From assembly GCA_030430365.1 (NCBI GenBank), contig JAUIFP010000004.1, positions 19,420 to 83,419 on the forward strand: DNA of 64,000 nt, given 5' to 3'. Under the pieces are notes generated by a model, which searched no databases, had not been told where the DNA came from, and saw nothing but the letters and a program-made list of their open reading frames with translations. The DNA comes from Alphaproteobacteria bacterium. Lineage in GTDB: Bacteria; Pseudomonadota; Alphaproteobacteria; Sphingomonadales; Sphingomonadaceae. Made by a program: the position numbers and the translations under genes. The number at the start of each line of letters is the position of its first letter. The stretch's first letter is position 1. Below, in pieces: positions 1 through 64,000 of the stretch.

Positions 1-635
1 GGCGTTCCGATAATCCCGATGTTCAGGCGGAATTTCTCCGGAATCTGGCCATATGCAATTTCCGGTCGCCATTTGAGCAGCGCATACCAATCGGCCAGCG
101 CCTGCGTCGGATGCTCATCCGATCCGTTGCCGCCATTCACCAGCGGAATGCGCAAATACTCCGTCAGATCGGCGACGGCGCGCTGCTCCGTATGCCGCAC
201 CACAACGATATCGGCATAGGAATTGAACATCTGGCCGATGTCCCGCATGCTTTCGCCCTTGGCGACGCCTGTGGTCTTCGCATCGGCGACGCTGATCGTC
301 TTGCCGCCGACGGAAAGCATTGCGCTTTCGAAGGAGAGCCGCGTTCGCGTGCTCGGCTCGAAGAAGGCGGCGGCCATGATCTTGTCTTCCAGCGCATGCA
401 CCACCGGGAAGCGGTGCAGCTGGAGATAAGCCGCCAGCTTGGTCAGTTCGCACAGCAGTTCCTTGTCGAACTGTGCAGCCGACAAGACCGAGCTGTTGCG
501 CAAACGGTCAAGCACCTTGGTCTGGATCATCGGAGAATCGGCAAGCAATCCCGATGGATCGGGACAGTTTCCAATTCTTCCGAATTTCCGCTTTGGATCC
601 GCCTCATGGGCGACCTTCGAAGCAGGGAGTGTCAC
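1..635 (-). CDS. Aspartate/ornithine carbamoyltransferase-like protein (3' part runs off the window)
   Basis: My own minus-strand translation gives ...MIQTKVLDRLRNSSVLSAAQFDKELLCELTKLAAYLQLHRFPVVHALEDKIMAAAFFEPSTRTRLSFESAMLSVGGKTISVADAKTTGVAKGESMRDIGQMFNSYADIVVVRHTEQRAVADLTEYLRIPLVNGGNGSDEHPTQALADWYALL..., with the STRTR and HPTQ motifs of transcarbamylases. The likely GTG start at 635 overlaps the preceding stop (GTGA); an internal ATG at 530 is the alternative. The six-frame track misses it. Confidence 0.8.
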   Translation of the reverse strand, partial: MTLPASKVAHEADPKRKFGRIGNCPDPSGLLADSPMIQTKVLDRLRNSSVLSAAQFDKELLCELTKLAAYLQLHRFPVVHALEDKIMAAAFFEPSTRTRLSFESAMLSVGGKTISVADAKTTGVAKGESMRDIGQMFNSYADIVVVRHTEQRAVADLTEYLRIPLVNGGNGSDEHPTQALADWYALLKWRPEIAYGQIPEKFRLNIGIIGT

Positions 636-751
636 CAGCTTGTTCCCCCGACGATGTCACGCACAAGCATAGCGAGTAACGCCGCCGCGGATATGGCGCA
701 CCAGATCAGCGCACCATAAATGAGTAAGGAGAGAGTTCCGGCTGAAAACAT
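632..751 (-). CDS. 39-aa single-TM micropeptide
   Basis: Minus-strand ORF MFSAGTLSLLIYGALIWCAISAAALLAMLVRDIVGGTSW*. Its ATG overlaps the symporter stop (TGATG at 749-753) and its TGA overlaps the next GTG start (GTGA at 632-635). It has a hydrophobic core. Confidence 0.6.
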   Translation of the reverse strand: MFSAGTLSLLIYGALIWCAISAAALLAMLVRDIVGGTSW

Positions 752-2175
752 CAAATGCCCTCTTTTAGCCTGCTCCAGTCAAACTGGGTTTTGGAGAGTA
801 AGGCGCAAGCAAGAACCCACACCATCGAAACGGCCGTGCCTATCGTGCTCGCTACGTACCAGCCGATCTGGAAGTAGCTGATCAAGCCTATGCCGCCGCC
901 CAGCAGCATCCCCCCGATCGCGCCTGTCGTGTTGGCTCTGCGCCAATACAGTCCGGTAACGATCGGCCAGATCATAGCACCAACCAGTGGCCCTGCAAAA
1001 AACAGCACGGATGCTAGCGTCCCGATACGCGGCACGCAGACGGCCCAAGTGAACAGGCCAAGGCCCAAAGTGATCCATTGGGCCACGACCTTAAGCGATT
1101 CGGGCTGCGCCATGGGATGGAACAAGCGGCGATAGACGTCTTCGGTTATCAGGTCCGATGTCGCGGCCAGCAGACTGTCGATGCTGGATGCCAGGGAGCA
1201 GAATACGATAATGAAGATCGCGATGGCTCCTGCCCCGCCCAGCACATCGGCAATGACAAGGGGGCCGACCATATCCGGGCTCGGCACCGCGACGTTCAAC
1301 GCGCCCGAAGCCAGTGCAATGAAACCCGCTGCGATCGGGATCGGGAACCATACCAGCCCCGCAATCGCAAAGGCTTTCCCGCCCACGCCCTCGCGAAGCG
1401 CAAAGGCGCGGCTCCACCAGACATTGTTATGGAAAACCTCGCCCAGCCCGAACAGCAGATTGTTGAAAATCGCCATCAACGCCGCGGGGAACATCACCGT
1501 GATCAACATCGGCTTGTTGGTTTCGAGATTGGTGTGAATTTCTTCGACCGAGACGTTTTGCAGCACGGAGAAGCCCACGATCACGATCCCGACCAGAATG
1601 ATCAGGCTCTGGATGAAATCGGTGCCGATAACCGCCATCAGGCCGCCCCGCATCGTGTAGATCACACAGACCGTAAGGATCACGGTCATGCCCCAGACAT
1701 AGGGAATCCCCGAAAGCGCATTGAGCAGTATCCCCCCTGCCATCGCCATACTGACGAGCCAGGTGAGCGAATAGAACAGCGTGAAAATCAGAAAGATGAA
1801 CCAGGCAAAACGGCCGTAACGCAAGCGGAAGAAATCCCCCGAGGTATAGCCGTTCGGCATCAACTTGCGGATACGGCCCGCAAGTGGCGCGAACAGTAGC
1901 AGGCCGAATGCCGCCATCGAGTAGGCCAGCATTCCCCAGATACCCAGCTCAAGCGCAAATTGCGGCGCCAGCATGGTCGTGTTCGAAGTGATCCAGGTGG
2001 CCGCAGCAGTGGCCGATCCAAGCGCAAGGCCGACATTGCGCCCTGCCAGCGCATGATCTTCAAAGCTCTTGTTGCGGCGCCCCCAATAAACACCCAGGCC
2101 GATCCACAACATGCTGAACAGCGCCAGCAGGATCCACCCCGTCATGGGATCGAGCAGAGCAGCTTTCTCGCTCAT
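751..2175 (-). CDS. Sodium:solute symporter (SSS) family protein
   Basis: 474 aa, many TM helices, GRNVGLALGSATAAATWITSNTT and FFRLRYGRFAW segments typical of SSS transporters. Confidence 0.85.
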   Translation of the reverse strand: MSEKAALLDPMTGWILLALFSMLWIGLGVYWGRRNKSFEDHALAGRNVGLALGSATAAATWITSNTTMLAPQFALELGIWGMLAYSMAAFGLLLFAPLAGRIRKLMPNGYTSGDFFRLRYGRFAWFIFLIFTLFYSLTWLVSMAMAGGILLNALSGIPYVWGMTVILTVCVIYTMRGGLMAVIGTDFIQSLIILVGIVIVGFSVLQNVSVEEIHTNLETNKPMLITVMFPAALMAIFNNLLFGLGEVFHNNVWWSRAFALREGVGGKAFAIAGLVWFPIPIAAGFIALASGALNVAVPSPDMVGPLVIADVLGGAGAIAIFIIVFCSLASSIDSLLAATSDLITEDVYRRLFHPMAQPESLKVVAQWITLGLGLFTWAVCVPRIGTLASVLFFAGPLVGAMIWPIVTGLYWRRANTTGAIGGMLLGGGIGLISYFQIGWYVASTIGTAVSMVWVLACALLSKTQFDWSRLKEGI

Positions 2176-2576
2176 GCCCGCGCGCCCCGCACGATCACGG
2201 CAACGATGCCCAGCGCAATGATTGCCCCGATCACGGTCAACCAGATAGCCTGTTCAAGCGATTGATGGACCACGGCGAGCTCGATCGTCTCCGACTGCTC
2301 GCCAGCTTCGTCGGTCAGACGAAGATAGTATGTCCCTCCCGCCAGGCCGGATAGGAAATAGGCGTGGTTGCGGCCCTGATAAAGCTCTTGCGCGTCTTCG
2401 AAGGCCGGGCTGGTCGCGATCTCCAGTGACACCGCGCTGCCGGCGTTCCACTCCATCATCACATGGCCGGCATTGCTTTCCAGCGGACCGCTTTGCGTAA
2501 AGGCAGGCACCTGGGCATGCGCAGGCGCAACGAAAGCGAAAAGCAGCAGCAGCGGCACCGCGATCACAAACAACAT
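2172..2576 (-). CDS. Exported protein with C-terminal TM helix, possible fibronectin-III-like domain
   Basis: Start at MLFVIAVPLLLLFAFVAPAHAQ (signal peptide), GTYYLRLTDEAGEQS beta-rich segment, C-terminal TM helix. Stop overlaps the symporter start (ATGA). Confidence 0.55.
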   Translation of the reverse strand: MLFVIAVPLLLLFAFVAPAHAQVPAFTQSGPLESNAGHVMMEWNAGSAVSLEIATSPAFEDAQELYQGRNHAYFLSGLAGGTYYLRLTDEAGEQSETIELAVVHQSLEQAIWLTVIGAIIALGIVAVIVRGARA

Positions 2577-2825
2577 TTGCAGGGGCGCAGGGCCCGACTT
2601 CTCAGAAAAACGGCAGACTGGGAGCGTGCAGGAGGCATTCAAGCGCCGCCGGGCGAAGGTCTCGCAGTGGGGTAAGATTGTTCCTTGACCGTCCTGCCGG
2701 CCGCTGCGCCGGTGCTCTTGCTGATTTCCGTTGGAGCTCAAGCCCCTAACAAATGGATGCGCCCGTGTGAACCGCTGGCTGCAAATCCTCGCAAGTCGGC
2801 GCGGGAGGCGCTGACGCTCGGAAAG

Positions 2826-3761
2826 TTACTTGTAAGCCAATTCGATGACCCGGACGAGGTCCGTCAGCGTCTCGCAAACGGGCGTCGGCACGCCCAGTTC
2901 CGCGCCTTCACGCGCGATAGCCCCATTGATGGTGCCGATCTCCGTCATGCGTCCATGTTCGCGATCCTGCAGCATGGATGCCTTGTGATGGGCATGTTCC
3001 TTCAGAGCGGAGGCGATGGTAGAGAGAATTTGTTCCCGCTCCAAATGAATGCCTTTCGCCGCCGCCACGGCAAGTGTTTCATCGACCACGCTGGCGGCGA
3101 TCCGTTTGCCGGGCTCGTTATCCATCCCTGCATTCGGCACTTCGCAGATCATCGCCATCGCATTGAGCGCGGCATTGAATGCCACTTTTTCCCACACGGC
3201 ATGGTTGGCGTCGGCGGCAATCTTCGTCTTGAACCCAGATCGCTCCAGAAGTTCCGCGACCGGCTGGGAATATGGCTGCGCCTCGGGCGTGAAACCGCCC
3301 AGTTCGAGAAAACCGAAACCATGCGTGACCACGCCCGACTTGCCGGTAAAATCGGCCGGAACATGCGCCGTGCCCATCAGCACGCGTTCGGCGCCGAATG
3401 CCTCGGCTAGCAAATCCGCATTGCCGATCCCGTTCTGCAATGTCAGCGCGATCGTGTCGGGAGAGGCCAAATGGGCAACGGAGGCAATAGCGGCTGCGCT
3501 ATGCGTGCCCTTGGTGAAGAGCAGCACCAGGTCTACCGGCGCCGCAACATCTGCGGCAAGCGCTGCGCCAACACGCAGAGTACGCGTTCCAGCGTCGTCT
3601 TTGAGAGAGATGCCCTCCCCTGCAATGGCAGAGAGCCGGTCCCGGTCGACATCCACAAGGGTGACCGTGGCGCCCTGTTCGGCCATGCGTGCAGCGAACA
3701 GGCAGCCCATCGCACCAGCCCCGACGATAACGACGCTGGGCGCCGATGGGAAAGAGACCAT
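2826..3761 (-). CDS. 2-dehydropantoate 2-reductase / ketopantoate reductase family protein
   Basis: VVIVGAGAMGCLFAARMAEQGATVTLVDVDRDR Rossmann start plus ApbA/PanE-like C-terminal domain. Confidence 0.85.
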   Translation of the reverse strand: MVSFPSAPSVVIVGAGAMGCLFAARMAEQGATVTLVDVDRDRLSAIAGEGISLKDDAGTRTLRVGAALAADVAAPVDLVLLFTKGTHSAAAIASVAHLASPDTIALTLQNGIGNADLLAEAFGAERVLMGTAHVPADFTGKSGVVTHGFGFLELGGFTPEAQPYSQPVAELLERSGFKTKIAADANHAVWEKVAFNAALNAMAMICEVPNAGMDNEPGKRIAASVVDETLAVAAAKGIHLEREQILSTIASALKEHAHHKASMLQDREHGRMTEIGTINGAIAREGAELGVPTPVCETLTDLVRVIELAYK

Positions 3762-3771
3762 TGGGACCCCC

Positions 3772-4269
3772 CTAGATGCTATAAACGTCGAGCAAGGTCG
3801 GCACGGTATCGTTCAAAAGCCGAATGACTTTCCCTGCAATCTTCCATTCGCCATCTTGCAGCACGAGTTCATGCTCGTAGCGGCCGAAATAGGCATGTGA
3901 ACGATTGACGCGAACGTCATGCGTATTCACGACGAAAGCGGAACTGAGCTTCATCCGGTCGTCCGAAGCTTCTTCCACCAACACTCCGCTGACCAGGTGG
4001 GAAACGCGCGGCAGGACTTCGGACGCAACCGAGAAACCGGAACGTATGCGCTGCAGGCGATCTTCCAGATTTTTCCGTCCACGATAATAGATCAGCGAAA
4101 GCTCCCGGTCGGGATCTTCCGTCTGTGTTCCGTCGTCCCGCCAAGCAGGCATCCAGAACAGGCACTCCCGGGTGAATAGCTCGATCCACGCATCGAACTC
4201 GCCCCGGTCGAGCAGCAAAGCCTCGCGGTAGAGAAATTCAGCCGCCTCTGAAGGAGACAGCGCGCTCAT
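3772..4269 (-). CDS. Aromatic-ring-hydroxylating dioxygenase beta (small) subunit
   Basis: AAEFLYREALLLDRGEFDAWIELFTRECLFWMPAWRDD...NRSHAYFGRYEHELVLQDGEWKIAGKVIRLLND. ATGA overlap with the alpha subunit stop. Confidence 0.88.
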   Translation of the reverse strand: MSALSPSEAAEFLYREALLLDRGEFDAWIELFTRECLFWMPAWRDDGTQTEDPDRELSLIYYRGRKNLEDRLQRIRSGFSVASEVLPRVSHLVSGVLVEEASDDRMKLSSAFVVNTHDVRVNRSHAYFGRYEHELVLQDGEWKIAGKVIRLLNDTVPTLLDVYSI

Positions 4270-5612
4270 GCCACGACCTCCTTCATTCGCTCTGCCCAGG
4301 CACGATAGTAACTCGCGAACAGGCTTTCGTCGCACAGCTGGGCATCGGCCAACACGCTGCGAGCCGGCTTGACGTCGATCATATCGGCATACTCATTTCC
4401 GCCCTCGACAGTGGCGGTCATGCCGCGCGCATGGCCCTGCAGCCACGGCCGCTCCTGCTCTGCCATGCCGAGCTGCGCCTCTTCGTAGCATACGGTGTCA
4501 TCGGGCGTCGCCATACCGGTCGGATTGAAGAAATCCTCATACTGGCGGATCCGGAAGCGGCGCGCTTCATCGCTTTCGCCTCGGGGGGCAATGCACCAGG
4601 TCTGCATCTCGGTCAGCCCGGCAGCAAGGGGTCTGATCACGCGCAATTGGCTCGATGCATTCTCCGCGATCTGCATATTGGGGAAGATCGTGAGATTACG
4701 CATGTTGAACATCCAGTTGCGCCTTGCCTCACCGAACTCTTCCGCAAGCTCTTCAGCCCGCTCGAAATCCGCGATTGCAGAGGACGGCGGCATAATCCCC
4801 CAGTTGAGTACGTGGCCATGGTCGAAGCTCATCGTACCGCCGGTGACGCCGCTGGCATTTTCAGTCCAGAAGTCGGAAGCCCCGATCGAAGACTTCACCA
4901 CTTCGTCGGCCTCTTCCTTTGCGCGCTGCTCGAGAATGCGAATGTAGCTCGGATGCGTGGAAGTGAAGTGATACTGGTCGGCGCAGTTTTCCAACTGCAT
5001 CTTCCAGTTCGCCGCATAGGTGAAGGTAACCCTGCCCGGCACGAGTTCGAGGCCGTTGGGGGCCTTGTCGGCCAACAGGTCGATCAGCTTGCTTGCCTCG
5101 CCAAGATGTTCTTCAAGCGAGGGTACATCGGGGTTGAGGCTGGCGAACAGGAAACCTCGATATTCGCCGAAGCGGGCAACTTCTGCGAGATCGTGGTTCT
5201 CGCTATCAAACGCCTCGCTATAGCATCCCCCCTTCTTCCACTTGATATTCTTGTTCGCGCCGGAACTGTCGAAGGTCCAGCCGTGATAGGGGCAAACGTG
5301 GCGGCGGGCATTGCCGCATTTCTTCTGCACCAGCCGCACGCCCTTGTGCGGGCAGGCATTTACGAAGCACTGCAATTCACCATCGCCATCGCGGCTGACG
5401 ATGATCGGCACGCGTCCAATGAAACCAGTGAAGAAATCATGCGGATGCTCTGCCTGGGTCGAAAGCCCGATGAACAACCACCCGCCTTCGAACACATGTT
5501 TCATTTCCATGTCGAACAGCTCCGGATCGCGGAACATCGCGCGATTGATCCGGAACACGCCGTCATCGGGACGGTCATCGACAAGGTCGCTTAGAGCGAA
5601 TTGCTTACTCAT
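4266..5612 (-). CDS. Rieske non-heme iron oxygenase alpha subunit
   Basis: Rieske motif CPH-X17-CPYH (CPHKGVRLVQKKCGNARRHVCPYHGW); mononuclear iron motif NCADQYHFTSTH (D-x2-H-x4-H). Confidence 0.93.
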   Translation of the reverse strand: MSKQFALSDLVDDRPDDGVFRINRAMFRDPELFDMEMKHVFEGGWLFIGLSTQAEHPHDFFTGFIGRVPIIVSRDGDGELQCFVNACPHKGVRLVQKKCGNARRHVCPYHGWTFDSSGANKNIKWKKGGCYSEAFDSENHDLAEVARFGEYRGFLFASLNPDVPSLEEHLGEASKLIDLLADKAPNGLELVPGRVTFTYAANWKMQLENCADQYHFTSTHPSYIRILEQRAKEEADEVVKSSIGASDFWTENASGVTGGTMSFDHGHVLNWGIMPPSSAIADFERAEELAEEFGEARRNWMFNMRNLTIFPNMQIAENASSQLRVIRPLAAGLTEMQTWCIAPRGESDEARRFRIRQYEDFFNPTGMATPDDTVCYEEAQLGMAEQERPWLQGHARGMTATVEGGNEYADMIDVKPARSVLADAQLCDESLFASYYRAWAERMKEVVA

Positions 5613-5730
5613 TCCTGCCTCATAATACTGCCGGTTTGCGGCGCATCACGCCTGCCGCACCGGTTGAATGCCCCGCGCCGTGGCAGGGCAAAAAAGCCGT
5701 TGGATCCATTGGCCGTGACAATTATGCCGA

Positions 5731-6039
5731 TCACACGCCGCCTTCGCATGGATAGTGAATCAGGATCGGGGCAACCGTCGCAAAATTGGCGACATCCCCG
5801 GCGACTGCCTGTCCTTCCGGCGAGCCCATCGCTGCCCCCATTGCCGCGCCATCTTCGAAGTCCGCTTCGAAGATGCAGAAATAGGGGGATTCTCCGCCCA
5901 CCGCCTGGACATCGAAGCTGTATCGCAGTGCCTTCAGGCCTGGGAGTTTACGTACAAGTGGAATATGGGTTTCCAGATAATAGCTCTTGAAACCCTCCGG
6001 TTCCGGCTGCGGCGGATATAGAACGACGATCTTATGCAT
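5731..6039 (-). CDS. EthD domain-containing protein
   Basis: MHKIVVLYPPQPEPEGFKSYYLETHIPLVRKLPGLKALRYSF, a short EthD/dimeric alpha-beta barrel protein. Confidence 0.8.
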   Translation of the reverse strand: MHKIVVLYPPQPEPEGFKSYYLETHIPLVRKLPGLKALRYSFDVQAVGGESPYFCIFEADFEDGAAMGAAMGSPEGQAVAGDVANFATVAPILIHYPCEGGV

Positions 6040-6137
6040 GCCCAGAACCCTCCATATTCGTCCGGCTTCCGCCCACTTGGCTGTAGAAACACCTGCTAAT
6101 TATCGGGCGTTTTCCGGAAGTCCTTTGGCTAAAGCAA

Positions 6138-6149
6138 TTAACGTGATAA
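6138..6149. promoter_or_regulatory. Putative MarR-type operator (TTAACGTGATAA)
   Basis: Near-identical to motifs at 9770, 11609, 20656, 22033, 27797 and 30646. Upstream of the EthD/Rieske operon (minus strand). Confidence 0.5.
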
Positions 6150-6211
6150 GTATTGGATTGCAAGAGAAGTCCTCTGGAATTCGTTAATTCGCGGAGACGA
6201 AAGAGAGGAGG

Positions 6212-6661
6212 TTACTCGACGCCCTTGATCGTCGACGAAAGAGCGCGCAGTTCGTCGGCCAACCGTTCCAGTCTCTCCGGCCCGAAGCGCTGAGCATACT
6301 CCCGCATGACATGCGCCACATGACGTGAAATCGTCTTCACGACTTCTCGGCCTTCCGGAGACAAGGCAACCATTATGCGCCGCCGATCATTCGTATCCGG
6401 CTCTCTGACGACAAGTTTGCGGCTTTCCAGTTCCTTCAGGATCCGCGTCACGCTGGGCGCATGGAGCAGGCCGACTTCCGCGAGACCGGTGGCATCCGTC
6501 GAGCCGCGATCATTGATTACGCGCATGACACGCCATTGCGGTTCGGTGATGTTATACTCGCGAAGCTTCGGCCTCATGGGCGCAATAACGGCTTCTTTCG
6601 CACCGAGCATCACTGCGGCGAGTGACTGCTCAAACGGTGGAATCTTCTTAATGACGCTCAT
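6212..6661 (-). CDS. MarR family transcriptional regulator (HpaR-like)
   Basis: NITEPQWRVMRVINDRGSTDATGLAEVGLLHAPSVTRILKELESRKLVVREPDTNDRRRIMVALS winged-helix. Confidence 0.88.
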   Translation of the reverse strand: MSVIKKIPPFEQSLAAVMLGAKEAVIAPMRPKLREYNITEPQWRVMRVINDRGSTDATGLAEVGLLHAPSVTRILKELESRKLVVREPDTNDRRRIMVALSPEGREVVKTISRHVAHVMREYAQRFGPERLERLADELRALSSTIKGVE

Positions 6662-7021
6662 CGCTACTCCCTGGCTAGATATGCCCTCATCCCGATACCT
6701 AACAAAAGCAACTAAGCATAGTGTTGCAAATTGCGGAAGTACCTAGCTGGCACGATTCTGCGTTCTACAGAAATCTCCAATCCGGCGAATTCCCAACCAT
6801 TATAGCTCCTGAAAAGCCCCGGTTTTGCGGTGCTTGCCTGGTTCTCAGGGGCACGGCCACTCCCGCCCGCTCAGGCGCCGGAGCCGTCACCCACGCGGAG
6901 TTCCTAACCCGCATTTTGTTCTCATGTAAAATTATTGCGTGCGGATTTTCGGACAGAATCAACTAGCGGGCAGCAGGCGGCACTCAATTCCGGCCACGGA
7001 TTCCCGCCAAGCCGTAGACAC

Positions 7022-7067
7022 AAAAAAGCCCGCAGCACCAACAGAGATTCTCTGCGGCACTGCGGGC
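7022..7067 (-). terminator. Rho-independent terminator for the TonB receptor gene
   Basis: GCCCGCAG (7028-7035) pairs with CTGCGGGC (7060-7067). An A-run at 7022-7027 gives a U tract on the minus-strand transcript. Confidence 0.75.
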
Positions 7068-7093
7068 CATTTGTCAGTTTTCTGAGCGTGCGC

Positions 7094-9658
7094 TTAGAAT
7101 TCCTTGCGCACAGTCAGCTTCCATTCACGAGGTGCAGCAACGCGGGTCTGCTGGTTAATCGAGCCCTCGAGCAGCTGGTAGTGGTAGTACTTGTCCGCGA
7201 GGTTCGTGACCTGAAGCGTTGCGCTCCAGTCCTCGTCAGGCGACTTGTAGACCAGCTGAGCATTCCAGATCGAATACGGATCGATAATGAATTGCGGCAA
7301 AGGTGCACGAGTGCTGGAAGAACGATCGAAGGTCTGCTTCGACTGCCAGTTCCAGTCCAGGCGCGGAGTAAACGTGCCGATTTCGGTGAAGATATCGTAC
7401 GAAACATTCGCATGCATGTTCCATTCCGGCTGGCGGAGGTTGCCTGGGAACAGATAACCCGGCTGCCCCGGTTCGGCACCGGATTCGAACTTGTTGTAAC
7501 CACCGGTCCAATCAAGCCTTAGCCCATCCACCGGCAGCGCCGTGATCTCCCATTCGAAGCCTTTGACTTCGGCCGGGATGCCAACATTGTTCGAATAGTT
7601 CGTTGGGACCGGATTGCCCGGGAACTGTTCGCAGGCAGCGACAGCTTCCGGCGTCTGGTATTGATAGTTAAACCAGGTGGCCGTGCCCGTTCCCGGCTCA
7701 TTGAGGCATTGCGTGCCAAATGCGCTGGAAGACAGCTTCTTATAGTCGAGATAGAATGCCGTCAGATTGGTCCGCAGACGACGGTCGAGAATGTCGGCTT
7801 TGACACCAACCTCATAACTGATCAACTCTTCGTCGGAGGTCGGCCTTAGCTGACGGTCGTTGAGGATGATCGTGGTCAAACCCGGAGGACGGGAGCCAGT
7901 TGCAGCCGTCGCGTAAACAAGAACGTCTTCATTGATCTTGTAGTCTGTCGAAATCAGCCAGTCCCAACGGTTCTGCGTAGCATTGACGGCCTCGTCTACG
8001 ATCACACCCGCATTGGGATTGTCGATCGTGATCGCAATGTTGGTGTGGCTATAGCGTCCACCACCCGAAATACGCCAACGGTCGGTGAGGTTGTAGTCCA
8101 GGTGAGCAAAGACCGACTGCGACTTGTTCACGCCATGCACGCTGTTGGTCTGCTGAATGTTGACGAAACTGATGTAGTTGTTCTGATACCCATCTGTTTC
8201 CACAGCAAACCCGCCGAGATTCCAGACAAGGCGATCATCGAGCAGCGTACCGTCAAAGCGTAGCTCACCCGACCACATCTCGTCCTTGTTCAGGAAGTGC
8301 GAAATGACAGCGCCAAGCGGGGACTGGTCACCATTCTGCGTGAACTCGTTGCTATACTTCGTATAGGCACCGATCGCCGTCATATTGATATTGTCGGCGA
8401 GCGAAGCTTCGAGTTTGCCTGAAAGCATAGTGTGATCCGCAAACTTGCGCGGTTCGTAGCAGACATTATCAGAATAATGATCCGGAAATGCCGTTGGGCT
8501 GCCGCCAGGTACCGATGACGGAATTTCAGCCGTCAAATCGATCTTCGGGCGGCAGTTAGTGGCATACGTATCGTAAATCCCGCCATCGCGTGCCGGCGTA
8601 ACGAAGCGATTGTCCAGGATCACGCCATAGACGTTATAGGCCGCGAGCTGGTAGACCTGAGCAAGCGCGGACGCTGTACAAGGCTGGGGCCCAATCCCAT
8701 CGGGATAGCCATCAACCGGCTGAACGCAGGTGCCTGTATAGCCATAGGTTACTTCAGGCGTTTCCTCGAGGTCCTCTTCACGGTGACGAGCCGTAAGGAG
8801 AAGCGAGACGTCGGAGCTCGGCTCCCACAGCAACTTGACCTGCCCTACCGCAGTCGTACCGCCTCCGGTATGCCCAATGACGCAGTCTTTCTGGCCTGAA
8901 TCGGGCTGAAAATATGGCAACGAGCCGGCAAGTTCCGGTGTACCGAGTTTGTCCATCATGCAGGTAAAGTCGAGACGATTGCCGAAACCACGCTGGCGGT
9001 CGAAATGGCCAAACGCGCGCACCGCAAGTGTCGGCGAAAGCCCTACATCGAGCGCACCAGCTGCCTCCATATGGTCACGTGAGCCGTATCCCAAGCTAAC
9101 GAAGCCCGAACCATCGCCCTTCGGATCCTGAGTGAACAGCTTGATCGAGCCGGCAATCGAAGCATTGCCCGAAAGCGTGCTCTGCGGCCCGCGATTGACT
9201 TCCACGCGCACAACGTCGGTGAAATCCAGCTCGGAACCGGCAGTTGTGGAATGGTAGACGCCATCGTTATAGATGGCGACAGCAGGCGGCACCGCCAGAC
9301 TGGACGTTTCGCCTTGCTGCACACCGCGTAGCGATATCCGCGGCGTACCTGCTGACTGTGAGTCACCCGGCACTGTCTGCAAGTTCGGAACGACCGAACC
9401 AAGCGTACCGATATTGGTGACGTTCGCAGCTTCCAACTGCTCTTCGGTTTGCGCCGTGATCGCGATCGGCGTGTCCTGGATGCTCTCCTCGACATAACGC
9501 GCCGTTACCACGATCTCGGCGATCCCGCCCCTCGATTGCGGAGCTTCATCTTGCGCCATGGCTGGCTGCGAAATCACTGCCAGTCCGGCAAGGCAGCTAC
9601 CCGAAAGCAAACGCCAAGCGGCTGCTCCGGAAATACCATTTCCTCCCCGTCGTACCAT
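7094..9658 (-). CDS. TonB-dependent receptor
   Basis: Start at MVRRGGNGISGAAAWRLLSGSCLAGLAVISQPAMAQDE (signal peptide). IAEIVVTARYVEESIQDTPIAITA TonB-box/plug, VRVEVNRGPQSTLSGNASIAGSIKL plug, terminal ...WKLTVRKEF. The ORF-track start at 9943 is too far upstream. Confidence 0.93.
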   Translation of the reverse strand: MVRRGGNGISGAAAWRLLSGSCLAGLAVISQPAMAQDEAPQSRGGIAEIVVTARYVEESIQDTPIAITAQTEEQLEAANVTNIGTLGSVVPNLQTVPGDSQSAGTPRISLRGVQQGETSSLAVPPAVAIYNDGVYHSTTAGSELDFTDVVRVEVNRGPQSTLSGNASIAGSIKLFTQDPKGDGSGFVSLGYGSRDHMEAAGALDVGLSPTLAVRAFGHFDRQRGFGNRLDFTCMMDKLGTPELAGSLPYFQPDSGQKDCVIGHTGGGTTAVGQVKLLWEPSSDVSLLLTARHREEDLEETPEVTYGYTGTCVQPVDGYPDGIGPQPCTASALAQVYQLAAYNVYGVILDNRFVTPARDGGIYDTYATNCRPKIDLTAEIPSSVPGGSPTAFPDHYSDNVCYEPRKFADHTMLSGKLEASLADNINMTAIGAYTKYSNEFTQNGDQSPLGAVISHFLNKDEMWSGELRFDGTLLDDRLVWNLGGFAVETDGYQNNYISFVNIQQTNSVHGVNKSQSVFAHLDYNLTDRWRISGGGRYSHTNIAITIDNPNAGVIVDEAVNATQNRWDWLISTDYKINEDVLVYATAATGSRPPGLTTIILNDRQLRPTSDEELISYEVGVKADILDRRLRTNLTAFYLDYKKLSSSAFGTQCLNEPGTGTATWFNYQYQTPEAVAACEQFPGNPVPTNYSNNVGIPAEVKGFEWEITALPVDGLRLDWTGGYNKFESGAEPGQPGYLFPGNLRQPEWNMHANVSYDIFTEIGTFTPRLDWNWQSKQTFDRSSSTRAPLPQFIIDPYSIWNAQLVYKSPDEDWSATLQVTNLADKYYHYQLLEGSINQQTRVAAPREWKLTVRKEF

Positions 9659-9769
9659 TTTTCTACCCTCTCTATTTCGAGCTCTATTACGTGTTTCTAC
9701 GCATCTCTGGTCGCCACAAATCAGACGTGACACCTGTGCGCTGCATGCCATGCGTGGAACCGCATAAAC

Positions 9770-9781
9770 ATAACATGATAA
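9770..9781. promoter_or_regulatory. Putative MarR-type operator (ATAACATGATAA)
   Basis: Matches the shared motif; upstream of the TonB receptor. Confidence 0.45.
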
Positions 9782-10391
9782 TAATCTCCTGCTTGTTACC
9801 GTGTCAACGCGACAACTGCCCTCATTTGAACTGGCGCCTTGTGAAGGTGAGAGGAACGAGTCCTGCAGTGTCATGCGTTCCGCAAGGGCAAAACTGCTAT
9901 ACATCAGATCAAAATAGCTGGATGGACCAGATGTGAAATTCACATCAAAAAGAGACTTTTTATCTAGTATTATTAGATAGTTATATCCATTTGCGTGAAA
10001 CCGGCTCGGCAGTCCCTATCGCGCAGCAATCGGATTTACCTACGCGCGGCAGACGTCGCAGAACGCATTTTTCGAGCTCGCATTTCATCACCTGATCACC
10101 CGAATTTACTTGCCGGATTGAAGCAAAATCCAAGCGCAAACGAGGCCGCGTGTTGCAAATCAGCCGCACATTTCGGGGCCAAAAATAACATCAAATACGT
10201 ATTATGTTCACTAGATGGCGGGGCAAAAATCCGTCGATACGGCATGTCGAGATTCGCACAGGATCGGTGATCGGGATGTGCCGAAGGCGGACCTGAACAA
10301 TCCGCGGCGTCTGGGCAGCTGACAAGATCGTTTCATGCCTCTGGGGCACCAGGCTCGACTGACGAAAAATGTCTATGGCGAACGCAATGAA

Positions 10392-10422
10392 AAGGGCGGC
10401 CGGAAATCATCCAGCCGCCCTT
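10392..10422 (-). terminator. Rho-independent terminator
   Basis: AAGGGCGGC (10392-10400) / GCCGCCCTT (10414-10422), directly downstream of the minus-strand amidohydrolase. Confidence 0.7.
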
Positions 10423-10437
10423 CATGAACACACCGAT

Positions 10438-11517
10438 CTAGTTGGCTGCGACGACAGGTAGCCCGAGCACTTTGGCCGGATTGTCTTTGAACATCGCCGT
10501 AAGTTCTTCTTCGGTGAAGCCTTCTTCGCGCAATACGCGAGCGGCAAGAACGAGTGCATCGGCGTGGTTATGCGAACCGATCAGGCCGCTATCCGTCGAG
10601 ACGATACAGTGTTCCGGACCGAGAGTTCTGATCGCCTTGACGACATCTTCACGCGTTCTACCGATCAGTTCCGTTGCTGTGACTTCCGCATAGGCGCCCA
10701 TTTGCGTGACCGCCTTCAATTGGTCGATCGTCGGATAAGTGAACATCGGCCCCATGCCCGGATGCGTTACGATGATGCGATCGATGCCCCGTTTCTTCGC
10801 CTCTTCGACAATTTGCACCATTTCGTGCGCGTAAACATGGCCAGTCGCGAGGGTGAGATCGTATTCCTTGATCAGGTCGAGAACTTCCAGCACCGCAGGA
10901 AGCAGGACTCCATCCTTGGATACGATCACATATGGGCGCTGCTCCTTGAGATATTTTACCTCATGTTCGGAGTCGTGCGTCGGCATCCAGACGACTTTGC
11001 CGTAGTGGCCTTCCACTTCGGCAAAATACCGGACGGCTTGCGGATTGATGCCGCCGACAGTGGCATTGAGGGCAAGACCGCCGAACACTTGCATGCCCGG
11101 CACCTCGTCATACTTCCTGACCAGGTTGGCAAGGCCGGCGGTACCGGTCCAATGGTTCTTGAACACGACCCCGCGCAGGCCCCGCTCACGCGCTAGTTTC
11201 GCGATTTCGAAAGCGTCCCACTGGCGATCGTACACATCCGGCCCATAATGCGCATGAACATCGATCGCCCCATCCAGGATAGGGTCATCCAGATGCTGAT
11301 CCACGGAGGGTTCGGTGAACCTTCCGCGATAGGAAAGCCATGCATTGAGATCCTTGTTGACCGATGGATTCACCACGGTTGCCGGTGCCGGCATCCAGGT
11401 AATCTCTGGATCGGAAGTTTCGGTTTCACCCGCAACGACAGGCGAGGCTGCAAATCCGGCAGCAAGAGCAATGCCGGACAACCCGATGACACATTCCTTC
11501 ACACGCTTTGAAAACAT
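10438..11517 (-). CDS. Amidohydrolase superfamily protein (DUF6282-like) with predicted signal peptide
   Basis: MFSKRVKECVIGLSGIALAAGFAASPVVAGE signal. Metal-ligand pattern DVHAHYGPDV, TGHVYAHEM, VTHPGMG, STDSG. Confidence 0.8.
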   Translation of the reverse strand: MFSKRVKECVIGLSGIALAAGFAASPVVAGETETSDPEITWMPAPATVVNPSVNKDLNAWLSYRGRFTEPSVDQHLDDPILDGAIDVHAHYGPDVYDRQWDAFEIAKLARERGLRGVVFKNHWTGTAGLANLVRKYDEVPGMQVFGGLALNATVGGINPQAVRYFAEVEGHYGKVVWMPTHDSEHEVKYLKEQRPYVIVSKDGVLLPAVLEVLDLIKEYDLTLATGHVYAHEMVQIVEEAKKRGIDRIIVTHPGMGPMFTYPTIDQLKAVTQMGAYAEVTATELIGRTREDVVKAIRTLGPEHCIVSTDSGLIGSHNHADALVLAARVLREEGFTEEELTAMFKDNPAKVLGLPVVAAN

Positions 11518-11608
11518 TCCTGACCTCTCCTTCTTTGCCTTTTTCCAAGCCGGCTTCGCGGCAATCGAAACTCGCAAGCTCGTTGACTCGGCCTACGCAG
11601 AAACATAC

Positions 11609-11620
11609 TTATCATGTTTA
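11609..11620. promoter_or_regulatory. Putative MarR-type operator (TTATCATGTTTA) in a divergent promoter
   Basis: Reverse-complement orientation of the same motif, followed by TAGTTTTGCAGC, which also occurs at 20669-20680. Confidence 0.5.
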
Positions 11621-11684
11621 GTTTTGCAGCGCGACCGTGTCACCATGCACGCGCCGAAACAACAGTTTGAGAGGAATAAGAGTA

Positions 11685-12614
11685 ATGTACGACAAGTCAG
11701 ACCCCCGCTCCAAGCTCTCCACGGCAAAGAACGATCCGTCCGGCAGCACGCCGACACCTGCGAGTCTGGGGCTCTATTACAAAGACAAGCCGGTTGAAGA
11801 GGACGACAATGGCAAGGCGTGGTACACGCGCGGCCAGGATCTGCTGGTCAACTATATCGAAGCGGCACCGGGCGCGACCTTCACCCGCAAAGACCAAAAG
11901 GACGAGTATATGATCGTCCTGCCCGACGATGATACGCCCTATGAAATCACCGCCATGGGCGAGACCAAGGAAGGCCCCGGCCATCAGCTGATCATCGTTC
12001 CGCCGGGCAACAGCACGATTACCTTTCCCAAGGGCGGACGCGTCGTAAGGCTGTTTTCGACCCAGTCGGAGGATCTGAACGCCAAATGCGCAAATGCCGA
12101 GACTTATGCGACACCCGACCCGAACATCCCGCCTTTCCAGCCTTGGCCGGATCCGGTCGATGGCTTCAAGCTGCGTGTCTACGACCTTTGGAAGACCCGC
12201 CAACCCGGGCAGCTTGGCCCGATCTGGCGCTGCACCACGATCATGCTGAACTTTCCGCCTCCCGGTGGCGGACCGCGTGACATCACCAAGATGTCACCCC
12301 ACAGCCATGACGATTTCGACCAGTGCTCGCTGGTGATGGCCGGTTCCTTCCTGCACAATATGCGCTGGCCCTGGGGCCTGGACAAGAATCTCTGGCGCCC
12401 GGACGAGGCCCCCGTGACGGAGGCCCCGTCCTGTACCATCATTCCGGCCAAGGTGATCCATTCTTCCGAAAGCCTGCACAGCTCCGGCAACCGGATGGCG
12501 GACATATTCGCGCCGCCTCGCCTCGATTTCTCGCTGCAGGAAGGCTGGGTGCAGAATGCCGATGAATATCCACTTCCCGAATGGGCAACCGAGAAGGAAA
12601 AGGCAACGGCCTGA
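11685..12614 (+). CDS. Cupin-like protein, possibly bicupin
   Basis: Start at MYDKSDPRSKLSTAKND. SPHSHDDFDQCSLVMAGSFLHNMRWPWG cupin-like metal-site segment. Confidence 0.6.
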   Translation: MYDKSDPRSKLSTAKNDPSGSTPTPASLGLYYKDKPVEEDDNGKAWYTRGQDLLVNYIEAAPGATFTRKDQKDEYMIVLPDDDTPYEITAMGETKEGPGHQLIIVPPGNSTITFPKGGRVVRLFSTQSEDLNAKCANAETYATPDPNIPPFQPWPDPVDGFKLRVYDLWKTRQPGQLGPIWRCTTIMLNFPPPGGGPRDITKMSPHSHDDFDQCSLVMAGSFLHNMRWPWGLDKNLWRPDEAPVTEAPSCTIIPAKVIHSSESLHSSGNRMADIFAPPRLDFSLQEGWVQNADEYPLPEWATEKEKATA

Positions 12615-12768
12615 CGCTGGCATTGCGCGAGGCCGTGAGCGATTTGCACGGCTTCGCGCCCACCGACGCCAGATTTGGCTCACGGAACGTCATACTGGCA
12701 ACGCATGACCCGAAAACGGGCAAGCCAAGACACAATTTCGAGGATGCGGGAAAGGATTGCGGCCCGAT

Positions 12769-13545
12769 ATGGATTTGGAGCTCGCCGGCAAATCTGTGCT
12801 GATTACAGGTGGCGCAAGCGGAATCGGCTATGCGTCCGCTGCAGCCTTCGCCCGCGAAGGCGCGCGTATCGCCATTCTCGACTGGAATACAGACACACTC
12901 GCCCGAGCGGAAACAGTCATCGCCGAAATGGGCACGCAAGTGCTGGCACGCCAGGTCGACGTGTCCAAGGCCGATCAGGTCGCTGCAGCTCATGCCGATG
13001 TCATCGAAGCCTTCGGTTCCATTGACGTCGCATTCAACAATGCCGGCATTGGGGCCGATTTCACATCGATCGAAGACGTCAGCGAGGATGTGTGGGACCG
13101 GATCATGGCCGTCAATTTGAAGGGCATCTTTCTTTGCATGCGCGCCCAACTGCGGCACATGCGGCCTCGCGGTACCGGATCGATCGTGAACACGACGTCC
13201 AACGTCGCGTTCGTTGGAGCCCCCGGAGCAGCCGTCTATGCTGCGAGCAAGCAAGGCATTGTCGGCATGACCCGCTCGGCCGCGCTTGAAGTGGCGGACA
13301 CCGATATTCGCATAAATTGCATCGCTCCCGGCGCGATAAACACGTCGATCGGCAAGTCAGCTGGGCGCAAGGCGGAGCCGCGCGATGCCCCCTACCCCGA
13401 TGCGATCATCCGCAAAGGGCTGCCGATCGGGCGTTTCGGAGAGCCGGAGGAAGTCGCCGATGCGGTCGTCTGGCTGGCAAGCCGGCGCGCTGGTCTGGCC
13501 CTGGGCGAGACACTGGTCATGGATGGCGGGTTTATCGCGCAATGA
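12769..13545 (+). CDS. SDR family oxidoreductase
   Basis: LAGKSVLITGGASGIGYASA...NNAG...YAASKQG...ALGETLVMDGGF. Confidence 0.9.
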   Translation: MDLELAGKSVLITGGASGIGYASAAAFAREGARIAILDWNTDTLARAETVIAEMGTQVLARQVDVSKADQVAAAHADVIEAFGSIDVAFNNAGIGADFTSIEDVSEDVWDRIMAVNLKGIFLCMRAQLRHMRPRGTGSIVNTTSNVAFVGAPGAAVYAASKQGIVGMTRSAALEVADTDIRINCIAPGAINTSIGKSAGRKAEPRDAPYPDAIIRKGLPIGRFGEPEEVADAVVWLASRRAGLALGETLVMDGGFIAQ

Positions 13546-13693
13546 ACTACATGGACGGATGTTGCCGCCACCCCTCTGAGCGGCCTGCCGCTGCTCAACA
13601 CTCGTTTACTTGGACAGAGCCTGTTCTACCGGTTCGAACTCAACACCACACGTGCCGGTTGGCGCGATCAGATTTTATGGGAAGGAAAGACGC

Positions 13694-14266
13694 ATGCGTA
13701 CGAAATTGAAGCGGCTCCCGCCGATGAAGGACGAAGAACTCAACGAGCAGCAAGAGGAAGTCATAGCGCCATTCCGCGAGGTAGGCGCCGATTTCAACGT
13801 CTCTCGCGCCTTCATCCGGCACCCGCGCGCGCTTGCCGCTTTCCGGGTCTGGGCGACCTACGTGATGATCGACAAGAACGATCTTGAAGAACGTGAACGC
13901 GAAATCGTGGCCATGCGAACGGCATGGCGCATCAGGGCACCCTATGTCTGGGCCCGCCATATCTCATACGGCGAAAAGGCAGGGCTGAGCGCGGAGGAAA
14001 TGGAAGGCCTCAAGCGCCCGATCGAAGATCGCAACTGGAGCGCGGCCGACATCGCCCTGATCAAGACTGCCGACGCTCTGGTCGACAAGTTCTTCGTGCC
14101 CGATGACGTGTGGGAAGAACTCTCAGCCCATTTCAACGACAAGCAATGCATGGACGCAATCTTCTGTTGCGGCCATTTCTGCCTGCTCGGAATGTTCCTG
14201 AATACTGCGGATACGCCGCTTGACGGCGACGTACCGCATGATCCCGACTTCGACGTCGTTGCCTGA
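13694..14266 (+). CDS. Carboxymuconolactone decarboxylase family protein
   Basis: MRTKLKRLPPMKDEELNEQQEEV...REIVAMRTAWRIRAPYVWARHISYGEKAGLSAEEMEGLK. Confidence 0.8.
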   Translation: MRTKLKRLPPMKDEELNEQQEEVIAPFREVGADFNVSRAFIRHPRALAAFRVWATYVMIDKNDLEEREREIVAMRTAWRIRAPYVWARHISYGEKAGLSAEEMEGLKRPIEDRNWSAADIALIKTADALVDKFFVPDDVWEELSAHFNDKQCMDAIFCCGHFCLLGMFLNTADTPLDGDVPHDPDFDVVA

Positions 14267-14268
14267 CC

Positions 14269-15297
14269 TTATCCCCTCCGGAGGGCGGCCTTGGTCGTCC
14301 CCGAGGGGCCATCATTGATGACATTCAGCGAGCTGCCCGGCGGCATGAGTTCGTCGATCCGGTCAAGCGTCTCATCGGACAGTTTGACGTCCAGCGCCGG
14401 AAGCAGGCTTTCCAGGTGATCCATCTTGCGCGGCCCGAGAATGGCCGCAGTCACCGCTGGATGCTGGATGACGAATGCCACTGCCATTTGTGCCAGCGTG
14501 ATGCCGTTTTCCTCTGCCAGATCGGACAGCTCCCCGACGATGCGCAGCTTGTTGCGGATTGCATCTGTATGCGGATCGAACGCCTTGCCAGTAATCCGGC
14601 CGAAAAATGCCATGCGGTTCTCACCCTCAAGATCCTCCGGCTTGCGATATCTGCCTGAGAGGTATCCGCCATCGAGCGGGCTGAAGGTAATCGCCCCCAT
14701 GCCATACCGCTTGCAGGCGGGAAGCACGAAGCGTTCGATATGTCGATTGAATATCGAATAATGGGACTGGTCGCAGCGGAAGCGGCCGAAACCCATCTTC
14801 TCTGAAATCCAGTGAGATTCAACGATGCGGTCGGCAGGAAGGCTCGAACATCCGAACTGACGGATCTTGCCCTGGCGGACCAGTTCTGTGAGCGTGAAGA
14901 GCACCTCTTCCAGCTCAACCGTGTCGTCGAAACGGTGGTACTGATACAGGTCGATATAGTCGGTACCCAGCCGCCGAAGGCTATCTTCGACCGCACGCAC
15001 GATCCAGCGCCGCGATCCCCCGCGCATATTCGGATCGTCTCCCATTCCGGCGAAGAACTTGGTCGCAACCACCAGATTGTCGCGCTTGCCCTTGATTGCC
15101 TTGCCGACAATTTCTTCAGACTCTCCGCGCGAATAGCCGTCCGCAGTGTCGATGAAATTGATCCCGGCATCGATCGCCCGGTCGATAATACGCACGCAAT
15201 CGTCATGGTCTGGATTGCCGATATTCCCCAGCATCATCGTCCCGAGACAGAAGGGACTGACCTGCATTCCAGTGCCGCCAAGCGTGCGCATTTCCAT
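14269..15297 (-). CDS. Aldo/keto reductase
   Basis: MEMRTLGGTGMQVSPFCLGTMMLGN...INFIDTADGYSRGESEEIVGKAIKGKRDNLVVATKF. Confidence 0.92.
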   Translation of the reverse strand: MEMRTLGGTGMQVSPFCLGTMMLGNIGNPDHDDCVRIIDRAIDAGINFIDTADGYSRGESEEIVGKAIKGKRDNLVVATKFFAGMGDDPNMRGGSRRWIVRAVEDSLRRLGTDYIDLYQYHRFDDTVELEEVLFTLTELVRQGKIRQFGCSSLPADRIVESHWISEKMGFGRFRCDQSHYSIFNRHIERFVLPACKRYGMGAITFSPLDGGYLSGRYRKPEDLEGENRMAFFGRITGKAFDPHTDAIRNKLRIVGELSDLAEENGITLAQMAVAFVIQHPAVTAAILGPRKMDHLESLLPALDVKLSDETLDRIDELMPPGSSLNVINDGPSGTTKAALRRG

Positions 15298-15309
15298 GAA
15301 TGTGTTCTC

Positions 15310-16716
15310 CTAGAGTTTGCGTGTCAGAGGTCCGGTTTCCGCATCGGCCTTGGCAACGCCAATGAGCTGGAACTTCGGTTCGGTATATGGGATGTCTCCG
15401 TAGGCAGCGCGGCGGATGAACCGCCAACCTTCGGGCGTGCGCCGTAACCGGTCGTCATAATGGCCATGATGCATTACAACCGGCTCGTCGTTCTCGCCGC
15501 GCATGATGTGCTGCCATTTGCAGGTCGCTCTGGCCGTATCGCCATTGAGGTCGATGAGCACGTCCAGCGTGGTGTGATGCGTGCGATGCCCTTCGCTCTC
15601 CCAGGGCTTGCAGTATTGGCTGAGCAGTTCCGTGATCGCTGCCGGACCGACCGCGCGCCCGACGATGCCAGCCCACTCGCCATCCTCAGTAAAGGCGTTT
15701 CCGTATCCCACCAGGTCACGGGTATCGAGGCAGTTCGAGGTCTCGATGCAGTGACGCGTGATCGCCTCGCGGTCTTCCATATCCTTAAGCCGCTGCTCAA
15801 TCTCATCCAGGCGCGTACGCTTAGGCTCCTCGAGCGGCGAATGGCCGAACATGCGCGTGATATCGTGCCGCGCGATCTTCCAGGCGCCGTCCTCTCGCAC
15901 GAGATCGTCAAAATAGCGGCCGCCCTGCAGGATCGAGGGCATGCCGTCCTGGTCGGATGTCAGATAGTACCAGACCACTTCGGCCTTTGCCGTATCGCCG
16001 TCGAGCTGAATGTCGTGATTGTTCAGGACATGAATGGCGGGCGCTTGCCCGTCCCGGAGCTCCGGTGCGCGAGCCTTATCCAGCAATTCCTCGATCGCCT
16101 TAGGGCCGATCGCATCGCCTAGCTGAGCGGCGAGCACGCCTTCTTTCGCGAAGAGGCTCGCATAGCCAGCATGATCGCCGCGATCGAGATACTTGGCATA
16201 GTCGGCGAAGATCTGGCGGATCGCCTCGCGGTCGTCCATCTCGCGCTTGACCGCGTCGAGCCGGGTGGGCTCCGGCGGTTCCATCTGGGCGCGCCCCATG
16301 ATCCGGCTGATACGGTGATGCGCGATCTTCCACACCCCATCCTCGCGCACCAGATCGTCATTGTAGCGGCCCATCTGATACACGCTGGGGACCTTGTCGG
16401 CATCGATGCTGAGATAGCTCCAGATCACCTCTGTCGTCGCCGTATCGCCGCTGAGCTGGATATCCTGATTGGTGATGAGGTGGATCGCATCGTTGAAGAT
16501 GCCGCGGCTGCGCGCTGCATCTACCCGTTCGCCATATTGGCGCATATGCTCCGCGATGGCTTCGGGGCCGACAGCATCGCCGAACTTGCCTTCGCGCGAG
16601 AAGAGCTTCGCATAGGCCTCGTAATCGGCACCATCGAGATAGCTCGCATAGTCCACGAATAACTGCCGGATCGCTTCGCGATCCTCGAGCTCCTGCAAAC
16701 GCGCTTGGTCAGACAT
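15310..16716 (-). CDS. Triple-domain SnoaL-like (NTF2 superfamily) protein
   Basis: Three internal repeats of DREAIRQxFxDYxxYLDxxDxxxYAxLFxxEG...HxIxNxDIQLxGDTAxxEVxWxYL...GRYxDDLVREDGxWKIAxHxIxRxxG. Confidence 0.85.
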   Translation of the reverse strand: MSDQARLQELEDREAIRQLFVDYASYLDGADYEAYAKLFSREGKFGDAVGPEAIAEHMRQYGERVDAARSRGIFNDAIHLITNQDIQLSGDTATTEVIWSYLSIDADKVPSVYQMGRYNDDLVREDGVWKIAHHRISRIMGRAQMEPPEPTRLDAVKREMDDREAIRQIFADYAKYLDRGDHAGYASLFAKEGVLAAQLGDAIGPKAIEELLDKARAPELRDGQAPAIHVLNNHDIQLDGDTAKAEVVWYYLTSDQDGMPSILQGGRYFDDLVREDGAWKIARHDITRMFGHSPLEEPKRTRLDEIEQRLKDMEDREAITRHCIETSNCLDTRDLVGYGNAFTEDGEWAGIVGRAVGPAAITELLSQYCKPWESEGHRTHHTTLDVLIDLNGDTARATCKWQHIMRGENDEPVVMHHGHYDDRLRRTPEGWRFIRRAAYGDIPYTEPKFQLIGVAKADAETGPLTRKL

Positions 16717-16791
16717 CGATGCTCTCCAACATGCTTTTCGGACGGGAAGTGCCAGGTCTATTGGCCAACCCTGATTATCTCCGCGCCTTCG

Positions 16792-18402
16792 TCAGCGCGT
16801 GAACTTGAATCCTGCGTAGTCTGCATCGGTGACTTCCTTGCAGCGCTCGCGAAACTTGTGGAGCCCACCCAGCCAGATCAGGAACCGCCTAGGCTTGCCC
16901 GGAACATTCGATCCGAACTGCCAGCTGTCGGCCTCGGTAAAGACCGAATTGACCGCCTTGGTCTGCGTTTCTTCAGTCCACTCGTCCTCCGCTTCCTGGG
17001 TGGGCTCGACCACCGCGAAGCCTTCCTTCTCGCAATGCTCGATCAAATCCGCGATCCATTCGACATCGTGCTCGATCGAGGCTGGAACGTTGGTCGAAAG
17101 GGCCGGATTGCATGGGCCGCTGATCGCCAGCAGATTGGGGAAGCCGGCAAAGCTCATCCCCAGATAGGCACGCGGGCCATCTTCAAGCCGTTCCGCCAGT
17201 TTGATGCCGCCCCGCCCGCGAATGTCCATCTTGCGGAAAGGCCCGGTAACCGCGTCATAGCCAGTGGCCAGCACCAGGATGTCGATGGGATATTCCTTGC
17301 CTCCCACCATCACCCCCGTCTCGGTGAAATTGGTGATCGGCGTCTTCTTCACATTGACGACATCGACGTGCGGGAGGTTGAAAGTTTCGTAATAGTTGGT
17401 GTCGAGCGCGATACGTTTGGCCCCCATCGGATAACCCTTGGGCTCCAAGATCTCGGCCTTGACCGGATCCTTGACGATACTGCGCACCTTTTCGCGGAAG
17501 AAGTTCTCGGTGAATTCGCGCGTGGCGGGGTCCTGCGTCCCTTCCTTGAAGAGCTGGATTACGCGCAAGCCGCCATTGTTCCAGTATTCCTCCTGCAGAC
17601 GCTCCGCCTCGTCCAGGCTCACCTCCTTGAAGGAATAGGCAGGCGCGTCATAGGGCTGCCCGCCCCAATGAGAGCGCACCTTTTCCTTGATTTCAGGATA
17701 GTTGGCCTTGACCTCTTCGACATATTCTTCGGACAGGGGATGGTTCTTGGCCGGCATGATATAAGCCGGCGTGCGCTGGAATACGGTAAGATGCTTTGCA
17801 GTCTTGGCGATCTCTGGAACGGCCTGAATCCCGGTTGATCCGGTGCCGATCACCCCAACCCGCTTGCCGCTGAAATCGACCCCTTCCTTGGGCCAATTGC
17901 CGGTATGATACCATTCACCCTTGAAATCCTCGATCCCCGGAATGTTCGGCAGGTTGGTCGCAGTCGAAGTGAGGCCGCCAATTGCAGTCACGACATATCG
18001 GGCGGTGGCCTTTTCCCCGGTCGAGGCTTCGACAGTCCAGCGCTTCGTTTCCTCGTCATAGACTGCCGAAGTGACCCGCGAATTGAAGGTCATGTCCTTG
18101 CGCAGGTCGAGCCGGTCCGTCACGAAATTGAGGTATCGTTCTATCTCCGGTTGAGCCGGGAAGCGTTCGGACCAAGTCCATTCCTGCAGGATCTCGTCCG
18201 AGAAGAAGAAGCAGTAGAAATAGCTCTCTGAATCGCAGCGCGCACCGGGATAGCGGTTCCAGTACCAGGCGCCGCCCACGCCTTCCCCGGCTTCGAAAAC
18301 ACGTGTCCTCAGCCCCATCTCTCGCAGCTTGTGGAGCATATATATCCCTGAAAATCCGGCGCCGATGACAATGGCATCGAGCTCCTCTGCGGATTTGGTC
18401 AC
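16792..18402 (-). CDS. Flavin-containing / Baeyer-Villiger-type monooxygenase
   Basis: VIGAGFSGIYMLHKL FAD motif; BVMO fingerprint FKGEWYHTGNWP; VIGTGSTGIQAVPEIAK NADP motif. Good SD (AGGAGG) before a GTG start. Confidence 0.9.
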   Translation of the reverse strand: MTKSAEELDAIVIGAGFSGIYMLHKLREMGLRTRVFEAGEGVGGAWYWNRYPGARCDSESYFYCFFFSDEILQEWTWSERFPAQPEIERYLNFVTDRLDLRKDMTFNSRVTSAVYDEETKRWTVEASTGEKATARYVVTAIGGLTSTATNLPNIPGIEDFKGEWYHTGNWPKEGVDFSGKRVGVIGTGSTGIQAVPEIAKTAKHLTVFQRTPAYIMPAKNHPLSEEYVEEVKANYPEIKEKVRSHWGGQPYDAPAYSFKEVSLDEAERLQEEYWNNGGLRVIQLFKEGTQDPATREFTENFFREKVRSIVKDPVKAEILEPKGYPMGAKRIALDTNYYETFNLPHVDVVNVKKTPITNFTETGVMVGGKEYPIDILVLATGYDAVTGPFRKMDIRGRGGIKLAERLEDGPRAYLGMSFAGFPNLLAISGPCNPALSTNVPASIEHDVEWIADLIEHCEKEGFAVVEPTQEAEDEWTEETQTKAVNSVFTEADSWQFGSNVPGKPRRFLIWLGGLHKFRERCKEVTDADYAGFKFTR

Positions 18403-18668
18403 TTACTTCCTCCTAGAATTTTATCTTGCGCCAGGCAGATCCCATTGCCTCTTCGCGCGCCCCGGTGACCGGTACCTTTTCCATGCCTGAACCTGCCTTC
18501 TGGCTGCCGTGAGAAGCCATTTCCAAGGCTTCGCTTTCCTGGTTGACTGAATGGCACCCAAACGCCCCAGAACGGAACGTGACGGGCATTGAGGCAGCCT
18601 GGCAGTGCAACTCTCCCCATTACATCAGGCGCGGCAGCCAATACCCCTCCCCGTCGCATTCAAACCGG

Positions 18669-20612
18669 TCATCTGACCTCGAGATCATCCCAATCGGGAT
18701 GCCTCATCTGACCCCAGATCTCGTAGCCGGTGAAAGGCGTTTGAGAGACTGTGCGGCCATACTCACTCCACCAGTAATTGTTCGCGCGCGGGTCCGCCCA
18801 GATCTTCCTGGCGTTCCCTTCGTCGACAATCCTGTTGTAGCGCCAATAGGCGTCTTCCTTCACCTCGACCGCATGTTTGTCATCAAGGATCAGCTTCTCC
18901 AGGCACTGCAGGATATAGCGCATGGTGACTTCGTGATATTGGGATACCGGCAACCCGCCATTCGTATTGGGCCCGTAAAGCATCCACAAATTGGGGAAGC
19001 CGGGCACCATGCAGCCCAGATAGGCGCGTGCGCCCTCGTCGGCCCACATATCCTCCAGCGTCTGTCCGTTTTCGCCCGTGACCGTCATCGGGAACAGGAA
19101 GTCATGCGCCTTGAAGCCCGTCGCGAACACGATCACGTCGACGTCGTGCTGCGCTCCATCACCGTCCACGATGCCGCTACCGGTTATTCGCTCGATACCG
19201 CTGGTGACCAGCGTGACATTGTCCTGCAACAGCGAGTCCAGAACGCAATCGTCGGGATCCACCGCCACCGGGCGTGAAGACCATGGCGGATGTTCCGGGG
19301 TCATGATGTCGACCAACTCGGGATCCTGGAGCTTGCTTTCGAGGAATTCGATGCAACGCTCCCGCGCGATCTTGTTGCCTGCGCTGCATGTATTCGGATC
19401 GTCGAAATCCGGATCGACATCGAACACTTTCGTGAAATCGGGGCCGACCCCATAGGACATCTTGAAGCGCATGAAGTTGGTGTGGAAGGGCAGGTTCCTG
19501 TCCAGCCAGAGTATCTGCGGAGCCACTTTCGCCTGATAGCCCGGGGTCGGGAAAATCCATTGCGGTGTGCGCTGGAATACCACGAGCTCGGTGCCTTCCA
19601 TTTTGGCAAGCTCGGGGATCAGCTGATAACCTGTGCACCCCGTACCGATCACGGCAATGCGCTTACCCTTCATATCGGCATCGTCGGGCCAGCGCGCAGT
19701 ATGCCATGACTGCCCCTGAAATTCGTCCATTCCCGGGATATTCGGAATATTCGGCCGGTTGAGGAAACCTACACCGCTGATCACGGCATTGGAGCGCAGC
19801 GTCTGCGGCCCATCCGGCCCGTCGGTGCGGATTTCCCACAAGGAATCCGCCTCGTTCCAGGTCATCGAGCTGACCTCTGTATTGAAGGTGATGCCGCTGC
19901 GAAGATCGAACGTGTCCGCGACCCAGTCGTAATATTTCTGGTTCTCGCCGTAGGTCCCGTAAGTGTAGGGATACGGGAAATCGACACCGAACAGGTTGGT
20001 GTATCCGCGGCTGGGCGTATCCACGCGCGCGCCGGGATAGCGGTTTTCGTGCCAAGTGCCGCCAACGCCCGAGTTCTTCTCGATCACATTGTACTTGATG
20101 CCGGCGCGCTTCAATTGGATCGCGGAATTTAGTCCGCCCATGCCGGCGCCGATGATTGTGACAGTGAAATCCTCGAGCTTCTCGGGATCGGGTTTTCCCT
20201 GCCATTCGAGCGACCGCGCCCATGGCTCCAGCGCAGTTTCCTCCATCATCAACTCTCGCGCCTCGTCCTTGATCGTGGTTCCCACGATCAGGTCCAGGCT
20301 TTCCGGCAGACGTTCCCGCGGGCCGTAACCAATATGGCCAGCGCCGGATTCGCGGTATGACTTCAGGAATTCGGCAGCTTTGCGCCTGACCATGGCGGCT
20401 TCTTCATCACTTGCAGGCGCAGGCGTTTCCGCCCGCCCCATGCGCACCATCTTCAGCTTCATCGAACGGAGCTCGGGATCGCCGGTCAGCTGATAAAGCA
20501 AACCGCGGAGCACCATGGGATCCGCGTAGCTGACAGCATCTTCAATCGTCTCGTCACTTGCCGCGAGCAATTCCGGCCGCGCAGGCCGTGTGTTCGCTTC
20601 AATTGTCGCCAT
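18669..20612 (-). CDS. Baeyer-Villiger monooxygenase with N-terminal extension (4-hydroxyacetophenone monooxygenase-like)
   Basis: IIGAGMGGLNSAIQLKRAGI, FQGQSWHTARWP, VIGTGCTGYQLIPELAK; roughly 150-residue N-terminal extension. Start placed at MATIEANTRP. Confidence 0.88.
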   Translation of the reverse strand: MATIEANTRPARPELLAASDETIEDAVSYADPMVLRGLLYQLTGDPELRSMKLKMVRMGRAETPAPASDEEAAMVRRKAAEFLKSYRESGAGHIGYGPRERLPESLDLIVGTTIKDEARELMMEETALEPWARSLEWQGKPDPEKLEDFTVTIIGAGMGGLNSAIQLKRAGIKYNVIEKNSGVGGTWHENRYPGARVDTPSRGYTNLFGVDFPYPYTYGTYGENQKYYDWVADTFDLRSGITFNTEVSSMTWNEADSLWEIRTDGPDGPQTLRSNAVISGVGFLNRPNIPNIPGMDEFQGQSWHTARWPDDADMKGKRIAVIGTGCTGYQLIPELAKMEGTELVVFQRTPQWIFPTPGYQAKVAPQILWLDRNLPFHTNFMRFKMSYGVGPDFTKVFDVDPDFDDPNTCSAGNKIARERCIEFLESKLQDPELVDIMTPEHPPWSSRPVAVDPDDCVLDSLLQDNVTLVTSGIERITGSGIVDGDGAQHDVDVIVFATGFKAHDFLFPMTVTGENGQTLEDMWADEGARAYLGCMVPGFPNLWMLYGPNTNGGLPVSQYHEVTMRYILQCLEKLILDDKHAVEVKEDAYWRYNRIVDEGNARKIWADPRANNYWWSEYGRTVSQTPFTGYEIWGQMRHPDWDDLEVR

Positions 20613-20655
20613 TCTGAACCTTCCCAACTCCTCTCCGGAACTCAAGTTGGTCCGG

Positions 20656-20667
20656 TTAACATGATAA
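20656..20667. promoter_or_regulatory. Putative MarR-type operator (TTAACATGATAA)
   Basis: 44 nt upstream of the BVMO start; best match to the shared motif. Confidence 0.55.
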
Positions 20668-20734
20668 GTAGTTTTGCAGCAATAGCGATTCTCGTGCAAT
20701 TCTGCCGCCCTGCCTGGATGAAGAACGACCCGGC

Positions 20735-21184
20735 CTATTCGACACCGCTGACGGCGGCAGAAAGCGCCTTCAGCTCTTCAGAGAGCCGCACCAGGCGCCG
20801 CGCACCGAAGAGATGGGCATATTCATCCAATATGCCGACCATGACCTGCGACGTTGTGTTTACCAGACGGCGACCCGCGTCCGACAGGGAAACCAGCCTG
20901 CGCCTTCGATCCCCAGAATCGGCTTCGCGCACGACCAGCCCTCTTTCGTCGAGCTCCTTAAGAATACGGGTCACGCTTGGCGCACGCAGCTGGCTGATCT
21001 GGGCGATCTCCGTCGCATGTGTCGGCCACCTGTCATTGACCACCCGCATCACGCGCCATTGCGGCTCAGTTATGTTGTGCTTGCGCAGGACCGGGCGCAG
21101 CGGGGCAATTACTCCCTCATTGGCCGCGATCAGGACGGCACTGATCGTTTCTTCAAATGGAGGAAGCTGCTCTTCCGCGTCCAT
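20735..21184 (-). CDS. MarR family transcriptional regulator (paralog of 6212-6661)
   Basis: MDAEEQLPPFEETISAVLIAANEGVIAPLRPVLRKHNITEPQWRVMRVVNDRWPTHATEIAQISQLRAPSVTRILKEL. Confidence 0.88.
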   Translation of the reverse strand: MDAEEQLPPFEETISAVLIAANEGVIAPLRPVLRKHNITEPQWRVMRVVNDRWPTHATEIAQISQLRAPSVTRILKELDERGLVVREADSGDRRRRLVSLSDAGRRLVNTTSQVMVGILDEYAHLFGARRLVRLSEELKALSAAVSGVE

Positions 21185-21306
21185 CTTGCCCCTTCCCCCT
21201 TGTGCCGCATCGTTACGTGCAAACGATTGCCAGGCCTCAATCACGCGGCATCTACCACCGTCCAAACCGCAGCCCCTTCTCTGTAAGCGGGAATCATTTC
21301 GGTTTG

Positions 21307-21323
21307 ACAAGTATTTTACTTGT
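21307..21323. promoter_or_regulatory. Perfect inverted repeat ACAAGTA-TTT-TACTTGT in a divergent promoter
   Basis: 7-bp arms, between the MarR gene (minus) and the cupin gene (plus). Confidence 0.5.
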
Positions 21324-21378
21324 GTAGTTTTCTCGTACTTGACGCGCGCTGTCCAGCGGTGCCGACGAGGAGAGAAAA

Positions 21379-21933
21379 ATGTCCGGAAGCAATCACGAGC
21401 TCTATCCCAACCTGCGCCGTATCGTGACGGGGCATGCCGATGACGGCCGATCCATCGCCTTGATCGACGATCTTTGCGTCTATCACGGCGAAGGCGGCAG
21501 CAGCTGGCGCGTGCAGGACATCTGGGAACATGATCAGGTCCCCGTTCCCATCGATGCAAGCGAACCGGACCCGACGGCCGGGCCTGTGAACTTCGAACTC
21601 CCGGAAACGGGGATACGTGTCCGAATAACCGACATTCCGCCTACGCCGGCAGACGCCAAGCCGTTCATGCACAGAACGAATTCCGTGGATTATCTTCATG
21701 TTTTGGAAGGTGAAATCGTCATGCAAATGGATGACGACGATCCCGAACATGAAATTGTCCTGCGCAAGGGCGACACCATCGTACAGCGCGCCACGAACCA
21801 CGCATGGGTGAACCGCAGTGACAAGCATTGCCGCCTGTTTATCGTTATGGTTGCCGGTCGGATCACGCCGTCGCTTGAAGACATCATCGGAAAGATGCCC
21901 GATTGGGATCCCGATCACGAACGGGCCGGCTAG
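21379..21933 (+). CDS. Cupin domain protein
   Basis: FMHRTNSVDYLHVLEGEIVMQMDDDDPEHEIVLRKGDTIVQRATNHAWVNRSDKHCRLFIVM. Confidence 0.85.
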   Translation: MSGSNHELYPNLRRIVTGHADDGRSIALIDDLCVYHGEGGSSWRVQDIWEHDQVPVPIDASEPDPTAGPVNFELPETGIRVRITDIPPTPADAKPFMHRTNSVDYLHVLEGEIVMQMDDDDPEHEIVLRKGDTIVQRATNHAWVNRSDKHCRLFIVMVAGRITPSLEDIIGKMPDWDPDHERAG

Positions 21934-22032
21934 GCCCAGATCAGTCCCGGAAGTACAATCTGCGCAGGTGCCGACAGAAAAGCCTCGCTCGGCACAATCG
22001 CAGGCCCTTGCCGATCAACCGATTCATGATTA

Positions 22033-22044
22033 TTAACATGTGAA
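22033..22044. promoter_or_regulatory. Putative MarR-type operator (TTAACATGTGAA)
   Basis: Upstream of the GMC oxidoreductase; partial match to the shared motif. Confidence 0.4.
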
Positions 22045-22174
22045 GTTTATTTTCCGGCGTAGGGCCACGATTGGTCTTCTTTGATGCCCGGTGCGGCCAG
22101 TGATAGAAAGCAATGAGAGAGGGGGAATGGAAGACTGCGGCGCCTGACAGAAGGCGCCATCTTCCACAACGGCG

Positions 22175-23797
22175 ATGAAAGCGTTCGACTATATCGTGAT
22201 TGGATCCGGATCGGCCGGTTCGATCGTCGCCTCGCGCTTGAGCGAGGATCCGGAAGTATCCGTTCTTCTGCTCGAGGCTGGGCGGCGCGACGACCACCCC
22301 TTCATGTCGATGCCGATCGCCTTTCCCAAGGTGGCAACCAGCCGCCCCTACATTTGGCCCTATGAAAGCGAACCCGAGCCCGGGCTGAACGGGCGCAGCT
22401 TGCCGATCTGGCGCGGCAAGACTTTGGGGGGATGCTCCTCCATCAATGCGATGATCAATGTGCGCGGCAGCCGCTACGATTACGATATGTGGCGCCAGCA
22501 AGGCCTGGAAGGCTGGGGCTATCGCGACGTGCTGCCCTATTTCAAGAAAATGGAAGATAGCTGGCGCGGAGAGGATCTCTATCACGCAACCGGCGGCCCG
22601 GTGGGCAATGTTCCAGTCGACCGGCCGGAGACCCATTTCCTCCAACTTCAGCAAGCGGCGATGAATGCCGGGCTGCCCGTTTGCAACGATCACCACGGTG
22701 CCGAACAGGTCGGCATCAGCCGGATCGAAGTCACGACCAACAAGGGCAGGCGTGCCAGTTCGGCCCGTGCCTATCTCCATCCTGCGATGAAGACCCGCAA
22801 GAATTTGACGGTTCTGACCAAGGCGCAAACGCTGCGCATCGTCACGGAAAACAAGCGTGCCACCGGCGTGGAGTTCTTGCGCGGCGGAAAAGTCGAGACC
22901 GTTCACGCAGATCGCGAAGTGGTGGTCTGCGCTGGTACCTATGCTTCGCCGCAGCTGCTGATGCTCTCAGGGATCGGACCCGCCGATCATCTGCGCTCGG
23001 TGGGCGTGGATGTCGTGCAGGACCTCCCCGGCGTGGGCCAGAACCTGCAAGAGCACCCCAACCTGCTCAATATCTTCCGCGCCAGCGGTAAGCTTGGGCT
23101 GTCGCGATATCTGCGGCTCGACCGGGCAACCATGTCGGTCATGCGCTGGGCTATGACCGGCGAAGGTCCGTTCGCCATGGCCGGGACGATGGCCAATATC
23201 TTCATGCGCTCGCGCGAAGGGCTGGAGCGTCCCGACGTGCAGATCATCGTCATGCCCGTGCATCAGCATGCGGAGCTGTGGTTCCCCTGGGTAACCAGAA
23301 AGCCCGTTTACGCCTTCACTGCCCGCGTGGGCGTGCTGCATGCCCTTTCGCGCGGCTGGGTGAAGCTGCGTTCGTCCGACCCGCGGGATCTGCCCCGCAT
23401 CCGCTTCAACATGTTCGTAGAAAAAGCCGATCTCGATGCCATGGTCGAAGCCGTGAAGTTCAGCCGCGAACTCTTTGCCCAGCAGCCGATGCGCGATCTG
23501 ATTTCGGAAGAGCTACTGCCGGGCAAGGAATTCACCAGCGATGGCGAACTCGGAGAGGCCATCCGCAGTCAGGCCGAGCATCGGCATCACGCCTGCGGCA
23601 CCTGCAAGATGGGCATCGACGATCAGGCCGTGGTGGACGCAGAATTGCGCGTTCACGGGATCGAGAACCTGCGCGTTGCAGATGCCTCGGTCATGCCAGA
23701 CGATCCGTCCGGCAACACCAATGTTCCGACCATGATGATCGGCGAAAAGGCAGCCGACTTACTTAAAGGCCGCCGGCTCGAACCGGCGGAAGTCTGA
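22175..23797 (+). CDS. GMC family FAD-dependent oxidoreductase
   Basis: YIVIGSGSAGSIVASRLSEDPEVSVLLLEAG; GKTLGGCSSINAMINVRG; HRHHACGTCKMG. Confidence 0.92.
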   Translation: MKAFDYIVIGSGSAGSIVASRLSEDPEVSVLLLEAGRRDDHPFMSMPIAFPKVATSRPYIWPYESEPEPGLNGRSLPIWRGKTLGGCSSINAMINVRGSRYDYDMWRQQGLEGWGYRDVLPYFKKMEDSWRGEDLYHATGGPVGNVPVDRPETHFLQLQQAAMNAGLPVCNDHHGAEQVGISRIEVTTNKGRRASSARAYLHPAMKTRKNLTVLTKAQTLRIVTENKRATGVEFLRGGKVETVHADREVVVCAGTYASPQLLMLSGIGPADHLRSVGVDVVQDLPGVGQNLQEHPNLLNIFRASGKLGLSRYLRLDRATMSVMRWAMTGEGPFAMAGTMANIFMRSREGLERPDVQIIVMPVHQHAELWFPWVTRKPVYAFTARVGVLHALSRGWVKLRSSDPRDLPRIRFNMFVEKADLDAMVEAVKFSRELFAQQPMRDLISEELLPGKEFTSDGELGEAIRSQAEHRHHACGTCKMGIDDQAVVDAELRVHGIENLRVADASVMPDDPSGNTNVPTMMIGEKAADLLKGRRLEPAEV

Positions 23798-23879
23798 GTG
23801 AAGGAGCGGCAGCCAGACGAGCCAAAGACGGCCGCATGGCGCGCCCGCCAAACCGCATAGCAAAGGGAGATAACAAGCC

Positions 23880-24689
23880 ATGACGTCAGATGCTCAAAGG
23901 CCCGACCCGCGCGAATTCCGCAATCGGGTAATCAATCGCGAGCCCCTAGTGGGTTCGTTCCTGAAGTTCACGGTCCCCCAAGCGACCGAGATTTTCGGCC
24001 AGGTTGGCTATGACTTCGTGATGTTGGACGAAGAGCATGCGCCCTGGACGCGCGACCAACTGGGCATGGGCTATCTTGCGGCCCGTGCCTTCGGAACCGC
24101 AGCCATGACCAGGGTATCGCGCCCAGATGCAGCCAGCATACTGTCTGCGCTGGATGACGGCGCAATCGGCGTGATGGTCCCCCACGTATCTTCGGCACAG
24201 AAGGCCAAGGATGTCGCTTCCTGGGCACGCTACAAGGGCGGTACGCGCGGCTCTGGCGTCAGCCGGGGCGGCGACTATGGCGGAATGGTGGGCCCCGACG
24301 GTATCGACGGCTATTACCAGCGCGCCGATTCCATCACGACCGTGTTTGCAATGATCGAAGATGCCGAAGCGATCGAACAGATCGACGACATTACGGCAGT
24401 TGAAGGAATTGATTGCTTCTTCATGGGCCGCGGCGACCTCGGTCTATCACTCAGCAACGTCAAGGGAGCCGCCCCGACAGTGGCGGAAGCGACCAAGATC
24501 ATCGCGGAATCGGTGCTGAAAAACGGCAAGGCGCTTGCAGCAGTCTCCCCGACCCTCGCCGGCGATGACGCCAAGGCAATGGCCGATCTGGGCGTCACCG
24601 TGATGATGGTAGGCAGCGATCAAGGCTTCATGCGCGCAGGCGCCGCTGCCCAGCTCGCAAACTTCGAAACGCTGTTCGGGAAGGCCTAA
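23880..24689 (+). CDS. HpcH/HpaI aldolase/citrate lyase family protein
   Basis: YDFVMLDEEHAPWTRDQL...VFAMIEDAEAIEQIDDITAVEGIDCFFMGRGDLGLSL. Confidence 0.9.
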   Translation: MTSDAQRPDPREFRNRVINREPLVGSFLKFTVPQATEIFGQVGYDFVMLDEEHAPWTRDQLGMGYLAARAFGTAAMTRVSRPDAASILSALDDGAIGVMVPHVSSAQKAKDVASWARYKGGTRGSGVSRGGDYGGMVGPDGIDGYYQRADSITTVFAMIEDAEAIEQIDDITAVEGIDCFFMGRGDLGLSLSNVKGAAPTVAEATKIIAESVLKNGKALAAVSPTLAGDDAKAMADLGVTVMMVGSDQGFMRAGAAAQLANFETLFGKA

Positions 24690-24694
24690 GGAAC

Positions 24695-24720
24695 AGGCGC
24701 AGGGCAGCCACTCTGCGCCT
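24695..24720. terminator. Hairpin between convergent genes
   Basis: AGGCGCAG (24695-24702) / CTGCGCCT (24713-24720). Confidence 0.5.
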
Positions 24721-24755
24721 TGTCCGGCCCACAACCGGCTCCCCGCTGCTTGACG

Positions 24756-26144
24756 TCAGTCGCCGGCGTTGATCCTGGCCCGGTGCGCTTTGCCATAGGG
24801 GCCGATCGCCAGCCAGATCAGCAGCGCATCGAGCGGTGCAAGCACCAGCCTGAAGCCGGCCAGCACGTAACGCAGATCCTCTTCCGCTCCGGCAACGACG
24901 TCGGTCAGCACGCCGACAATTAGCGGGCCTGCACCGCCGCCCACAGCGGCAATGATGAACAGATAGAGCGCATTGATCTGGCCGCGCATGGCGTTCGGCG
25001 TGGAAACCTGCAGCGCCGAGTTGTAACCCGCACCGCCCATTGCAGCGATCGCATATCCAATAGAGCCGATGACCAAGGCCAGCACCGGCGTGGGCATCAG
25101 CGGCTGAGCGACAATGAAGGGAATGCACAGGAAATTGGCCATGAACAGCGTGCGAATATTCGCATCGTCACGCCGTTTGCCGAGACGTTCTGCAAGCCAC
25201 GCACCGCCGAACAGCCCGATCAGTGCGCTACCCATATTGATCGGACCAAGCAGCGGGCCGGCAACCTCCGGCCCCCAGCCGTAAGTCCGTTCATAGAAGG
25301 CGGGGATCCATGCAAGTGCACCGAAAGACTGGATCGAATTGAGCAGCGATCCGAGCAGCAACGGAATGTGCATCCGGCGATTGGCCCACACGAAGCCCAG
25401 CACTTCGCGCAAAGGATAACCGCCCTTTTTGTGCGAAGTCGTGCGCTGCGGCTCCGGCACGGTGAGCATGATGACGATTGACACCAGCAGGCCGGGTAGG
25501 CCGAGAATGATAAACACCAGGTGCCAGTCCCGAAGTTCGCCGATGCCGGGAATCGAAATCGGGTCCATATGGGCGAAGACCCCCATCAGCAGTCCGCCGA
25601 AAAAGAGCGCAGCGGCGCCGCCCGCCATGAAGCCCGTGTTGTAGATGGCATAGGCACGGGGCAATTTGCTCTTGGGGACGACGTCCGCAATCATCGACAG
25701 GGAAGCCGGGCTGCTCCCGGATTCCGCACCGCCCACGATCATACGGGCGACGAACAGCTGCCAGTAATTTTGCGCCAGGCCGCAAAGCGCAGTCGCCGCG
25801 CTCCATACCGCCAGGCTGGCAGCGATGACCGGTTTGCGGAAACCGCGATCCGCGAAGCGCGCGATTGGCGGACCGAAAAGGAAGTAAGTCGATACGAAAG
25901 CGATGCCGGTGAGATACCCGATCTCGGTATCGGTCAGGGTGAAATCATCCTTGATCGATTCCACCATCAAGCTGATCACATTCCGATCGATCTGCCCCAG
26001 CATGATGACCACGGCGGTAACCACCACCGTGTACCAGCCGATGAAGCCTGCTTTTTTCTCCGGTGCTGAAACCGGAGATTCAGCGGGTGCCGCCTCAAGG
26101 CCGCCGGGTTCGCCCGCCACCGAGCTGGAGTCGCTGCTACTCAC
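24756..26144 (-). CDS. MFS transporter
   Basis: IMLGQIDRNVISLMVESIKDDFTLTDTEIGYLTGIAF, about 12 TM helices. Confidence 0.9.
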   Translation of the reverse strand: MSSSDSSSVAGEPGGLEAAPAESPVSAPEKKAGFIGWYTVVVTAVVIMLGQIDRNVISLMVESIKDDFTLTDTEIGYLTGIAFVSTYFLFGPPIARFADRGFRKPVIAASLAVWSAATALCGLAQNYWQLFVARMIVGGAESGSSPASLSMIADVVPKSKLPRAYAIYNTGFMAGGAAALFFGGLLMGVFAHMDPISIPGIGELRDWHLVFIILGLPGLLVSIVIMLTVPEPQRTTSHKKGGYPLREVLGFVWANRRMHIPLLLGSLLNSIQSFGALAWIPAFYERTYGWGPEVAGPLLGPINMGSALIGLFGGAWLAERLGKRRDDANIRTLFMANFLCIPFIVAQPLMPTPVLALVIGSIGYAIAAMGGAGYNSALQVSTPNAMRGQINALYLFIIAAVGGGAGPLIVGVLTDVVAGAEEDLRYVLAGFRLVLAPLDALLIWLAIGPYGKAHRARINAGD

Positions 26145-26251
26145 TTACTTGATCCCCTCAAAAACGGCTCAGACTCCGCCCGTCCGCCAAGTGCCAAACG
26201 CCTGGATTAATTTCGAAATTTCTGTCCCTGACCGTGCGCGTGTGCCGCTTC

Positions 26252-27193
26252 TCAGTCGTCCAGACCGAGCAAAGCGATCGGATTGAGCGAGATCATCTTG
26301 CGGATGTCTTCGTCCGAATAGCCAAGCTCGAGACACGCCTTGATCACGTTGCGGAAGCCCTGCACCGGATGGTCGTTGCCCTTCTGACCAAGGTCCGAAG
26401 CCAAAATGGTGTTATCGACACCGGCAGACTTGATCATCGCGTCGAGCTCCGACGGACCGACCGGCGGATCGCGATCACGGGCATCCGACCGCACGAACAT
26501 GCACAGCGAATGCTCGATATAAGCCCCCAGTTCGGAGACGAAGTTGTGGATGTCATCGAGCGAGGCATCCAGGATGAAGTTCGGATGATTGACCAGCAGG
26601 CGTTTCACGCCGCGCTTCTTCGCTTCGCGGAATACAGCGAAAATCTCGGACACATGCATGTGCCCGCCCGAAAGAATGAGATCATGCTCGGCGACCATGT
26701 CGAGGATCTCTTTCACCTCGTCCTTCACTTCCCCGAGCTCATCCAGCGGGGTGAGCGGTTCGAAGGGGATCATTTTCCGGATCGTATGCGGAAAGCCCGC
26801 CTTGATCCCGAAAGGTGAATCGATGTGGTTCTTCGATGAGAAGGTCGGCATCCACACCAGCTTGGCGCCCAGCGCGACACCGTGGTCGACTGCATGCTTG
26901 TTGAAGCCGCCAACCGAATTGTTGAGCGGCACGCCCGAAAACATCGTCACATTCAAGTGACCATGCGTCTCGTTAAGCAATTCGGTGATCGGCGTTGCCG
27001 AATAATAGTGATCCTTCACCAGGACCGCGCGAAAGCCTGCATCCGCGGCTTCCTGCATCGCTTCCAGGTGATTGAGATCGCGCGCCATGCATGACGGGCC
27101 GGAGTGGCAATGCATGTCGACTGCCCCCACAAGCAGCCGCGATACGTGATCTTCCAGCGCTTCGCCGGTTGGAACATCTGTTGTCGTAGCCAT
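26252..27193 (-). CDS. Amidohydrolase superfamily protein (DUF6282-like), cytosolic
   Basis: AVDMHCHSGPSC, LSGGHMHVSEI, LVNHPNFI, ASDLG; paralogous to 10438-11517 but lacking a signal peptide. Confidence 0.8.
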   Translation of the reverse strand: MATTTDVPTGEALEDHVSRLLVGAVDMHCHSGPSCMARDLNHLEAMQEAADAGFRAVLVKDHYYSATPITELLNETHGHLNVTMFSGVPLNNSVGGFNKHAVDHGVALGAKLVWMPTFSSKNHIDSPFGIKAGFPHTIRKMIPFEPLTPLDELGEVKDEVKEILDMVAEHDLILSGGHMHVSEIFAVFREAKKRGVKRLLVNHPNFILDASLDDIHNFVSELGAYIEHSLCMFVRSDARDRDPPVGPSELDAMIKSAGVDNTILASDLGQKGNDHPVQGFRNVIKACLELGYSDEDIRKMISLNPIALLGLDD

Positions 27194-27250
27194 TTCATCC
27201 TCACATTCCGCGGCCCTCATGGGTTGGGCCGCATTGAAACTCTTCCCGCC

Positions 27251-27739
27251 TTACCAGGCAGGATTCTCGGCCGGAGATTCTCCGGAGATTTCGTTGTAGA
27301 TTTTGCGCGAAGTGAACCGCCAACCGTCGGGCGTTCGGGCCAGTTCGTCTTCATAGAGACCGTAGGCCGGGATATAGGGCCAGCGCGGCTGGTTATCGTT
27401 GCTGAGGTCGAACCAGTAAGCGACTGCCCGGGCGCGGTCGCCCTGCACTTCGATCACCCGATTGGCCAGGAAATGCCTTAGCCGCGCCGGTTTTGCCGGA
27501 GCGTCGGCTTCATCCCGTTTGCGCACGAATTCCCGCATTCTGGCGCAAGCGGCCTGGATGTTTGCGCGGCCTTCGGCATGGCCTTCGGGCCAGGACAAGA
27601 CAGCCTCTTCTGTGAAGACGGACCCGTAAGTTTCCGCGTCCTGCCAGTCGAGCGCATACATGTAGCGGCTCTGCAATTCGCCGATCTCCATCTTGTCGAT
27701 CATGTCCTGCAAGGCCGCAGGATCCGGCTGCCCGCTCAA
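27251..27739 (-). CDS. SnoaL-like (NTF2 superfamily) protein
   Basis: MIDKMEIGELQSRYMYALDWQDAETYGSVFTEEAVLSWPEGHAEGRANI...EDELARTPDGWRFTSRKIYNE. Confidence 0.82.
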   Translation of the reverse strand: MSGQPDPAALQDMIDKMEIGELQSRYMYALDWQDAETYGSVFTEEAVLSWPEGHAEGRANIQAACARMREFVRKRDEADAPAKPARLRHFLANRVIEVQGDRARAVAYWFDLSNDNQPRWPYIPAYGLYEDELARTPDGWRFTSRKIYNEISGESPAENPAW

Positions 27740-27796
27740 TTCACCTCTCCATCTCCATTCACCCGGTTTGCCGGCTTACCTGCCGGCCTTAGGTAA

Positions 27797-27808
27797 TTAA
27801 CATGTTCA
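27797..27808. promoter_or_regulatory. Putative MarR-type operator (TTAACATGTTCA)
   Basis: Upstream of the minus-strand SnoaL/amidohydrolase/MFS gene group. Confidence 0.4.
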
Positions 27809-27892
27809 TTGTGTATCAAGTTGCAGCCGCGCGCAATAGCGCAGATGCTCAGTGCGGGAGGGAGTGCAAATCGGCCGCTTCAACCGATCCCG

Positions 27893-28879
27893 TCAGCCGA
27901 TGACCCGCTGGATGAAACGGGCCAGCTCTTCGCGGATTTCGGTGTTCTCGGGCGCATCGCCGATCAGGAAACCGCCGTGAGGCATGGCTTCCCAGACATG
28001 TAGCTCCGCATCGATGCCTGCCTTCCTCAGCTTGCGGTGAATGAGCACCGAGTTGGACAGGAACAGATCGCGTGTGCCGGACTGGACGAATGTGGGCGGA
28101 AAGCCCTTGGCAAAGTCGGCAAAGAGCGGCGAAAGATAGGGATCGCGCATGTCATGCCCATCGGCATAAAGCGCGTTGCATTCGGGCAGCCCGCCCTTGA
28201 GCACCACGTCCAGCTCTTCATTTGTCCGGAAGGTGTCGCCGGATTCGGTCAGATCCACTTCAGGCGTCAACAGGATCGAACCTGCCGGCATCGGCAGTCC
28301 CTGATCGCGGATCATCAGAGTGGCGGAAGCGGCTATATTGCCTCCGGCCGAGCTACCGCCCAGCACGATCCTGGCCGGATCGACCGTTTCGATCAGCGCC
28401 TTGTACACGGCAACGCAGTCTTGCGGCGCAGCGGGAAACGGGTGGTCGGGCGGCATGCGATAATCGACTGCAATCACTCTGGCGCCCAGACCATCGGCGG
28501 ATCGCGCACCCTGGGCCATCGCAAAATCGCCGCCGCCCGCTACAAAGGCGCCGCCATGAGCGAAGATATAGACCGGCAGATCCTGCCCCGCCTTGCCGCG
28601 CGGAGTGCAGTCATAGCAGAGCACATCCGCGATCCTGACGGTTTCCACGTCGGCAGTCGTGCTCGCCATCATGGTCTCGACCATCTTCGCGCGCCGTTCG
28701 TCAGGCTCGGCCATGCGCCGGCGCCAGGCATCCTTGTCTTCGGCAGGCGGCCAGGTCATGCGCGGATTGGATGCTGCATCGGAAAGCAGGCGCCGGGCGA
28801 CCGAACTGATCGTTGTCGGCGGCGGAACGTCTTTCGCCTTCACATGGACGGGTGTGAAAGGTGCGTCTTGTTCCGCCAT
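27893..28879 (-). CDS. Alpha/beta hydrolase (HSL-type esterase)
   Basis: YIFAHGGAFVAGGGDFA oxyanion HGG motif, LGGSSAGGNIA nucleophile elbow. Start placed at MAEQDAPFTP. Confidence 0.88.
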   Translation of the reverse strand: MAEQDAPFTPVHVKAKDVPPPTTISSVARRLLSDAASNPRMTWPPAEDKDAWRRRMAEPDERRAKMVETMMASTTADVETVRIADVLCYDCTPRGKAGQDLPVYIFAHGGAFVAGGGDFAMAQGARSADGLGARVIAVDYRMPPDHPFPAAPQDCVAVYKALIETVDPARIVLGGSSAGGNIAASATLMIRDQGLPMPAGSILLTPEVDLTESGDTFRTNEELDVVLKGGLPECNALYADGHDMRDPYLSPLFADFAKGFPPTFVQSGTRDLFLSNSVLIHRKLRKAGIDAELHVWEAMPHGGFLIGDAPENTEIREELARFIQRVIG

Positions 28880-28952
28880 TGCCTGCTCCTGCTCAGACGC
28901 GGCTATACGCCGGCGCCTGCCCAAATAACTGTTCTCTTGTGAGCGATGAAGA

Positions 28953-28981
28953 GCAAGGGGGCTGCCTATGAGCCCCCTTGC
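28953..28981 (-). terminator. Hairpin downstream of the aldehyde dehydrogenase
   Basis: GCAAGGGGGCT (28953-28963) / AGCCCCCTTGC (28971-28981). Confidence 0.55.
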
Positions 28982-28988
28982 CGCCTCG

Positions 28989-30467
28989 TCAGCTCAGTTT
29001 TGTAGGTGCTTCGTCGACCAGAATGGTCTTGGTTTCAAGATAGTGCATGAGGCCTTGGGCCCCGCCCTCGCGTCCGATCCCGGACTGCTTGAAGCCGCCG
29101 AAGGGAAGCGAGAAATCGTTTCGCATGCCGTTCTGGCCCACATTGCCGGTGCGAATGCGCCGGGCAACGCGCCATGCCGCATCCTTGTCATGCGTCAGGA
29201 CAGAGCCGTTCAGGCCGTAATTGCTCTCATTGGCAATGCGGATCGCGTCTTGTTCGTCATCGCAGGGGATCAGGCTCAAAACAGGGCCGAAGATCTCCTC
29301 CTGGGCGATCTGCATTTCGTTATCGACATTGGCGAACAAGGTGGGCTCCATGAAGTAGCCTTGGTTCATCTGGCTGGGACGGCCACCGCCGGTTACCAGG
29401 TCGGCACCGGCCGACTGGCCTGCCTGGATATAGCTCTCCACGCGGTCGAGCTGACGCTTCATGGCAAGCGGCCCCATCTGCGCTTCCGGATCGTTGGAAT
29501 AGCCAAGCTGCGTGCCCTTCATCACTCCGGCGATTGCGTCCGCCAGTTCGTCATGCCGTGCCCGCGGGACAATCGCACGGGTCAGCATGGCGCAGACCTG
29601 ACCGCTCACCAGCGTGATCGCGCCGCCCAGAATATTGGCTGCTTCCTCGATCGGCATGTCGTCCATGACTACCGCCGCCGACTTGCCGCCCAGTTCGAGC
29701 GTGCAGCGCGCGATACGGCTGCCGCAAACCTCGGCAATACGCTTACCCGCCAGGGTCGAACCGGTGAAGCTCACCTTGTCTACGCCGGGATTGTTGACGA
29801 GATGATCGGAAGCTTCGCGCTCACCGGGCACCAGGTTGATCACACCGGCGGGAAGCCCGGCTTCTTCTGCGCATTCCGCAATGATGTAGCCTTCAAGCGG
29901 CGTTTCCGGCGACGGCTTCATGATTACCGCGCAACCCGACAGGAGCGACGGCGCCAGCTTTGCGCACATGATCATGTAGGGCACATTCCAGGGCGCAATC
30001 GCCGCCACAACGCCGACAGGCTCATGCACGATATAGGCGTGCGGCGAATTATCGGATTTGGCTTCTTTGATGAAATCGAACTTCTTGCCCAGCGCGATTG
30101 CGTCTTCGAGATTCATCGTGCCGCGTTCGGTCAGATAGGGAGCCGTCGATTGCAGGCCGCCCATCTGGAGCGACCATGCCTCGGCCAATTCGGGATGCCG
30201 CCGGCGCAATGCCGCCACCAGCCGCTCCATCGCCTCGATCCGTTCGCCGGGGCTCATCCAGGGCCAAGGCCCATTGTCGAACGCCTCGCGCGCCGCTGCG
30301 ACTGCAAGATCCATATCCTTCGCGTCCGCTTCTGCCACGTGTCCGGCGACTTGCTCGGTGTCGGGCGAAACGATCGTGAGTTGGCGGCCCGAATTGGGCT
30401 TCACCCATTCACCGCCGATAAACAGGCGGTCGGGGTGCTTGAGTTGCGGCATTTTGTACTCGCTCAT
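28989..30467 (-). CDS. Aldehyde dehydrogenase family protein
   Basis: CTLELGGKSAAVVMDD, LVSGQVCAMLTRAIVPRARHDE, EEIFGPVLSLIP. Start placed at MSEYKMPQLKHPDRLF. Confidence 0.92.
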   Translation of the reverse strand: MSEYKMPQLKHPDRLFIGGEWVKPNSGRQLTIVSPDTEQVAGHVAEADAKDMDLAVAAAREAFDNGPWPWMSPGERIEAMERLVAALRRRHPELAEAWSLQMGGLQSTAPYLTERGTMNLEDAIALGKKFDFIKEAKSDNSPHAYIVHEPVGVVAAIAPWNVPYMIMCAKLAPSLLSGCAVIMKPSPETPLEGYIIAECAEEAGLPAGVINLVPGEREASDHLVNNPGVDKVSFTGSTLAGKRIAEVCGSRIARCTLELGGKSAAVVMDDMPIEEAANILGGAITLVSGQVCAMLTRAIVPRARHDELADAIAGVMKGTQLGYSNDPEAQMGPLAMKRQLDRVESYIQAGQSAGADLVTGGGRPSQMNQGYFMEPTLFANVDNEMQIAQEEIFGPVLSLIPCDDEQDAIRIANESNYGLNGSVLTHDKDAAWRVARRIRTGNVGQNGMRNDFSLPFGGFKQSGIGREGGAQGLMHYLETKTILVDEAPTKLS

Positions 30468-30645
30468 GCGAATGCTCCCAGCGGAAAGAGTTGATAGTGA
30501 ATGAGGTCGGCCTGCTGCACGCAGAGAACCGGAAGCTTGTTCATGCCCTTCTCCCTGCATCGAGTGCCGATGCATATTGTCCGCCGCGCAGGAATTGAGC
30601 GGCGTCTGATTGCATGGGCTGATCGGCCCATCTCCGCCAGATAGA

Positions 30646-30657
30646 TTAACTTGATAA
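30646..30657. promoter_or_regulatory. Putative MarR-type operator (TTAACTTGATAA)
   Basis: Between divergent ALDH (minus) and NHL-repeat gene (plus). Confidence 0.45.
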
Positions 30658-30876
30658 ATATTCTGGGGCAACAGAGATTCTTAGGCTACTAATAAGGTAA
30701 CGAATCGCCCGTGTGCGAGGTGATGGCTTGATACCGGTCGCAGACACCGGCTGGCTTCCGTTAGATAGCATGCTATGTACGGCAGCTCTGCAAGCCGCGG
30801 CTCGTCGAAACGGGAAAGGCGGCAATCAAGCCGCAGGCAATTGGCGGCGGAGGCAACCGCTGCAAGGAGAGATCAA

Positions 30877-31911
30877 ATGGCAACTGAGACGATGCAGAAG
30901 GTACAGTTCGAACTCGTGCCCGATTGGGAGAAATGCCCCGACGGCGATGAATATTCGCATGTAGACGTGGCCGATGTCGCCTGCGATTCCCAGGACCGTG
31001 TCTATCTGCACACCCGCAAAGGCGAACGCGTCATGGTCTATGATGAGGATGGAAACTTCATCAAGAAATGGGGCGACGGGGTCTTCACGCTCGCCCACGG
31101 CATCGCCATCAAGGATGACGTCGTATATTGCACCGATAATGCCGACAGCGTCATCCGCGTCTTCGATCTTGACGGAAATTTCAAATGGATGCTGGGCGAA
31201 GTAAAGGTCGTCTCTGACACCGGATATGGCCCTCGCCCCGGAGAGAAGCCCAAGATCCATCACAATGAAACGGTCGAAAGGGCAGCCGGACCATTCAATT
31301 GCTGCTGCAACGTGGCGGTCGCCAAGAACGGGGACATCTTCGTTGCCGACGGATACGGCAATGCCAGGATCCACCATTTCGACGCGGACCAGAACCTGCT
31401 CAACAGCTGGGGCGAGGTCGGCACCGGGCCGGGAGAGTTCCACCTGCCGCACGGCATTGCGCTCGACAATGACGAGAACGTCATCGTCTGCGACCGCGAG
31501 AACGACCGGATTCAGATATTCGACCGCTCGGGCAAGCTCCTGCACATCTGGACCGATATTCTGCGCCCCACCGATGTGACGGTCGACAAGGACGGTCTCA
31601 TCTATGTCTCCGAATTGTGGCGCCCGGTCGAACCCGGCCAGGGCAGCTTCGTCCACGGCTATGCCGATCACGACCTGCCGGGTCGCATGACCGTGTTCTA
31701 TCCCGACGGGACGATCGCGGCGCGCTGGGGCGGCGATAGCGAAAACCGCACTGCCCCGGGCAATTTCATCGCCCCGCACGGCTTGGCCGTAGACAGCAAG
31801 GGCAGCCTCTATGTCGCGGAAGTCTGCGGCACGTTCGGCGGGATGCTGGGCCGAGTGCCCCCGGAAGAATGCGCCGATCACCAAATCCAGAAATTCCGGC
31901 GGGTGCGATAA
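30877..31911 (+). CDS. NHL-repeat / six-bladed beta-propeller protein (SMP-30 or amidating-lyase-like)
   Basis: Repeated GxFHLPHGIALDNDENVIVCDRENDRIQIFDRSGK-type blades. Confidence 0.8.
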   Translation: MATETMQKVQFELVPDWEKCPDGDEYSHVDVADVACDSQDRVYLHTRKGERVMVYDEDGNFIKKWGDGVFTLAHGIAIKDDVVYCTDNADSVIRVFDLDGNFKWMLGEVKVVSDTGYGPRPGEKPKIHHNETVERAAGPFNCCCNVAVAKNGDIFVADGYGNARIHHFDADQNLLNSWGEVGTGPGEFHLPHGIALDNDENVIVCDRENDRIQIFDRSGKLLHIWTDILRPTDVTVDKDGLIYVSELWRPVEPGQGSFVHGYADHDLPGRMTVFYPDGTIAARWGGDSENRTAPGNFIAPHGLAVDSKGSLYVAEVCGTFGGMLGRVPPEECADHQIQKFRRVR

Positions 31912-31960
31912 GCTGTTCCGGCTGGAGCATGGCCATTTTCCCGAATGAGCAAGCCATTGC

Positions 31961-31988
31961 CAGGCAGGCATGTGAATCTGCCTGCCTG
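31961..31988 (+). terminator. Hairpin downstream of the NHL gene
   Basis: CAGGCAGGCA (31961-31970) / TGCCTGCCTG (31979-31988). Confidence 0.45.
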
Positions 31989-32094
31989 CCGATGGCGGTA
32001 TTGGCCGGGCGTATGCAGCGAAAAGCCTCGCTGACGCACTGGCTGCAAAGTCACCAAAATACCAAAAAAGACGGTTCGAAATGTGGAGAGCGAA

Positions 32095-33492
32095 ATGTCT
32101 GAGTCAGTGAGTGCCGCGACAGCACCACGTACTGAAGAAGATGCGGCAGAAGGAGGCAATGCACCGAGTGCCGCGCCCCTGCCGCCACGCAAGGACGCTT
32201 ACTATTCGCTCTTCGTGATCACGCTGGTCGTCATGTTTACCGTGCTCGACCGGACGATCCTTTCGCTGCTGATCGAGCCTATCAAGGACGATTTCGGAAT
32301 CAGCGATACGCAGGCGGCTCTCCTTCTGGGCGCCGCCTTTTCTCTGCCTTACGGCATCGGCGCCGTCGTCGTTGGCCGCTGGGCCGACCATATGAACCGC
32401 CGCAACATCATTGCCGCATCCTGCGCATTCTGGAGCGCGGCGACATGCATGTGCGGTGTCGCCCAGGGATATATCAGCCTGCTGCTTGCCCGCATGGGTA
32501 TTGGCCTGGGTGAATCCGGTTATGGACCTGCAGCCTGGTCGATCGCGACGGACAATTGGCCGCGCGAAAAGGTCGCCTTCGCCACCGGCACGATGGGCCT
32601 GGGGTCAACGCTCGGCATGGGGTTGGCATTCTTCCTAGGCGGGACGGTGTTGCTGTTCGTGCAAGGCCTCGATCCTCTGGCAGTGCCCTTTCTCGGCGTC
32701 ATCAGGCCGTGGCAATGGGCATTCGTCATCGTCGGCGCACCGGGCCTGCTCTGGGCGCTGGTAGTGCTCACTACGAAAGAGCCGCCCCGGCGCGGGCTGA
32801 GAAAAGGCGAAGCAGCCAAGAAGACGCCGATTTCCGAAACCGCCAAGTGGATTCGAGACGACTGGCGCACCTATCTGGCGACGGTTGGCGGCATGGCCAT
32901 CAAGGCGATGCTGCTGCAGGGCCCGTTGGTCTGGGGCGCAACCTTCATTCACCGCGAATATGGCTGGGAGCTTTCCAAGGTCGGCATGGTCAAGGGTGTA
33001 ATCACTCTGATCGTCTCACCGATAGGATTGATGCTGGGCGCCAAGCTTTCGGAGATCTGGACCAAGAAAGGCATGCAGGACGCCAATCTTCGGATCGTAT
33101 TCTACGGCCTGTTGGCTTCTCTCCCCCTTCATATCATTGCCCCGCTGATGCCAACGGCAGAGGGCTACCTGATCGTCTATTCGACTGCCAGCCTCGTTGG
33201 CGTGGTTGGGTTCGGGCCCAGTGTCGCGGCATTCCAGCTGGTCACGCCCAACCGGATGCGCGGCCAGATCGGCGGCATGGTTCAATTCTGCAACAATGTG
33301 ATCGCCTTTGCTTTGAGCCCGCTGATCATCGCCCTGTTCACGGACTATCTGTTCCATGACGAAGGATCGCTCAAATATTCGATGATCCTCAACACCATCA
33401 TCATGGGTTCGATCGCCGTGCTGGTGATCGGTCAGGGCCTTGGGCCTTACAAGCGATCCTATCAGCGCGGACTACGCGAATTCGGCAGCTAA
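32095..33492 (+). CDS. MFS transporter
   Basis: FTVLDRTILSLLIEPIKDDFGISDTQAALLLGAAFSLPYGIGAVVVGRWADHMNRR. Confidence 0.9.
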   Translation: MSESVSAATAPRTEEDAAEGGNAPSAAPLPPRKDAYYSLFVITLVVMFTVLDRTILSLLIEPIKDDFGISDTQAALLLGAAFSLPYGIGAVVVGRWADHMNRRNIIAASCAFWSAATCMCGVAQGYISLLLARMGIGLGESGYGPAAWSIATDNWPREKVAFATGTMGLGSTLGMGLAFFLGGTVLLFVQGLDPLAVPFLGVIRPWQWAFVIVGAPGLLWALVVLTTKEPPRRGLRKGEAAKKTPISETAKWIRDDWRTYLATVGGMAIKAMLLQGPLVWGATFIHREYGWELSKVGMVKGVITLIVSPIGLMLGAKLSEIWTKKGMQDANLRIVFYGLLASLPLHIIAPLMPTAEGYLIVYSTASLVGVVGFGPSVAAFQLVTPNRMRGQIGGMVQFCNNVIAFALSPLIIALFTDYLFHDEGSLKYSMILNTIIMGSIAVLVIGQGLGPYKRSYQRGLREFGS

Positions 33493-33599
33493 TCGACTTG
33501 GTGTAGATCTGGAGCAGGCAAAGCGTGTCAGACGCTTCGGCAGGCAAACGCCCCTACTCTAGATTAGCCCTGCCCTGCCGTCACACCCCTACCCTGCCG

Positions 33600-33851
33600 T
33601 CACGCGCGGCCGCCGGCAACTTTCGGAAACAGCACGACTTCACTGTCTTCCGAAAGCGGGGACGCCCAGGCTTGGATCACTTCGCCATCCACGGCGATCG
33701 AAGCGTGATTTTCGATGACTTTTCCCAAGCCGGGGAAGCGGCGATCCAGAGCGCGCGCCAGGCCGAATATGTTGGACGCCGGTATATCGACCGTCTCCAC
33801 ACCTTGCGTGAACTGATCGAAAGTCGACGATACGAAGACGACCCGCGCCAC
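33600..33851 (-). CDS. MoaD/ThiS-like sulfur-carrier-type protein with C-terminal GGRA
   Basis: 83 aa; ASNIFGLARALDRRFPGLGKVIENHASIAVDGEVIQAWASPLSEDSEVVLFPKVAGGRA. GTG start 3 nt after the preceding stop. Confidence 0.7.
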   Translation of the reverse strand: MARVVFVSSTFDQFTQGVETVDIPASNIFGLARALDRRFPGLGKVIENHASIAVDGEVIQAWASPLSEDSEVVLFPKVAGGRA

Positions 33852-33854
33852 GGG

Positions 33855-36128
33855 CTAGCTTTGAGAGTTGATCGCTGCGTAGACCCGATCCGGCGTCAGC
33901 GGCAGATCGAAGAAGCGCATTCCAGCGGCGTGAGATACTGCATTCGTAACGGCCGCAAGCGGCGGGACGATCGGCACTTCCCCAACACCTTTCACACCGA
34001 AGGGGTGCGTCGGGTGCGGCACTTCGACCAGCAACGTGTCGATCATCGGGAGGTCGGAAGCGACCGGCATCCGGTAATCCAGAAAACCTGAATTATCCAT
34101 GCGCCCATTTGCGTCGAAGACATAGGCTTCATTCAGCGCCCAACCGATCCCTTGAACGGCTCCGCCCTGCGCCTGCCCTTCGACATAGCTGGGGTGAATG
34201 GCGCGCCCCACATCCTGCACGGCAGTATAACGCACCACGCTGACATGGCCGGTTTCCCGGTCCAGCTCGACATCGCAAATATGCACGCCATAGGTCGGCA
34301 ATGCATCGTGCGGATTTACCACGATTTCCGCGTTGATCGGGCCGCCGGTTTTTGCCGTCTGGCTTGCGATCTGCTTGATGCCGAGCGGTGCCTCGTCACT
34401 GCCCGGCGCGGTGCAACGTGCCTCACCGTCATGCCACTCGACTTGATCGGGTTCGACGCCCCACATCATGGCGGCACGCGATTTGAGTATCTCGACAACT
34501 TCTGCAGATGCTTCGCAGACTGCCCTGCCGGTGGCGAACGTGGTGCGGCTTCCGCCCGTGAGCATGGAATAGCCGATCGAAGCCGTGTCGGCCACGATCG
34601 GGCGCACCTTCTGCATCGGGATTTGGAGGACTTCTGCCGCCATCATCGCCATGGAGGCGCGCGATCCGCCGATATCGGGATTGCCGGTGGCGACCACTGC
34701 CGATCCGTCCTCATTGATGCTGACCATCACGGTCGATTCACCGCCGTGATTGACCCACCAGCCGGCTGCAATGCCGCGCCCCTGGTTCGGACCGAGCGGC
34801 GCCGAATAATGCGGATGCGACTTGGCTGCAGCGAGCGTCTCCATGAAGGCGACCTGCCCCAAGGGCGCGCCCGAAAAGCTGGGATCTCCGGGTTTGACGC
34901 CGTTCTTCTCCCGCAATTCGATCGGATCCATGCCGAGCTGTTCGGCGATTTCGTCCATCGCGCATTCCACGGCGAATTCCGCCTGCGGCGCACTCGGTGC
35001 GCGATAGGCGTTGGTACTGGGCATGTTGCTCACGACATCGCAGCCCGTCACGCGCGTGTTCTCGATACGATAACAGCCCAAGGCGTGCATTACGCCTGCC
35101 CCGCAGCCCGATCCGGCGAAGGCCCCGACCTGATATTTGAGATCCATCACCGCGGCGGTGAGGATGCCGTCTTTCGTCGCGCCCAGGCTCAGTTCCATGA
35201 TCGTGCCCGGCCCCGGACCCGTGGAACGGAATACTTCATCGCGGCTAAGCGCCAGCTTCACTGGGCGTCCGCTCTTGCGGGAAAGCACCAGTGCCACCGG
35301 CTCGAGATAGATCGTCGTCTTGCCGCCGAAGCCGCCGCCGATTTCCAGCGGCACCACCCGCAGATCCGAGAGGTTCATGCCGGTGATCGCAGCCGCGACC
35401 GAACGGACCATGAAAGCGCCTTGGCTGCTGCACCAGATCTGGGCCTGACCGTCGGCGCTCACCGAGGCAACGCATGATTGCGGCTCGATATAGCCCTGAT
35501 GCACCATCTGCGTGGTGTAGCGCCTGGTCACGACGACATCCGCATCGTCCAAGGCGGCATCCGCATCGCCCGTGATCTTTTCCAGACGCATCGAAACGTT
35601 CGAGGCTGTCTTCGGCGTTTCGGGCATTCCCTGGGTGAACATGTCATCGTGCAGGACCGGCGCGTCTTCGCGCATCGCATCCTCGATCTCGATCACATGC
35701 GGCAAGACCTCATATTGAACATCGATGAGGTCCAAAGCCGCTGCAGCGATTTCGGCGCTGGTCGCCGCAACCGCCGCAACCGGCTGCCCGTCATAGAAGA
35801 CCTTGTCCTTCGCCAGGCACATCTGGGCGGCGGCATCGATGTCGATCATCGTCTCGCCCGCATTGATCTCGTCGCTGTCGTCCGACTCCCTGAAATCCGA
35901 ATGGGTGGCGACCGCTTTCACGCCCGACAGTGCCGCTGCCTTTCGCGTATCGATGGATATGATCTTTGCATGGGCATGAGGGCTGCGGAGAACGGCGCCC
36001 CACAGCATGCCGGGCAGGTGATAATCCCCGCCATAGACTGCCTTGCCGGTAACCTTGTCCGCCCCATCCGGCCGGACCGGACGCGTCCCGACAATCTTGA
36101 GCTCCTGCTTTTCGAGAACGCCGCTCAT
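33855..36128 (-). CDS. Xanthine dehydrogenase family molybdopterin-binding (large) subunit
   Basis: VTGKAVYGGDYHLPGMLWGAVLRSPHAHA; AYRAPSAPQAEFAVE; GGGFGGKTTIYLEPVA. ATGA overlap with the FeS subunit. Confidence 0.92.
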   Translation of the reverse strand: MSGVLEKQELKIVGTRPVRPDGADKVTGKAVYGGDYHLPGMLWGAVLRSPHAHAKIISIDTRKAAALSGVKAVATHSDFRESDDSDEINAGETMIDIDAAAQMCLAKDKVFYDGQPVAAVAATSAEIAAAALDLIDVQYEVLPHVIEIEDAMREDAPVLHDDMFTQGMPETPKTASNVSMRLEKITGDADAALDDADVVVTRRYTTQMVHQGYIEPQSCVASVSADGQAQIWCSSQGAFMVRSVAAAITGMNLSDLRVVPLEIGGGFGGKTTIYLEPVALVLSRKSGRPVKLALSRDEVFRSTGPGPGTIMELSLGATKDGILTAAVMDLKYQVGAFAGSGCGAGVMHALGCYRIENTRVTGCDVVSNMPSTNAYRAPSAPQAEFAVECAMDEIAEQLGMDPIELREKNGVKPGDPSFSGAPLGQVAFMETLAAAKSHPHYSAPLGPNQGRGIAAGWWVNHGGESTVMVSINEDGSAVVATGNPDIGGSRASMAMMAAEVLQIPMQKVRPIVADTASIGYSMLTGGSRTTFATGRAVCEASAEVVEILKSRAAMMWGVEPDQVEWHDGEARCTAPGSDEAPLGIKQIASQTAKTGGPINAEIVVNPHDALPTYGVHICDVELDRETGHVSVVRYTAVQDVGRAIHPSYVEGQAQGGAVQGIGWALNEAYVFDANGRMDNSGFLDYRMPVASDLPMIDTLLVEVPHPTHPFGVKGVGEVPIVPPLAAVTNAVSHAAGMRFFDLPLTPDRVYAAINSQS

Positions 36129-36613
36129 GCCGAGACCCTTTCCTGACGCATTTCCGCAGCCGTATCCATGACCGCGCGAATGATCTTGTCGTAACCGGTA
36201 CAGCGGCAAAGATTGCCCGCGAGCCAGTACCGCGTCTCCTCCTCGGTGGGGTCAGGATTGCGCTCTAGAAGTGCCTTTGCCGCCACGAGAAATCCCGGCG
36301 TGCAAAATCCGCATTGCAGTGCACCGAGATCGAGAAACTTCTGCTGCAGGGGATGAAGCTGCCCCTCCTGCGCCATGCCTTCGATCGTTTCGATACGGCG
36401 CCCTTCGGCCTCGGGCGCCAGCACCAGGCAGGAACACACAAGTTCGCCGTCCAGCATGACGCTGCAAGCGCCGCAGTCGCCCGAACCGCAGCCTTCCTTG
36501 CTACCGGTAAGGTCCAGCTTATCGCGGAGTACGTTGAGCAAGCTCGTATGCGGCTCGCTCAGGAAGTCTACGGGATCGCCGTTCACTGTGGTGTGGATAT
36601 GTACGGTACTCAT
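36125..36613 (-). CDS. (2Fe-2S)-binding subunit of a molybdenum hydroxylase
   Basis: GSKEGCGSGDCGACSVMLDGELVCSCL and QCGFCTPGF...GNLCRCTGY. Confidence 0.95.
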   Translation of the reverse strand: MSTVHIHTTVNGDPVDFLSEPHTSLLNVLRDKLDLTGSKEGCGSGDCGACSVMLDGELVCSCLVLAPEAEGRRIETIEGMAQEGQLHPLQQKFLDLGALQCGFCTPGFLVAAKALLERNPDPTEEETRYWLAGNLCRCTGYDKIIRAVMDTAAEMRQERVSA

Positions 36614-37497
36614 GCGCCTTCTCCCGCCCGATCATAGGCGATTTTGGCGGCACGCTTGGTGTAGACTGCCGCCATTGCAATTCGATAATCGATCGTCCCG
36701 CGCTTATCGTCGATGGGGCTGCAGGCCGCTTTCACAGCCTCTTCCATCTTCGCAAGAGCGCTGTCATCCAGCTGGCTGCCCACAAGCGCTTCGCCCGCAT
36801 CGGCCACGAGCAGAGCCGTCGGCGCAACCGCCCCCAGAGCGACGCGTGCCTGCGTGCAAACGCCGTCCTTGTCCCGGCTCAGGCTGACACCGGCACCGAC
36901 CACGGCAATGTCCATCTCAGTGCGCGGTATGGAGCGAAGATAAGCGTCGGAAGACATCGCCTCGCGCGGCGGCAGAACGATCTCCACCAGGAACTCGCCC
37001 TTCCCCAAATTCGTGCGTCCCGGGCCGGCCGGCAGTTCGGCAGCGGCAATCTCCCGCTCTCCTTGCGGGCCTGCAATGACACAGCGCGCATCCGCCGCGA
37101 TCAGGGCAGGCACGCTGTCGGCAGCCGGAGAGGCATTGCACAGATTGCCGCCGATCGTCGCCCGGTTGCGGACCTGAACCGAGCCGATCAAATTGGCTGC
37201 TTCAACCAGGCCGGGCCAGGCCTTGCAGAGCGCATCATCCTTCAGCAAAGCCGTGCATGGCGTGGCTGCACCGATAACGAAGCCTCCGTCCTTGGCGCTC
37301 GTGCCCATGGTCCGTGCGATTTGTTTGATGTCCACGATGGCGCCTGGCTTTATCCGGCCGCTGCGCATCTGCACCAGCAAGTCCGTACCACCGGCCACCG
37401 GCCATGCATTGTCTTGCGATCCAAGGAGGCTGATCGCCTCCTCCACATTCGCCGGCGCATGATAGGTCAATTTGCTTCCCTCTGCTCTAGTGCCCAA
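36610..37497 (-). CDS. FAD-binding (medium) subunit of a molybdenum hydroxylase
   Basis: AGGTDLLVQMRSG, TIGGNLCNASPAADSVPAL. A TTG start at 37470 (SD AGAGGGAAG) is a plausible alternative. Confidence 0.9.
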   Translation of the reverse strand: MGTRAEGSKLTYHAPANVEEAISLLGSQDNAWPVAGGTDLLVQMRSGRIKPGAIVDIKQIARTMGTSAKDGGFVIGAATPCTALLKDDALCKAWPGLVEAANLIGSVQVRNRATIGGNLCNASPAADSVPALIAADARCVIAGPQGEREIAAAELPAGPGRTNLGKGEFLVEIVLPPREAMSSDAYLRSIPRTEMDIAVVGAGVSLSRDKDGVCTQARVALGAVAPTALLVADAGEALVGSQLDDSALAKMEEAVKAACSPIDDKRGTIDYRIAMAAVYTKRAAKIAYDRAGEGA

Positions 37498-37563
37498 AAC
37501 CCCGATTTTTTCTCAGGCTATTGGGCACTCGCGTCCGGGTCAATCACTTAACAGAGCAAATAC

Positions 37564-38721
37564 CTAGCGGCTGTAAATACGCGCACCGTCCTCAAGGGAA
37601 TTTCCTGGATTGAGAACAACATTTTCGCCTTCGGAGAGGCCTTCGATCACTTCTGCGAATGCATCATTCATGTGATCGATAGTCACGGCGCGCTCGCGGG
37701 CTCGCCCGCCATCGACAACGAACACCCGCCAACCGCTATCGTCACCGCGAAACAGGGCACCGATCGGCACGCGAAGTGCGTCAGGCTTGCTCCACAGGAT
37801 AATAGTGGCATCGATTTGATAGCCGTGGCCGAGCCGGGCGGCCTGTTTCTTCGCCTCGCCGGTGAAATCGATGATGACGTTGACCCTCTGCTCTTCGATG
37901 CCGAGCGCGGATATCTTGAGGCGGCCGAACGGTTCTATCCGTTCGACCTCTCCGACCAGCGGATCCGGGCCGCCCCATTGGGTAACTTCGACCCGGTCAC
38001 CCGGTTTCACCCGCACAGCTTCGCGAGACAGCAGGTCCACGACCATTTCGATCCGGCTTGGGTCGCCAATTGTCATCAGCGGCGTGCCTTCGGCCACCAC
38101 GCCTTCGCTTTCGACAATACGTGACAGTACCGAACCGCCCGTGGGTGCCCGCACCGGGACCGGCGTGCCCGATCCTGTCCCGCCGGGCTGAGTGAGCATG
38201 GCGCGTATGCGGGCGACTTCCGCGCGGCTTTGCGACAGTGCAGCCTGGCCGGTCGCCGCTCGGGTGCGCGCCGCCTCGAGCTGTGCCGTCGAGAGGAAAC
38301 CGCGATCTGCAAGTTCCTCGGCCCGTGCAAGATCATTTCTGGCCTGCGTGAGAGAGGCCTCCGCGCTTTTCGAGGCGGCCTGCGCCGATGCCAGTGCGCC
38401 GCGCAGCTCCTGCCGCGTACGGGCATCGAGCGGCGTGGCAGGCCGCCCCGACATCCGGGTAATCAACGTCCCCTCGGCAATTCGATCCCCGGCTTCAAGC
38501 TCGATCCGTGAGAGGTATCCAGTCACGGGGGCGGAAACGACGTAATATTCCTCCGCCCGGGTGACACCGTCATCCGTTACGCCGACCGACATCGGGCCGA
38601 CCGACACCTGACCGGTATCGACTGCAGTCGATGTCGGCCAGAAGGCATAGGCAAGCCCCAGCAGCACGATTGCTGCCGTCAGCAGGGCCCAGCGCCAGTG
38701 TTTGACCTTTTCCCAAATCAT
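37564..38721 (-). CDS. HlyD/RND-type periplasmic adaptor protein
   Basis: [29 protein letters not shown] anchor; coiled-coil hairpin; VTGYLSRIELEAGDRIAEGTLI lipoyl-like domain. Confidence 0.85.
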   Translation of the reverse strand: MIWEKVKHWRWALLTAAIVLLGLAYAFWPTSTAVDTGQVSVGPMSVGVTDDGVTRAEEYYVVSAPVTGYLSRIELEAGDRIAEGTLITRMSGRPATPLDARTRQELRGALASAQAASKSAEASLTQARNDLARAEELADRGFLSTAQLEAARTRAATGQAALSQSRAEVARIRAMLTQPGGTGSGTPVPVRAPTGGSVLSRIVESEGVVAEGTPLMTIGDPSRIEMVVDLLSREAVRVKPGDRVEVTQWGGPDPLVGEVERIEPFGRLKISALGIEEQRVNVIIDFTGEAKKQAARLGHGYQIDATIILWSKPDALRVPIGALFRGDDSGWRVFVVDGGRARERAVTIDHMNDAFAEVIEGLSEGENVVLNPGNSLEDGARIYSR

Positions 38722-41081
38722 TCGCGTGCCTTCAGTACGCGCACCATGTCCAGCCGCAAGACCCGCAATGCCACCAGGAAGGCGGTCGCCATCGCGGCAG
38801 CGAGTACGATCAGAACTGAATAGCCATAGGTCGCGCGCGTCGGCGCGAACGGCAAACGGAAGAGATCGGAACTGAACATCGCGGTCATCAATTGGGCCAT
38901 CCAATAGCCGATGATGCACCCCACCGGCGCGGCGGCGACCACCAGCAGGGCAAGTTCGCCAAGCAGCACGATCCCCACCTCGCTGCGGTGATAGCCCAGC
39001 ACGCGCAGCGTCGCGAGCTCATGGGCTCGCTCCGAAAACAATATGCGCGCGGAATTGTAGACCACGCCAACCGCGATGGCCGAAGCAAAGGAGATATAGA
39101 AAAACAGCATGGTGAAGATGTTCTCGTCGATCACTTCTTCGAACTTTTGCATCGCGGCATCCCGCTCTGTTACACCCAGTACCAGCGGCATTTCCTTGAG
39201 CTCGGTCAGAATTCGGTCCCGCTGTGCAGGATCAATCAACAATTGCGCCGAGCCCACTGGAGAAGCATCGCGTGCGATGGCCTCAAGGGTCTCCTCTCCG
39301 GCATAGGCCTGCTCCCCGATAAACTCCTCCACTATGCTGACGACCGGCTGAAACGTCTGTGTCCGGCGCCCTCCAAGCAGTTCCACGAAGACCTGGTCGC
39401 CCGGGCGCACGGCCAGCTTGTCGGCCAGTTGGCGGCTCAGCATCAAACCAGAGGGGGGAAGTTCGATCTCGCTGCCGTCGGCGTCGATCCGTGCCGTCAG
39501 CGTCGCGTCCGCCGGCGTGCTTTGGATACTAGTGCGCTCCACCTTGTTGCCGTGGCTGATCTTCACGCCGATCGCGCGGGTCGGCTCCACCCTCAGCACG
39601 CCCGGCATTTGCGAAAGTTCGTACAGCACATCGCTGTTGCGAGCCTCGGTAAAGGAAACCGTCAGATCCTGCCGCTGGGCACGGTAGAAAAAGCTGTCGA
39701 GCATGGATCTGCTGGAATCGAGAAACTGCATCGTCGAGAACAGCAGCCCCGCGGACAGCGCAACGCCCAGGACTGTAATAGCAGAACGCCCCGGCCAGCG
39801 CGCAATATGGCGCACAATCATATGGCCGATGGCAGTGAAACCGGCCCACTGTCCCAGCCTTTCGATCATGCCGGCGCGGTAGATCGGCGGCGGCGGCGGA
39901 GACATGGCAACCGCTGGGTTGAGCCTGACAGCCTGCTGCGTGCCGCCCATTGCGCCAAGCGCGGCCGCGCCGGTCGACAATGCTGCCGCCGCCAGAAACA
40001 CGCCCGGGCTGGTGTGGTAATAGAGAAAGGGAAAGCGATAATATTCGGCATAGAGTGCCGTCATCGCCTGGCCCATCCAGATGCCTCCAGCCGCGCCGAG
40101 CGCCGTTGCCAGCAAGGCAATCGCCAGCGCGAATTTCAGATAGTGCCAGCCTATCGCCCAGTTGGAATATCCGAATGCCTTGATCAGGCCGATCTGAGTA
40201 CGCTCCTTCCGGATCATACGGCCGAGCACGATATAAACCAGGAAGGTCGAAACCAGCAGGAATACGGGCGGAATGACCTGCGTCATCGCCTCAAGCTGCA
40301 TGAGCTCGTTATCCAGGAATGCATGGCTCAGATGGTCTTCCCGGCCATAGGCCCCGGTCCCGCCATAGGGCTCCAGAATGGCGTCCACGGCGAGGATGAC
40401 ATCGGCCTGCGAGGCGCCGCGGTCGAGAGTGAGCGAGAGCGCGTTAATGGCCTCCGTCCGGTCCGTCGCGGCCTCCAGCGCCTTCTCACCCATCCAGAAG
40501 ATGCCGAAACGGCTGTCATCGGGCACGAGAACGCCCGGAGCGATCGAATAGATGAAATTGGGGGCCAGCCCCACCCCCACGATTTTCAGCCGCTGCTTGC
40601 TGCCATAGATCAGCGCATCGAGTTCATCCCCTGGGCCGAGCTGATTGGTATTGGCGAAGGCTTCATCCACCACAACCTCCCCAGCTTCTCCCAGCCGGGG
40701 AAGCCGTCCATCGCGCAGTGTCAGCTTATTGAGCTGATCGTGGCCGTGTTCGTCGATCGAATTGATCAGGGCGCGCACCGGAACGACGCGTCCGGGAAAA
40801 TCGAGCGTGGCATATTGCTGGATAGAGCCTTCCGCGCGCCTGACGCCCGGTATCTCCGCAATTCGGGGCACGACGCTGCGTGGTGCGCGGGTCATACTGC
40901 CAAAGACATCGGCGAAATTGTTGCGCGCGTAATAAACGTCCCGCGTCTCTGTGAGCGAGGCATGTACGCCCATCGAAAGAACGAAAGTTGCCGTTGCTGC
41001 AGCCAGCACTACTGCAATCGCCAAAGCCTGCCCCCGCATGCGCCACAAGTCGCGCATGAGCTTGAGGTCCAGTGCCTTCAC
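38718..41081 (-). CDS. ABC transporter permease with two FtsX-type domains
   Basis: 787 aa, two FtsX-like TM modules ([34 protein letters not shown] and [20 protein letters not shown]). Overlaps neighbours by 4 nt on both sides. Confidence 0.88.
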
Positions 41082-41818
41082 CAGGTGATTTCCGACGGAT
41101 CGATCGGATTGGCGTTGCTTTCCACCCTAGCAATCTGCCCGTCCAGAAAATGGAACACCCGGTGCGCCATCGCCGCAATGCCGGCATTGTGCGTAATGAT
41201 GATTACGGTGGTGCCGAGCTCCCGGTTCGCCTGCGCCAGCGTTTCAAGCACGCGCACGCCCGTTGCACTGTCGAGCGCGCCTGTCGGCTCGTCGCACAGC
41301 AGCACGCCGGGCCGTTTGGCGACTGCGCGGGCAACCGCCACGCGTTGCTGCTCGCCGCCGGAAAGCTGTGCAGGATAGTGATCGCAGCGCTCGGCAAGGC
41401 CGACCAGCGCCAGAGCATCTGCAGCGCCCATCGGATCTTCCGCGATGTCGGTGACGAGGCGAACGTTCTCTTCCGCCGTCAGGCTTGGGATCAGATTATA
41501 GAATTGGAAGATGAAGCCGACATTGGCCCGGCGGAAGCGAGTCAGATCATCTTCGTCCAGCGCGGTAAGCTCGGTATCTTCGTAATACAGCTTGCCATCG
41601 GTCGGCCGGTCCAGCCCGCCAATGATGTTCAAAAGCGTGGACTTTCCGCTGCCCGAAGGCCCGAGCAGGACCAGCACTTCCCCGGCAGGTATCTTCAGTT
41701 CCACGCCGCGCAAGGCGTGCACTTCGGTCTCACCGGTACGGTAGATCTTGGTCAGACCGGACCCGCTGAAAGCCGGTAGGCCGGCGGCACCGGCGGGATT
41801 TTCGCTTGGGCTGGTCAT
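41078..41818 (-). CDS. ABC transporter ATP-binding protein (LolD/MacB-like)
   Basis: [18 protein letters not shown] Walker [15 protein letters not shown] signature, [11 protein letters not shown] Walker B. Confidence 0.95.
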
Positions 41819-41948
41819 GGCGCTGTCGGTGCAGCACCATAATGACGAACGGACGAATAGGGTACCGTAATTTAGCCCGAACTAATTCTCCGGGATGTCT
41901 CATTACTTGGTGCGGCCACATCGGACCGCACCACAGCAAGTCTTGACC

Positions 41949-42377
41949 TTACCACATGGGATTGCCGCTGACGGTCTTCTCCGGAACCGGCTGAACCACG
42001 TCCCAGTGCTCGACAATCTTGTCCCCTTTCCAGAGCCAGAAATCGGCGAACATACGCCCGCGATCCTCCGGACCGACCGACATAAAATAATGCACAATCA
42101 GATAGTTGCCGACAATGAACTTGTGGACGAACCGCGTATTCCAGTCCTTTTCCGAAGCGAAGAATTCCGGATTGGCCGCATGGCGCTCTTCGAAAAAGCG
42201 CGCCTGATCTTCGGGATCGTTCGGCAGATCCGGATTGTGCTCGACAAATCCGGGGGCGGTATGCGTTCGCATGGCTCTAACAAAGTCATGGTCCACATAC
42301 AGGGCCTTGAAAAAATCTTCCGCGGCCGCGGGCATCGCCTCGTCCGCCGGTTCGATTGTAAATTCGCGCATTGTCAT
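41949..42377 (-). CDS. SnoaL-like (NTF2 superfamily) protein
   Basis: FVEHNPDLPNDPEDQARFFEERH...KGDKIVEHWDVVQPVPEKTVSGNPMW. Confidence 0.85.
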   Translation of the reverse strand: MTMREFTIEPADEAMPAAAEDFFKALYVDHDFVRAMRTHTAPGFVEHNPDLPNDPEDQARFFEERHAANPEFFASEKDWNTRFVHKFIVGNYLIVHYFMSVGPEDRGRMFADFWLWKGDKIVEHWDVVQPVPEKTVSGNPMW

Positions 42378-42440
42378 ACCTCTCTTGTCTCTATTTTCTG
42401 CTGATCGCCGGCTTGTGAGCCAGGCGATACTGCCCGGCGC

Positions 42441-43235
42441 CTAGAAGTTCACTTCCCTGACGCCGCCTTCCACGCTTGCGACCGAACCATTGGTGGCCGA
42501 GGCATAATCGGAGCACAGATAGGCCACCATGTTCGCCACTTCCCTGCCCTCGACCAGACGCTGGAGAAGCGATGCAGGGCGGTAGTTCTTGAAGAAGTCC
42601 GTCTCGACCTGTTCGACCGTTATGCCGGCACTTTCGGCAATGTCCTTATGCAACTGAGAGGTCACATCGGAACGGGTCGGACCGATGACGACCGTGTTGA
42701 CGGTGACTGCCGATCCCTTTGTATATTCCGCAACCGAACGCGCGAGAGCGAGGCTGGCAGCCTTCGTCGCCCCGTAGGCCGGCATTTCCGAAGACGGGCG
42801 CAGTGCCTGCTCCGAATTATGGAACAGAACGCGGCCCCAGTTTTTCTCGAGCATGCCGGGCATATAGTGCCGGGTAAGCCGGACTTCGGCCAGGAAGTTG
42901 ATTTCGAACAGCTTGAAATAGTCGTCGTCGGGCTGCTCGAAGACATTGGCAATAATGTTCACCGCCGCGTTGTTGACCAGAATGTCGCAGCTCGGTGCAG
43001 CCTCGATGATACGCGCCGGCCCTTCGGCGGTATCCAGGCTTGCGGCAACACCAGTGAACTCCCGGTCCGGATAGGAACTCCGCAGCTTTTCCAATGCGCG
43101 GTTCACGGTTTCATCGGACCTGCCATTGACCACGACATCGGCCCCCGCTTCCGCGAGCACCTGAGCGCAGGCAAATCCAATACCCCCGGTCGACCCGGTG
43201 ATGACGGCCTTCTTGCCGGTAAGATCGATTTTCAT
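42441..43235 (-). CDS. SDR family oxidoreductase
   Basis: MKIDLTGKKAVITGSTGGIGFACAQVLAEAGADVVVNGR; YGATKAASLALARS. Confidence 0.9.
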   Translation of the reverse strand: MKIDLTGKKAVITGSTGGIGFACAQVLAEAGADVVVNGRSDETVNRALEKLRSSYPDREFTGVAASLDTAEGPARIIEAAPSCDILVNNAAVNIIANVFEQPDDDYFKLFEINFLAEVRLTRHYMPGMLEKNWGRVLFHNSEQALRPSSEMPAYGATKAASLALARSVAEYTKGSAVTVNTVVIGPTRSDVTSQLHKDIAESAGITVEQVETDFFKNYRPASLLQRLVEGREVANMVAYLCSDYASATNGSVASVEGGVREVNF

Positions 43236-43248
43236 TTCTGCCTCCTGC

Positions 43249-44046
43249 TCAGTAAATCGCCTGGCGAGTGCCGCCTTCGGCACTCAGCACTGCGCCGTTC
43301 GTGGCCGAAGCGAGCGGAGAAGCCAGATAGACCATGAAATTGGCAACTTCCTCTGCCCGTGCCAGCCGCCGCAAAAGCGAAGCGGGCGAAACGAGGTCGA
43401 TGAAATCCTGCTCGTCTTCCTCCTGCGTGCGCCCCTTGGCGGCAGCCATATCGCTGGCGACCTCGTCAAGACTGGAGGAATGAGTGACGCCGATCATGAC
43501 GGTATTGACCGTCACATCCGTGCCCTTCGTCATTTCCGCGAGAGAGCGTGCGAGGCTGACCTGCGCAAACTTGCTGACCGAATAGGCGGTGCCACCGCGA
43601 TAGGCCATCAGCGGACGTTGTGCGCCGCTGAACAGCACCCGCCCTTGGTTCCGCTCAATCATGCCGGGCAGATAATGGCGGGACATCCGCAGAGCGCTCA
43701 TGAAATTGAGCTCCCAGAGCTTGAGATAGGTCTCGTCCGAAGCATCGAGAGCATCGTCGAGCGCCACCACGGCCACATTGTTGACCAATATATCGCAAGA
43801 GGGAACGCGCCTGATGAGCGCAGAGCAGCCTTCCTTGTTTCCGATATCCGCTGGCGCGGCGATCACCTTCGGGCCGGGAAATTCCGCGCGCAGTTCTTCC
43901 GCAACGCGTTCCACCTTATCGGCATTTCGGCCATTGATGACGACATTGGCATTCGCGCCCAGGAAACCCCTTGCGCACGCATTGCCGATCCCGTCGGTCG
44001 AGCCGGTCACCAGAGCGGTCTTGCCGCTCAAATCAACTTCAAGCAT
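43249..44046 (-). CDS. SDR family oxidoreductase
   Basis: MLEVDLSGKTALVTGSTDGIGNACARGF; YSVSKFAQVSLARSLAE. Close paralog of 42441-43235. Confidence 0.9.
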   Translation of the reverse strand: MLEVDLSGKTALVTGSTDGIGNACARGFLGANANVVINGRNADKVERVAEELRAEFPGPKVIAAPADIGNKEGCSALIRRVPSCDILVNNVAVVALDDALDASDETYLKLWELNFMSALRMSRHYLPGMIERNQGRVLFSGAQRPLMAYRGGTAYSVSKFAQVSLARSLAEMTKGTDVTVNTVMIGVTHSSSLDEVASDMAAAKGRTQEEDEQDFIDLVSPASLLRRLARAEEVANFMVYLASPLASATNGAVLSAEGGTRQAIY

Positions 44047-44136
44047 CGTTTTCCTCGATCGTTATTCTAATTATTGGCCTTTGGCGGAACCGGAGCGCAC
44101 CAATGCCGCCCGGCCCCGCCCTCAATCCGGCCTATC

Positions 44137-45633
44137 TCAAGCGAAGGCCGCCGGCGCTTCGTCCAGCAGGATGGTCTTGGTTTCGAGATAGGATGCGAAG
44201 CCTTCCGCCCCGCCTTCGCGGCCGATGCCGGATTGCTTGAATCCGCCAAACGGCAGCGTGTAATCCATCTTCATGCCATTCTGGCCGAAGAAGCCCGTGC
44301 GCACTGCGCGTGCAACCTTGTAGGCAGCTTCGGGATCGTTCGTGAGCACCGATCCATTGAGGCCGAAATTGCTTTCATTGGCGATGCGGATCGCATCTTC
44401 CTCATCCTCGGCAGGGATCAAGCTCAGGACCGGGCCGAAGATCTCCTCTTGCGCGATACGGCTCTGATTATCGACATTGGCGAACAGCGTCGGTTCGAGG
44501 AAATAGCCCTGGTTGAGATGGCTGGGACGATTGCCTCCGGTCACGAGATCGGCGCATTTACGGCCTTCCTCGACATAGCTCTCCACACGTTCGAGCTGGC
44601 GCTTCATGGCCAAGGGGCCAAGCTGGGTTTCAGGATCGGTGCTGTATCCGATCTTGATCTTTTCCATCTCGCCCTTGATCAGTTCGGCTAGCTTGTCGTG
44701 CGACTTCTTGGGCACGATCGCACGGCTAAGCATGGCGCAAACCTGCCCGCTCATCACCGTAATCGTATTTGCAAGCAGAGATGCCGCTTCTTCAAGCGGA
44801 TAGTCGTCGCGAATGATCGCGGCCGATTTCCCGCCCAGTTCAAGCGTAACGCGCGCAATCCGTTCGCCGCATGTGCTGGCAATGAGCTTGCCGGCCGCGG
44901 TCGAGCCGGTGAAGCTGACCTTGTCGACATCGTGATTGGAAACGAGTGCGTGGCTCGCTTCGCGGTGACCGCAAACGAGGTTCACGACGCCCGGCGGAAG
45001 GCCCGCCGCTTCGGCAGCTTCGGCCATGATATAGGCCTCCACCGGTGTTTCCGGCGCTGGTTTCATGACGATAGTGCAACCCGCTGCCAGCGAATTGGCC
45101 AGCTTGGTGCCCATGATCGCATAGGGCCCGTTCCAGGGGGCAATTGCCGCGACTACGCCAACCGGCTCGCGGGCGATAATGCCGGTATCGCTGAACTTGC
45201 TGGGCACGCGTTCAACGAACGGGAAATCGTCCATCATATTGACGATGTGACGCAGGGTTTCCGTGCCCACGGAAGACAGCATGGGGGCAAAGCTCATCAG
45301 CCCGCCCATCTGCAGGTTCCAGGCCTTGGCGATTTCCGCTTCGCGCTTGGACAGCTCATCGCACAGGCGAAAGAGAAGCTGTTGCCGCTCCTTCACCGAC
45401 ATCTTCGTCCAAGGCCCTTCATCGAAGGCTTTGCGCGCGGCGGCAACTGCACGATTCATGTCCTGGACATCGCCCTCCACGACCTTGCCGACGACGCTCT
45501 CGGAATCGGGCGAGACGATCTCGATCCACCGTCCGCTGGATGCTTCCACCCATTCGCCGCCGATAAAGACCTTGTCGGGATGTGCGAGAAAATCGGTTGC
45601 CGCAGTTTCCGAAGGGATCGTGATAGTGCTCAT
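44137..45633 (-). CDS. Aldehyde dehydrogenase family protein
   Basis: VTLELGGKSAAIIRDDYPLEEAASLLANTITVMSGQVCAMLSRAIVPKKSHDK; EEIFGPVLSLIPAEDEEDAIRIAN. Paralog of 28989-30467. Confidence 0.92.
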   Translation of the reverse strand: MSTITIPSETAATDFLAHPDKVFIGGEWVEASSGRWIEIVSPDSESVVGKVVEGDVQDMNRAVAAARKAFDEGPWTKMSVKERQQLLFRLCDELSKREAEIAKAWNLQMGGLMSFAPMLSSVGTETLRHIVNMMDDFPFVERVPSKFSDTGIIAREPVGVVAAIAPWNGPYAIMGTKLANSLAAGCTIVMKPAPETPVEAYIMAEAAEAAGLPPGVVNLVCGHREASHALVSNHDVDKVSFTGSTAAGKLIASTCGERIARVTLELGGKSAAIIRDDYPLEEAASLLANTITVMSGQVCAMLSRAIVPKKSHDKLAELIKGEMEKIKIGYSTDPETQLGPLAMKRQLERVESYVEEGRKCADLVTGGNRPSHLNQGYFLEPTLFANVDNQSRIAQEEIFGPVLSLIPAEDEEDAIRIANESNFGLNGSVLTNDPEAAYKVARAVRTGFFGQNGMKMDYTLPFGGFKQSGIGREGGAEGFASYLETKTILLDEAPAAFA

Positions 45634-45670
45634 GAATCTTGTGCCTTTTCCTTAGAGTTTGTGGGCCGGA

Positions 45671-46591
45671 TCAGTGCGCGTGTGTACCTGGCGGCGGCGG
45701 GCCTTTCTTGCGCCCCTCTTCTAGAGGGCCGTCGACCATCGAGCGTCCCGAGACGCTGTAGGGCGGGATACCTTGCCGCACCGCCCAATGCGCATCGATC
45801 TTGCCATCGACAACTTTGTAGAGATGCATTTGCGAATAGCCGAGCGGGTTTTCGCCCGTATCGCCCTTCCCGTGGAACAGCACGAAGCGGCCGTCGGCCA
45901 TGAACCGCGCTTCCTTGAACGTCTCGCCGCGCTCGTTCGCAGCCTTGAGATGTTCGATAAGAGCCTGCTTGCCCTGCGCGCCAACGCGCGGACTATATTC
46001 CTCGAAATCCTCGGACATATAGGTCTCGACCGCTTCCGAGATCCTGTTCGGATCAGCGATCATCTCAAGAAAGCTGCGCACTGTCGCCAACGAACTATCA
46101 CGTAGCGCCGCATCGCCCGGCGTACCGCAAATGGGATCGCTGGCCGTATTTCCGAGTGCGACTGCGGCTTCATAATCTCCGCCCTGGTTGCACCAGATCT
46201 TGAGCGGGTTTTCCGTTTCGGTAATCGGCTCGATCGCGCTCCAGTGCTCTGCGAACTTGTTGTTCTCCACACGCCAGATGTCGACGAAAACCCGGCCCTT
46301 GTCCGACTTCCCGATGAACACATGCGATTTCATCATCACGAGATCATCTTGGGCCAGCATCAGATGAACGACGGTCGCGAACTCATCTGTCGGGAGGACC
46401 GTCTCCGACGCTTCTTCCCGCCGGCCTTCCAGAAACTCTTCGTCGCCATCGTCGCCATCGCCGATGTCGGGATCGTGCTGCATCAAGCCCGGGCCGAAAT
46501 GCGTGGCGAAAGCCTGCATCGGATCGCGTTCGCCAACGAGCAACCGCACATAATCCCGTATCAGGTACCGTGAATATTCCGTGTCGCCCAT
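45671..46591 (-). CDS. Two-domain SnoaL-like (NTF2 superfamily) protein
   Basis: Domain 1 GLMQHDPDIGDGDDGDEEFLEGRREE...FAEHWSAIEPITETENP; domain 2 DFEEYSPRVGAQGKQALIEHLKAANERGE...IDAHWAVRQGIPPYSVSG. Confidence 0.78.
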   Translation of the reverse strand: MGDTEYSRYLIRDYVRLLVGERDPMQAFATHFGPGLMQHDPDIGDGDDGDEEFLEGRREEASETVLPTDEFATVVHLMLAQDDLVMMKSHVFIGKSDKGRVFVDIWRVENNKFAEHWSAIEPITETENPLKIWCNQGGDYEAAVALGNTASDPICGTPGDAALRDSSLATVRSFLEMIADPNRISEAVETYMSEDFEEYSPRVGAQGKQALIEHLKAANERGETFKEARFMADGRFVLFHGKGDTGENPLGYSQMHLYKVVDGKIDAHWAVRQGIPPYSVSGRSMVDGPLEEGRKKGPPPPGTHAH

Positions 46592-46663
46592 TCCGTACTG
46601 CCTTTCCTGACTCTCTCTTGGCCGCTTGCTGTGTTCCAAGCTGGCCGACATCTCGATTCTACC

Positions 46664-46679
46664 CAAACTAATTAGTTTG
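46664..46679. promoter_or_regulatory. Perfect 16-bp palindrome CAAACTAATTAGTTTG (putative TetR-type operator)
   Basis: In a divergent promoter between 46591 (minus) and 46834 (plus); related sites at 49284, 54026, 58467 and 60405. Confidence 0.6.
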
Positions 46680-46833
46680 ATTCGACTCTCGAAATCAATA
46701 CACTTTCGTTATACTATCGCGTGCACGCCACGCTATGACAAGGAGAGGAGAGATAACTGAGGCGGCCAGTTCAATCGGTATGCGCGCCTGCAACCGTATC
46801 TAGATGAAATCACAAAACCGAAGGGAGTGCCTG

Positions 46834-47232
46834 ATGGCCAACGAAGGAATGACACCCGAAGAAATCGTTCATGACTGCAACCGCCTGATCATGGACCACC
46901 GCGCGATGGAAGCCGTCGAAAAATACATCGCCGACGACTTTATCGAGCATAACCCCATCGTACGCGGCGGGAATCGCGAAGGGTTCATCGAACATCTCGT
47001 CGAAGGGGGCCTGACCGATCCGGACAAGCCGCGGATGAAAATGGTGGTCGATCGCACCATTTCGTCCGGGAACATGGTGGTCACCCATATCCATGTCGAG
47101 ACGGGGCCCGATAGCCCCATACTTGTGTTCATGGACATTTACCGCGTCGAGGACGGCAAACTGGTCGAACATTGGGACGTGATGCAGCCCGTGCCCGAAG
47201 AATCGGTCAATGGCCGGGTGACCATGTACTGA
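46834..47232 (+). CDS. SnoaL-like (NTF2 superfamily) protein
   Basis: DFIEHNPIVRGGNREGFIEHLVEGGL...DGKLVEHWDVMQPVPEESVNGRVTMY. Confidence 0.88.
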   Translation: MANEGMTPEEIVHDCNRLIMDHRAMEAVEKYIADDFIEHNPIVRGGNREGFIEHLVEGGLTDPDKPRMKMVVDRTISSGNMVVTHIHVETGPDSPILVFMDIYRVEDGKLVEHWDVMQPVPEESVNGRVTMY

Positions 47233-47237
47233 TACCC

Positions 47238-47270
47238 TTGGGCCCTTCCGGCACTGCCGGAAGGGCCCAA
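47238..47270. terminator. Bidirectional hairpin between convergent genes
   Basis: TTGGGCCCTTCCGGCA (47238-47253) pairs perfectly with TGCCGGAAGGGCCCAA (47255-47270). Confidence 0.8.
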
Positions 47271-47276
47271 TAGTTC

Positions 47277-47918
47277 CTAATATCCAGCCGTGAAACGCTG
47301 CCGGATATGCTGGGGGTTTTCCAGCTCGTCCAAGGTGGCCACGGCAAAATCCTGATAGCTGATGAAGCTCTCGCCCTTTTCGTCGACGATCAGATCGTCG
47401 AGCCCAAGGCGGAACTTACCAGTACGCTTACCTGAGGCGATCCCCTGCGACGGGCTGAGGAATGTCCAGTCCAGATCCGTGATGGTCTGCAGATGCATCA
47501 GATGCGCAGCCATTGCCCAAATCGCCGACCGGGCCCAGTCCGGCAGTTCCATTGCATCGAAGACCCGCTTGCCGTCAGGCGTGATGAGGCTGCCTGCGCC
47601 GCCGACCCAGAATACGCGCTTGATGCCGGCATCCCGAACCGCGTCGAGGATCGAATCGGCCGCAAGGATCGTCTTGGGCCCGATCTTCGGATCGTCAGGC
47701 GGATTACCGTGAGATACGACAACCGCGTCATGCCCTTTCATCGCCTCTGCAAGGCTGGACCGGTCCATCACGTCGCCTTCGTAAACGGAAAGCCTCTCGG
47801 CAGGGGCCAGTTTCGATGCGTCGCGGGTCATCCCGGTTACCGTGTGGCCGCGAGACAGTGCCTCTTCCCTAATGCACGCGCCGATATTGCCGGTGGCTCC
47901 AACAAGAAATATTTTCAT
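47277..47918 (-). CDS. NAD(P)-binding atypical SDR / NmrA-like protein
   Basis: MKIFLVGATGNIGACIREEALSRGHTVTGMTRDASKL. Confidence 0.85.
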   Translation of the reverse strand: MKIFLVGATGNIGACIREEALSRGHTVTGMTRDASKLAPAERLSVYEGDVMDRSSLAEAMKGHDAVVVSHGNPPDDPKIGPKTILAADSILDAVRDAGIKRVFWVGGAGSLITPDGKRVFDAMELPDWARSAIWAMAAHLMHLQTITDLDWTFLSPSQGIASGKRTGKFRLGLDDLIVDEKGESFISYQDFAVATLDELENPQHIRQRFTAGY

Positions 47919-47951
47919 AACAACTGTTTCCCATAGATTGGCGGGATTGGC

Positions 47952-48353
47952 TCAGTACATCCGCACAGCCTTGTTCGCGGGATTGTCTGGCTCGGTTTGC
48001 ACCAAATCCCAGTGCTCGACTATTCGGCCGTCTTCGACCCGGAAAAGGTCCATGAAGACGACCGTCGGCATGCCTGGCTCCGTGATATGCTGATGGATGA
48101 ACACGAACTGGCCTTCTGCCATCACGTGATCGATATGAAGCTCCATTTGCCGGTCGTTCGGCGCTTCCTCGGTAAAGCCCATATCGCGAAGCGACTTGAC
48201 CAGACCTTCCAGATTGCCGCCTTCGGTCTCGGGATTGTGTTCGACATAATCCTTCGAGAAGTACTTCTCGACCGCCTCTATGCCGCGTTTCGACACCATA
48301 AGGCGATTGGCTGTCTCAACGATTTCCCTTGGCGTGAGCGATTCATTGTCCAT
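47952..48353 (-). CDS. SnoaL-like (NTF2 superfamily) protein
   Basis: DYVEHNPETEGGNLEGLVKSLRDMGF...DGRIVEHWDLVQTEPDNPANKAVRMY. Confidence 0.88.
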   Translation of the reverse strand: MDNESLTPREIVETANRLMVSKRGIEAVEKYFSKDYVEHNPETEGGNLEGLVKSLRDMGFTEEAPNDRQMELHIDHVMAEGQFVFIHQHITEPGMPTVVFMDLFRVEDGRIVEHWDLVQTEPDNPANKAVRMY

Positions 48354-48384
48354 CGCATTTCCTCCAGCTTGCATGCCGAAACGA

Positions 48385-49125
48385 TCAGCGAAAGCCGCCG
48401 GAGACCTGGAGGTTGGCACCGGTAATCCACGCCCCGGCATCGGAAGCGAGGAATACGGCAGCCGGTGCAATATCCTCCGGCGAACCCAGCCTGCCCAGCG
48501 GTGTTTTGGCGATGATCGGCTTCACGATTTCGTCGCCCCAGTCATAGACCGGGTGCCCATCGGTATGCGTCACGCCGGGGGAAATCGTGTTCACCCGAAT
48601 CTGCCTTGGGCCGAGTTCCTTGGCGAGTGTCTCGCTGATATCATTGAGAGCCGCCTTCGAGGCGCTGTAGAGCGTCGTGCTGGCCTCTGGCGAAAGCACA
48701 ATCGTCGAGGAGATGTTGAGTACGCTCGAGCCTTCACCGAAATGCTTGAGGGCTTCTTGGGTGAGGATGATGGGGCCAAGAACGTTGATATTGAAATGCC
48801 GATGGAACTCTGCCTCGGTAATATCTTCGATTGCGGCCATGTCGTACGCAGCCGCATTGTTCACGAGAATGTCCAGCCGGCCGAACTCCGCGACTGTTTC
48901 GCTGACCAGGCGCCGGGCATCTTCCACCGACGCCACATTCGCTTGAATGGCAATCGCGTTGCCGCCTTTATCCTTGATCGCTTTGACGACTCTGTCTGCG
49001 CCGCTGCTGTCGGAAGAATAGTTGACTGCGACTGCGGCGCCTTCGGCAGCCATGGCTTCAGCTATTCCTGCGCCGATTCCTTTTGACGCGCCTGTCACCA
49101 GCGCAACCTTGCCTTTCAATTTCAT
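48385..49125 (-). CDS. SDR family oxidoreductase
   Basis: MKLKGKVALVTGASKGIGAGIAEAMAAEGAAVAVNYSSDSSGADRVV...LYSASKAALNDISETLAKELGP. Confidence 0.92.
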   Translation of the reverse strand: MKLKGKVALVTGASKGIGAGIAEAMAAEGAAVAVNYSSDSSGADRVVKAIKDKGGNAIAIQANVASVEDARRLVSETVAEFGRLDILVNNAAAYDMAAIEDITEAEFHRHFNINVLGPIILTQEALKHFGEGSSVLNISSTIVLSPEASTTLYSASKAALNDISETLAKELGPRQIRVNTISPGVTHTDGHPVYDWGDEIVKPIIAKTPLGRLGSPEDIAPAAVFLASDAGAWITGANLQVSGGFR

Positions 49126-49283
49126 TTTCTCTTCATCCTCTCGATAAATGGCTCTTGCCGGGCATGAAGATTCGCGGGACATCGCGAGGATTCGGTTCCT
49201 CAACAGCCCCTTACCCGGCCAAGCCTTCCCGCCGCGGAAAGCAGAGTCCCGATCGTCGCCTGAACCTCGCCATCGACTTTTTC

Positions 49284-49299
49284 CGAACTAATTGGTTTG
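49284..49299. promoter_or_regulatory. Putative TetR-type operator (CGAACTAATTGGTTTG)
   Basis: Divergent promoter between SDR (minus) and TonB receptor (plus); two differences from the perfect palindrome. Confidence 0.55.
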
Positions 49300-49506
49300 A
49301 CTTCGGATCACAATAGTATAATTTATCGGTAGTCAATCTGCTCGGATCGCCGAGCCGAGTCCCTCAGGCTCAATGCGCAAGATACCTGTCGCGAAACGGC
49401 AAGTGCTTGCGCCTTGGCAAAGTGGGCTTGGCAAAACGATGTCGGCAAACTTGGCTGGAACGAGAACGCGCGATCAAGCGCCTGATCTATTTGGGAGAAA
49501 TTTCGA

Positions 49507-51786
49507 ATGAGGACGAAACCTTTTCTTTTGGCCGGCGCAGCCCTGGCGGGATTTGCCTGGAGCCCGGCCGCCTTCGCGCAGGACGAGAGCGAGGCAGCGG
49601 ACTACAATGCACCGATTGTTGTGACCGCTCAGTTCCGCGAGCAGGCGCTGCAGGATACGCCTCTGGCGATCACTGCAATCACCAGCGACACACTGGCCGA
49701 GCGCGGCCAGGCTAGCGTTTACGAAATCGCTAACCAGGTTCCGAACGTTACGCTGAAACCGTCGGTCGCCGCATGGGGCCCCAGCTTGGTCGCCTCGATC
49801 CGCGGCGTCGGACAGTACAACTTCAACCCGGCTCTGGAACCCGGCGTCGGTGTATTCGTGGACGATGTCTACTACGCCACGCTGACCGGCTCACTGCTCG
49901 AACTGCTCGATCTCGAGCGTGTCGAGGTGCTGCGTGGCCCGCAGGGCACCCTGACCGGCCGCAACTCGATCGGCGGTGCCGTTCGTATGATCACCAAGCA
50001 GCCGACTGGCGACAATAGCGGCTTCATCGAAGCCACTGGCGGCAGCCGCAAGCTGGTCGGTCTGCGCGGTGCGATCGACCTCGCCGTAACCGACACGATT
50101 TCGGCTCGCATCTCGGCCATGGTGAAAAGCCAGGACGGCTACATCGAGAATCTCGACTACGGATGCGTGAATCCCAATCCGGACATCCCGGCAACCGTAT
50201 CGTCGAGCGACTGCAAGCGCGGTCCCAATATGGGCGGGACCGGCAATCAGGCTATCAGGGGCCAGCTGCGCTTCGAACCGAACGATCAGTTCGACTTCAC
50301 GCTGACCGGCAACTACACCCGTGAAGACCGCATGTCTGCCGGCCCGGTTCTACGGTCGGCCAATTTCGACAATCCGGAAACCAACCCTGTGCCCGGCGTG
50401 CCGTATGATGCACGCTTCATTTGCGGCCCATACTGCAACTACGCGACCTTCCAGAACGGCCCCGGCCGTGATGGATATCCGGCATTCGCCTCGCAGGTTG
50501 ATCCGCGCACCTATTTCGAAGGTTTCGGAATTTCCGGTAATGCCAATTACGATTTCACCGACACTCTTTCGCTGACCTCGATCACGGCTTACCGCGAATA
50601 CACTTCGTCCTTCGGCATGGACGGTGACCTGTCACCGGCACGCCAGGATTTGTCGCAGATCGACCTGAAGCACCGGTTCTTCAGCCAGGAAGCGCGCGTC
50701 AATGCCGATCTCGGAATGGCGACGCTGACCGTCGGCGGCTTCTATTCGTGGCAGCAGACGGACATGAACTACTTCCTGGATGTCCGTCCGTACTTCCTGC
50801 AGTACACGACTGACGACGAAATCCCCGGAAACACGCTGGCTGCCTTTGCGACCGCAATTGTCAACGTGACGGACGCGATGACGGTTACGGCCGGCATTCG
50901 CTACACCGAGGAAGAAAAGACCTATAACTACAATCAGTTCAGGCTCGATGGCTCCGTCAACGACCCTGCCCTGCAGGGCCAGAGCGGCACGTATGATGAC
51001 AGCGTGGTCGATTATCGCTTGAGCGTCGACTATCGCTGGTCGGACAACTTCCTGACCTATGCGACGTTTGCGACGGGCTTCAAGGGCGGCGGGACCAACC
51101 CGTTCCCGGCAGCTCCGGCTCTGATCCTTCCCTTCGCACCGGAAAAGCTGAAGAACTACGAGATTGGCTTCAAGAGCGATTTCCTGAACAATCGCGTGCG
51201 CTTCAATCTGACCGGCTTCCTCAACGAGTATGACGGCGTTCAGCTGACCCGTCTCGACGTTGCCGAATTCGGTTTCGATTTCGGTAGTCTGATCGTGAAT
51301 GCGGGCAACGCGACCACGAAGGGTATCGAAGCCGAATTCTCTGCCGAGCCGGTGGACGGGTTCAATCTCAATGCTTCGGCCAGCTATCTGAACTTCGAGT
51401 TCGACTATGTCGATCCTGCGACGTTCCTGACGACCGACGTTGTTCCGCCCTTCACGCCCGAATGGAAATGGGCAGCGGGCGCACAATATGAGATCGATCT
51501 GGGCAACAGCTCGCTGACGCCGCGCATCGACGTGGTCTATCAGAGCTCGATCTACACCAATGCGGCGAACGCGCCGTCGAACCAGATCGATGAATACACG
51601 GTCGCGAATGCGCACCTGACGTGGAAGAACTACGAAGGGGATCTCTCGATCGCCCTGCACGTCAACAATCTGTTCGACGAATACTACCTGCTGAACAACT
51701 TCGACCTCAGTGGATCCAGCGGCATTGTCCAGGATTTCCCTGCCGCTCCGCGCGAGTTCTCGGTTGTTCTCCGCAAGGATTTCTGA
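49507..51786 (+). CDS. TonB-dependent receptor
   Basis: Signal peptide MRTKPFLLAGAALAGFAWSPAAFAQ; APIVVTAQFREQALQDTPLAITAITSDTLAERG; VEVLRGPQGTLTGRNSIGGAVRM; terminal FSVVLRKDF. Confidence 0.95.
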   Translation: MRTKPFLLAGAALAGFAWSPAAFAQDESEAADYNAPIVVTAQFREQALQDTPLAITAITSDTLAERGQASVYEIANQVPNVTLKPSVAAWGPSLVASIRGVGQYNFNPALEPGVGVFVDDVYYATLTGSLLELLDLERVEVLRGPQGTLTGRNSIGGAVRMITKQPTGDNSGFIEATGGSRKLVGLRGAIDLAVTDTISARISAMVKSQDGYIENLDYGCVNPNPDIPATVSSSDCKRGPNMGGTGNQAIRGQLRFEPNDQFDFTLTGNYTREDRMSAGPVLRSANFDNPETNPVPGVPYDARFICGPYCNYATFQNGPGRDGYPAFASQVDPRTYFEGFGISGNANYDFTDTLSLTSITAYREYTSSFGMDGDLSPARQDLSQIDLKHRFFSQEARVNADLGMATLTVGGFYSWQQTDMNYFLDVRPYFLQYTTDDEIPGNTLAAFATAIVNVTDAMTVTAGIRYTEEEKTYNYNQFRLDGSVNDPALQGQSGTYDDSVVDYRLSVDYRWSDNFLTYATFATGFKGGGTNPFPAAPALILPFAPEKLKNYEIGFKSDFLNNRVRFNLTGFLNEYDGVQLTRLDVAEFGFDFGSLIVNAGNATTKGIEAEFSAEPVDGFNLNASASYLNFEFDYVDPATFLTTDVVPPFTPEWKWAAGAQYEIDLGNSSLTPRIDVVYQSSIYTNAANAPSNQIDEYTVANAHLTWKNYEGDLSIALHVNNLFDEYYLLNNFDLSGSSGIVQDFPAAPREFSVVLRKDF

Positions 51787-51811
51787 CCCTTAACAGGGCG
51801 GATTGAATGAC

Positions 51812-51852
51812 TGCGCCGGGAACCTCCAACAGAGTTTCCCGGCGCATTTTTT
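51812..51852 (+). terminator. Rho-independent terminator
   Basis: TGCGCCGGGAA (51812-51822) / TTCCCGGCGCA (51836-51846) followed by TTTTTT. Confidence 0.85.
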
Positions 51853-51947
51853 AACTGCGTCACGCAAGCCGATTGGCCGCCGGCGATGGCCGGCCGACTG
51901 CTGTATCGAAAACATAAGAGTCATCTGCGCGAGGAACCAAGGAAGTC

Positions 51948-53264
51948 ATGACAGAGCAAAGCACACAGCCGCAGGATTATCCTTCCGCCGCGCCGGACCG
52001 CATCTATCAGTTCGGCGCCTTTGCAACGCTCATAATGCTTTTCCTTTATAGCGGGTTTTGTCTGCAGGCCTTGCCTGTCGTCGCCCCGTCCATTCTCGAA
52101 GAATGGAATATCCCTGCGCGGGACATTGCGACGCCGCTTGCGCTGACAGCTGTCGGCATGGGCCTTGGTGCCGTTCTTGGCGGCTATCTTGGAGATGCCC
52201 GGGGAAGGAAGTTCCCGATCATCGGCTTCGCAGGGCTGCAAGGTCTGGCGATGTTCTTCTGCAGTTTCGCAACGGACCTCACCGGCCTCTATGCCCTGAT
52301 CTTCATAAACGGCCTGGGACTTGGCGGCTATTTCTCCTCAGGGATGGCCCTGATGACCGAGCTGGCACCTGAGGACAAGAAGGGCCTGATGATCAGCTTC
52401 GCCATTCTGGCAGGCCCCCTGGGGTTAGGCATATGCTCGCTTGTCGGCAGTGTCGTCGCACCTGCTTATGGTTGGGCATCCATATTTCTAATTGGCGGCG
52501 TTGCCGCCGTCCCGCTGGTCGCAGCGTTGGCATTGTTCGTGCCTGAATCACCTCGATACCTGCGCAGAATGCCGGAACGCGCCGAACTCAGGCAGAAAAT
52601 CCTGACGCGCCTTGGGCTGCCGGAGGAAGAAGAGGTCCTAGAAGCTCCGGAGGAGCGGCCCGGCATGCATTTGGTCGGCACGCTGTTGCGTGAACGGCTC
52701 GGCACCACGCTGCTTCTGTGGATTGTGTTCTTCGTGATGTATGTGCTTGGCTCATCTGTCCTGGGCTGGGTGCCGGTCGTCTTGTCATCTCTGGACTTCG
52801 ACCTCGCCTTCGCAGCCCGGTCGCTTTTCTTCTGGACGCTCGGCAGCATGATCGGAACGCCGCTTTCCGGTTGGTTCATCGGCCGGATCGGCGCTCACAA
52901 GACCGGCCTCATGTTTTCCGCGATCGCAGTGGCAGCAATCAGCCTGCTCACCTTCGCGGATTTGAGCCCTCAATCAGGCAACCTGATCCTCATCCTGCTT
53001 CCCTGCGCCGGGTTCGCTGTCGCCGGTGTGGTCACTACGCTCTACACCCTGGCTGCGGAATCCTACCCCACGGCAATGCGTGCCACGGGTATCGGCCTGG
53101 CCGACGCAGTCGGACGAATTGGTGGAATTTTGGGCGCTTATTCAGGCGTGATTGCGATGGAACAGGCCGGAGCCTTCGGGTTCTTCTTCGTGATCCTGTG
53201 CCTGGCCGCAGTGACTGTCGCAGTGCTCTTCCTGTTGTGGCTCGGCCACAGAAAGACAGCCTAG
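51948..53264 (+). CDS. MFS transporter (aromatic acid/H+ symporter-like)
   Basis: LGGYLGDARGRKFPIIGFAGLQGLAMF; PESPRYLRRMPERAELRQKIL central loop. Confidence 0.88.
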   Translation: MTEQSTQPQDYPSAAPDRIYQFGAFATLIMLFLYSGFCLQALPVVAPSILEEWNIPARDIATPLALTAVGMGLGAVLGGYLGDARGRKFPIIGFAGLQGLAMFFCSFATDLTGLYALIFINGLGLGGYFSSGMALMTELAPEDKKGLMISFAILAGPLGLGICSLVGSVVAPAYGWASIFLIGGVAAVPLVAALALFVPESPRYLRRMPERAELRQKILTRLGLPEEEEVLEAPEERPGMHLVGTLLRERLGTTLLLWIVFFVMYVLGSSVLGWVPVVLSSLDFDLAFAARSLFFWTLGSMIGTPLSGWFIGRIGAHKTGLMFSAIAVAAISLLTFADLSPQSGNLILILLPCAGFAVAGVVTTLYTLAAESYPTAMRATGIGLADAVGRIGGILGAYSGVIAMEQAGAFGFFFVILCLAAVTVAVLFLLWLGHRKTA

Positions 53265-53322
53265 CTCCTGGCACGGGACGTTGGAGTGGCGGCCTATGCG
53301 GCCGCCCTCGCCTCCTGCCGCC

Positions 53323-53973
53323 CTATTTTTGGCTGCTGGAAGGTGCCTCGGAAATCAACCGATGCGAAATCTCGATCACGGTTGCGCGGTCGCGTTCAAG
53401 AGCCGCTTTGCGGGCCGCGCCGGTAACCTTCGTTCCCAGCTCATGGATATAGACCGGTGCAAGGATCCTGCTCATCGCCATGCTTGAGATCAGATTCAAC
53501 AACAGTACCGGATCCCAATTCGGATCGATAGTCCCCGCAGCCTGGGCCGCCTTAACCGAATTGATCCGGGCCTCGATGATCTCCACTCTGGGATCGTCAT
53601 CAGGCAGGCTCTTGTCTCCCAGTTCGAGCAAAAACCACAGCCAGATTCTGACATCGTCGGGATTATTATAATAATAGTCGAATACGCTGCCGATGAAGTC
53701 GTCCACATTATCCGGATCGAGCAGCACAGATTGCTGAAATCTCAAGGACTGTTCGACCTGGATCTCTTTGATCAATTCGGACTTGCTACTGAAATAGAAG
53801 TATAGACGTTCCTTGCTGGTCCCAGCCATACGCGCAATTCGGTCTACCCGGGCACCGGCAAATCCGTGTCTCACCAGTTCCTTGCGAGCGGCAACGATGA
53901 TGCGCGCACGCGCATCGGAGTTGGAATTTCTCTTGGACGAACGCTTCGCTTCGGAAGGTTTTTTCTCACGCAC
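53323..53973 (-). CDS. TetR family transcriptional regulator
   Basis: ARARIIVAARKELVRHGFAGARVDRIARMAGTSKERLYFYFSSKSELIKEI HTH. Start at MVREKKPSEAK, with MLYTVHMVREK at 53994 as the alternative. Confidence 0.9.
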   Translation of the reverse strand: MREKKPSEAKRSSKRNSNSDARARIIVAARKELVRHGFAGARVDRIARMAGTSKERLYFYFSSKSELIKEIQVEQSLRFQQSVLLDPDNVDDFIGSVFDYYYNNPDDVRIWLWFLLELGDKSLPDDDPRVEIIEARINSVKAAQAAGTIDPNWDPVLLLNLISSMAMSRILAPVYIHELGTKVTGAARKAALERDRATVIEISHRLISEAPSSSQK

Positions 53974-54025
53974 CATATGAACGGTATAGAGCATCGGCTC
54001 GTCGCATCAACTGTAGAGCAATATC

Positions 54026-54041
54026 CAAACTAAATGGTTTG
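54026..54041. promoter_or_regulatory. Putative TetR-type operator (CAAACTAAATGGTTTG)
   Basis: Between the TetR gene (minus) and an SDR gene (plus). Its right arm can form a -35 (TTGACG-N17-TAGTCA). Confidence 0.55.
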
Positions 54042-54100
54042 ACGATTGGCTTGATACGACTTAGTCAGAATGGCGCAAACTGGCGGAAAGGCTATAGATT

Positions 54101-54850
54101 TTGACGGAACTTCGGGGAAAGGTGGCAATTGTCACGGGGGCTTCCAAAGGCATTGGTGCAGGCATTGCACGGCACTTGGCCGCAGCAGGGGCAACGGTTG
54201 CCGTAAACTATGCTTCAAGCAAGGACGCTGCGGAAAAGGTTGTTTCGGAAATCACCGAACAAGGCGGGACTGCAAAAGCAATAGGCGCCGATGTTTCCAA
54301 CGAAGCAGACGCGGCGAGACTGGTTTCCGAAACGCTGGAAGCTTTCGGACGGGTCGACATCATTGTGAACAACGCCGCGTATTTTCGCTTTGGTCCGGTC
54401 GAGAAGACCACCTTGGATGGATTTCGCCGCCATTTCGAAACGAATGTCTTCGGTCCGATCCAAATACTGATCCAGGCTCTCGACCATCTTGGACCGGGTA
54501 GTTCGGTTATCAACATCGGTTCTGCCGGTGTGGTCAATCCAACCAATAATGCCGTCCTCTATGGGGGATCGAAGGCAGCACTCGAGAAGATCACCACATT
54601 CATGGCCAAGGAACTTGGCCCTAGGGAAATTCGCGTGAACATGGTGCGGCCAGGCGCAACCGATACCGAAGGGAACCGCGAGGTCGGCACTTTCGACGAT
54701 CCGGAAATCATGGCAGCTCTCAAAGAGCATACCTCTCTCGGACGGATCGGGACGCCCGACGATGTCGCGCCCGCAGTCACCTTTCTTGCGTCGGACGAAG
54801 CGCGCTGGATTACCGGTGCCGTGCTGGACGCTTCAGGCGGATTCAGCTGA
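54101..54850 (+). CDS. SDR family oxidoreductase
   Basis: LRGKVAIVTGASKGIGAGIARHLAAAGATVAVNYASSKDAAEKVV...LYGGSKAALEKIT. Close paralog of 48385-49125. Confidence 0.92.
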   Translation: MTELRGKVAIVTGASKGIGAGIARHLAAAGATVAVNYASSKDAAEKVVSEITEQGGTAKAIGADVSNEADAARLVSETLEAFGRVDIIVNNAAYFRFGPVEKTTLDGFRRHFETNVFGPIQILIQALDHLGPGSSVINIGSAGVVNPTNNAVLYGGSKAALEKITTFMAKELGPREIRVNMVRPGATDTEGNREVGTFDDPEIMAALKEHTSLGRIGTPDDVAPAVTFLASDEARWITGAVLDASGGFS

Positions 54851-54889
54851 CGCTACGCGCATCGTGAAACGGACAATGAAGAGGCCGAA

Positions 54890-55285
54890 GTGACTGAACA
54901 GGCAATGGCGCCCAAACGCGTAATCGAGGAAATCTACCAGCTGTTCCAGCAGCAGCGCGGCATGGAAGCCGTGGAGCGATATTTTTCACCGGACTATGTC
55001 GAACACAATCCCGACATTCCGGGTGGCAACCTCGACGGGTTCAAGCACGTGCTCGTGCGCGAAGGGCTTGATGAGCCGAGAGGGCATCCAATGGAGATGG
55101 ACGTCCTGAAGATCGTTGCCGATGGCTGCGACGTTGCCGTCCACCTGAGGATACGCCAGCCCGATCAGCAAGACCTCATGATCATGGAATTCTACCGGGT
55201 GGAAGGCGGCAAGGCCGTCGAACATTGGGACGTCATGCAAGTCGCACCGGTCGATCCGGTCAACAAGAACCAGCGCATGGCCTAA
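54890..55285 (+). CDS. SnoaL-like (NTF2 superfamily) protein
   Basis: DYVEHNPDIPGGNLDGFKHVLVREGLDE...GGKAVEHWDVMQVAPVDPVNKNQRMA; GTG start. Confidence 0.87.
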   Translation: MTEQAMAPKRVIEEIYQLFQQQRGMEAVERYFSPDYVEHNPDIPGGNLDGFKHVLVREGLDEPRGHPMEMDVLKIVADGCDVAVHLRIRQPDQQDLMIMEFYRVEGGKAVEHWDVMQVAPVDPVNKNQRMA

Positions 55286-55331
55286 GCCTCGCCACAGCGC
55301 GAGACAACTCACTCACGCCCAAAGCCATTGA

Positions 55332-56261
55332 TCAGTCCCAGGGCCCGCGCGGCGGCCGGGAAAGGACTTCGGGCAAAGCGGTTTCAAGCCACTGGGTGAT
55401 CGTCTTTCGCGGCCTGCCCGCAAGAGTTTCGGCGTCGTCGCTAACCCCGTCATACCACCCTTCGCGGATCGCCGTGGCCATCATCGCAAAAATCGGAACG
55501 GTCTCTGGATGAGAGCCCGCCTCGAGCAGCTTTTCGGCCAGCTCGTCAGGCTCCACCATCGCCAGCTCGATCTTCTTGCCGGAGACTTCGCACAGTGCGC
55601 GCCAGATATCTTCTGCAGTCAACGCCTTAGGCCCGGTTATGTCGAACGTCTTGTTCGCACTGCTGTCGGAAAGCAGAGCACCCGCATCGGCAGCCGCCGT
55701 GTCCTCTCGCGAGACGTGAGAAATACGGCCTTGCGCAGTCGCCGCATAGAATACGCCGCTATCGACGGCATGACGCCAGTGATGTTCCAGATGCCAATCG
55801 GGCCATTCCCAGTGCCGCAAAGCCGTCCATTTGGCGCCGCTGGCCTTGATGGCCTCTTCCGTCTCCCAGTGGTCGATATGCGCATCGGCCAGGGTATCCG
55901 GATCGGCATGGGGCGCAGAAGTGTAGAAAAGATGCGAAACCCCCGCCTCTATCGCCGCCGCAATGGCCGCCTTGTGCTGCTGCACGCGAACGCCCGCGAT
56001 GAAAGCTTCGGGGGTGCCGCTGATCAGAAGCATCCTGCGCGCTCCGCGAAACGCGTCGACAAGCGTTTCAGGCTTGTCATGATCGGCTGCACGCACCTGA
56101 ATTCCCTGCGCGGCCAGTTGCTCAAGCCGCTCTGGCGACCTGGTAGTCGTGATCAATTGCTGCGGCGGCAGGCCGCGCTTCAGCAGCTCTTCGATGATCA
56201 GCCCGGCAAGCTTCCCGGAGCCACCCGTCACCAATATCGGCAGGTCTTCAGTCATTGCCAC
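55332..56261 (-). CDS. NmrA-like NAD(P)-binding protein
   Basis: LPILVTGGSGKLAGLIIEELLKRGLPPQQLITTTRSPERLEQLAAQGIQVRAADHDKPETLVDAFRGARRMLLIS. Confidence 0.88.
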   Translation of the reverse strand: MAMTEDLPILVTGGSGKLAGLIIEELLKRGLPPQQLITTTRSPERLEQLAAQGIQVRAADHDKPETLVDAFRGARRMLLISGTPEAFIAGVRVQQHKAAIAAAIEAGVSHLFYTSAPHADPDTLADAHIDHWETEEAIKASGAKWTALRHWEWPDWHLEHHWRHAVDSGVFYAATAQGRISHVSREDTAAADAGALLSDSSANKTFDITGPKALTAEDIWRALCEVSGKKIELAMVEPDELAEKLLEAGSHPETVPIFAMMATAIREGWYDGVSDDAETLAGRPRKTITQWLETALPEVLSRPPRGPWD

Positions 56262-56287
56262 TTTCCAATCCTTCCCAGTTTGAACGT

Positions 56288-57157
56288 TCAGGCTCCGATG
56301 CCGGCTGCGGCGTAGACCTCGCGCAAGCTGAGCGCCTGACGGCCTGTGATCATTTTCACGTGATGCGAGCAGATAGCGGAATATCCATCACGAATTGCAT
56401 GTTCGGATGAGAGCAAATCCGCCATCGTGAAGGGGCCGATCCAGGTGTCTGCCTGGTCTTTCCCGTCATCTTCATCATCGGAGGTGACATATTCGATCGG
56501 CTTTCCGCTCATCTGCGAAGCCAGGGCCGCCGCATCGCGGTGGGACAGCAGCTCCGGCCCGGTAATTTCATAGACGGCACCGGCATGCCCGTCATTCGCG
56601 ATTGCGTAGGCCGCTGCACGCGCACAATCCTGCTTCGCAACCACCCCCAGACAGCCATCGCCGGAATGGGATATCCATTGGCCGGTTTCGATCGCCTGCG
56701 GGGCAATCGCGTTCGCCAGAATGTCGGCGTAGCCGGACATACGCAGGATCGTCGCCTCCATTCCGCAATTGCGGAGAAGCTCTTCCGTGAATCTATGGTC
56801 CGGAATGATGAAAGATGGATTGCGTGGATGGATCCCGACACTGGAGGTGTAGGCCACCTGCCGAATGCCAGACTCCTTCGCCGCTTCGATTGCGTTGCTA
56901 TGCTGGAGCCGGCGCTGCTCCCCCACTGAGACGGTACTGATGATCAGCGCCCGCTCTGCCCCAGCGAATGCTTTCAGCAAGCTCTCGGGCTCATCGAAAT
57001 CGCCGTAGCGGACGTCCATCCCCTTCTCGCGGAATTCGTCGAGGCCTTCCGGAGAGCGGCTCACAAGTATGACATCTTCAGCCGGCACGACTTCCAGGAT
57101 CGAAGCAGCTGCCAGCCGTCCGAATTCACCCGATGCACCAGTAATCACAATAGACAT
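56288..57157 (-). CDS. NmrA-like NAD(P)-binding protein
   Basis: MSIVITGASGEFGRLAAASILEVVPAEDVILVSRSPEGLDEFREKGMDVRYGDFDEPESLLKAFAGAERALIIS. Confidence 0.88.
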   Translation of the reverse strand: MSIVITGASGEFGRLAAASILEVVPAEDVILVSRSPEGLDEFREKGMDVRYGDFDEPESLLKAFAGAERALIISTVSVGEQRRLQHSNAIEAAKESGIRQVAYTSSVGIHPRNPSFIIPDHRFTEELLRNCGMEATILRMSGYADILANAIAPQAIETGQWISHSGDGCLGVVAKQDCARAAAYAIANDGHAGAVYEITGPELLSHRDAAALASQMSGKPIEYVTSDDEDDGKDQADTWIGPFTMADLLSSEHAIRDGYSAICSHHVKMITGRQALSLREVYAAAGIGA

Positions 57158-57204
57158 AATTCAACTTTCCCGGCCTCTGCTGATACCCAGCAGCAAGGCA
57201 CGAT

Positions 57205-58353
57205 TTAGGCTGCGAAACGCGAGAGTGCTTCAAGCACGAGCTTCATGTCCCACATGTCTTCGTCGACATCGAACATGTCCGAACGGAAGGGCTCGATCGA
57301 TGCGAAATCGCCATTGCGCAATTTGTTGACCCAATTGGGGTCCGCAATCATGGCTCTGCCAACGGCAACCAGGGCAAAGTCTCCCCGTGTAAAGCGCCGC
57401 GCCAGCTCGCCAAGGCTGGCCAGCGGTTCGAGCGCATCGGGATCCTCTTCCGGTCCGAACAGAAGATCCTTCACTCCGACAGTACCGACTGCGACGACCG
57501 GGCTGTGCCCGACCTTGGTCGTCCATCCTGCCAGGCCAAGGTCACTGTCAGGCCATTCAGGCATGTAGAAGCGGCGCGTAGAAGCGTGAAACAGGTCTAC
57601 GCCGGCATCTTCCCATGCGTTGATCGCCAATTGCAGTTCCTCGGGAGTGGCGAACAGTTTCGCGTCGAAATCGACTTCCTTCCACTGCGAGAAGCGCCAT
57701 CCGATGACGAAATCCGGCCCCACGGCGGAACGCACTGCACGGATCACAGCCAGCGGATAAGCAAGCCGCTGCGCTAGATCGCTGCCGCCCAACCCGTCCT
57801 CGCGGAGATTGGTCTCGTGCCAGCAGAATTGATCGAGCAGAAAACCATGCGCCGAGTGGATCTCCACTCCGTCCGCGCCCATTTTTTGCGCCGTAAGAGC
57901 GGCGGTAACATAGGCATCGCAGATCTCGTCGAGCTCTTCCTTGCTCGCCGCCCGTCCGTTGACTTTCCCCTGATAAGCCAGCCCGGAAGGACTGAGCGTT
58001 CCTTCAATCCCTTCCGGCCTCAGCGAGCCCTCATGGAAGAGCTGCATGAACATGTTTCCGCCAGCATCCTTCACGGAGCCGACAACGCGCTGCCATGCCT
58101 CCAGCGTATGCGGCGCCAGCTTCGCGGCGGCAGGTTGTCCGGTTGCACTTGGATGGTCGATCGCAGTGGCTTCGCTCACTATCAGGCCCGCCCCGCCGCG
58201 CACGCGCTCTACATAGTAGTCGGCCAATTGCGCCCCTGGCACACCATCCACGCACCAGCCGCGCTGCATGGCAGGCAGCACGAAGCGGTTTGGCAAGCGC
58301 AGTCCATTGACTTCCAATGGCTCGAACAGCGGCTCAAGCAAGTCCGACTTCAT
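57205..58353 (-). CDS. NADH:flavin oxidoreductase (Old Yellow Enzyme family)
   Basis: LFEPLEVNGLRLPNRFVLPAMQRG; GADGVEIHSAHGFLLDQFCWHETNLREDGLGGSDLAQRLAYPLAVIRAVR. Confidence 0.92.
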   Translation of the reverse strand: MKSDLLEPLFEPLEVNGLRLPNRFVLPAMQRGWCVDGVPGAQLADYYVERVRGGAGLIVSEATAIDHPSATGQPAAAKLAPHTLEAWQRVVGSVKDAGGNMFMQLFHEGSLRPEGIEGTLSPSGLAYQGKVNGRAASKEELDEICDAYVTAALTAQKMGADGVEIHSAHGFLLDQFCWHETNLREDGLGGSDLAQRLAYPLAVIRAVRSAVGPDFVIGWRFSQWKEVDFDAKLFATPEELQLAINAWEDAGVDLFHASTRRFYMPEWPDSDLGLAGWTTKVGHSPVVAVGTVGVKDLLFGPEEDPDALEPLASLGELARRFTRGDFALVAVGRAMIADPNWVNKLRNGDFASIEPFRSDMFDVDEDMWDMKLVLEALSRFAA

Positions 58354-58466
58354 TGGCGCAGCTTTGCCACTGCGCGCTTGCGCAAGAGATGGATTTTACC
58401 GGACAAGACCATTCACTGCTTCCTCTCCAACGATGCGGCGACTGGTGTCAGTCCACCCGCAAACCC

Positions 58467-58482
58467 CAAACTGATTAGTTTT
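58467..58482. promoter_or_regulatory. Putative TetR-type operator (CAAACTGATTAGTTTT)
   Basis: Upstream of the OYE gene (minus). Confidence 0.45.
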
Positions 58483-58557
58483 GAATTCAGTAACTGAATA
58501 CGAAAGTTTATGCAATCTGCGCAGCCCATCATTCGCTACCGGATCGCTTCCGCTTTC

Positions 58558-59202
58558 TCATTTTTCGGTCATCGAGTTTTTCGCGACAGATTGGAAATAG
58601 GCCATGGTGCCCAATTCGATGGCTACCGGAGCACCGATCCCCAAAACGATCGCGACGACATGCACGATCGGCCGCAGGCCCGATGACGGCCGGGCACCTT
58701 GTGTATCGGAGGAAAGCGGATCCGTTCCGATACTCATTAGCGACGATAGAGTGACGCCGGCTGGGCCACGATCTCGATAGGCCAGCAACGGCAGAAAACT
58801 GTCCAGCCTGGCCAGTACGATAATCCCGTTGAATGCAATCGCGAGCAGTCCGACGATCAAGCCGACTGTCCCGCCATTGATCACCAGCATGACATAAGCA
58901 ATTGCGAAGGTGACTGGAAAAGCCAGCAGCGCGGCCAGAGGCACGAACCTGTTTGCCAGCAACGCGGCGCCAGTCACCAATTCCACCGCCTTCACCACTG
59001 CAAACAGCCCGGTATTCTCCAGCGCCGTGATCAATTCGCGGCCCAACGGAGATGAGCCTGGCGGCGGCGGAGTGAAGGCCACAAAGTGATTGATTCCATT
59101 GAAAAAGAACCAACCACCGAAAAAGAATTGTATCACATAGGATGTGACCACGAACGCGCGCGCCGCTCGGCCCGCACCTTCAGACTCAATTGCCTGCGCC
59201 AC
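58558..59202 (-). CDS. DoxX-like integral membrane protein
   Basis: FFFGGWFFFNGINHF; LFAVVKAVELVTGAALLANRFVPLAALLAFPVTFAI. Confidence 0.65.
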   Translation of the reverse strand: MAQAIESEGAGRAARAFVVTSYVIQFFFGGWFFFNGINHFVAFTPPPPGSSPLGRELITALENTGLFAVVKAVELVTGAALLANRFVPLAALLAFPVTFAIAYVMLVINGGTVGLIVGLLAIAFNGIIVLARLDSFLPLLAYRDRGPAGVTLSSLMSIGTDPLSSDTQGARPSSGLRPIVHVVAIVLGIGAPVAIELGTMAYFQSVAKNSMTEK

Positions 59203-59264
59203 GACGAAACCTCTCCTTCACCATCACCTGATCAATCCACCTGCGCGCATTTGCGCGCCTGACG

Positions 59265-59813
59265 TCAAAGCTCGCCGGTCACGAAAGTCGGCATGCCGCC
59301 TTGGTTGATGATCGTGCGGCTGGTGATCATCCAGACGCCGTCTTGCTTCTCGAAGGTCGTTTCTTCGGTGCCCTGCTCTACCAGGCGAGGCGCGGTGTAG
59401 ACGTTGTCGTTGATGTAGCCGGTCCACACCGTGCGCATTCTGGCCGTGTTGCCGTTAATCTCGATGCGCGGGTTCGACAGGGTGATGTGATAGGTGCTGT
59501 CTTTCAGAATGCGCGGATCCGTTTCCGTCGTATACAGGCCGCGGATCGCTTCCCGGCCTTCGAAACGAGCGGTATTGACCTGCAGAACGGCATCTTCGGT
59601 GAAATAATCTCCGATATCGTGGCGCACATTTTCCGTCAGCAGCGCATAATATTCAGTCATCATATCCTCGACCTGGATGCGGTCGAGCAAATCTTCCTGG
59701 CTGAGCGGTGCGCTGCGAGCCAATGCAGGTTGTGACGGAGCAAGAACGGCCAGCGCGGCGGCCGTCAGCAACGCCTTGGAACACCATTTCTTGCCAGCAA
59801 TCTTATGCGACAT
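59265..59813 (-). CDS. Exported SnoaL-like (NTF2 superfamily) protein
   Basis: Signal peptide MSHKIAGKKWCSKALLTAAALAVLAPSQPALA; DRIQVEDMMTEYYALLTENVRHDIGDYFTEDAVLQV...FEKQDGVWMITSRTI. Confidence 0.8.
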   Translation of the reverse strand: MSHKIAGKKWCSKALLTAAALAVLAPSQPALARSAPLSQEDLLDRIQVEDMMTEYYALLTENVRHDIGDYFTEDAVLQVNTARFEGREAIRGLYTTETDPRILKDSTYHITLSNPRIEINGNTARMRTVWTGYINDNVYTAPRLVEQGTEETTFEKQDGVWMITSRTIINQGGMPTFVTGEL

Positions 59814-59891
59814 AACTTTTCTCCCAAATATCTGATAATTATTATAAAAACTCGATTGCGCTGCAAAATCGGGACTTGCCCGATTCCGCCT

Positions 59892-60305
59892 TCAATGAGG
59901 CTGGCCTTTGCGCACATCGTCCCAATGCTCGACGATCATCCCGTCTTCGAAACGGAACATGTCGAATGAATATCCAATGTAAGTTTGGCCGGGCATGTCG
60001 GGTTCGGGAACGTCGAGATCCCAGACGAGCGTAACCAGGTCGCCATCGGCAAAGGCATGGATCAACCGCTTGGTTGTATGCGGCACGGCCTCCGGCGCCT
60101 TGGCTTTCTCCGCAGCAAGTTCCTTCACAGCTTCGTACAAGAAGTCTCGCCCGGGCGGCACGGCCGGATTGTGCTGCACATAATCCGGTGAGATGTATTT
60201 CAGCACCGCCTCCGGCTTGTACTCAACAATCACCTCTTGCCACATGTCGATCGCAAGCTGCTTGTTGCGCTTCTCGCCTGGCGTGTCGTTCCCACTTTCA
60301 GCCAA
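59892..60305 (-). CDS. SnoaL-like (NTF2 superfamily) protein
   Basis: DYVQHNPAVPPGRDFLYEAVKEL...DGMIVEHWDDVRKGQPH. Confidence 0.87.
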   Translation of the reverse strand: MAESGNDTPGEKRNKQLAIDMWQEVIVEYKPEAVLKYISPDYVQHNPAVPPGRDFLYEAVKELAAEKAKAPEAVPHTTKRLIHAFADGDLVTLVWDLDVPEPDMPGQTYIGYSFDMFRFEDGMIVEHWDDVRKGQPH

Positions 60306-60404
60306 CTATGTTCTCCCGCTCGAGCTTGTCATTTACCCGCCGGAGCGGGCACGAAATTCTAGATCACTGCTTTTGCGCCTCGGAGGGGCGCGGTTCCGCA
60401 GCTC

Positions 60405-60420
60405 CAAACTTTTTGGTTTG
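60405..60420. promoter_or_regulatory. Putative TetR-type operator (CAAACTTTTTGGTTTG)
   Basis: Divergent promoter between two SnoaL-like genes. Confidence 0.5.
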
Positions 60421-60490
60421 GAAGCGATAACTTGATTTGTATTGTTAGGCAATCGTGTCAGAACATACTGACGAAAATGAGAGGATAAGC

Positions 60491-60916
60491 ATGGAAGACA
60501 AAAAAATCGACACCAGCCGGCACCCGAAAGATCCGCTCGAAGTCATCGAGATTCTGGATACGCTCATCATGGAGCATCGGGCCAAGGAAGCCATCGACCG
60601 GTTCATCTCGGACGACTTCATCGAGCACGACCCGACCGTCCGCGGCGGCGGCAAACAGGGTCTTTACGATTACATGGTCAATGAAGGCTGGGACAAGGAC
60701 AACAACCCCAATGAGGAGCTGGTCGACATTGTTGACCGGCGCTTTGCAAGCGGTGAGTACGTTGTCACGATGCACCACATATTCCGCAACAAGGAAGATC
60801 GCGGAACGATGTATGTCGATGTGTTTCGCGTGGTCGACGGCATGGTGGTTGAACACTGGGACGTCTTCCAGCCCGTCCCGGAAACCACGAATGACAACCC
60901 GCATACGATGTGGTGA
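60491..60916 (+). CDS. SnoaL-like (NTF2 superfamily) protein
   Basis: DFIEHDPTVRGGGKQGLYDYMVNEGWD...DGMVVEHWDVFQPVPETTNDNPHTMW; SD GAGAGGA before ATG 60491. Confidence 0.88.
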   Translation: MEDKKIDTSRHPKDPLEVIEILDTLIMEHRAKEAIDRFISDDFIEHDPTVRGGGKQGLYDYMVNEGWDKDNNPNEELVDIVDRRFASGEYVVTMHHIFRNKEDRGTMYVDVFRVVDGMVVEHWDVFQPVPETTNDNPHTMW

Positions 60917-60925
60917 AGGCCCTCC

Positions 60926-60962
60926 CTCCCCTGCGCCCCGCTTCGGTGCGGGCGCAAGGGAG
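60926..60962. terminator. Hairpin with TTCG loop between convergent genes
   Basis: CTCCCCTGCGCCCCGC-TTCG-GTGCGGGCGCAAGGGAG. Confidence 0.6.
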
Positions 60963-60990
60963 AATGGGACGGGCCGAACGCGGCCTGAGC

Positions 60991-61668
60991 CTAGATGTAA
61001 TTGATACCGTGATCGGCCAATCTGCCTCGCAGATTGAAGACATCAAGGCTGGCCTCGCCCGCTGCCAGCAAGGTCCGCTTTTCCTCTTCCATAGCCTCCC
61101 GCTTGCGCGCGGCTTCGAGCACGGTGGGCGCGTTTTCGCGTTTGACGACGCAGACGCCGTCATCGTCCGCAACGATTACGTCACCAGGCGCCACCTCGGT
61201 GCCTGCGCATGAGATCGGCAAATTGACCGCGCCCAGGCTGGCCTTGATCGTGCCCTGGGAAAAAACGGCCTTGGACCAGACCGGGAAGCCCATATCCTCC
61301 AGCTCCCGCGTGTCGCGCACGCCGGCATCGATCACCAGGCCGCGGCACCCCTTGGCCATCGAAGAAACCGCCAACAGATCGCCAAAATAGCCGTCGCTGC
61401 AAGGCGATGTCGGCGCAACAACCAAAACGTCTCCTTCTGAAAGCTGTTCAAGCGCGACATGAATCATCCAGTTGTCGCCGGGCGGAACGGAGACAGTAAC
61501 GGCAGATCCGGCAATGCGCGCACGGCGGTAGATCGGCCGCATGTAACTGGCCAGAAGCCCGGTGCGCCCCTGCGCTTCGTGAACGGTGGCAACGCCAAGT
61601 TCCGCAAGCCCGGAAACTACGCTTTGCTCCGCTCGTTCGATCTTCTGAACCACCGTTCCTGTAGACAT
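60991..61668 (-). CDS. ligK: 4-carboxy-4-hydroxy-2-oxoadipate aldolase / RraA-family protein (LigK/GalC-like)
   Basis: [52 protein letters not shown]...[43 protein letters not shown]...[16 protein letters not shown]. Confidence 0.75.
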
Positions 61669-61912
61669 TGTTCAACTTCCTCGCTTCACTGATATTTGGT
61701 CACGCTGCCGGATGACTGCGATGACTTTGCGCGACCTCGATAATGGCCTCGTGCCGGCCTTTCAAATGCGCACCTTTTCGATTGAATATCATTTCGCCTA
61801 ACCTAATAGAGCGGCACAGCAAAGCGGATAGAGCGCGCCGAACCAATTTGGGTTGGCGCAGATCGCATCGCGATGCTGACGGGGCTATGGGGCGAAAGGG
61901 GGAAAGCGGCCG

Positions 61913-63271
61913 ATGGCACAATCCGGGCTAGGCAGCTCATCCGATCGGAATGCGGCAGAAGGTCAATCCAGCGCCAAGAACGCCTGGATCCTGATCGCGC
62001 TCGCCATAACATTCATGTTCAATTTCCTGGATCGCCAGATCATGGCGTTGCTGGTCACACCGATCAAACGGGATCTGGGGCTGACCGACACGCAGATCAG
62101 CCTGCTGATCGGCTTCGCCTTTGTGATCTTCTATGCGATTGCCGGCATACCGATTTCGCGGCTGGTCGACCGGGGATCGCGCAAGTGGATCATCGGTGTT
62201 GGCGTTGGCTTCTGGAGCCTCATGACGATGGCCTGCGGCCTTGCGCAGAATTTCGTTCAACTCGCCCTCGCCCGCATCGGCCTTGGAATTGGCGAAAGCT
62301 GCAATACACCCTCGACCTATTCCCTCGTCACCGATCTCTTCCCCAGGGAGAAGCTCGCCAGGGCAATCGCGGTCATCAATCTCGGCAATGTGGGCGGGCA
62401 AGGATTCGCCTTTTTCGTCGGCGGATCGCTGATCGTCTGGCTTTCGACGGCACCGTTTGAGGGCATACCGCTTCTGGGCGGCCTGAAGCCCTGGCAGCTG
62501 ACTTTCATGATCCTGGGCCTGCCCGGCATCCTGTGGGCCATCATCTTCGTGACCACCGTGCCCGAACCTCCGCGCAAGAATGAGCTGGGCAGCGGCCAGG
62601 TTGTGCCGAGCCTGATGGATGTGATCCGCTTCATGCTTCGCTGGCGCTGGGTCTATTTCCCCCTGATCCTGGGCATAACGATCAAGGCCATGCTGTCGTT
62701 CGGCGCCGCGATCTGGAGCCCGGCGCTGCTGGAGAGAAAGTTCGGCTGGGAGACTGGTGTCCCCGGCCTCTATCTCGGCCTCATATCGCTCAGCATGATG
62801 CCTCTGGGCTTGCTTGCCGGGGGATGGCTGGCAGACAAGCTCACGGCTCGGGGGCATGACAATGCCAATGCCCTGGTGCTCATGATGGCGATTGCAGCGT
62901 TGCTGCCTTTCGCCATCCTGTTCCCGCTTATGCCCACAGCCGAGCTTGCACTTACCATGCAGGCAGCCAGCTTGTTCTTCGGCGCCGCGGGCACAAGCCC
63001 CGGAAATACTGCGATGCAGCTCATAACCCCGGGCCGCATGCGCGGAACGGTTACTGCCTTCTACATTGCGATCATGAACCTGCTGGGCAACGGATTGGGT
63101 CCGCTCTTCGTTGCGCTGCTGACCGACCGAATCTTCAAGGACGAAGCGATGATTGCCAGTTCAATGGCGATTTCCGCCGCCATCCTGGCGCCGCTGGGAT
63201 TGTTGCTCTGCTGGATAACCTACCGGAATTGCTGGTCCGCCATGGCAGAAGCCCGCCAGCGAAGCGCTTAA
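61913..63271 (+). CDS. MFS transporter
   Basis: FMFNFLDRQIMALLVTPIKRDLGLTDTQISLLIGFAFVIFYAIAGIPISRLVDRGSRK. Confidence 0.9.
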   Translation: MAQSGLGSSSDRNAAEGQSSAKNAWILIALAITFMFNFLDRQIMALLVTPIKRDLGLTDTQISLLIGFAFVIFYAIAGIPISRLVDRGSRKWIIGVGVGFWSLMTMACGLAQNFVQLALARIGLGIGESCNTPSTYSLVTDLFPREKLARAIAVINLGNVGGQGFAFFVGGSLIVWLSTAPFEGIPLLGGLKPWQLTFMILGLPGILWAIIFVTTVPEPPRKNELGSGQVVPSLMDVIRFMLRWRWVYFPLILGITIKAMLSFGAAIWSPALLERKFGWETGVPGLYLGLISLSMMPLGLLAGGWLADKLTARGHDNANALVLMMAIAALLPFAILFPLMPTAELALTMQAASLFFGAAGTSPGNTAMQLITPGRMRGTVTAFYIAIMNLLGNGLGPLFVALLTDRIFKDEAMIASSMAISAAILAPLGLLLCWITYRNCWSAMAEARQRSA

Positions 63272-63301
63272 AGCGGGGCCAAACAGCAGGCAAAGGCCGG
63301 T

Positions 63302-63339
63302 AAAAAAAGAAGCGGCGCAGGCAATTCGCCCGCACCGCT
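63302..63339 (-). terminator. Rho-independent terminator for the ferredoxin gene
   Basis: On the minus strand AGCGGTGCGGGC-GAATT-GCCTGCGCCGCT followed by TCTTTTTTT. Confidence 0.7.
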
Positions 63340-63373
63340 CCCTTATTTCATATTTTCGCAATCGGTGACGCGA

Positions 63374-63691
63374 TCAGTCCTCTTCGGCGATCCTTGCCTT
63401 CAGCCCGTCAAGCTCTTCGGAAAGCGCGATTTGGCAGGACAACCGGGAATTCTCGTCACGATGATCCGAACTGTCGAGCAAATCGGCCTCGTCTTCGCTG
63501 ATCGGAGGCAACTTGTCGGCGAACGCGGGATCGACATGCACATGGCAGGTGGCGCATGACAGGCAGCCGCCACACAGCGCAAGCAATTCGTCGATCCCGG
63601 CATCGCGGATCACTTCCATAAGGCTCAGTCCGGGCTCGAGAGCGAGTTCCCGCTCCGATCCGTCACGTGTCGTGATGAAAACACTAGCCAC
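63374..63691 (-). CDS. 2Fe-2S ferredoxin (adrenodoxin/putidaredoxin type)
   Basis: [49 protein letters not shown] cluster motif. Confidence 0.92.
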
Positions 63692-63692
63692 G

Positions 63693-64000
<308 letters not shown>

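Follow-up and report, generated by a model that had tools for sequence, protein, structure and literature searches.

The iota-carbonic anhydrase Bn86287 of Bigelowiella natans carries three NTF2-like domains; in three-domain enzymes of this kind the domains work independently, the third Bn86287 domain alone being as active as the whole protein, and for prokaryotes the authors report only single-domain forms of this family, COG4337 (PMC8132391). In the lasalocid epoxide hydrolase Lsd19, two domains catalyse different, successive steps. MonBI and MonBII are separate proteins that cooperate, MonBI being inactive alone but boosting MonBII (PMC8827043). The bile-acid 7-alpha-dehydratase BaiE crystallises as a trimer (PMC13101464), and the gamma-formaldehyde lyase LdpA of sphingomonads, to which PcfL is related (PMC11323797), combines one SnoaL domain with a C-terminal extension and acts in aromatic catabolism.

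Here we describe a gene of the Sphingomonadaceae that encodes three complete, tandem SnoaL_4 (NTF2-like) domains. It lies in a 64,000-nucleotide stretch of DNA (the window) from assembly GCA_030430365.1, the source genome, hereafter G000. The fusion of two SnoaL lineages in this gene is real, rare and conserved, but proteins combining two or three domains of this fold were known before. A first-pass annotation of the window had called the covalent trimer unusual, which overstates the case given the three NTF2-like domains of Bn86287 (PMC8132391), the two of Lsd19 (PMC8827043) and at least two other multi-SnoaL fusions in the same bacterial family.

Results

Domain layout and predicted fold

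The triple SnoaL gene occupies positions 15310–16716 on the minus strand, the open reading frame having earlier been given without a strand, and starts with an ATG immediately preceded by a Shine-Dalgarno-like GGAGAG. Its 468-residue product matches Pfam SnoaL_4 (PF13577) over three stretches, with a whole-protein E-value of 1.9e-69 and 231.9 bits against a curated cut-off of 24. The N-terminus reads MSDQARLQELEDREAI; because no signal peptide is seen, the protein is probably cytoplasmic. Domain 1 (D1) comprises residues 5–150 (16267–16704), domain 2 (D2) residues 155–300 (15817–16254) and domain 3 (D3) residues 305–455 (15352–15804), all on the minus strand. The three repeated blocks quoted by the first-pass annotation are present exactly as given, and its observation that D1 and D2 are much closer to each other than to D3 holds as well: D1 and D2 are identical in 77 of 149 columns (52%), versus 39 of 127 (31%) for D1 and D3 and 47 of 142 (33%) for D2 and D3, with BLOSUM62 scores that lie 71, 24 and 34 standard deviations, respectively, above those of 1000 shuffles. 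D1 lacks four residues in its first beta hairpin.

In an AlphaFold2 model of the full chain, an approach that the same annotation had proposed, the NTF2-type set of helices and strands recurs three times (mean pLDDT 68), each time running helix-helix-strand-helix followed by four long strands, with one short strand missing from D1 at its four-residue deletion. D1 modelled alone reached a pLDDT of 65, its first hairpin not being modelled. We assign a cone-shaped alpha+beta NTF2-type fold to each repeat with moderate confidence only, because the alignment of four sequences supplied to AlphaFold2 is shallow; the pTM of 0.38 means that the full-chain model conveys no interdomain geometry or domain arrangement.

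A foldseek search with the model ranked the three-domain iota-carbonic anhydrase first, followed by Rv3472, Lsd19, MonBI/II and LdpA. The top match, to Bn86287 (PDB 7c5x), has an E-value of 2.6e-12 and an overall TM of 0.22, and is therefore a match domain by domain. Both proteins carry three tandem NTF2-like domains on one chain and share a metal-free nature, predicted in the case of the triple protein; however, Bn86287 is eukaryotic and belongs to a different sequence family, COG4337, and we rejected membership of that family for the triple protein, as no iota-carbonic anhydrase occurs among its sequence matches and the resemblance is one of fold. Lsd19 (PDB 3rga) likewise joins NTF2-like domains on one chain, its counterparts MonBI and MonBII (PDB 9kw6) being separate, but it has two domains, serves polyether biosynthesis in Streptomyces and showed no sequence similarity; Lsd19/MonB-type epoxide hydrolases are absent from the sequence matches, and membership was again rejected, the similarity lying in the fold.

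Solved relatives with known activity include LdpA, BaiE and LinA. Among solved structures, LdpA (PDB 8abt, 8abv), itself SnoaL-like, scores best in sequence comparison with the full protein (E = 1.5e-7), at ~26% identity. The match covers only residues 14–166 of the 251 in LdpA, and of the three domains only D2 has a counterpart (H234) to H97 of LdpA, the position being Q84 in D1 and V386 in D3, so that we do not place the triple protein in the LdpA/PcfL group. LinA (PDB 3a76) and BaiE (PDB 4l8o) share the fold but are single-domain proteins, and D1–D3 are 17–21% identical to LinA.

Distribution and origin of the fusion

Full-length three-domain orthologs were found in four further genomes, at 96% (G003, locus L003), 60% (G178), 60% (G451) and 63% (G475) identity, none with an internal stop. 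The G003 contig appears to be record JAUHYZ010000002.1, and the G178 assembly is of high quality (100% completeness, 20 contigs). Since intact, full-length copies thus occur in five genomes of two genera, G000 included, a sequencing or assembly error, which the first-pass annotation had named as a possible source of the fusion, is ruled out. No further three-domain match appeared in samples of 401 genomes from the order, 401 from the family and 94 from one genus, nor in 387 genomes sampled from the class and 399 from the phylum, where scoring was confined to the best few candidates of each genome; the architecture is therefore rare and, as far as sampled, limited to two genera of one family. 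One candidate from the class sample (G673) was discarded, as it consists merely of adjacent single-domain frames.

A tree built from 115 SnoaL domains united the D1 and D2 copies from the five proteins in one clade (SH-aLRT 100) free of single-domain genes, and gathered D3 into a second clade together with six stand-alone genes (SH-aLRT 100). A tree of 47 domains gave supports (UFBoot/SH-aLRT) of 93/94 for D1 with D2 and 100/99 for D3 with the stand-alone genes. D3 is ~47–55% identical to these single-domain genes versus 31–33% to D1 and D2, and, unlike D1 and D2, has the C-terminal EPK(F/Y)Q(L/M) tail of these genes. A tree forcing D1, D2 and D3 together, the grouping implied by the stepwise duplication proposed earlier, was rejected by an AU test (p = 0.012, a value that is not blind, the first tree having already been seen). 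Because of these clade supports and the AU result, we read D1 and D2 as tandem duplicates and D3 as a separate SnoaL lineage joined to the pair; duplication thus stands for D1 and D2, and stepwise triplication from a single ancestor is rejected for D3. Separating D3, as a clade, from the stand-alone genes gave p = 0.30, and these genes could therefore be offspring of D3; D3 would have come from, or given rise to, their separate lineage.

A stand-alone D3-type gene, 47–55% identical to D3, is present in all five fusion genomes: in G000, G003 and G178 it lies on a contig other than that of the fusion, and in G475 and G451 it follows the fusion directly downstream, G451 having a second copy. None was found, at the thresholds used, in the sampled genomes that lack the fusion. 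In G178 this gene adjoins a Baeyer-Villiger monooxygenase gene whose product is 59% identical to that encoded at 18669–20699 of the window. Because of the co-occurrence and this neighbour, a correlation in few genomes, the data suggest that the fusion and the stand-alone D3-type gene share a pathway or complex.

Homologs with one, two and three domains, for which a search had been proposed, were all found, as stand-alone genes, two-domain fusions and three-domain orthologs. The G000 genome holds 39 SnoaL_4 matches, a large expansion for a 3.0 Mb assembly that is 79% complete, many of them clustered on contig C37; two further two-domain open reading frames lie on contigs C114 (locus L060) and C37. 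Two-domain proteins also occur in G103 (L038) and in G932, G990 and G1015 (L085–L087). Like the triple protein, those of C114, G103, G932, G990 and G1015 carry tandem SnoaL_4 domains on one chain; they differ from it in having two domains, in deriving from other SnoaL lineages (C114 and G103, in the 115-domain tree) and in having a signal-peptide-like start (L086 and L087, of G990 and G1015).

Runs of separate genes were also observed. In G311 (L036, 1411–3034), three adjacent SnoaL genes, each with a signal-peptide-like start and with overlapping ends, lie beside and after an aldo-keto reductase gene; in G451 (L059, 7674–10295), four or five adjacent SnoaL genes lie beside an aldo-keto reductase gene. 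The first domain of the C114 and G103 fusions groups with the first L036 gene, and their second domain shares a larger clade with the second L036 gene. Because these fused domains track separate L036 genes, joining of SnoaL domains has occurred more than once in this bacterial family. The window itself contains two more single-domain SnoaL_4 genes, at 27251–27739 and 59265–59813, of other lineages than the triple gene.

Putative active sites and selection

Residues D25 and H73, the catalytic dyad of LinA, align with D28/H79 in D1, D178/H229 in D2 and D331/H381 in D3 (the LinA sequence was checked against PDB 3a76), and all three Asp-His pairs are invariant in the five orthologs. The domain-wise comparison that had been proposed for the active sites thus finds the pair in every domain and a difference at the position of LinA R129, which is an invariant histidine in D1 (H134) and D2 (H284) and an arginine in D3 only (R436, likewise invariant in the five orthologs). 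Between G000 and G003, dN/dS is 0.058 for D1, 0.051 for D2 and 0.027 for D3, and in more distant ortholog pairs it ranges from 0.17 to 0.41. Because dN/dS is low in D1, D2 and D3, all three domains are judged to be under purifying selection and none to be decaying.

Genomic context

The triple gene is flanked on its own strand by an aldo-keto reductase gene (14269–15297, minus), 12 bp downstream, and by a gene for a type I Baeyer-Villiger monooxygenase of the phenylacetone/steroid monooxygenase type (16792–18402, minus), 75 bp upstream; because of these short gaps and the shared strand, the three genes likely form an operon. The closest solved structure to the reductase is 9wk1, 'DON 3-epimerase chain D' (E = 9.5e-89), and the closest relatives of the monooxygenase are phenylacetone monooxygenase (E = 6e-173) and steroid monooxygenase (E = 1e-163). 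These relatives point to ketones on ring compounds as the business of the cluster.

A second Baeyer-Villiger monooxygenase, with an N-terminal extension of ~170 residues, is encoded at 18669–20699 (minus). On the other side lie genes for a short-chain dehydrogenase (SDR; 12757–13545, plus) and a carboxymuconolactone decarboxylase-family (CMD-type) protein (13610–14266, plus), both likewise retained in the vicinity of the fusion in G003, G178 and G451. Farther out are genes for a Rieske ring-hydroxylating oxygenase (3772–5612, minus; beta subunit 3772–4335, alpha subunit 4266–5612), present in the same region in G178 and G451 (67–82%), a TonB-dependent outer-membrane receptor (7094–9943, minus), a homolog of which (61%) also lies close to the fusion in G178, and an aldehyde dehydrogenase (28989–30671, minus), whose homologs in G451 and G475 (76%) lie inside the corresponding cluster. 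Both G178 and G451 retain, in the surroundings of the triple gene, the aldo-keto reductase, the two Baeyer-Villiger monooxygenases, the SDR, the CMD-type protein and the Rieske oxygenase, as well as an EthD-domain protein and a MarR regulator; the short contig of G475 carries the monooxygenases, the aldehyde dehydrogenase and the aldo-keto reductase. The placement of the triple gene beside Baeyer-Villiger monooxygenase and aldo-keto reductase genes is thus kept in two genera. No described pathway with these genes was found in the literature, and an anti-phage role was set aside, there being no PADLOC match.

Two DUF6282 proteins, encoded at 10438–11577 and 26252–27220, flank the catabolic cluster on both sides. 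Elsewhere in the window, two open reading frames of 787 and 828 residues overlap on opposite strands (38718–41081, minus; 38892–41378, plus); the plus-strand frame has no Pfam match, and the pair is probably one real gene with an antisense open frame.

Discussion

The explanation to which we give an even chance is that the triple protein is a cytoplasmic, cofactor-free acid-base enzyme that has active sites of two kinds, acts as a dehydratase, lyase or isomerase, and works within a ring-compound degradation cluster. Each of D1, D2 and D3 would then hold a working pocket; D1 and D2 would share a reaction, and that of D3 would be related to it or come next, the chemistry being dehydration, elimination or double-bond isomerisation of hydroxylated or ketonic intermediates. 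Such an enzyme would work alongside the monooxygenases, on steps that are related or follow one another, and linking the domains would fix their stoichiometry and keep the intermediate local. We favour a division of labour between D1/D2 and D3 like that of Lsd19, by analogy, because D3 appears to be of separate origin and has a different invariant residue at a pocket position. Several points count against this explanation: the Asp-His pattern, common across the superfamily, is no proof of catalysis, the domains of three-domain iota-carbonic anhydrases are equal and independent with no division of labour, the model (pTM 0.38) is without interdomain geometry, and the equivalent of LdpA H97 is confined to D2.

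The domains might instead form a tied oligomer in which only one class is catalytic and the rest stabilise the assembly or help to build its pocket, the part that MonBI plays for MonBII; the fusion would then stand in for SnoaL subunits that were encoded by separate genes and formed a hetero-oligomer. The runs of separate SnoaL genes by an aldo-keto reductase gene (three in G311, four or five in G451) fit this idea, as do the finding of the stand-alone D3-type gene only in fusion genomes, where it abuts the fusion in G451 and G475, and the behaviour of MonBI, inactive alone yet boosting MonBII (PMC8827043). A purely structural domain would, however, be expected to lose its catalytic residues, whereas all three domains retain the Asp-His pair at low dN/dS, and we regard a tied oligomer as rather unlikely. 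That the dyad is found in every domain also suits an enzyme with three equivalent, independent sites acting on the same substrate, in effect an increase in gene dosage, for which the full activity of the third Bn86287 domain alone is a precedent among iota-carbonic anhydrases (PMC8132391); yet D3 is of a different lineage, has R436 where D1 and D2 have H134 and H284, and ends in a different tail, which makes equivalence of the three sites unlikely. Non-catalytic members do exist among NTF2-like folds (PMC3924330), and a binder or carrier of hydrophobic pathway intermediates would follow their example, but the conserved catalytic-type dyads and the placement among catabolic enzymes render such a role highly improbable.

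Extending the preferred reading of an acid-base enzyme with two kinds of site, one may picture a two-lineage, three-site bacterial enzyme in which the duplicated D1/D2 was combined with a captured gene of D3 type. Such a chain would catalyse two or three steps in succession without a cofactor, with the stand-alone D3-type protein as obligate partner, in an undescribed ring-degradation pathway linked to Baeyer-Villiger oxidation. This fuller picture is speculative, and we consider it rather doubtful in its entirety.

The triple gene offers a clean natural case in which single-domain enzymes became multi-site through duplication and gene joining. Because unfused relatives persist in the same and in related genomes, the benefit of fusion is open to experiment, and the conserved cluster around the gene marks a predicted ring-degradation pathway.
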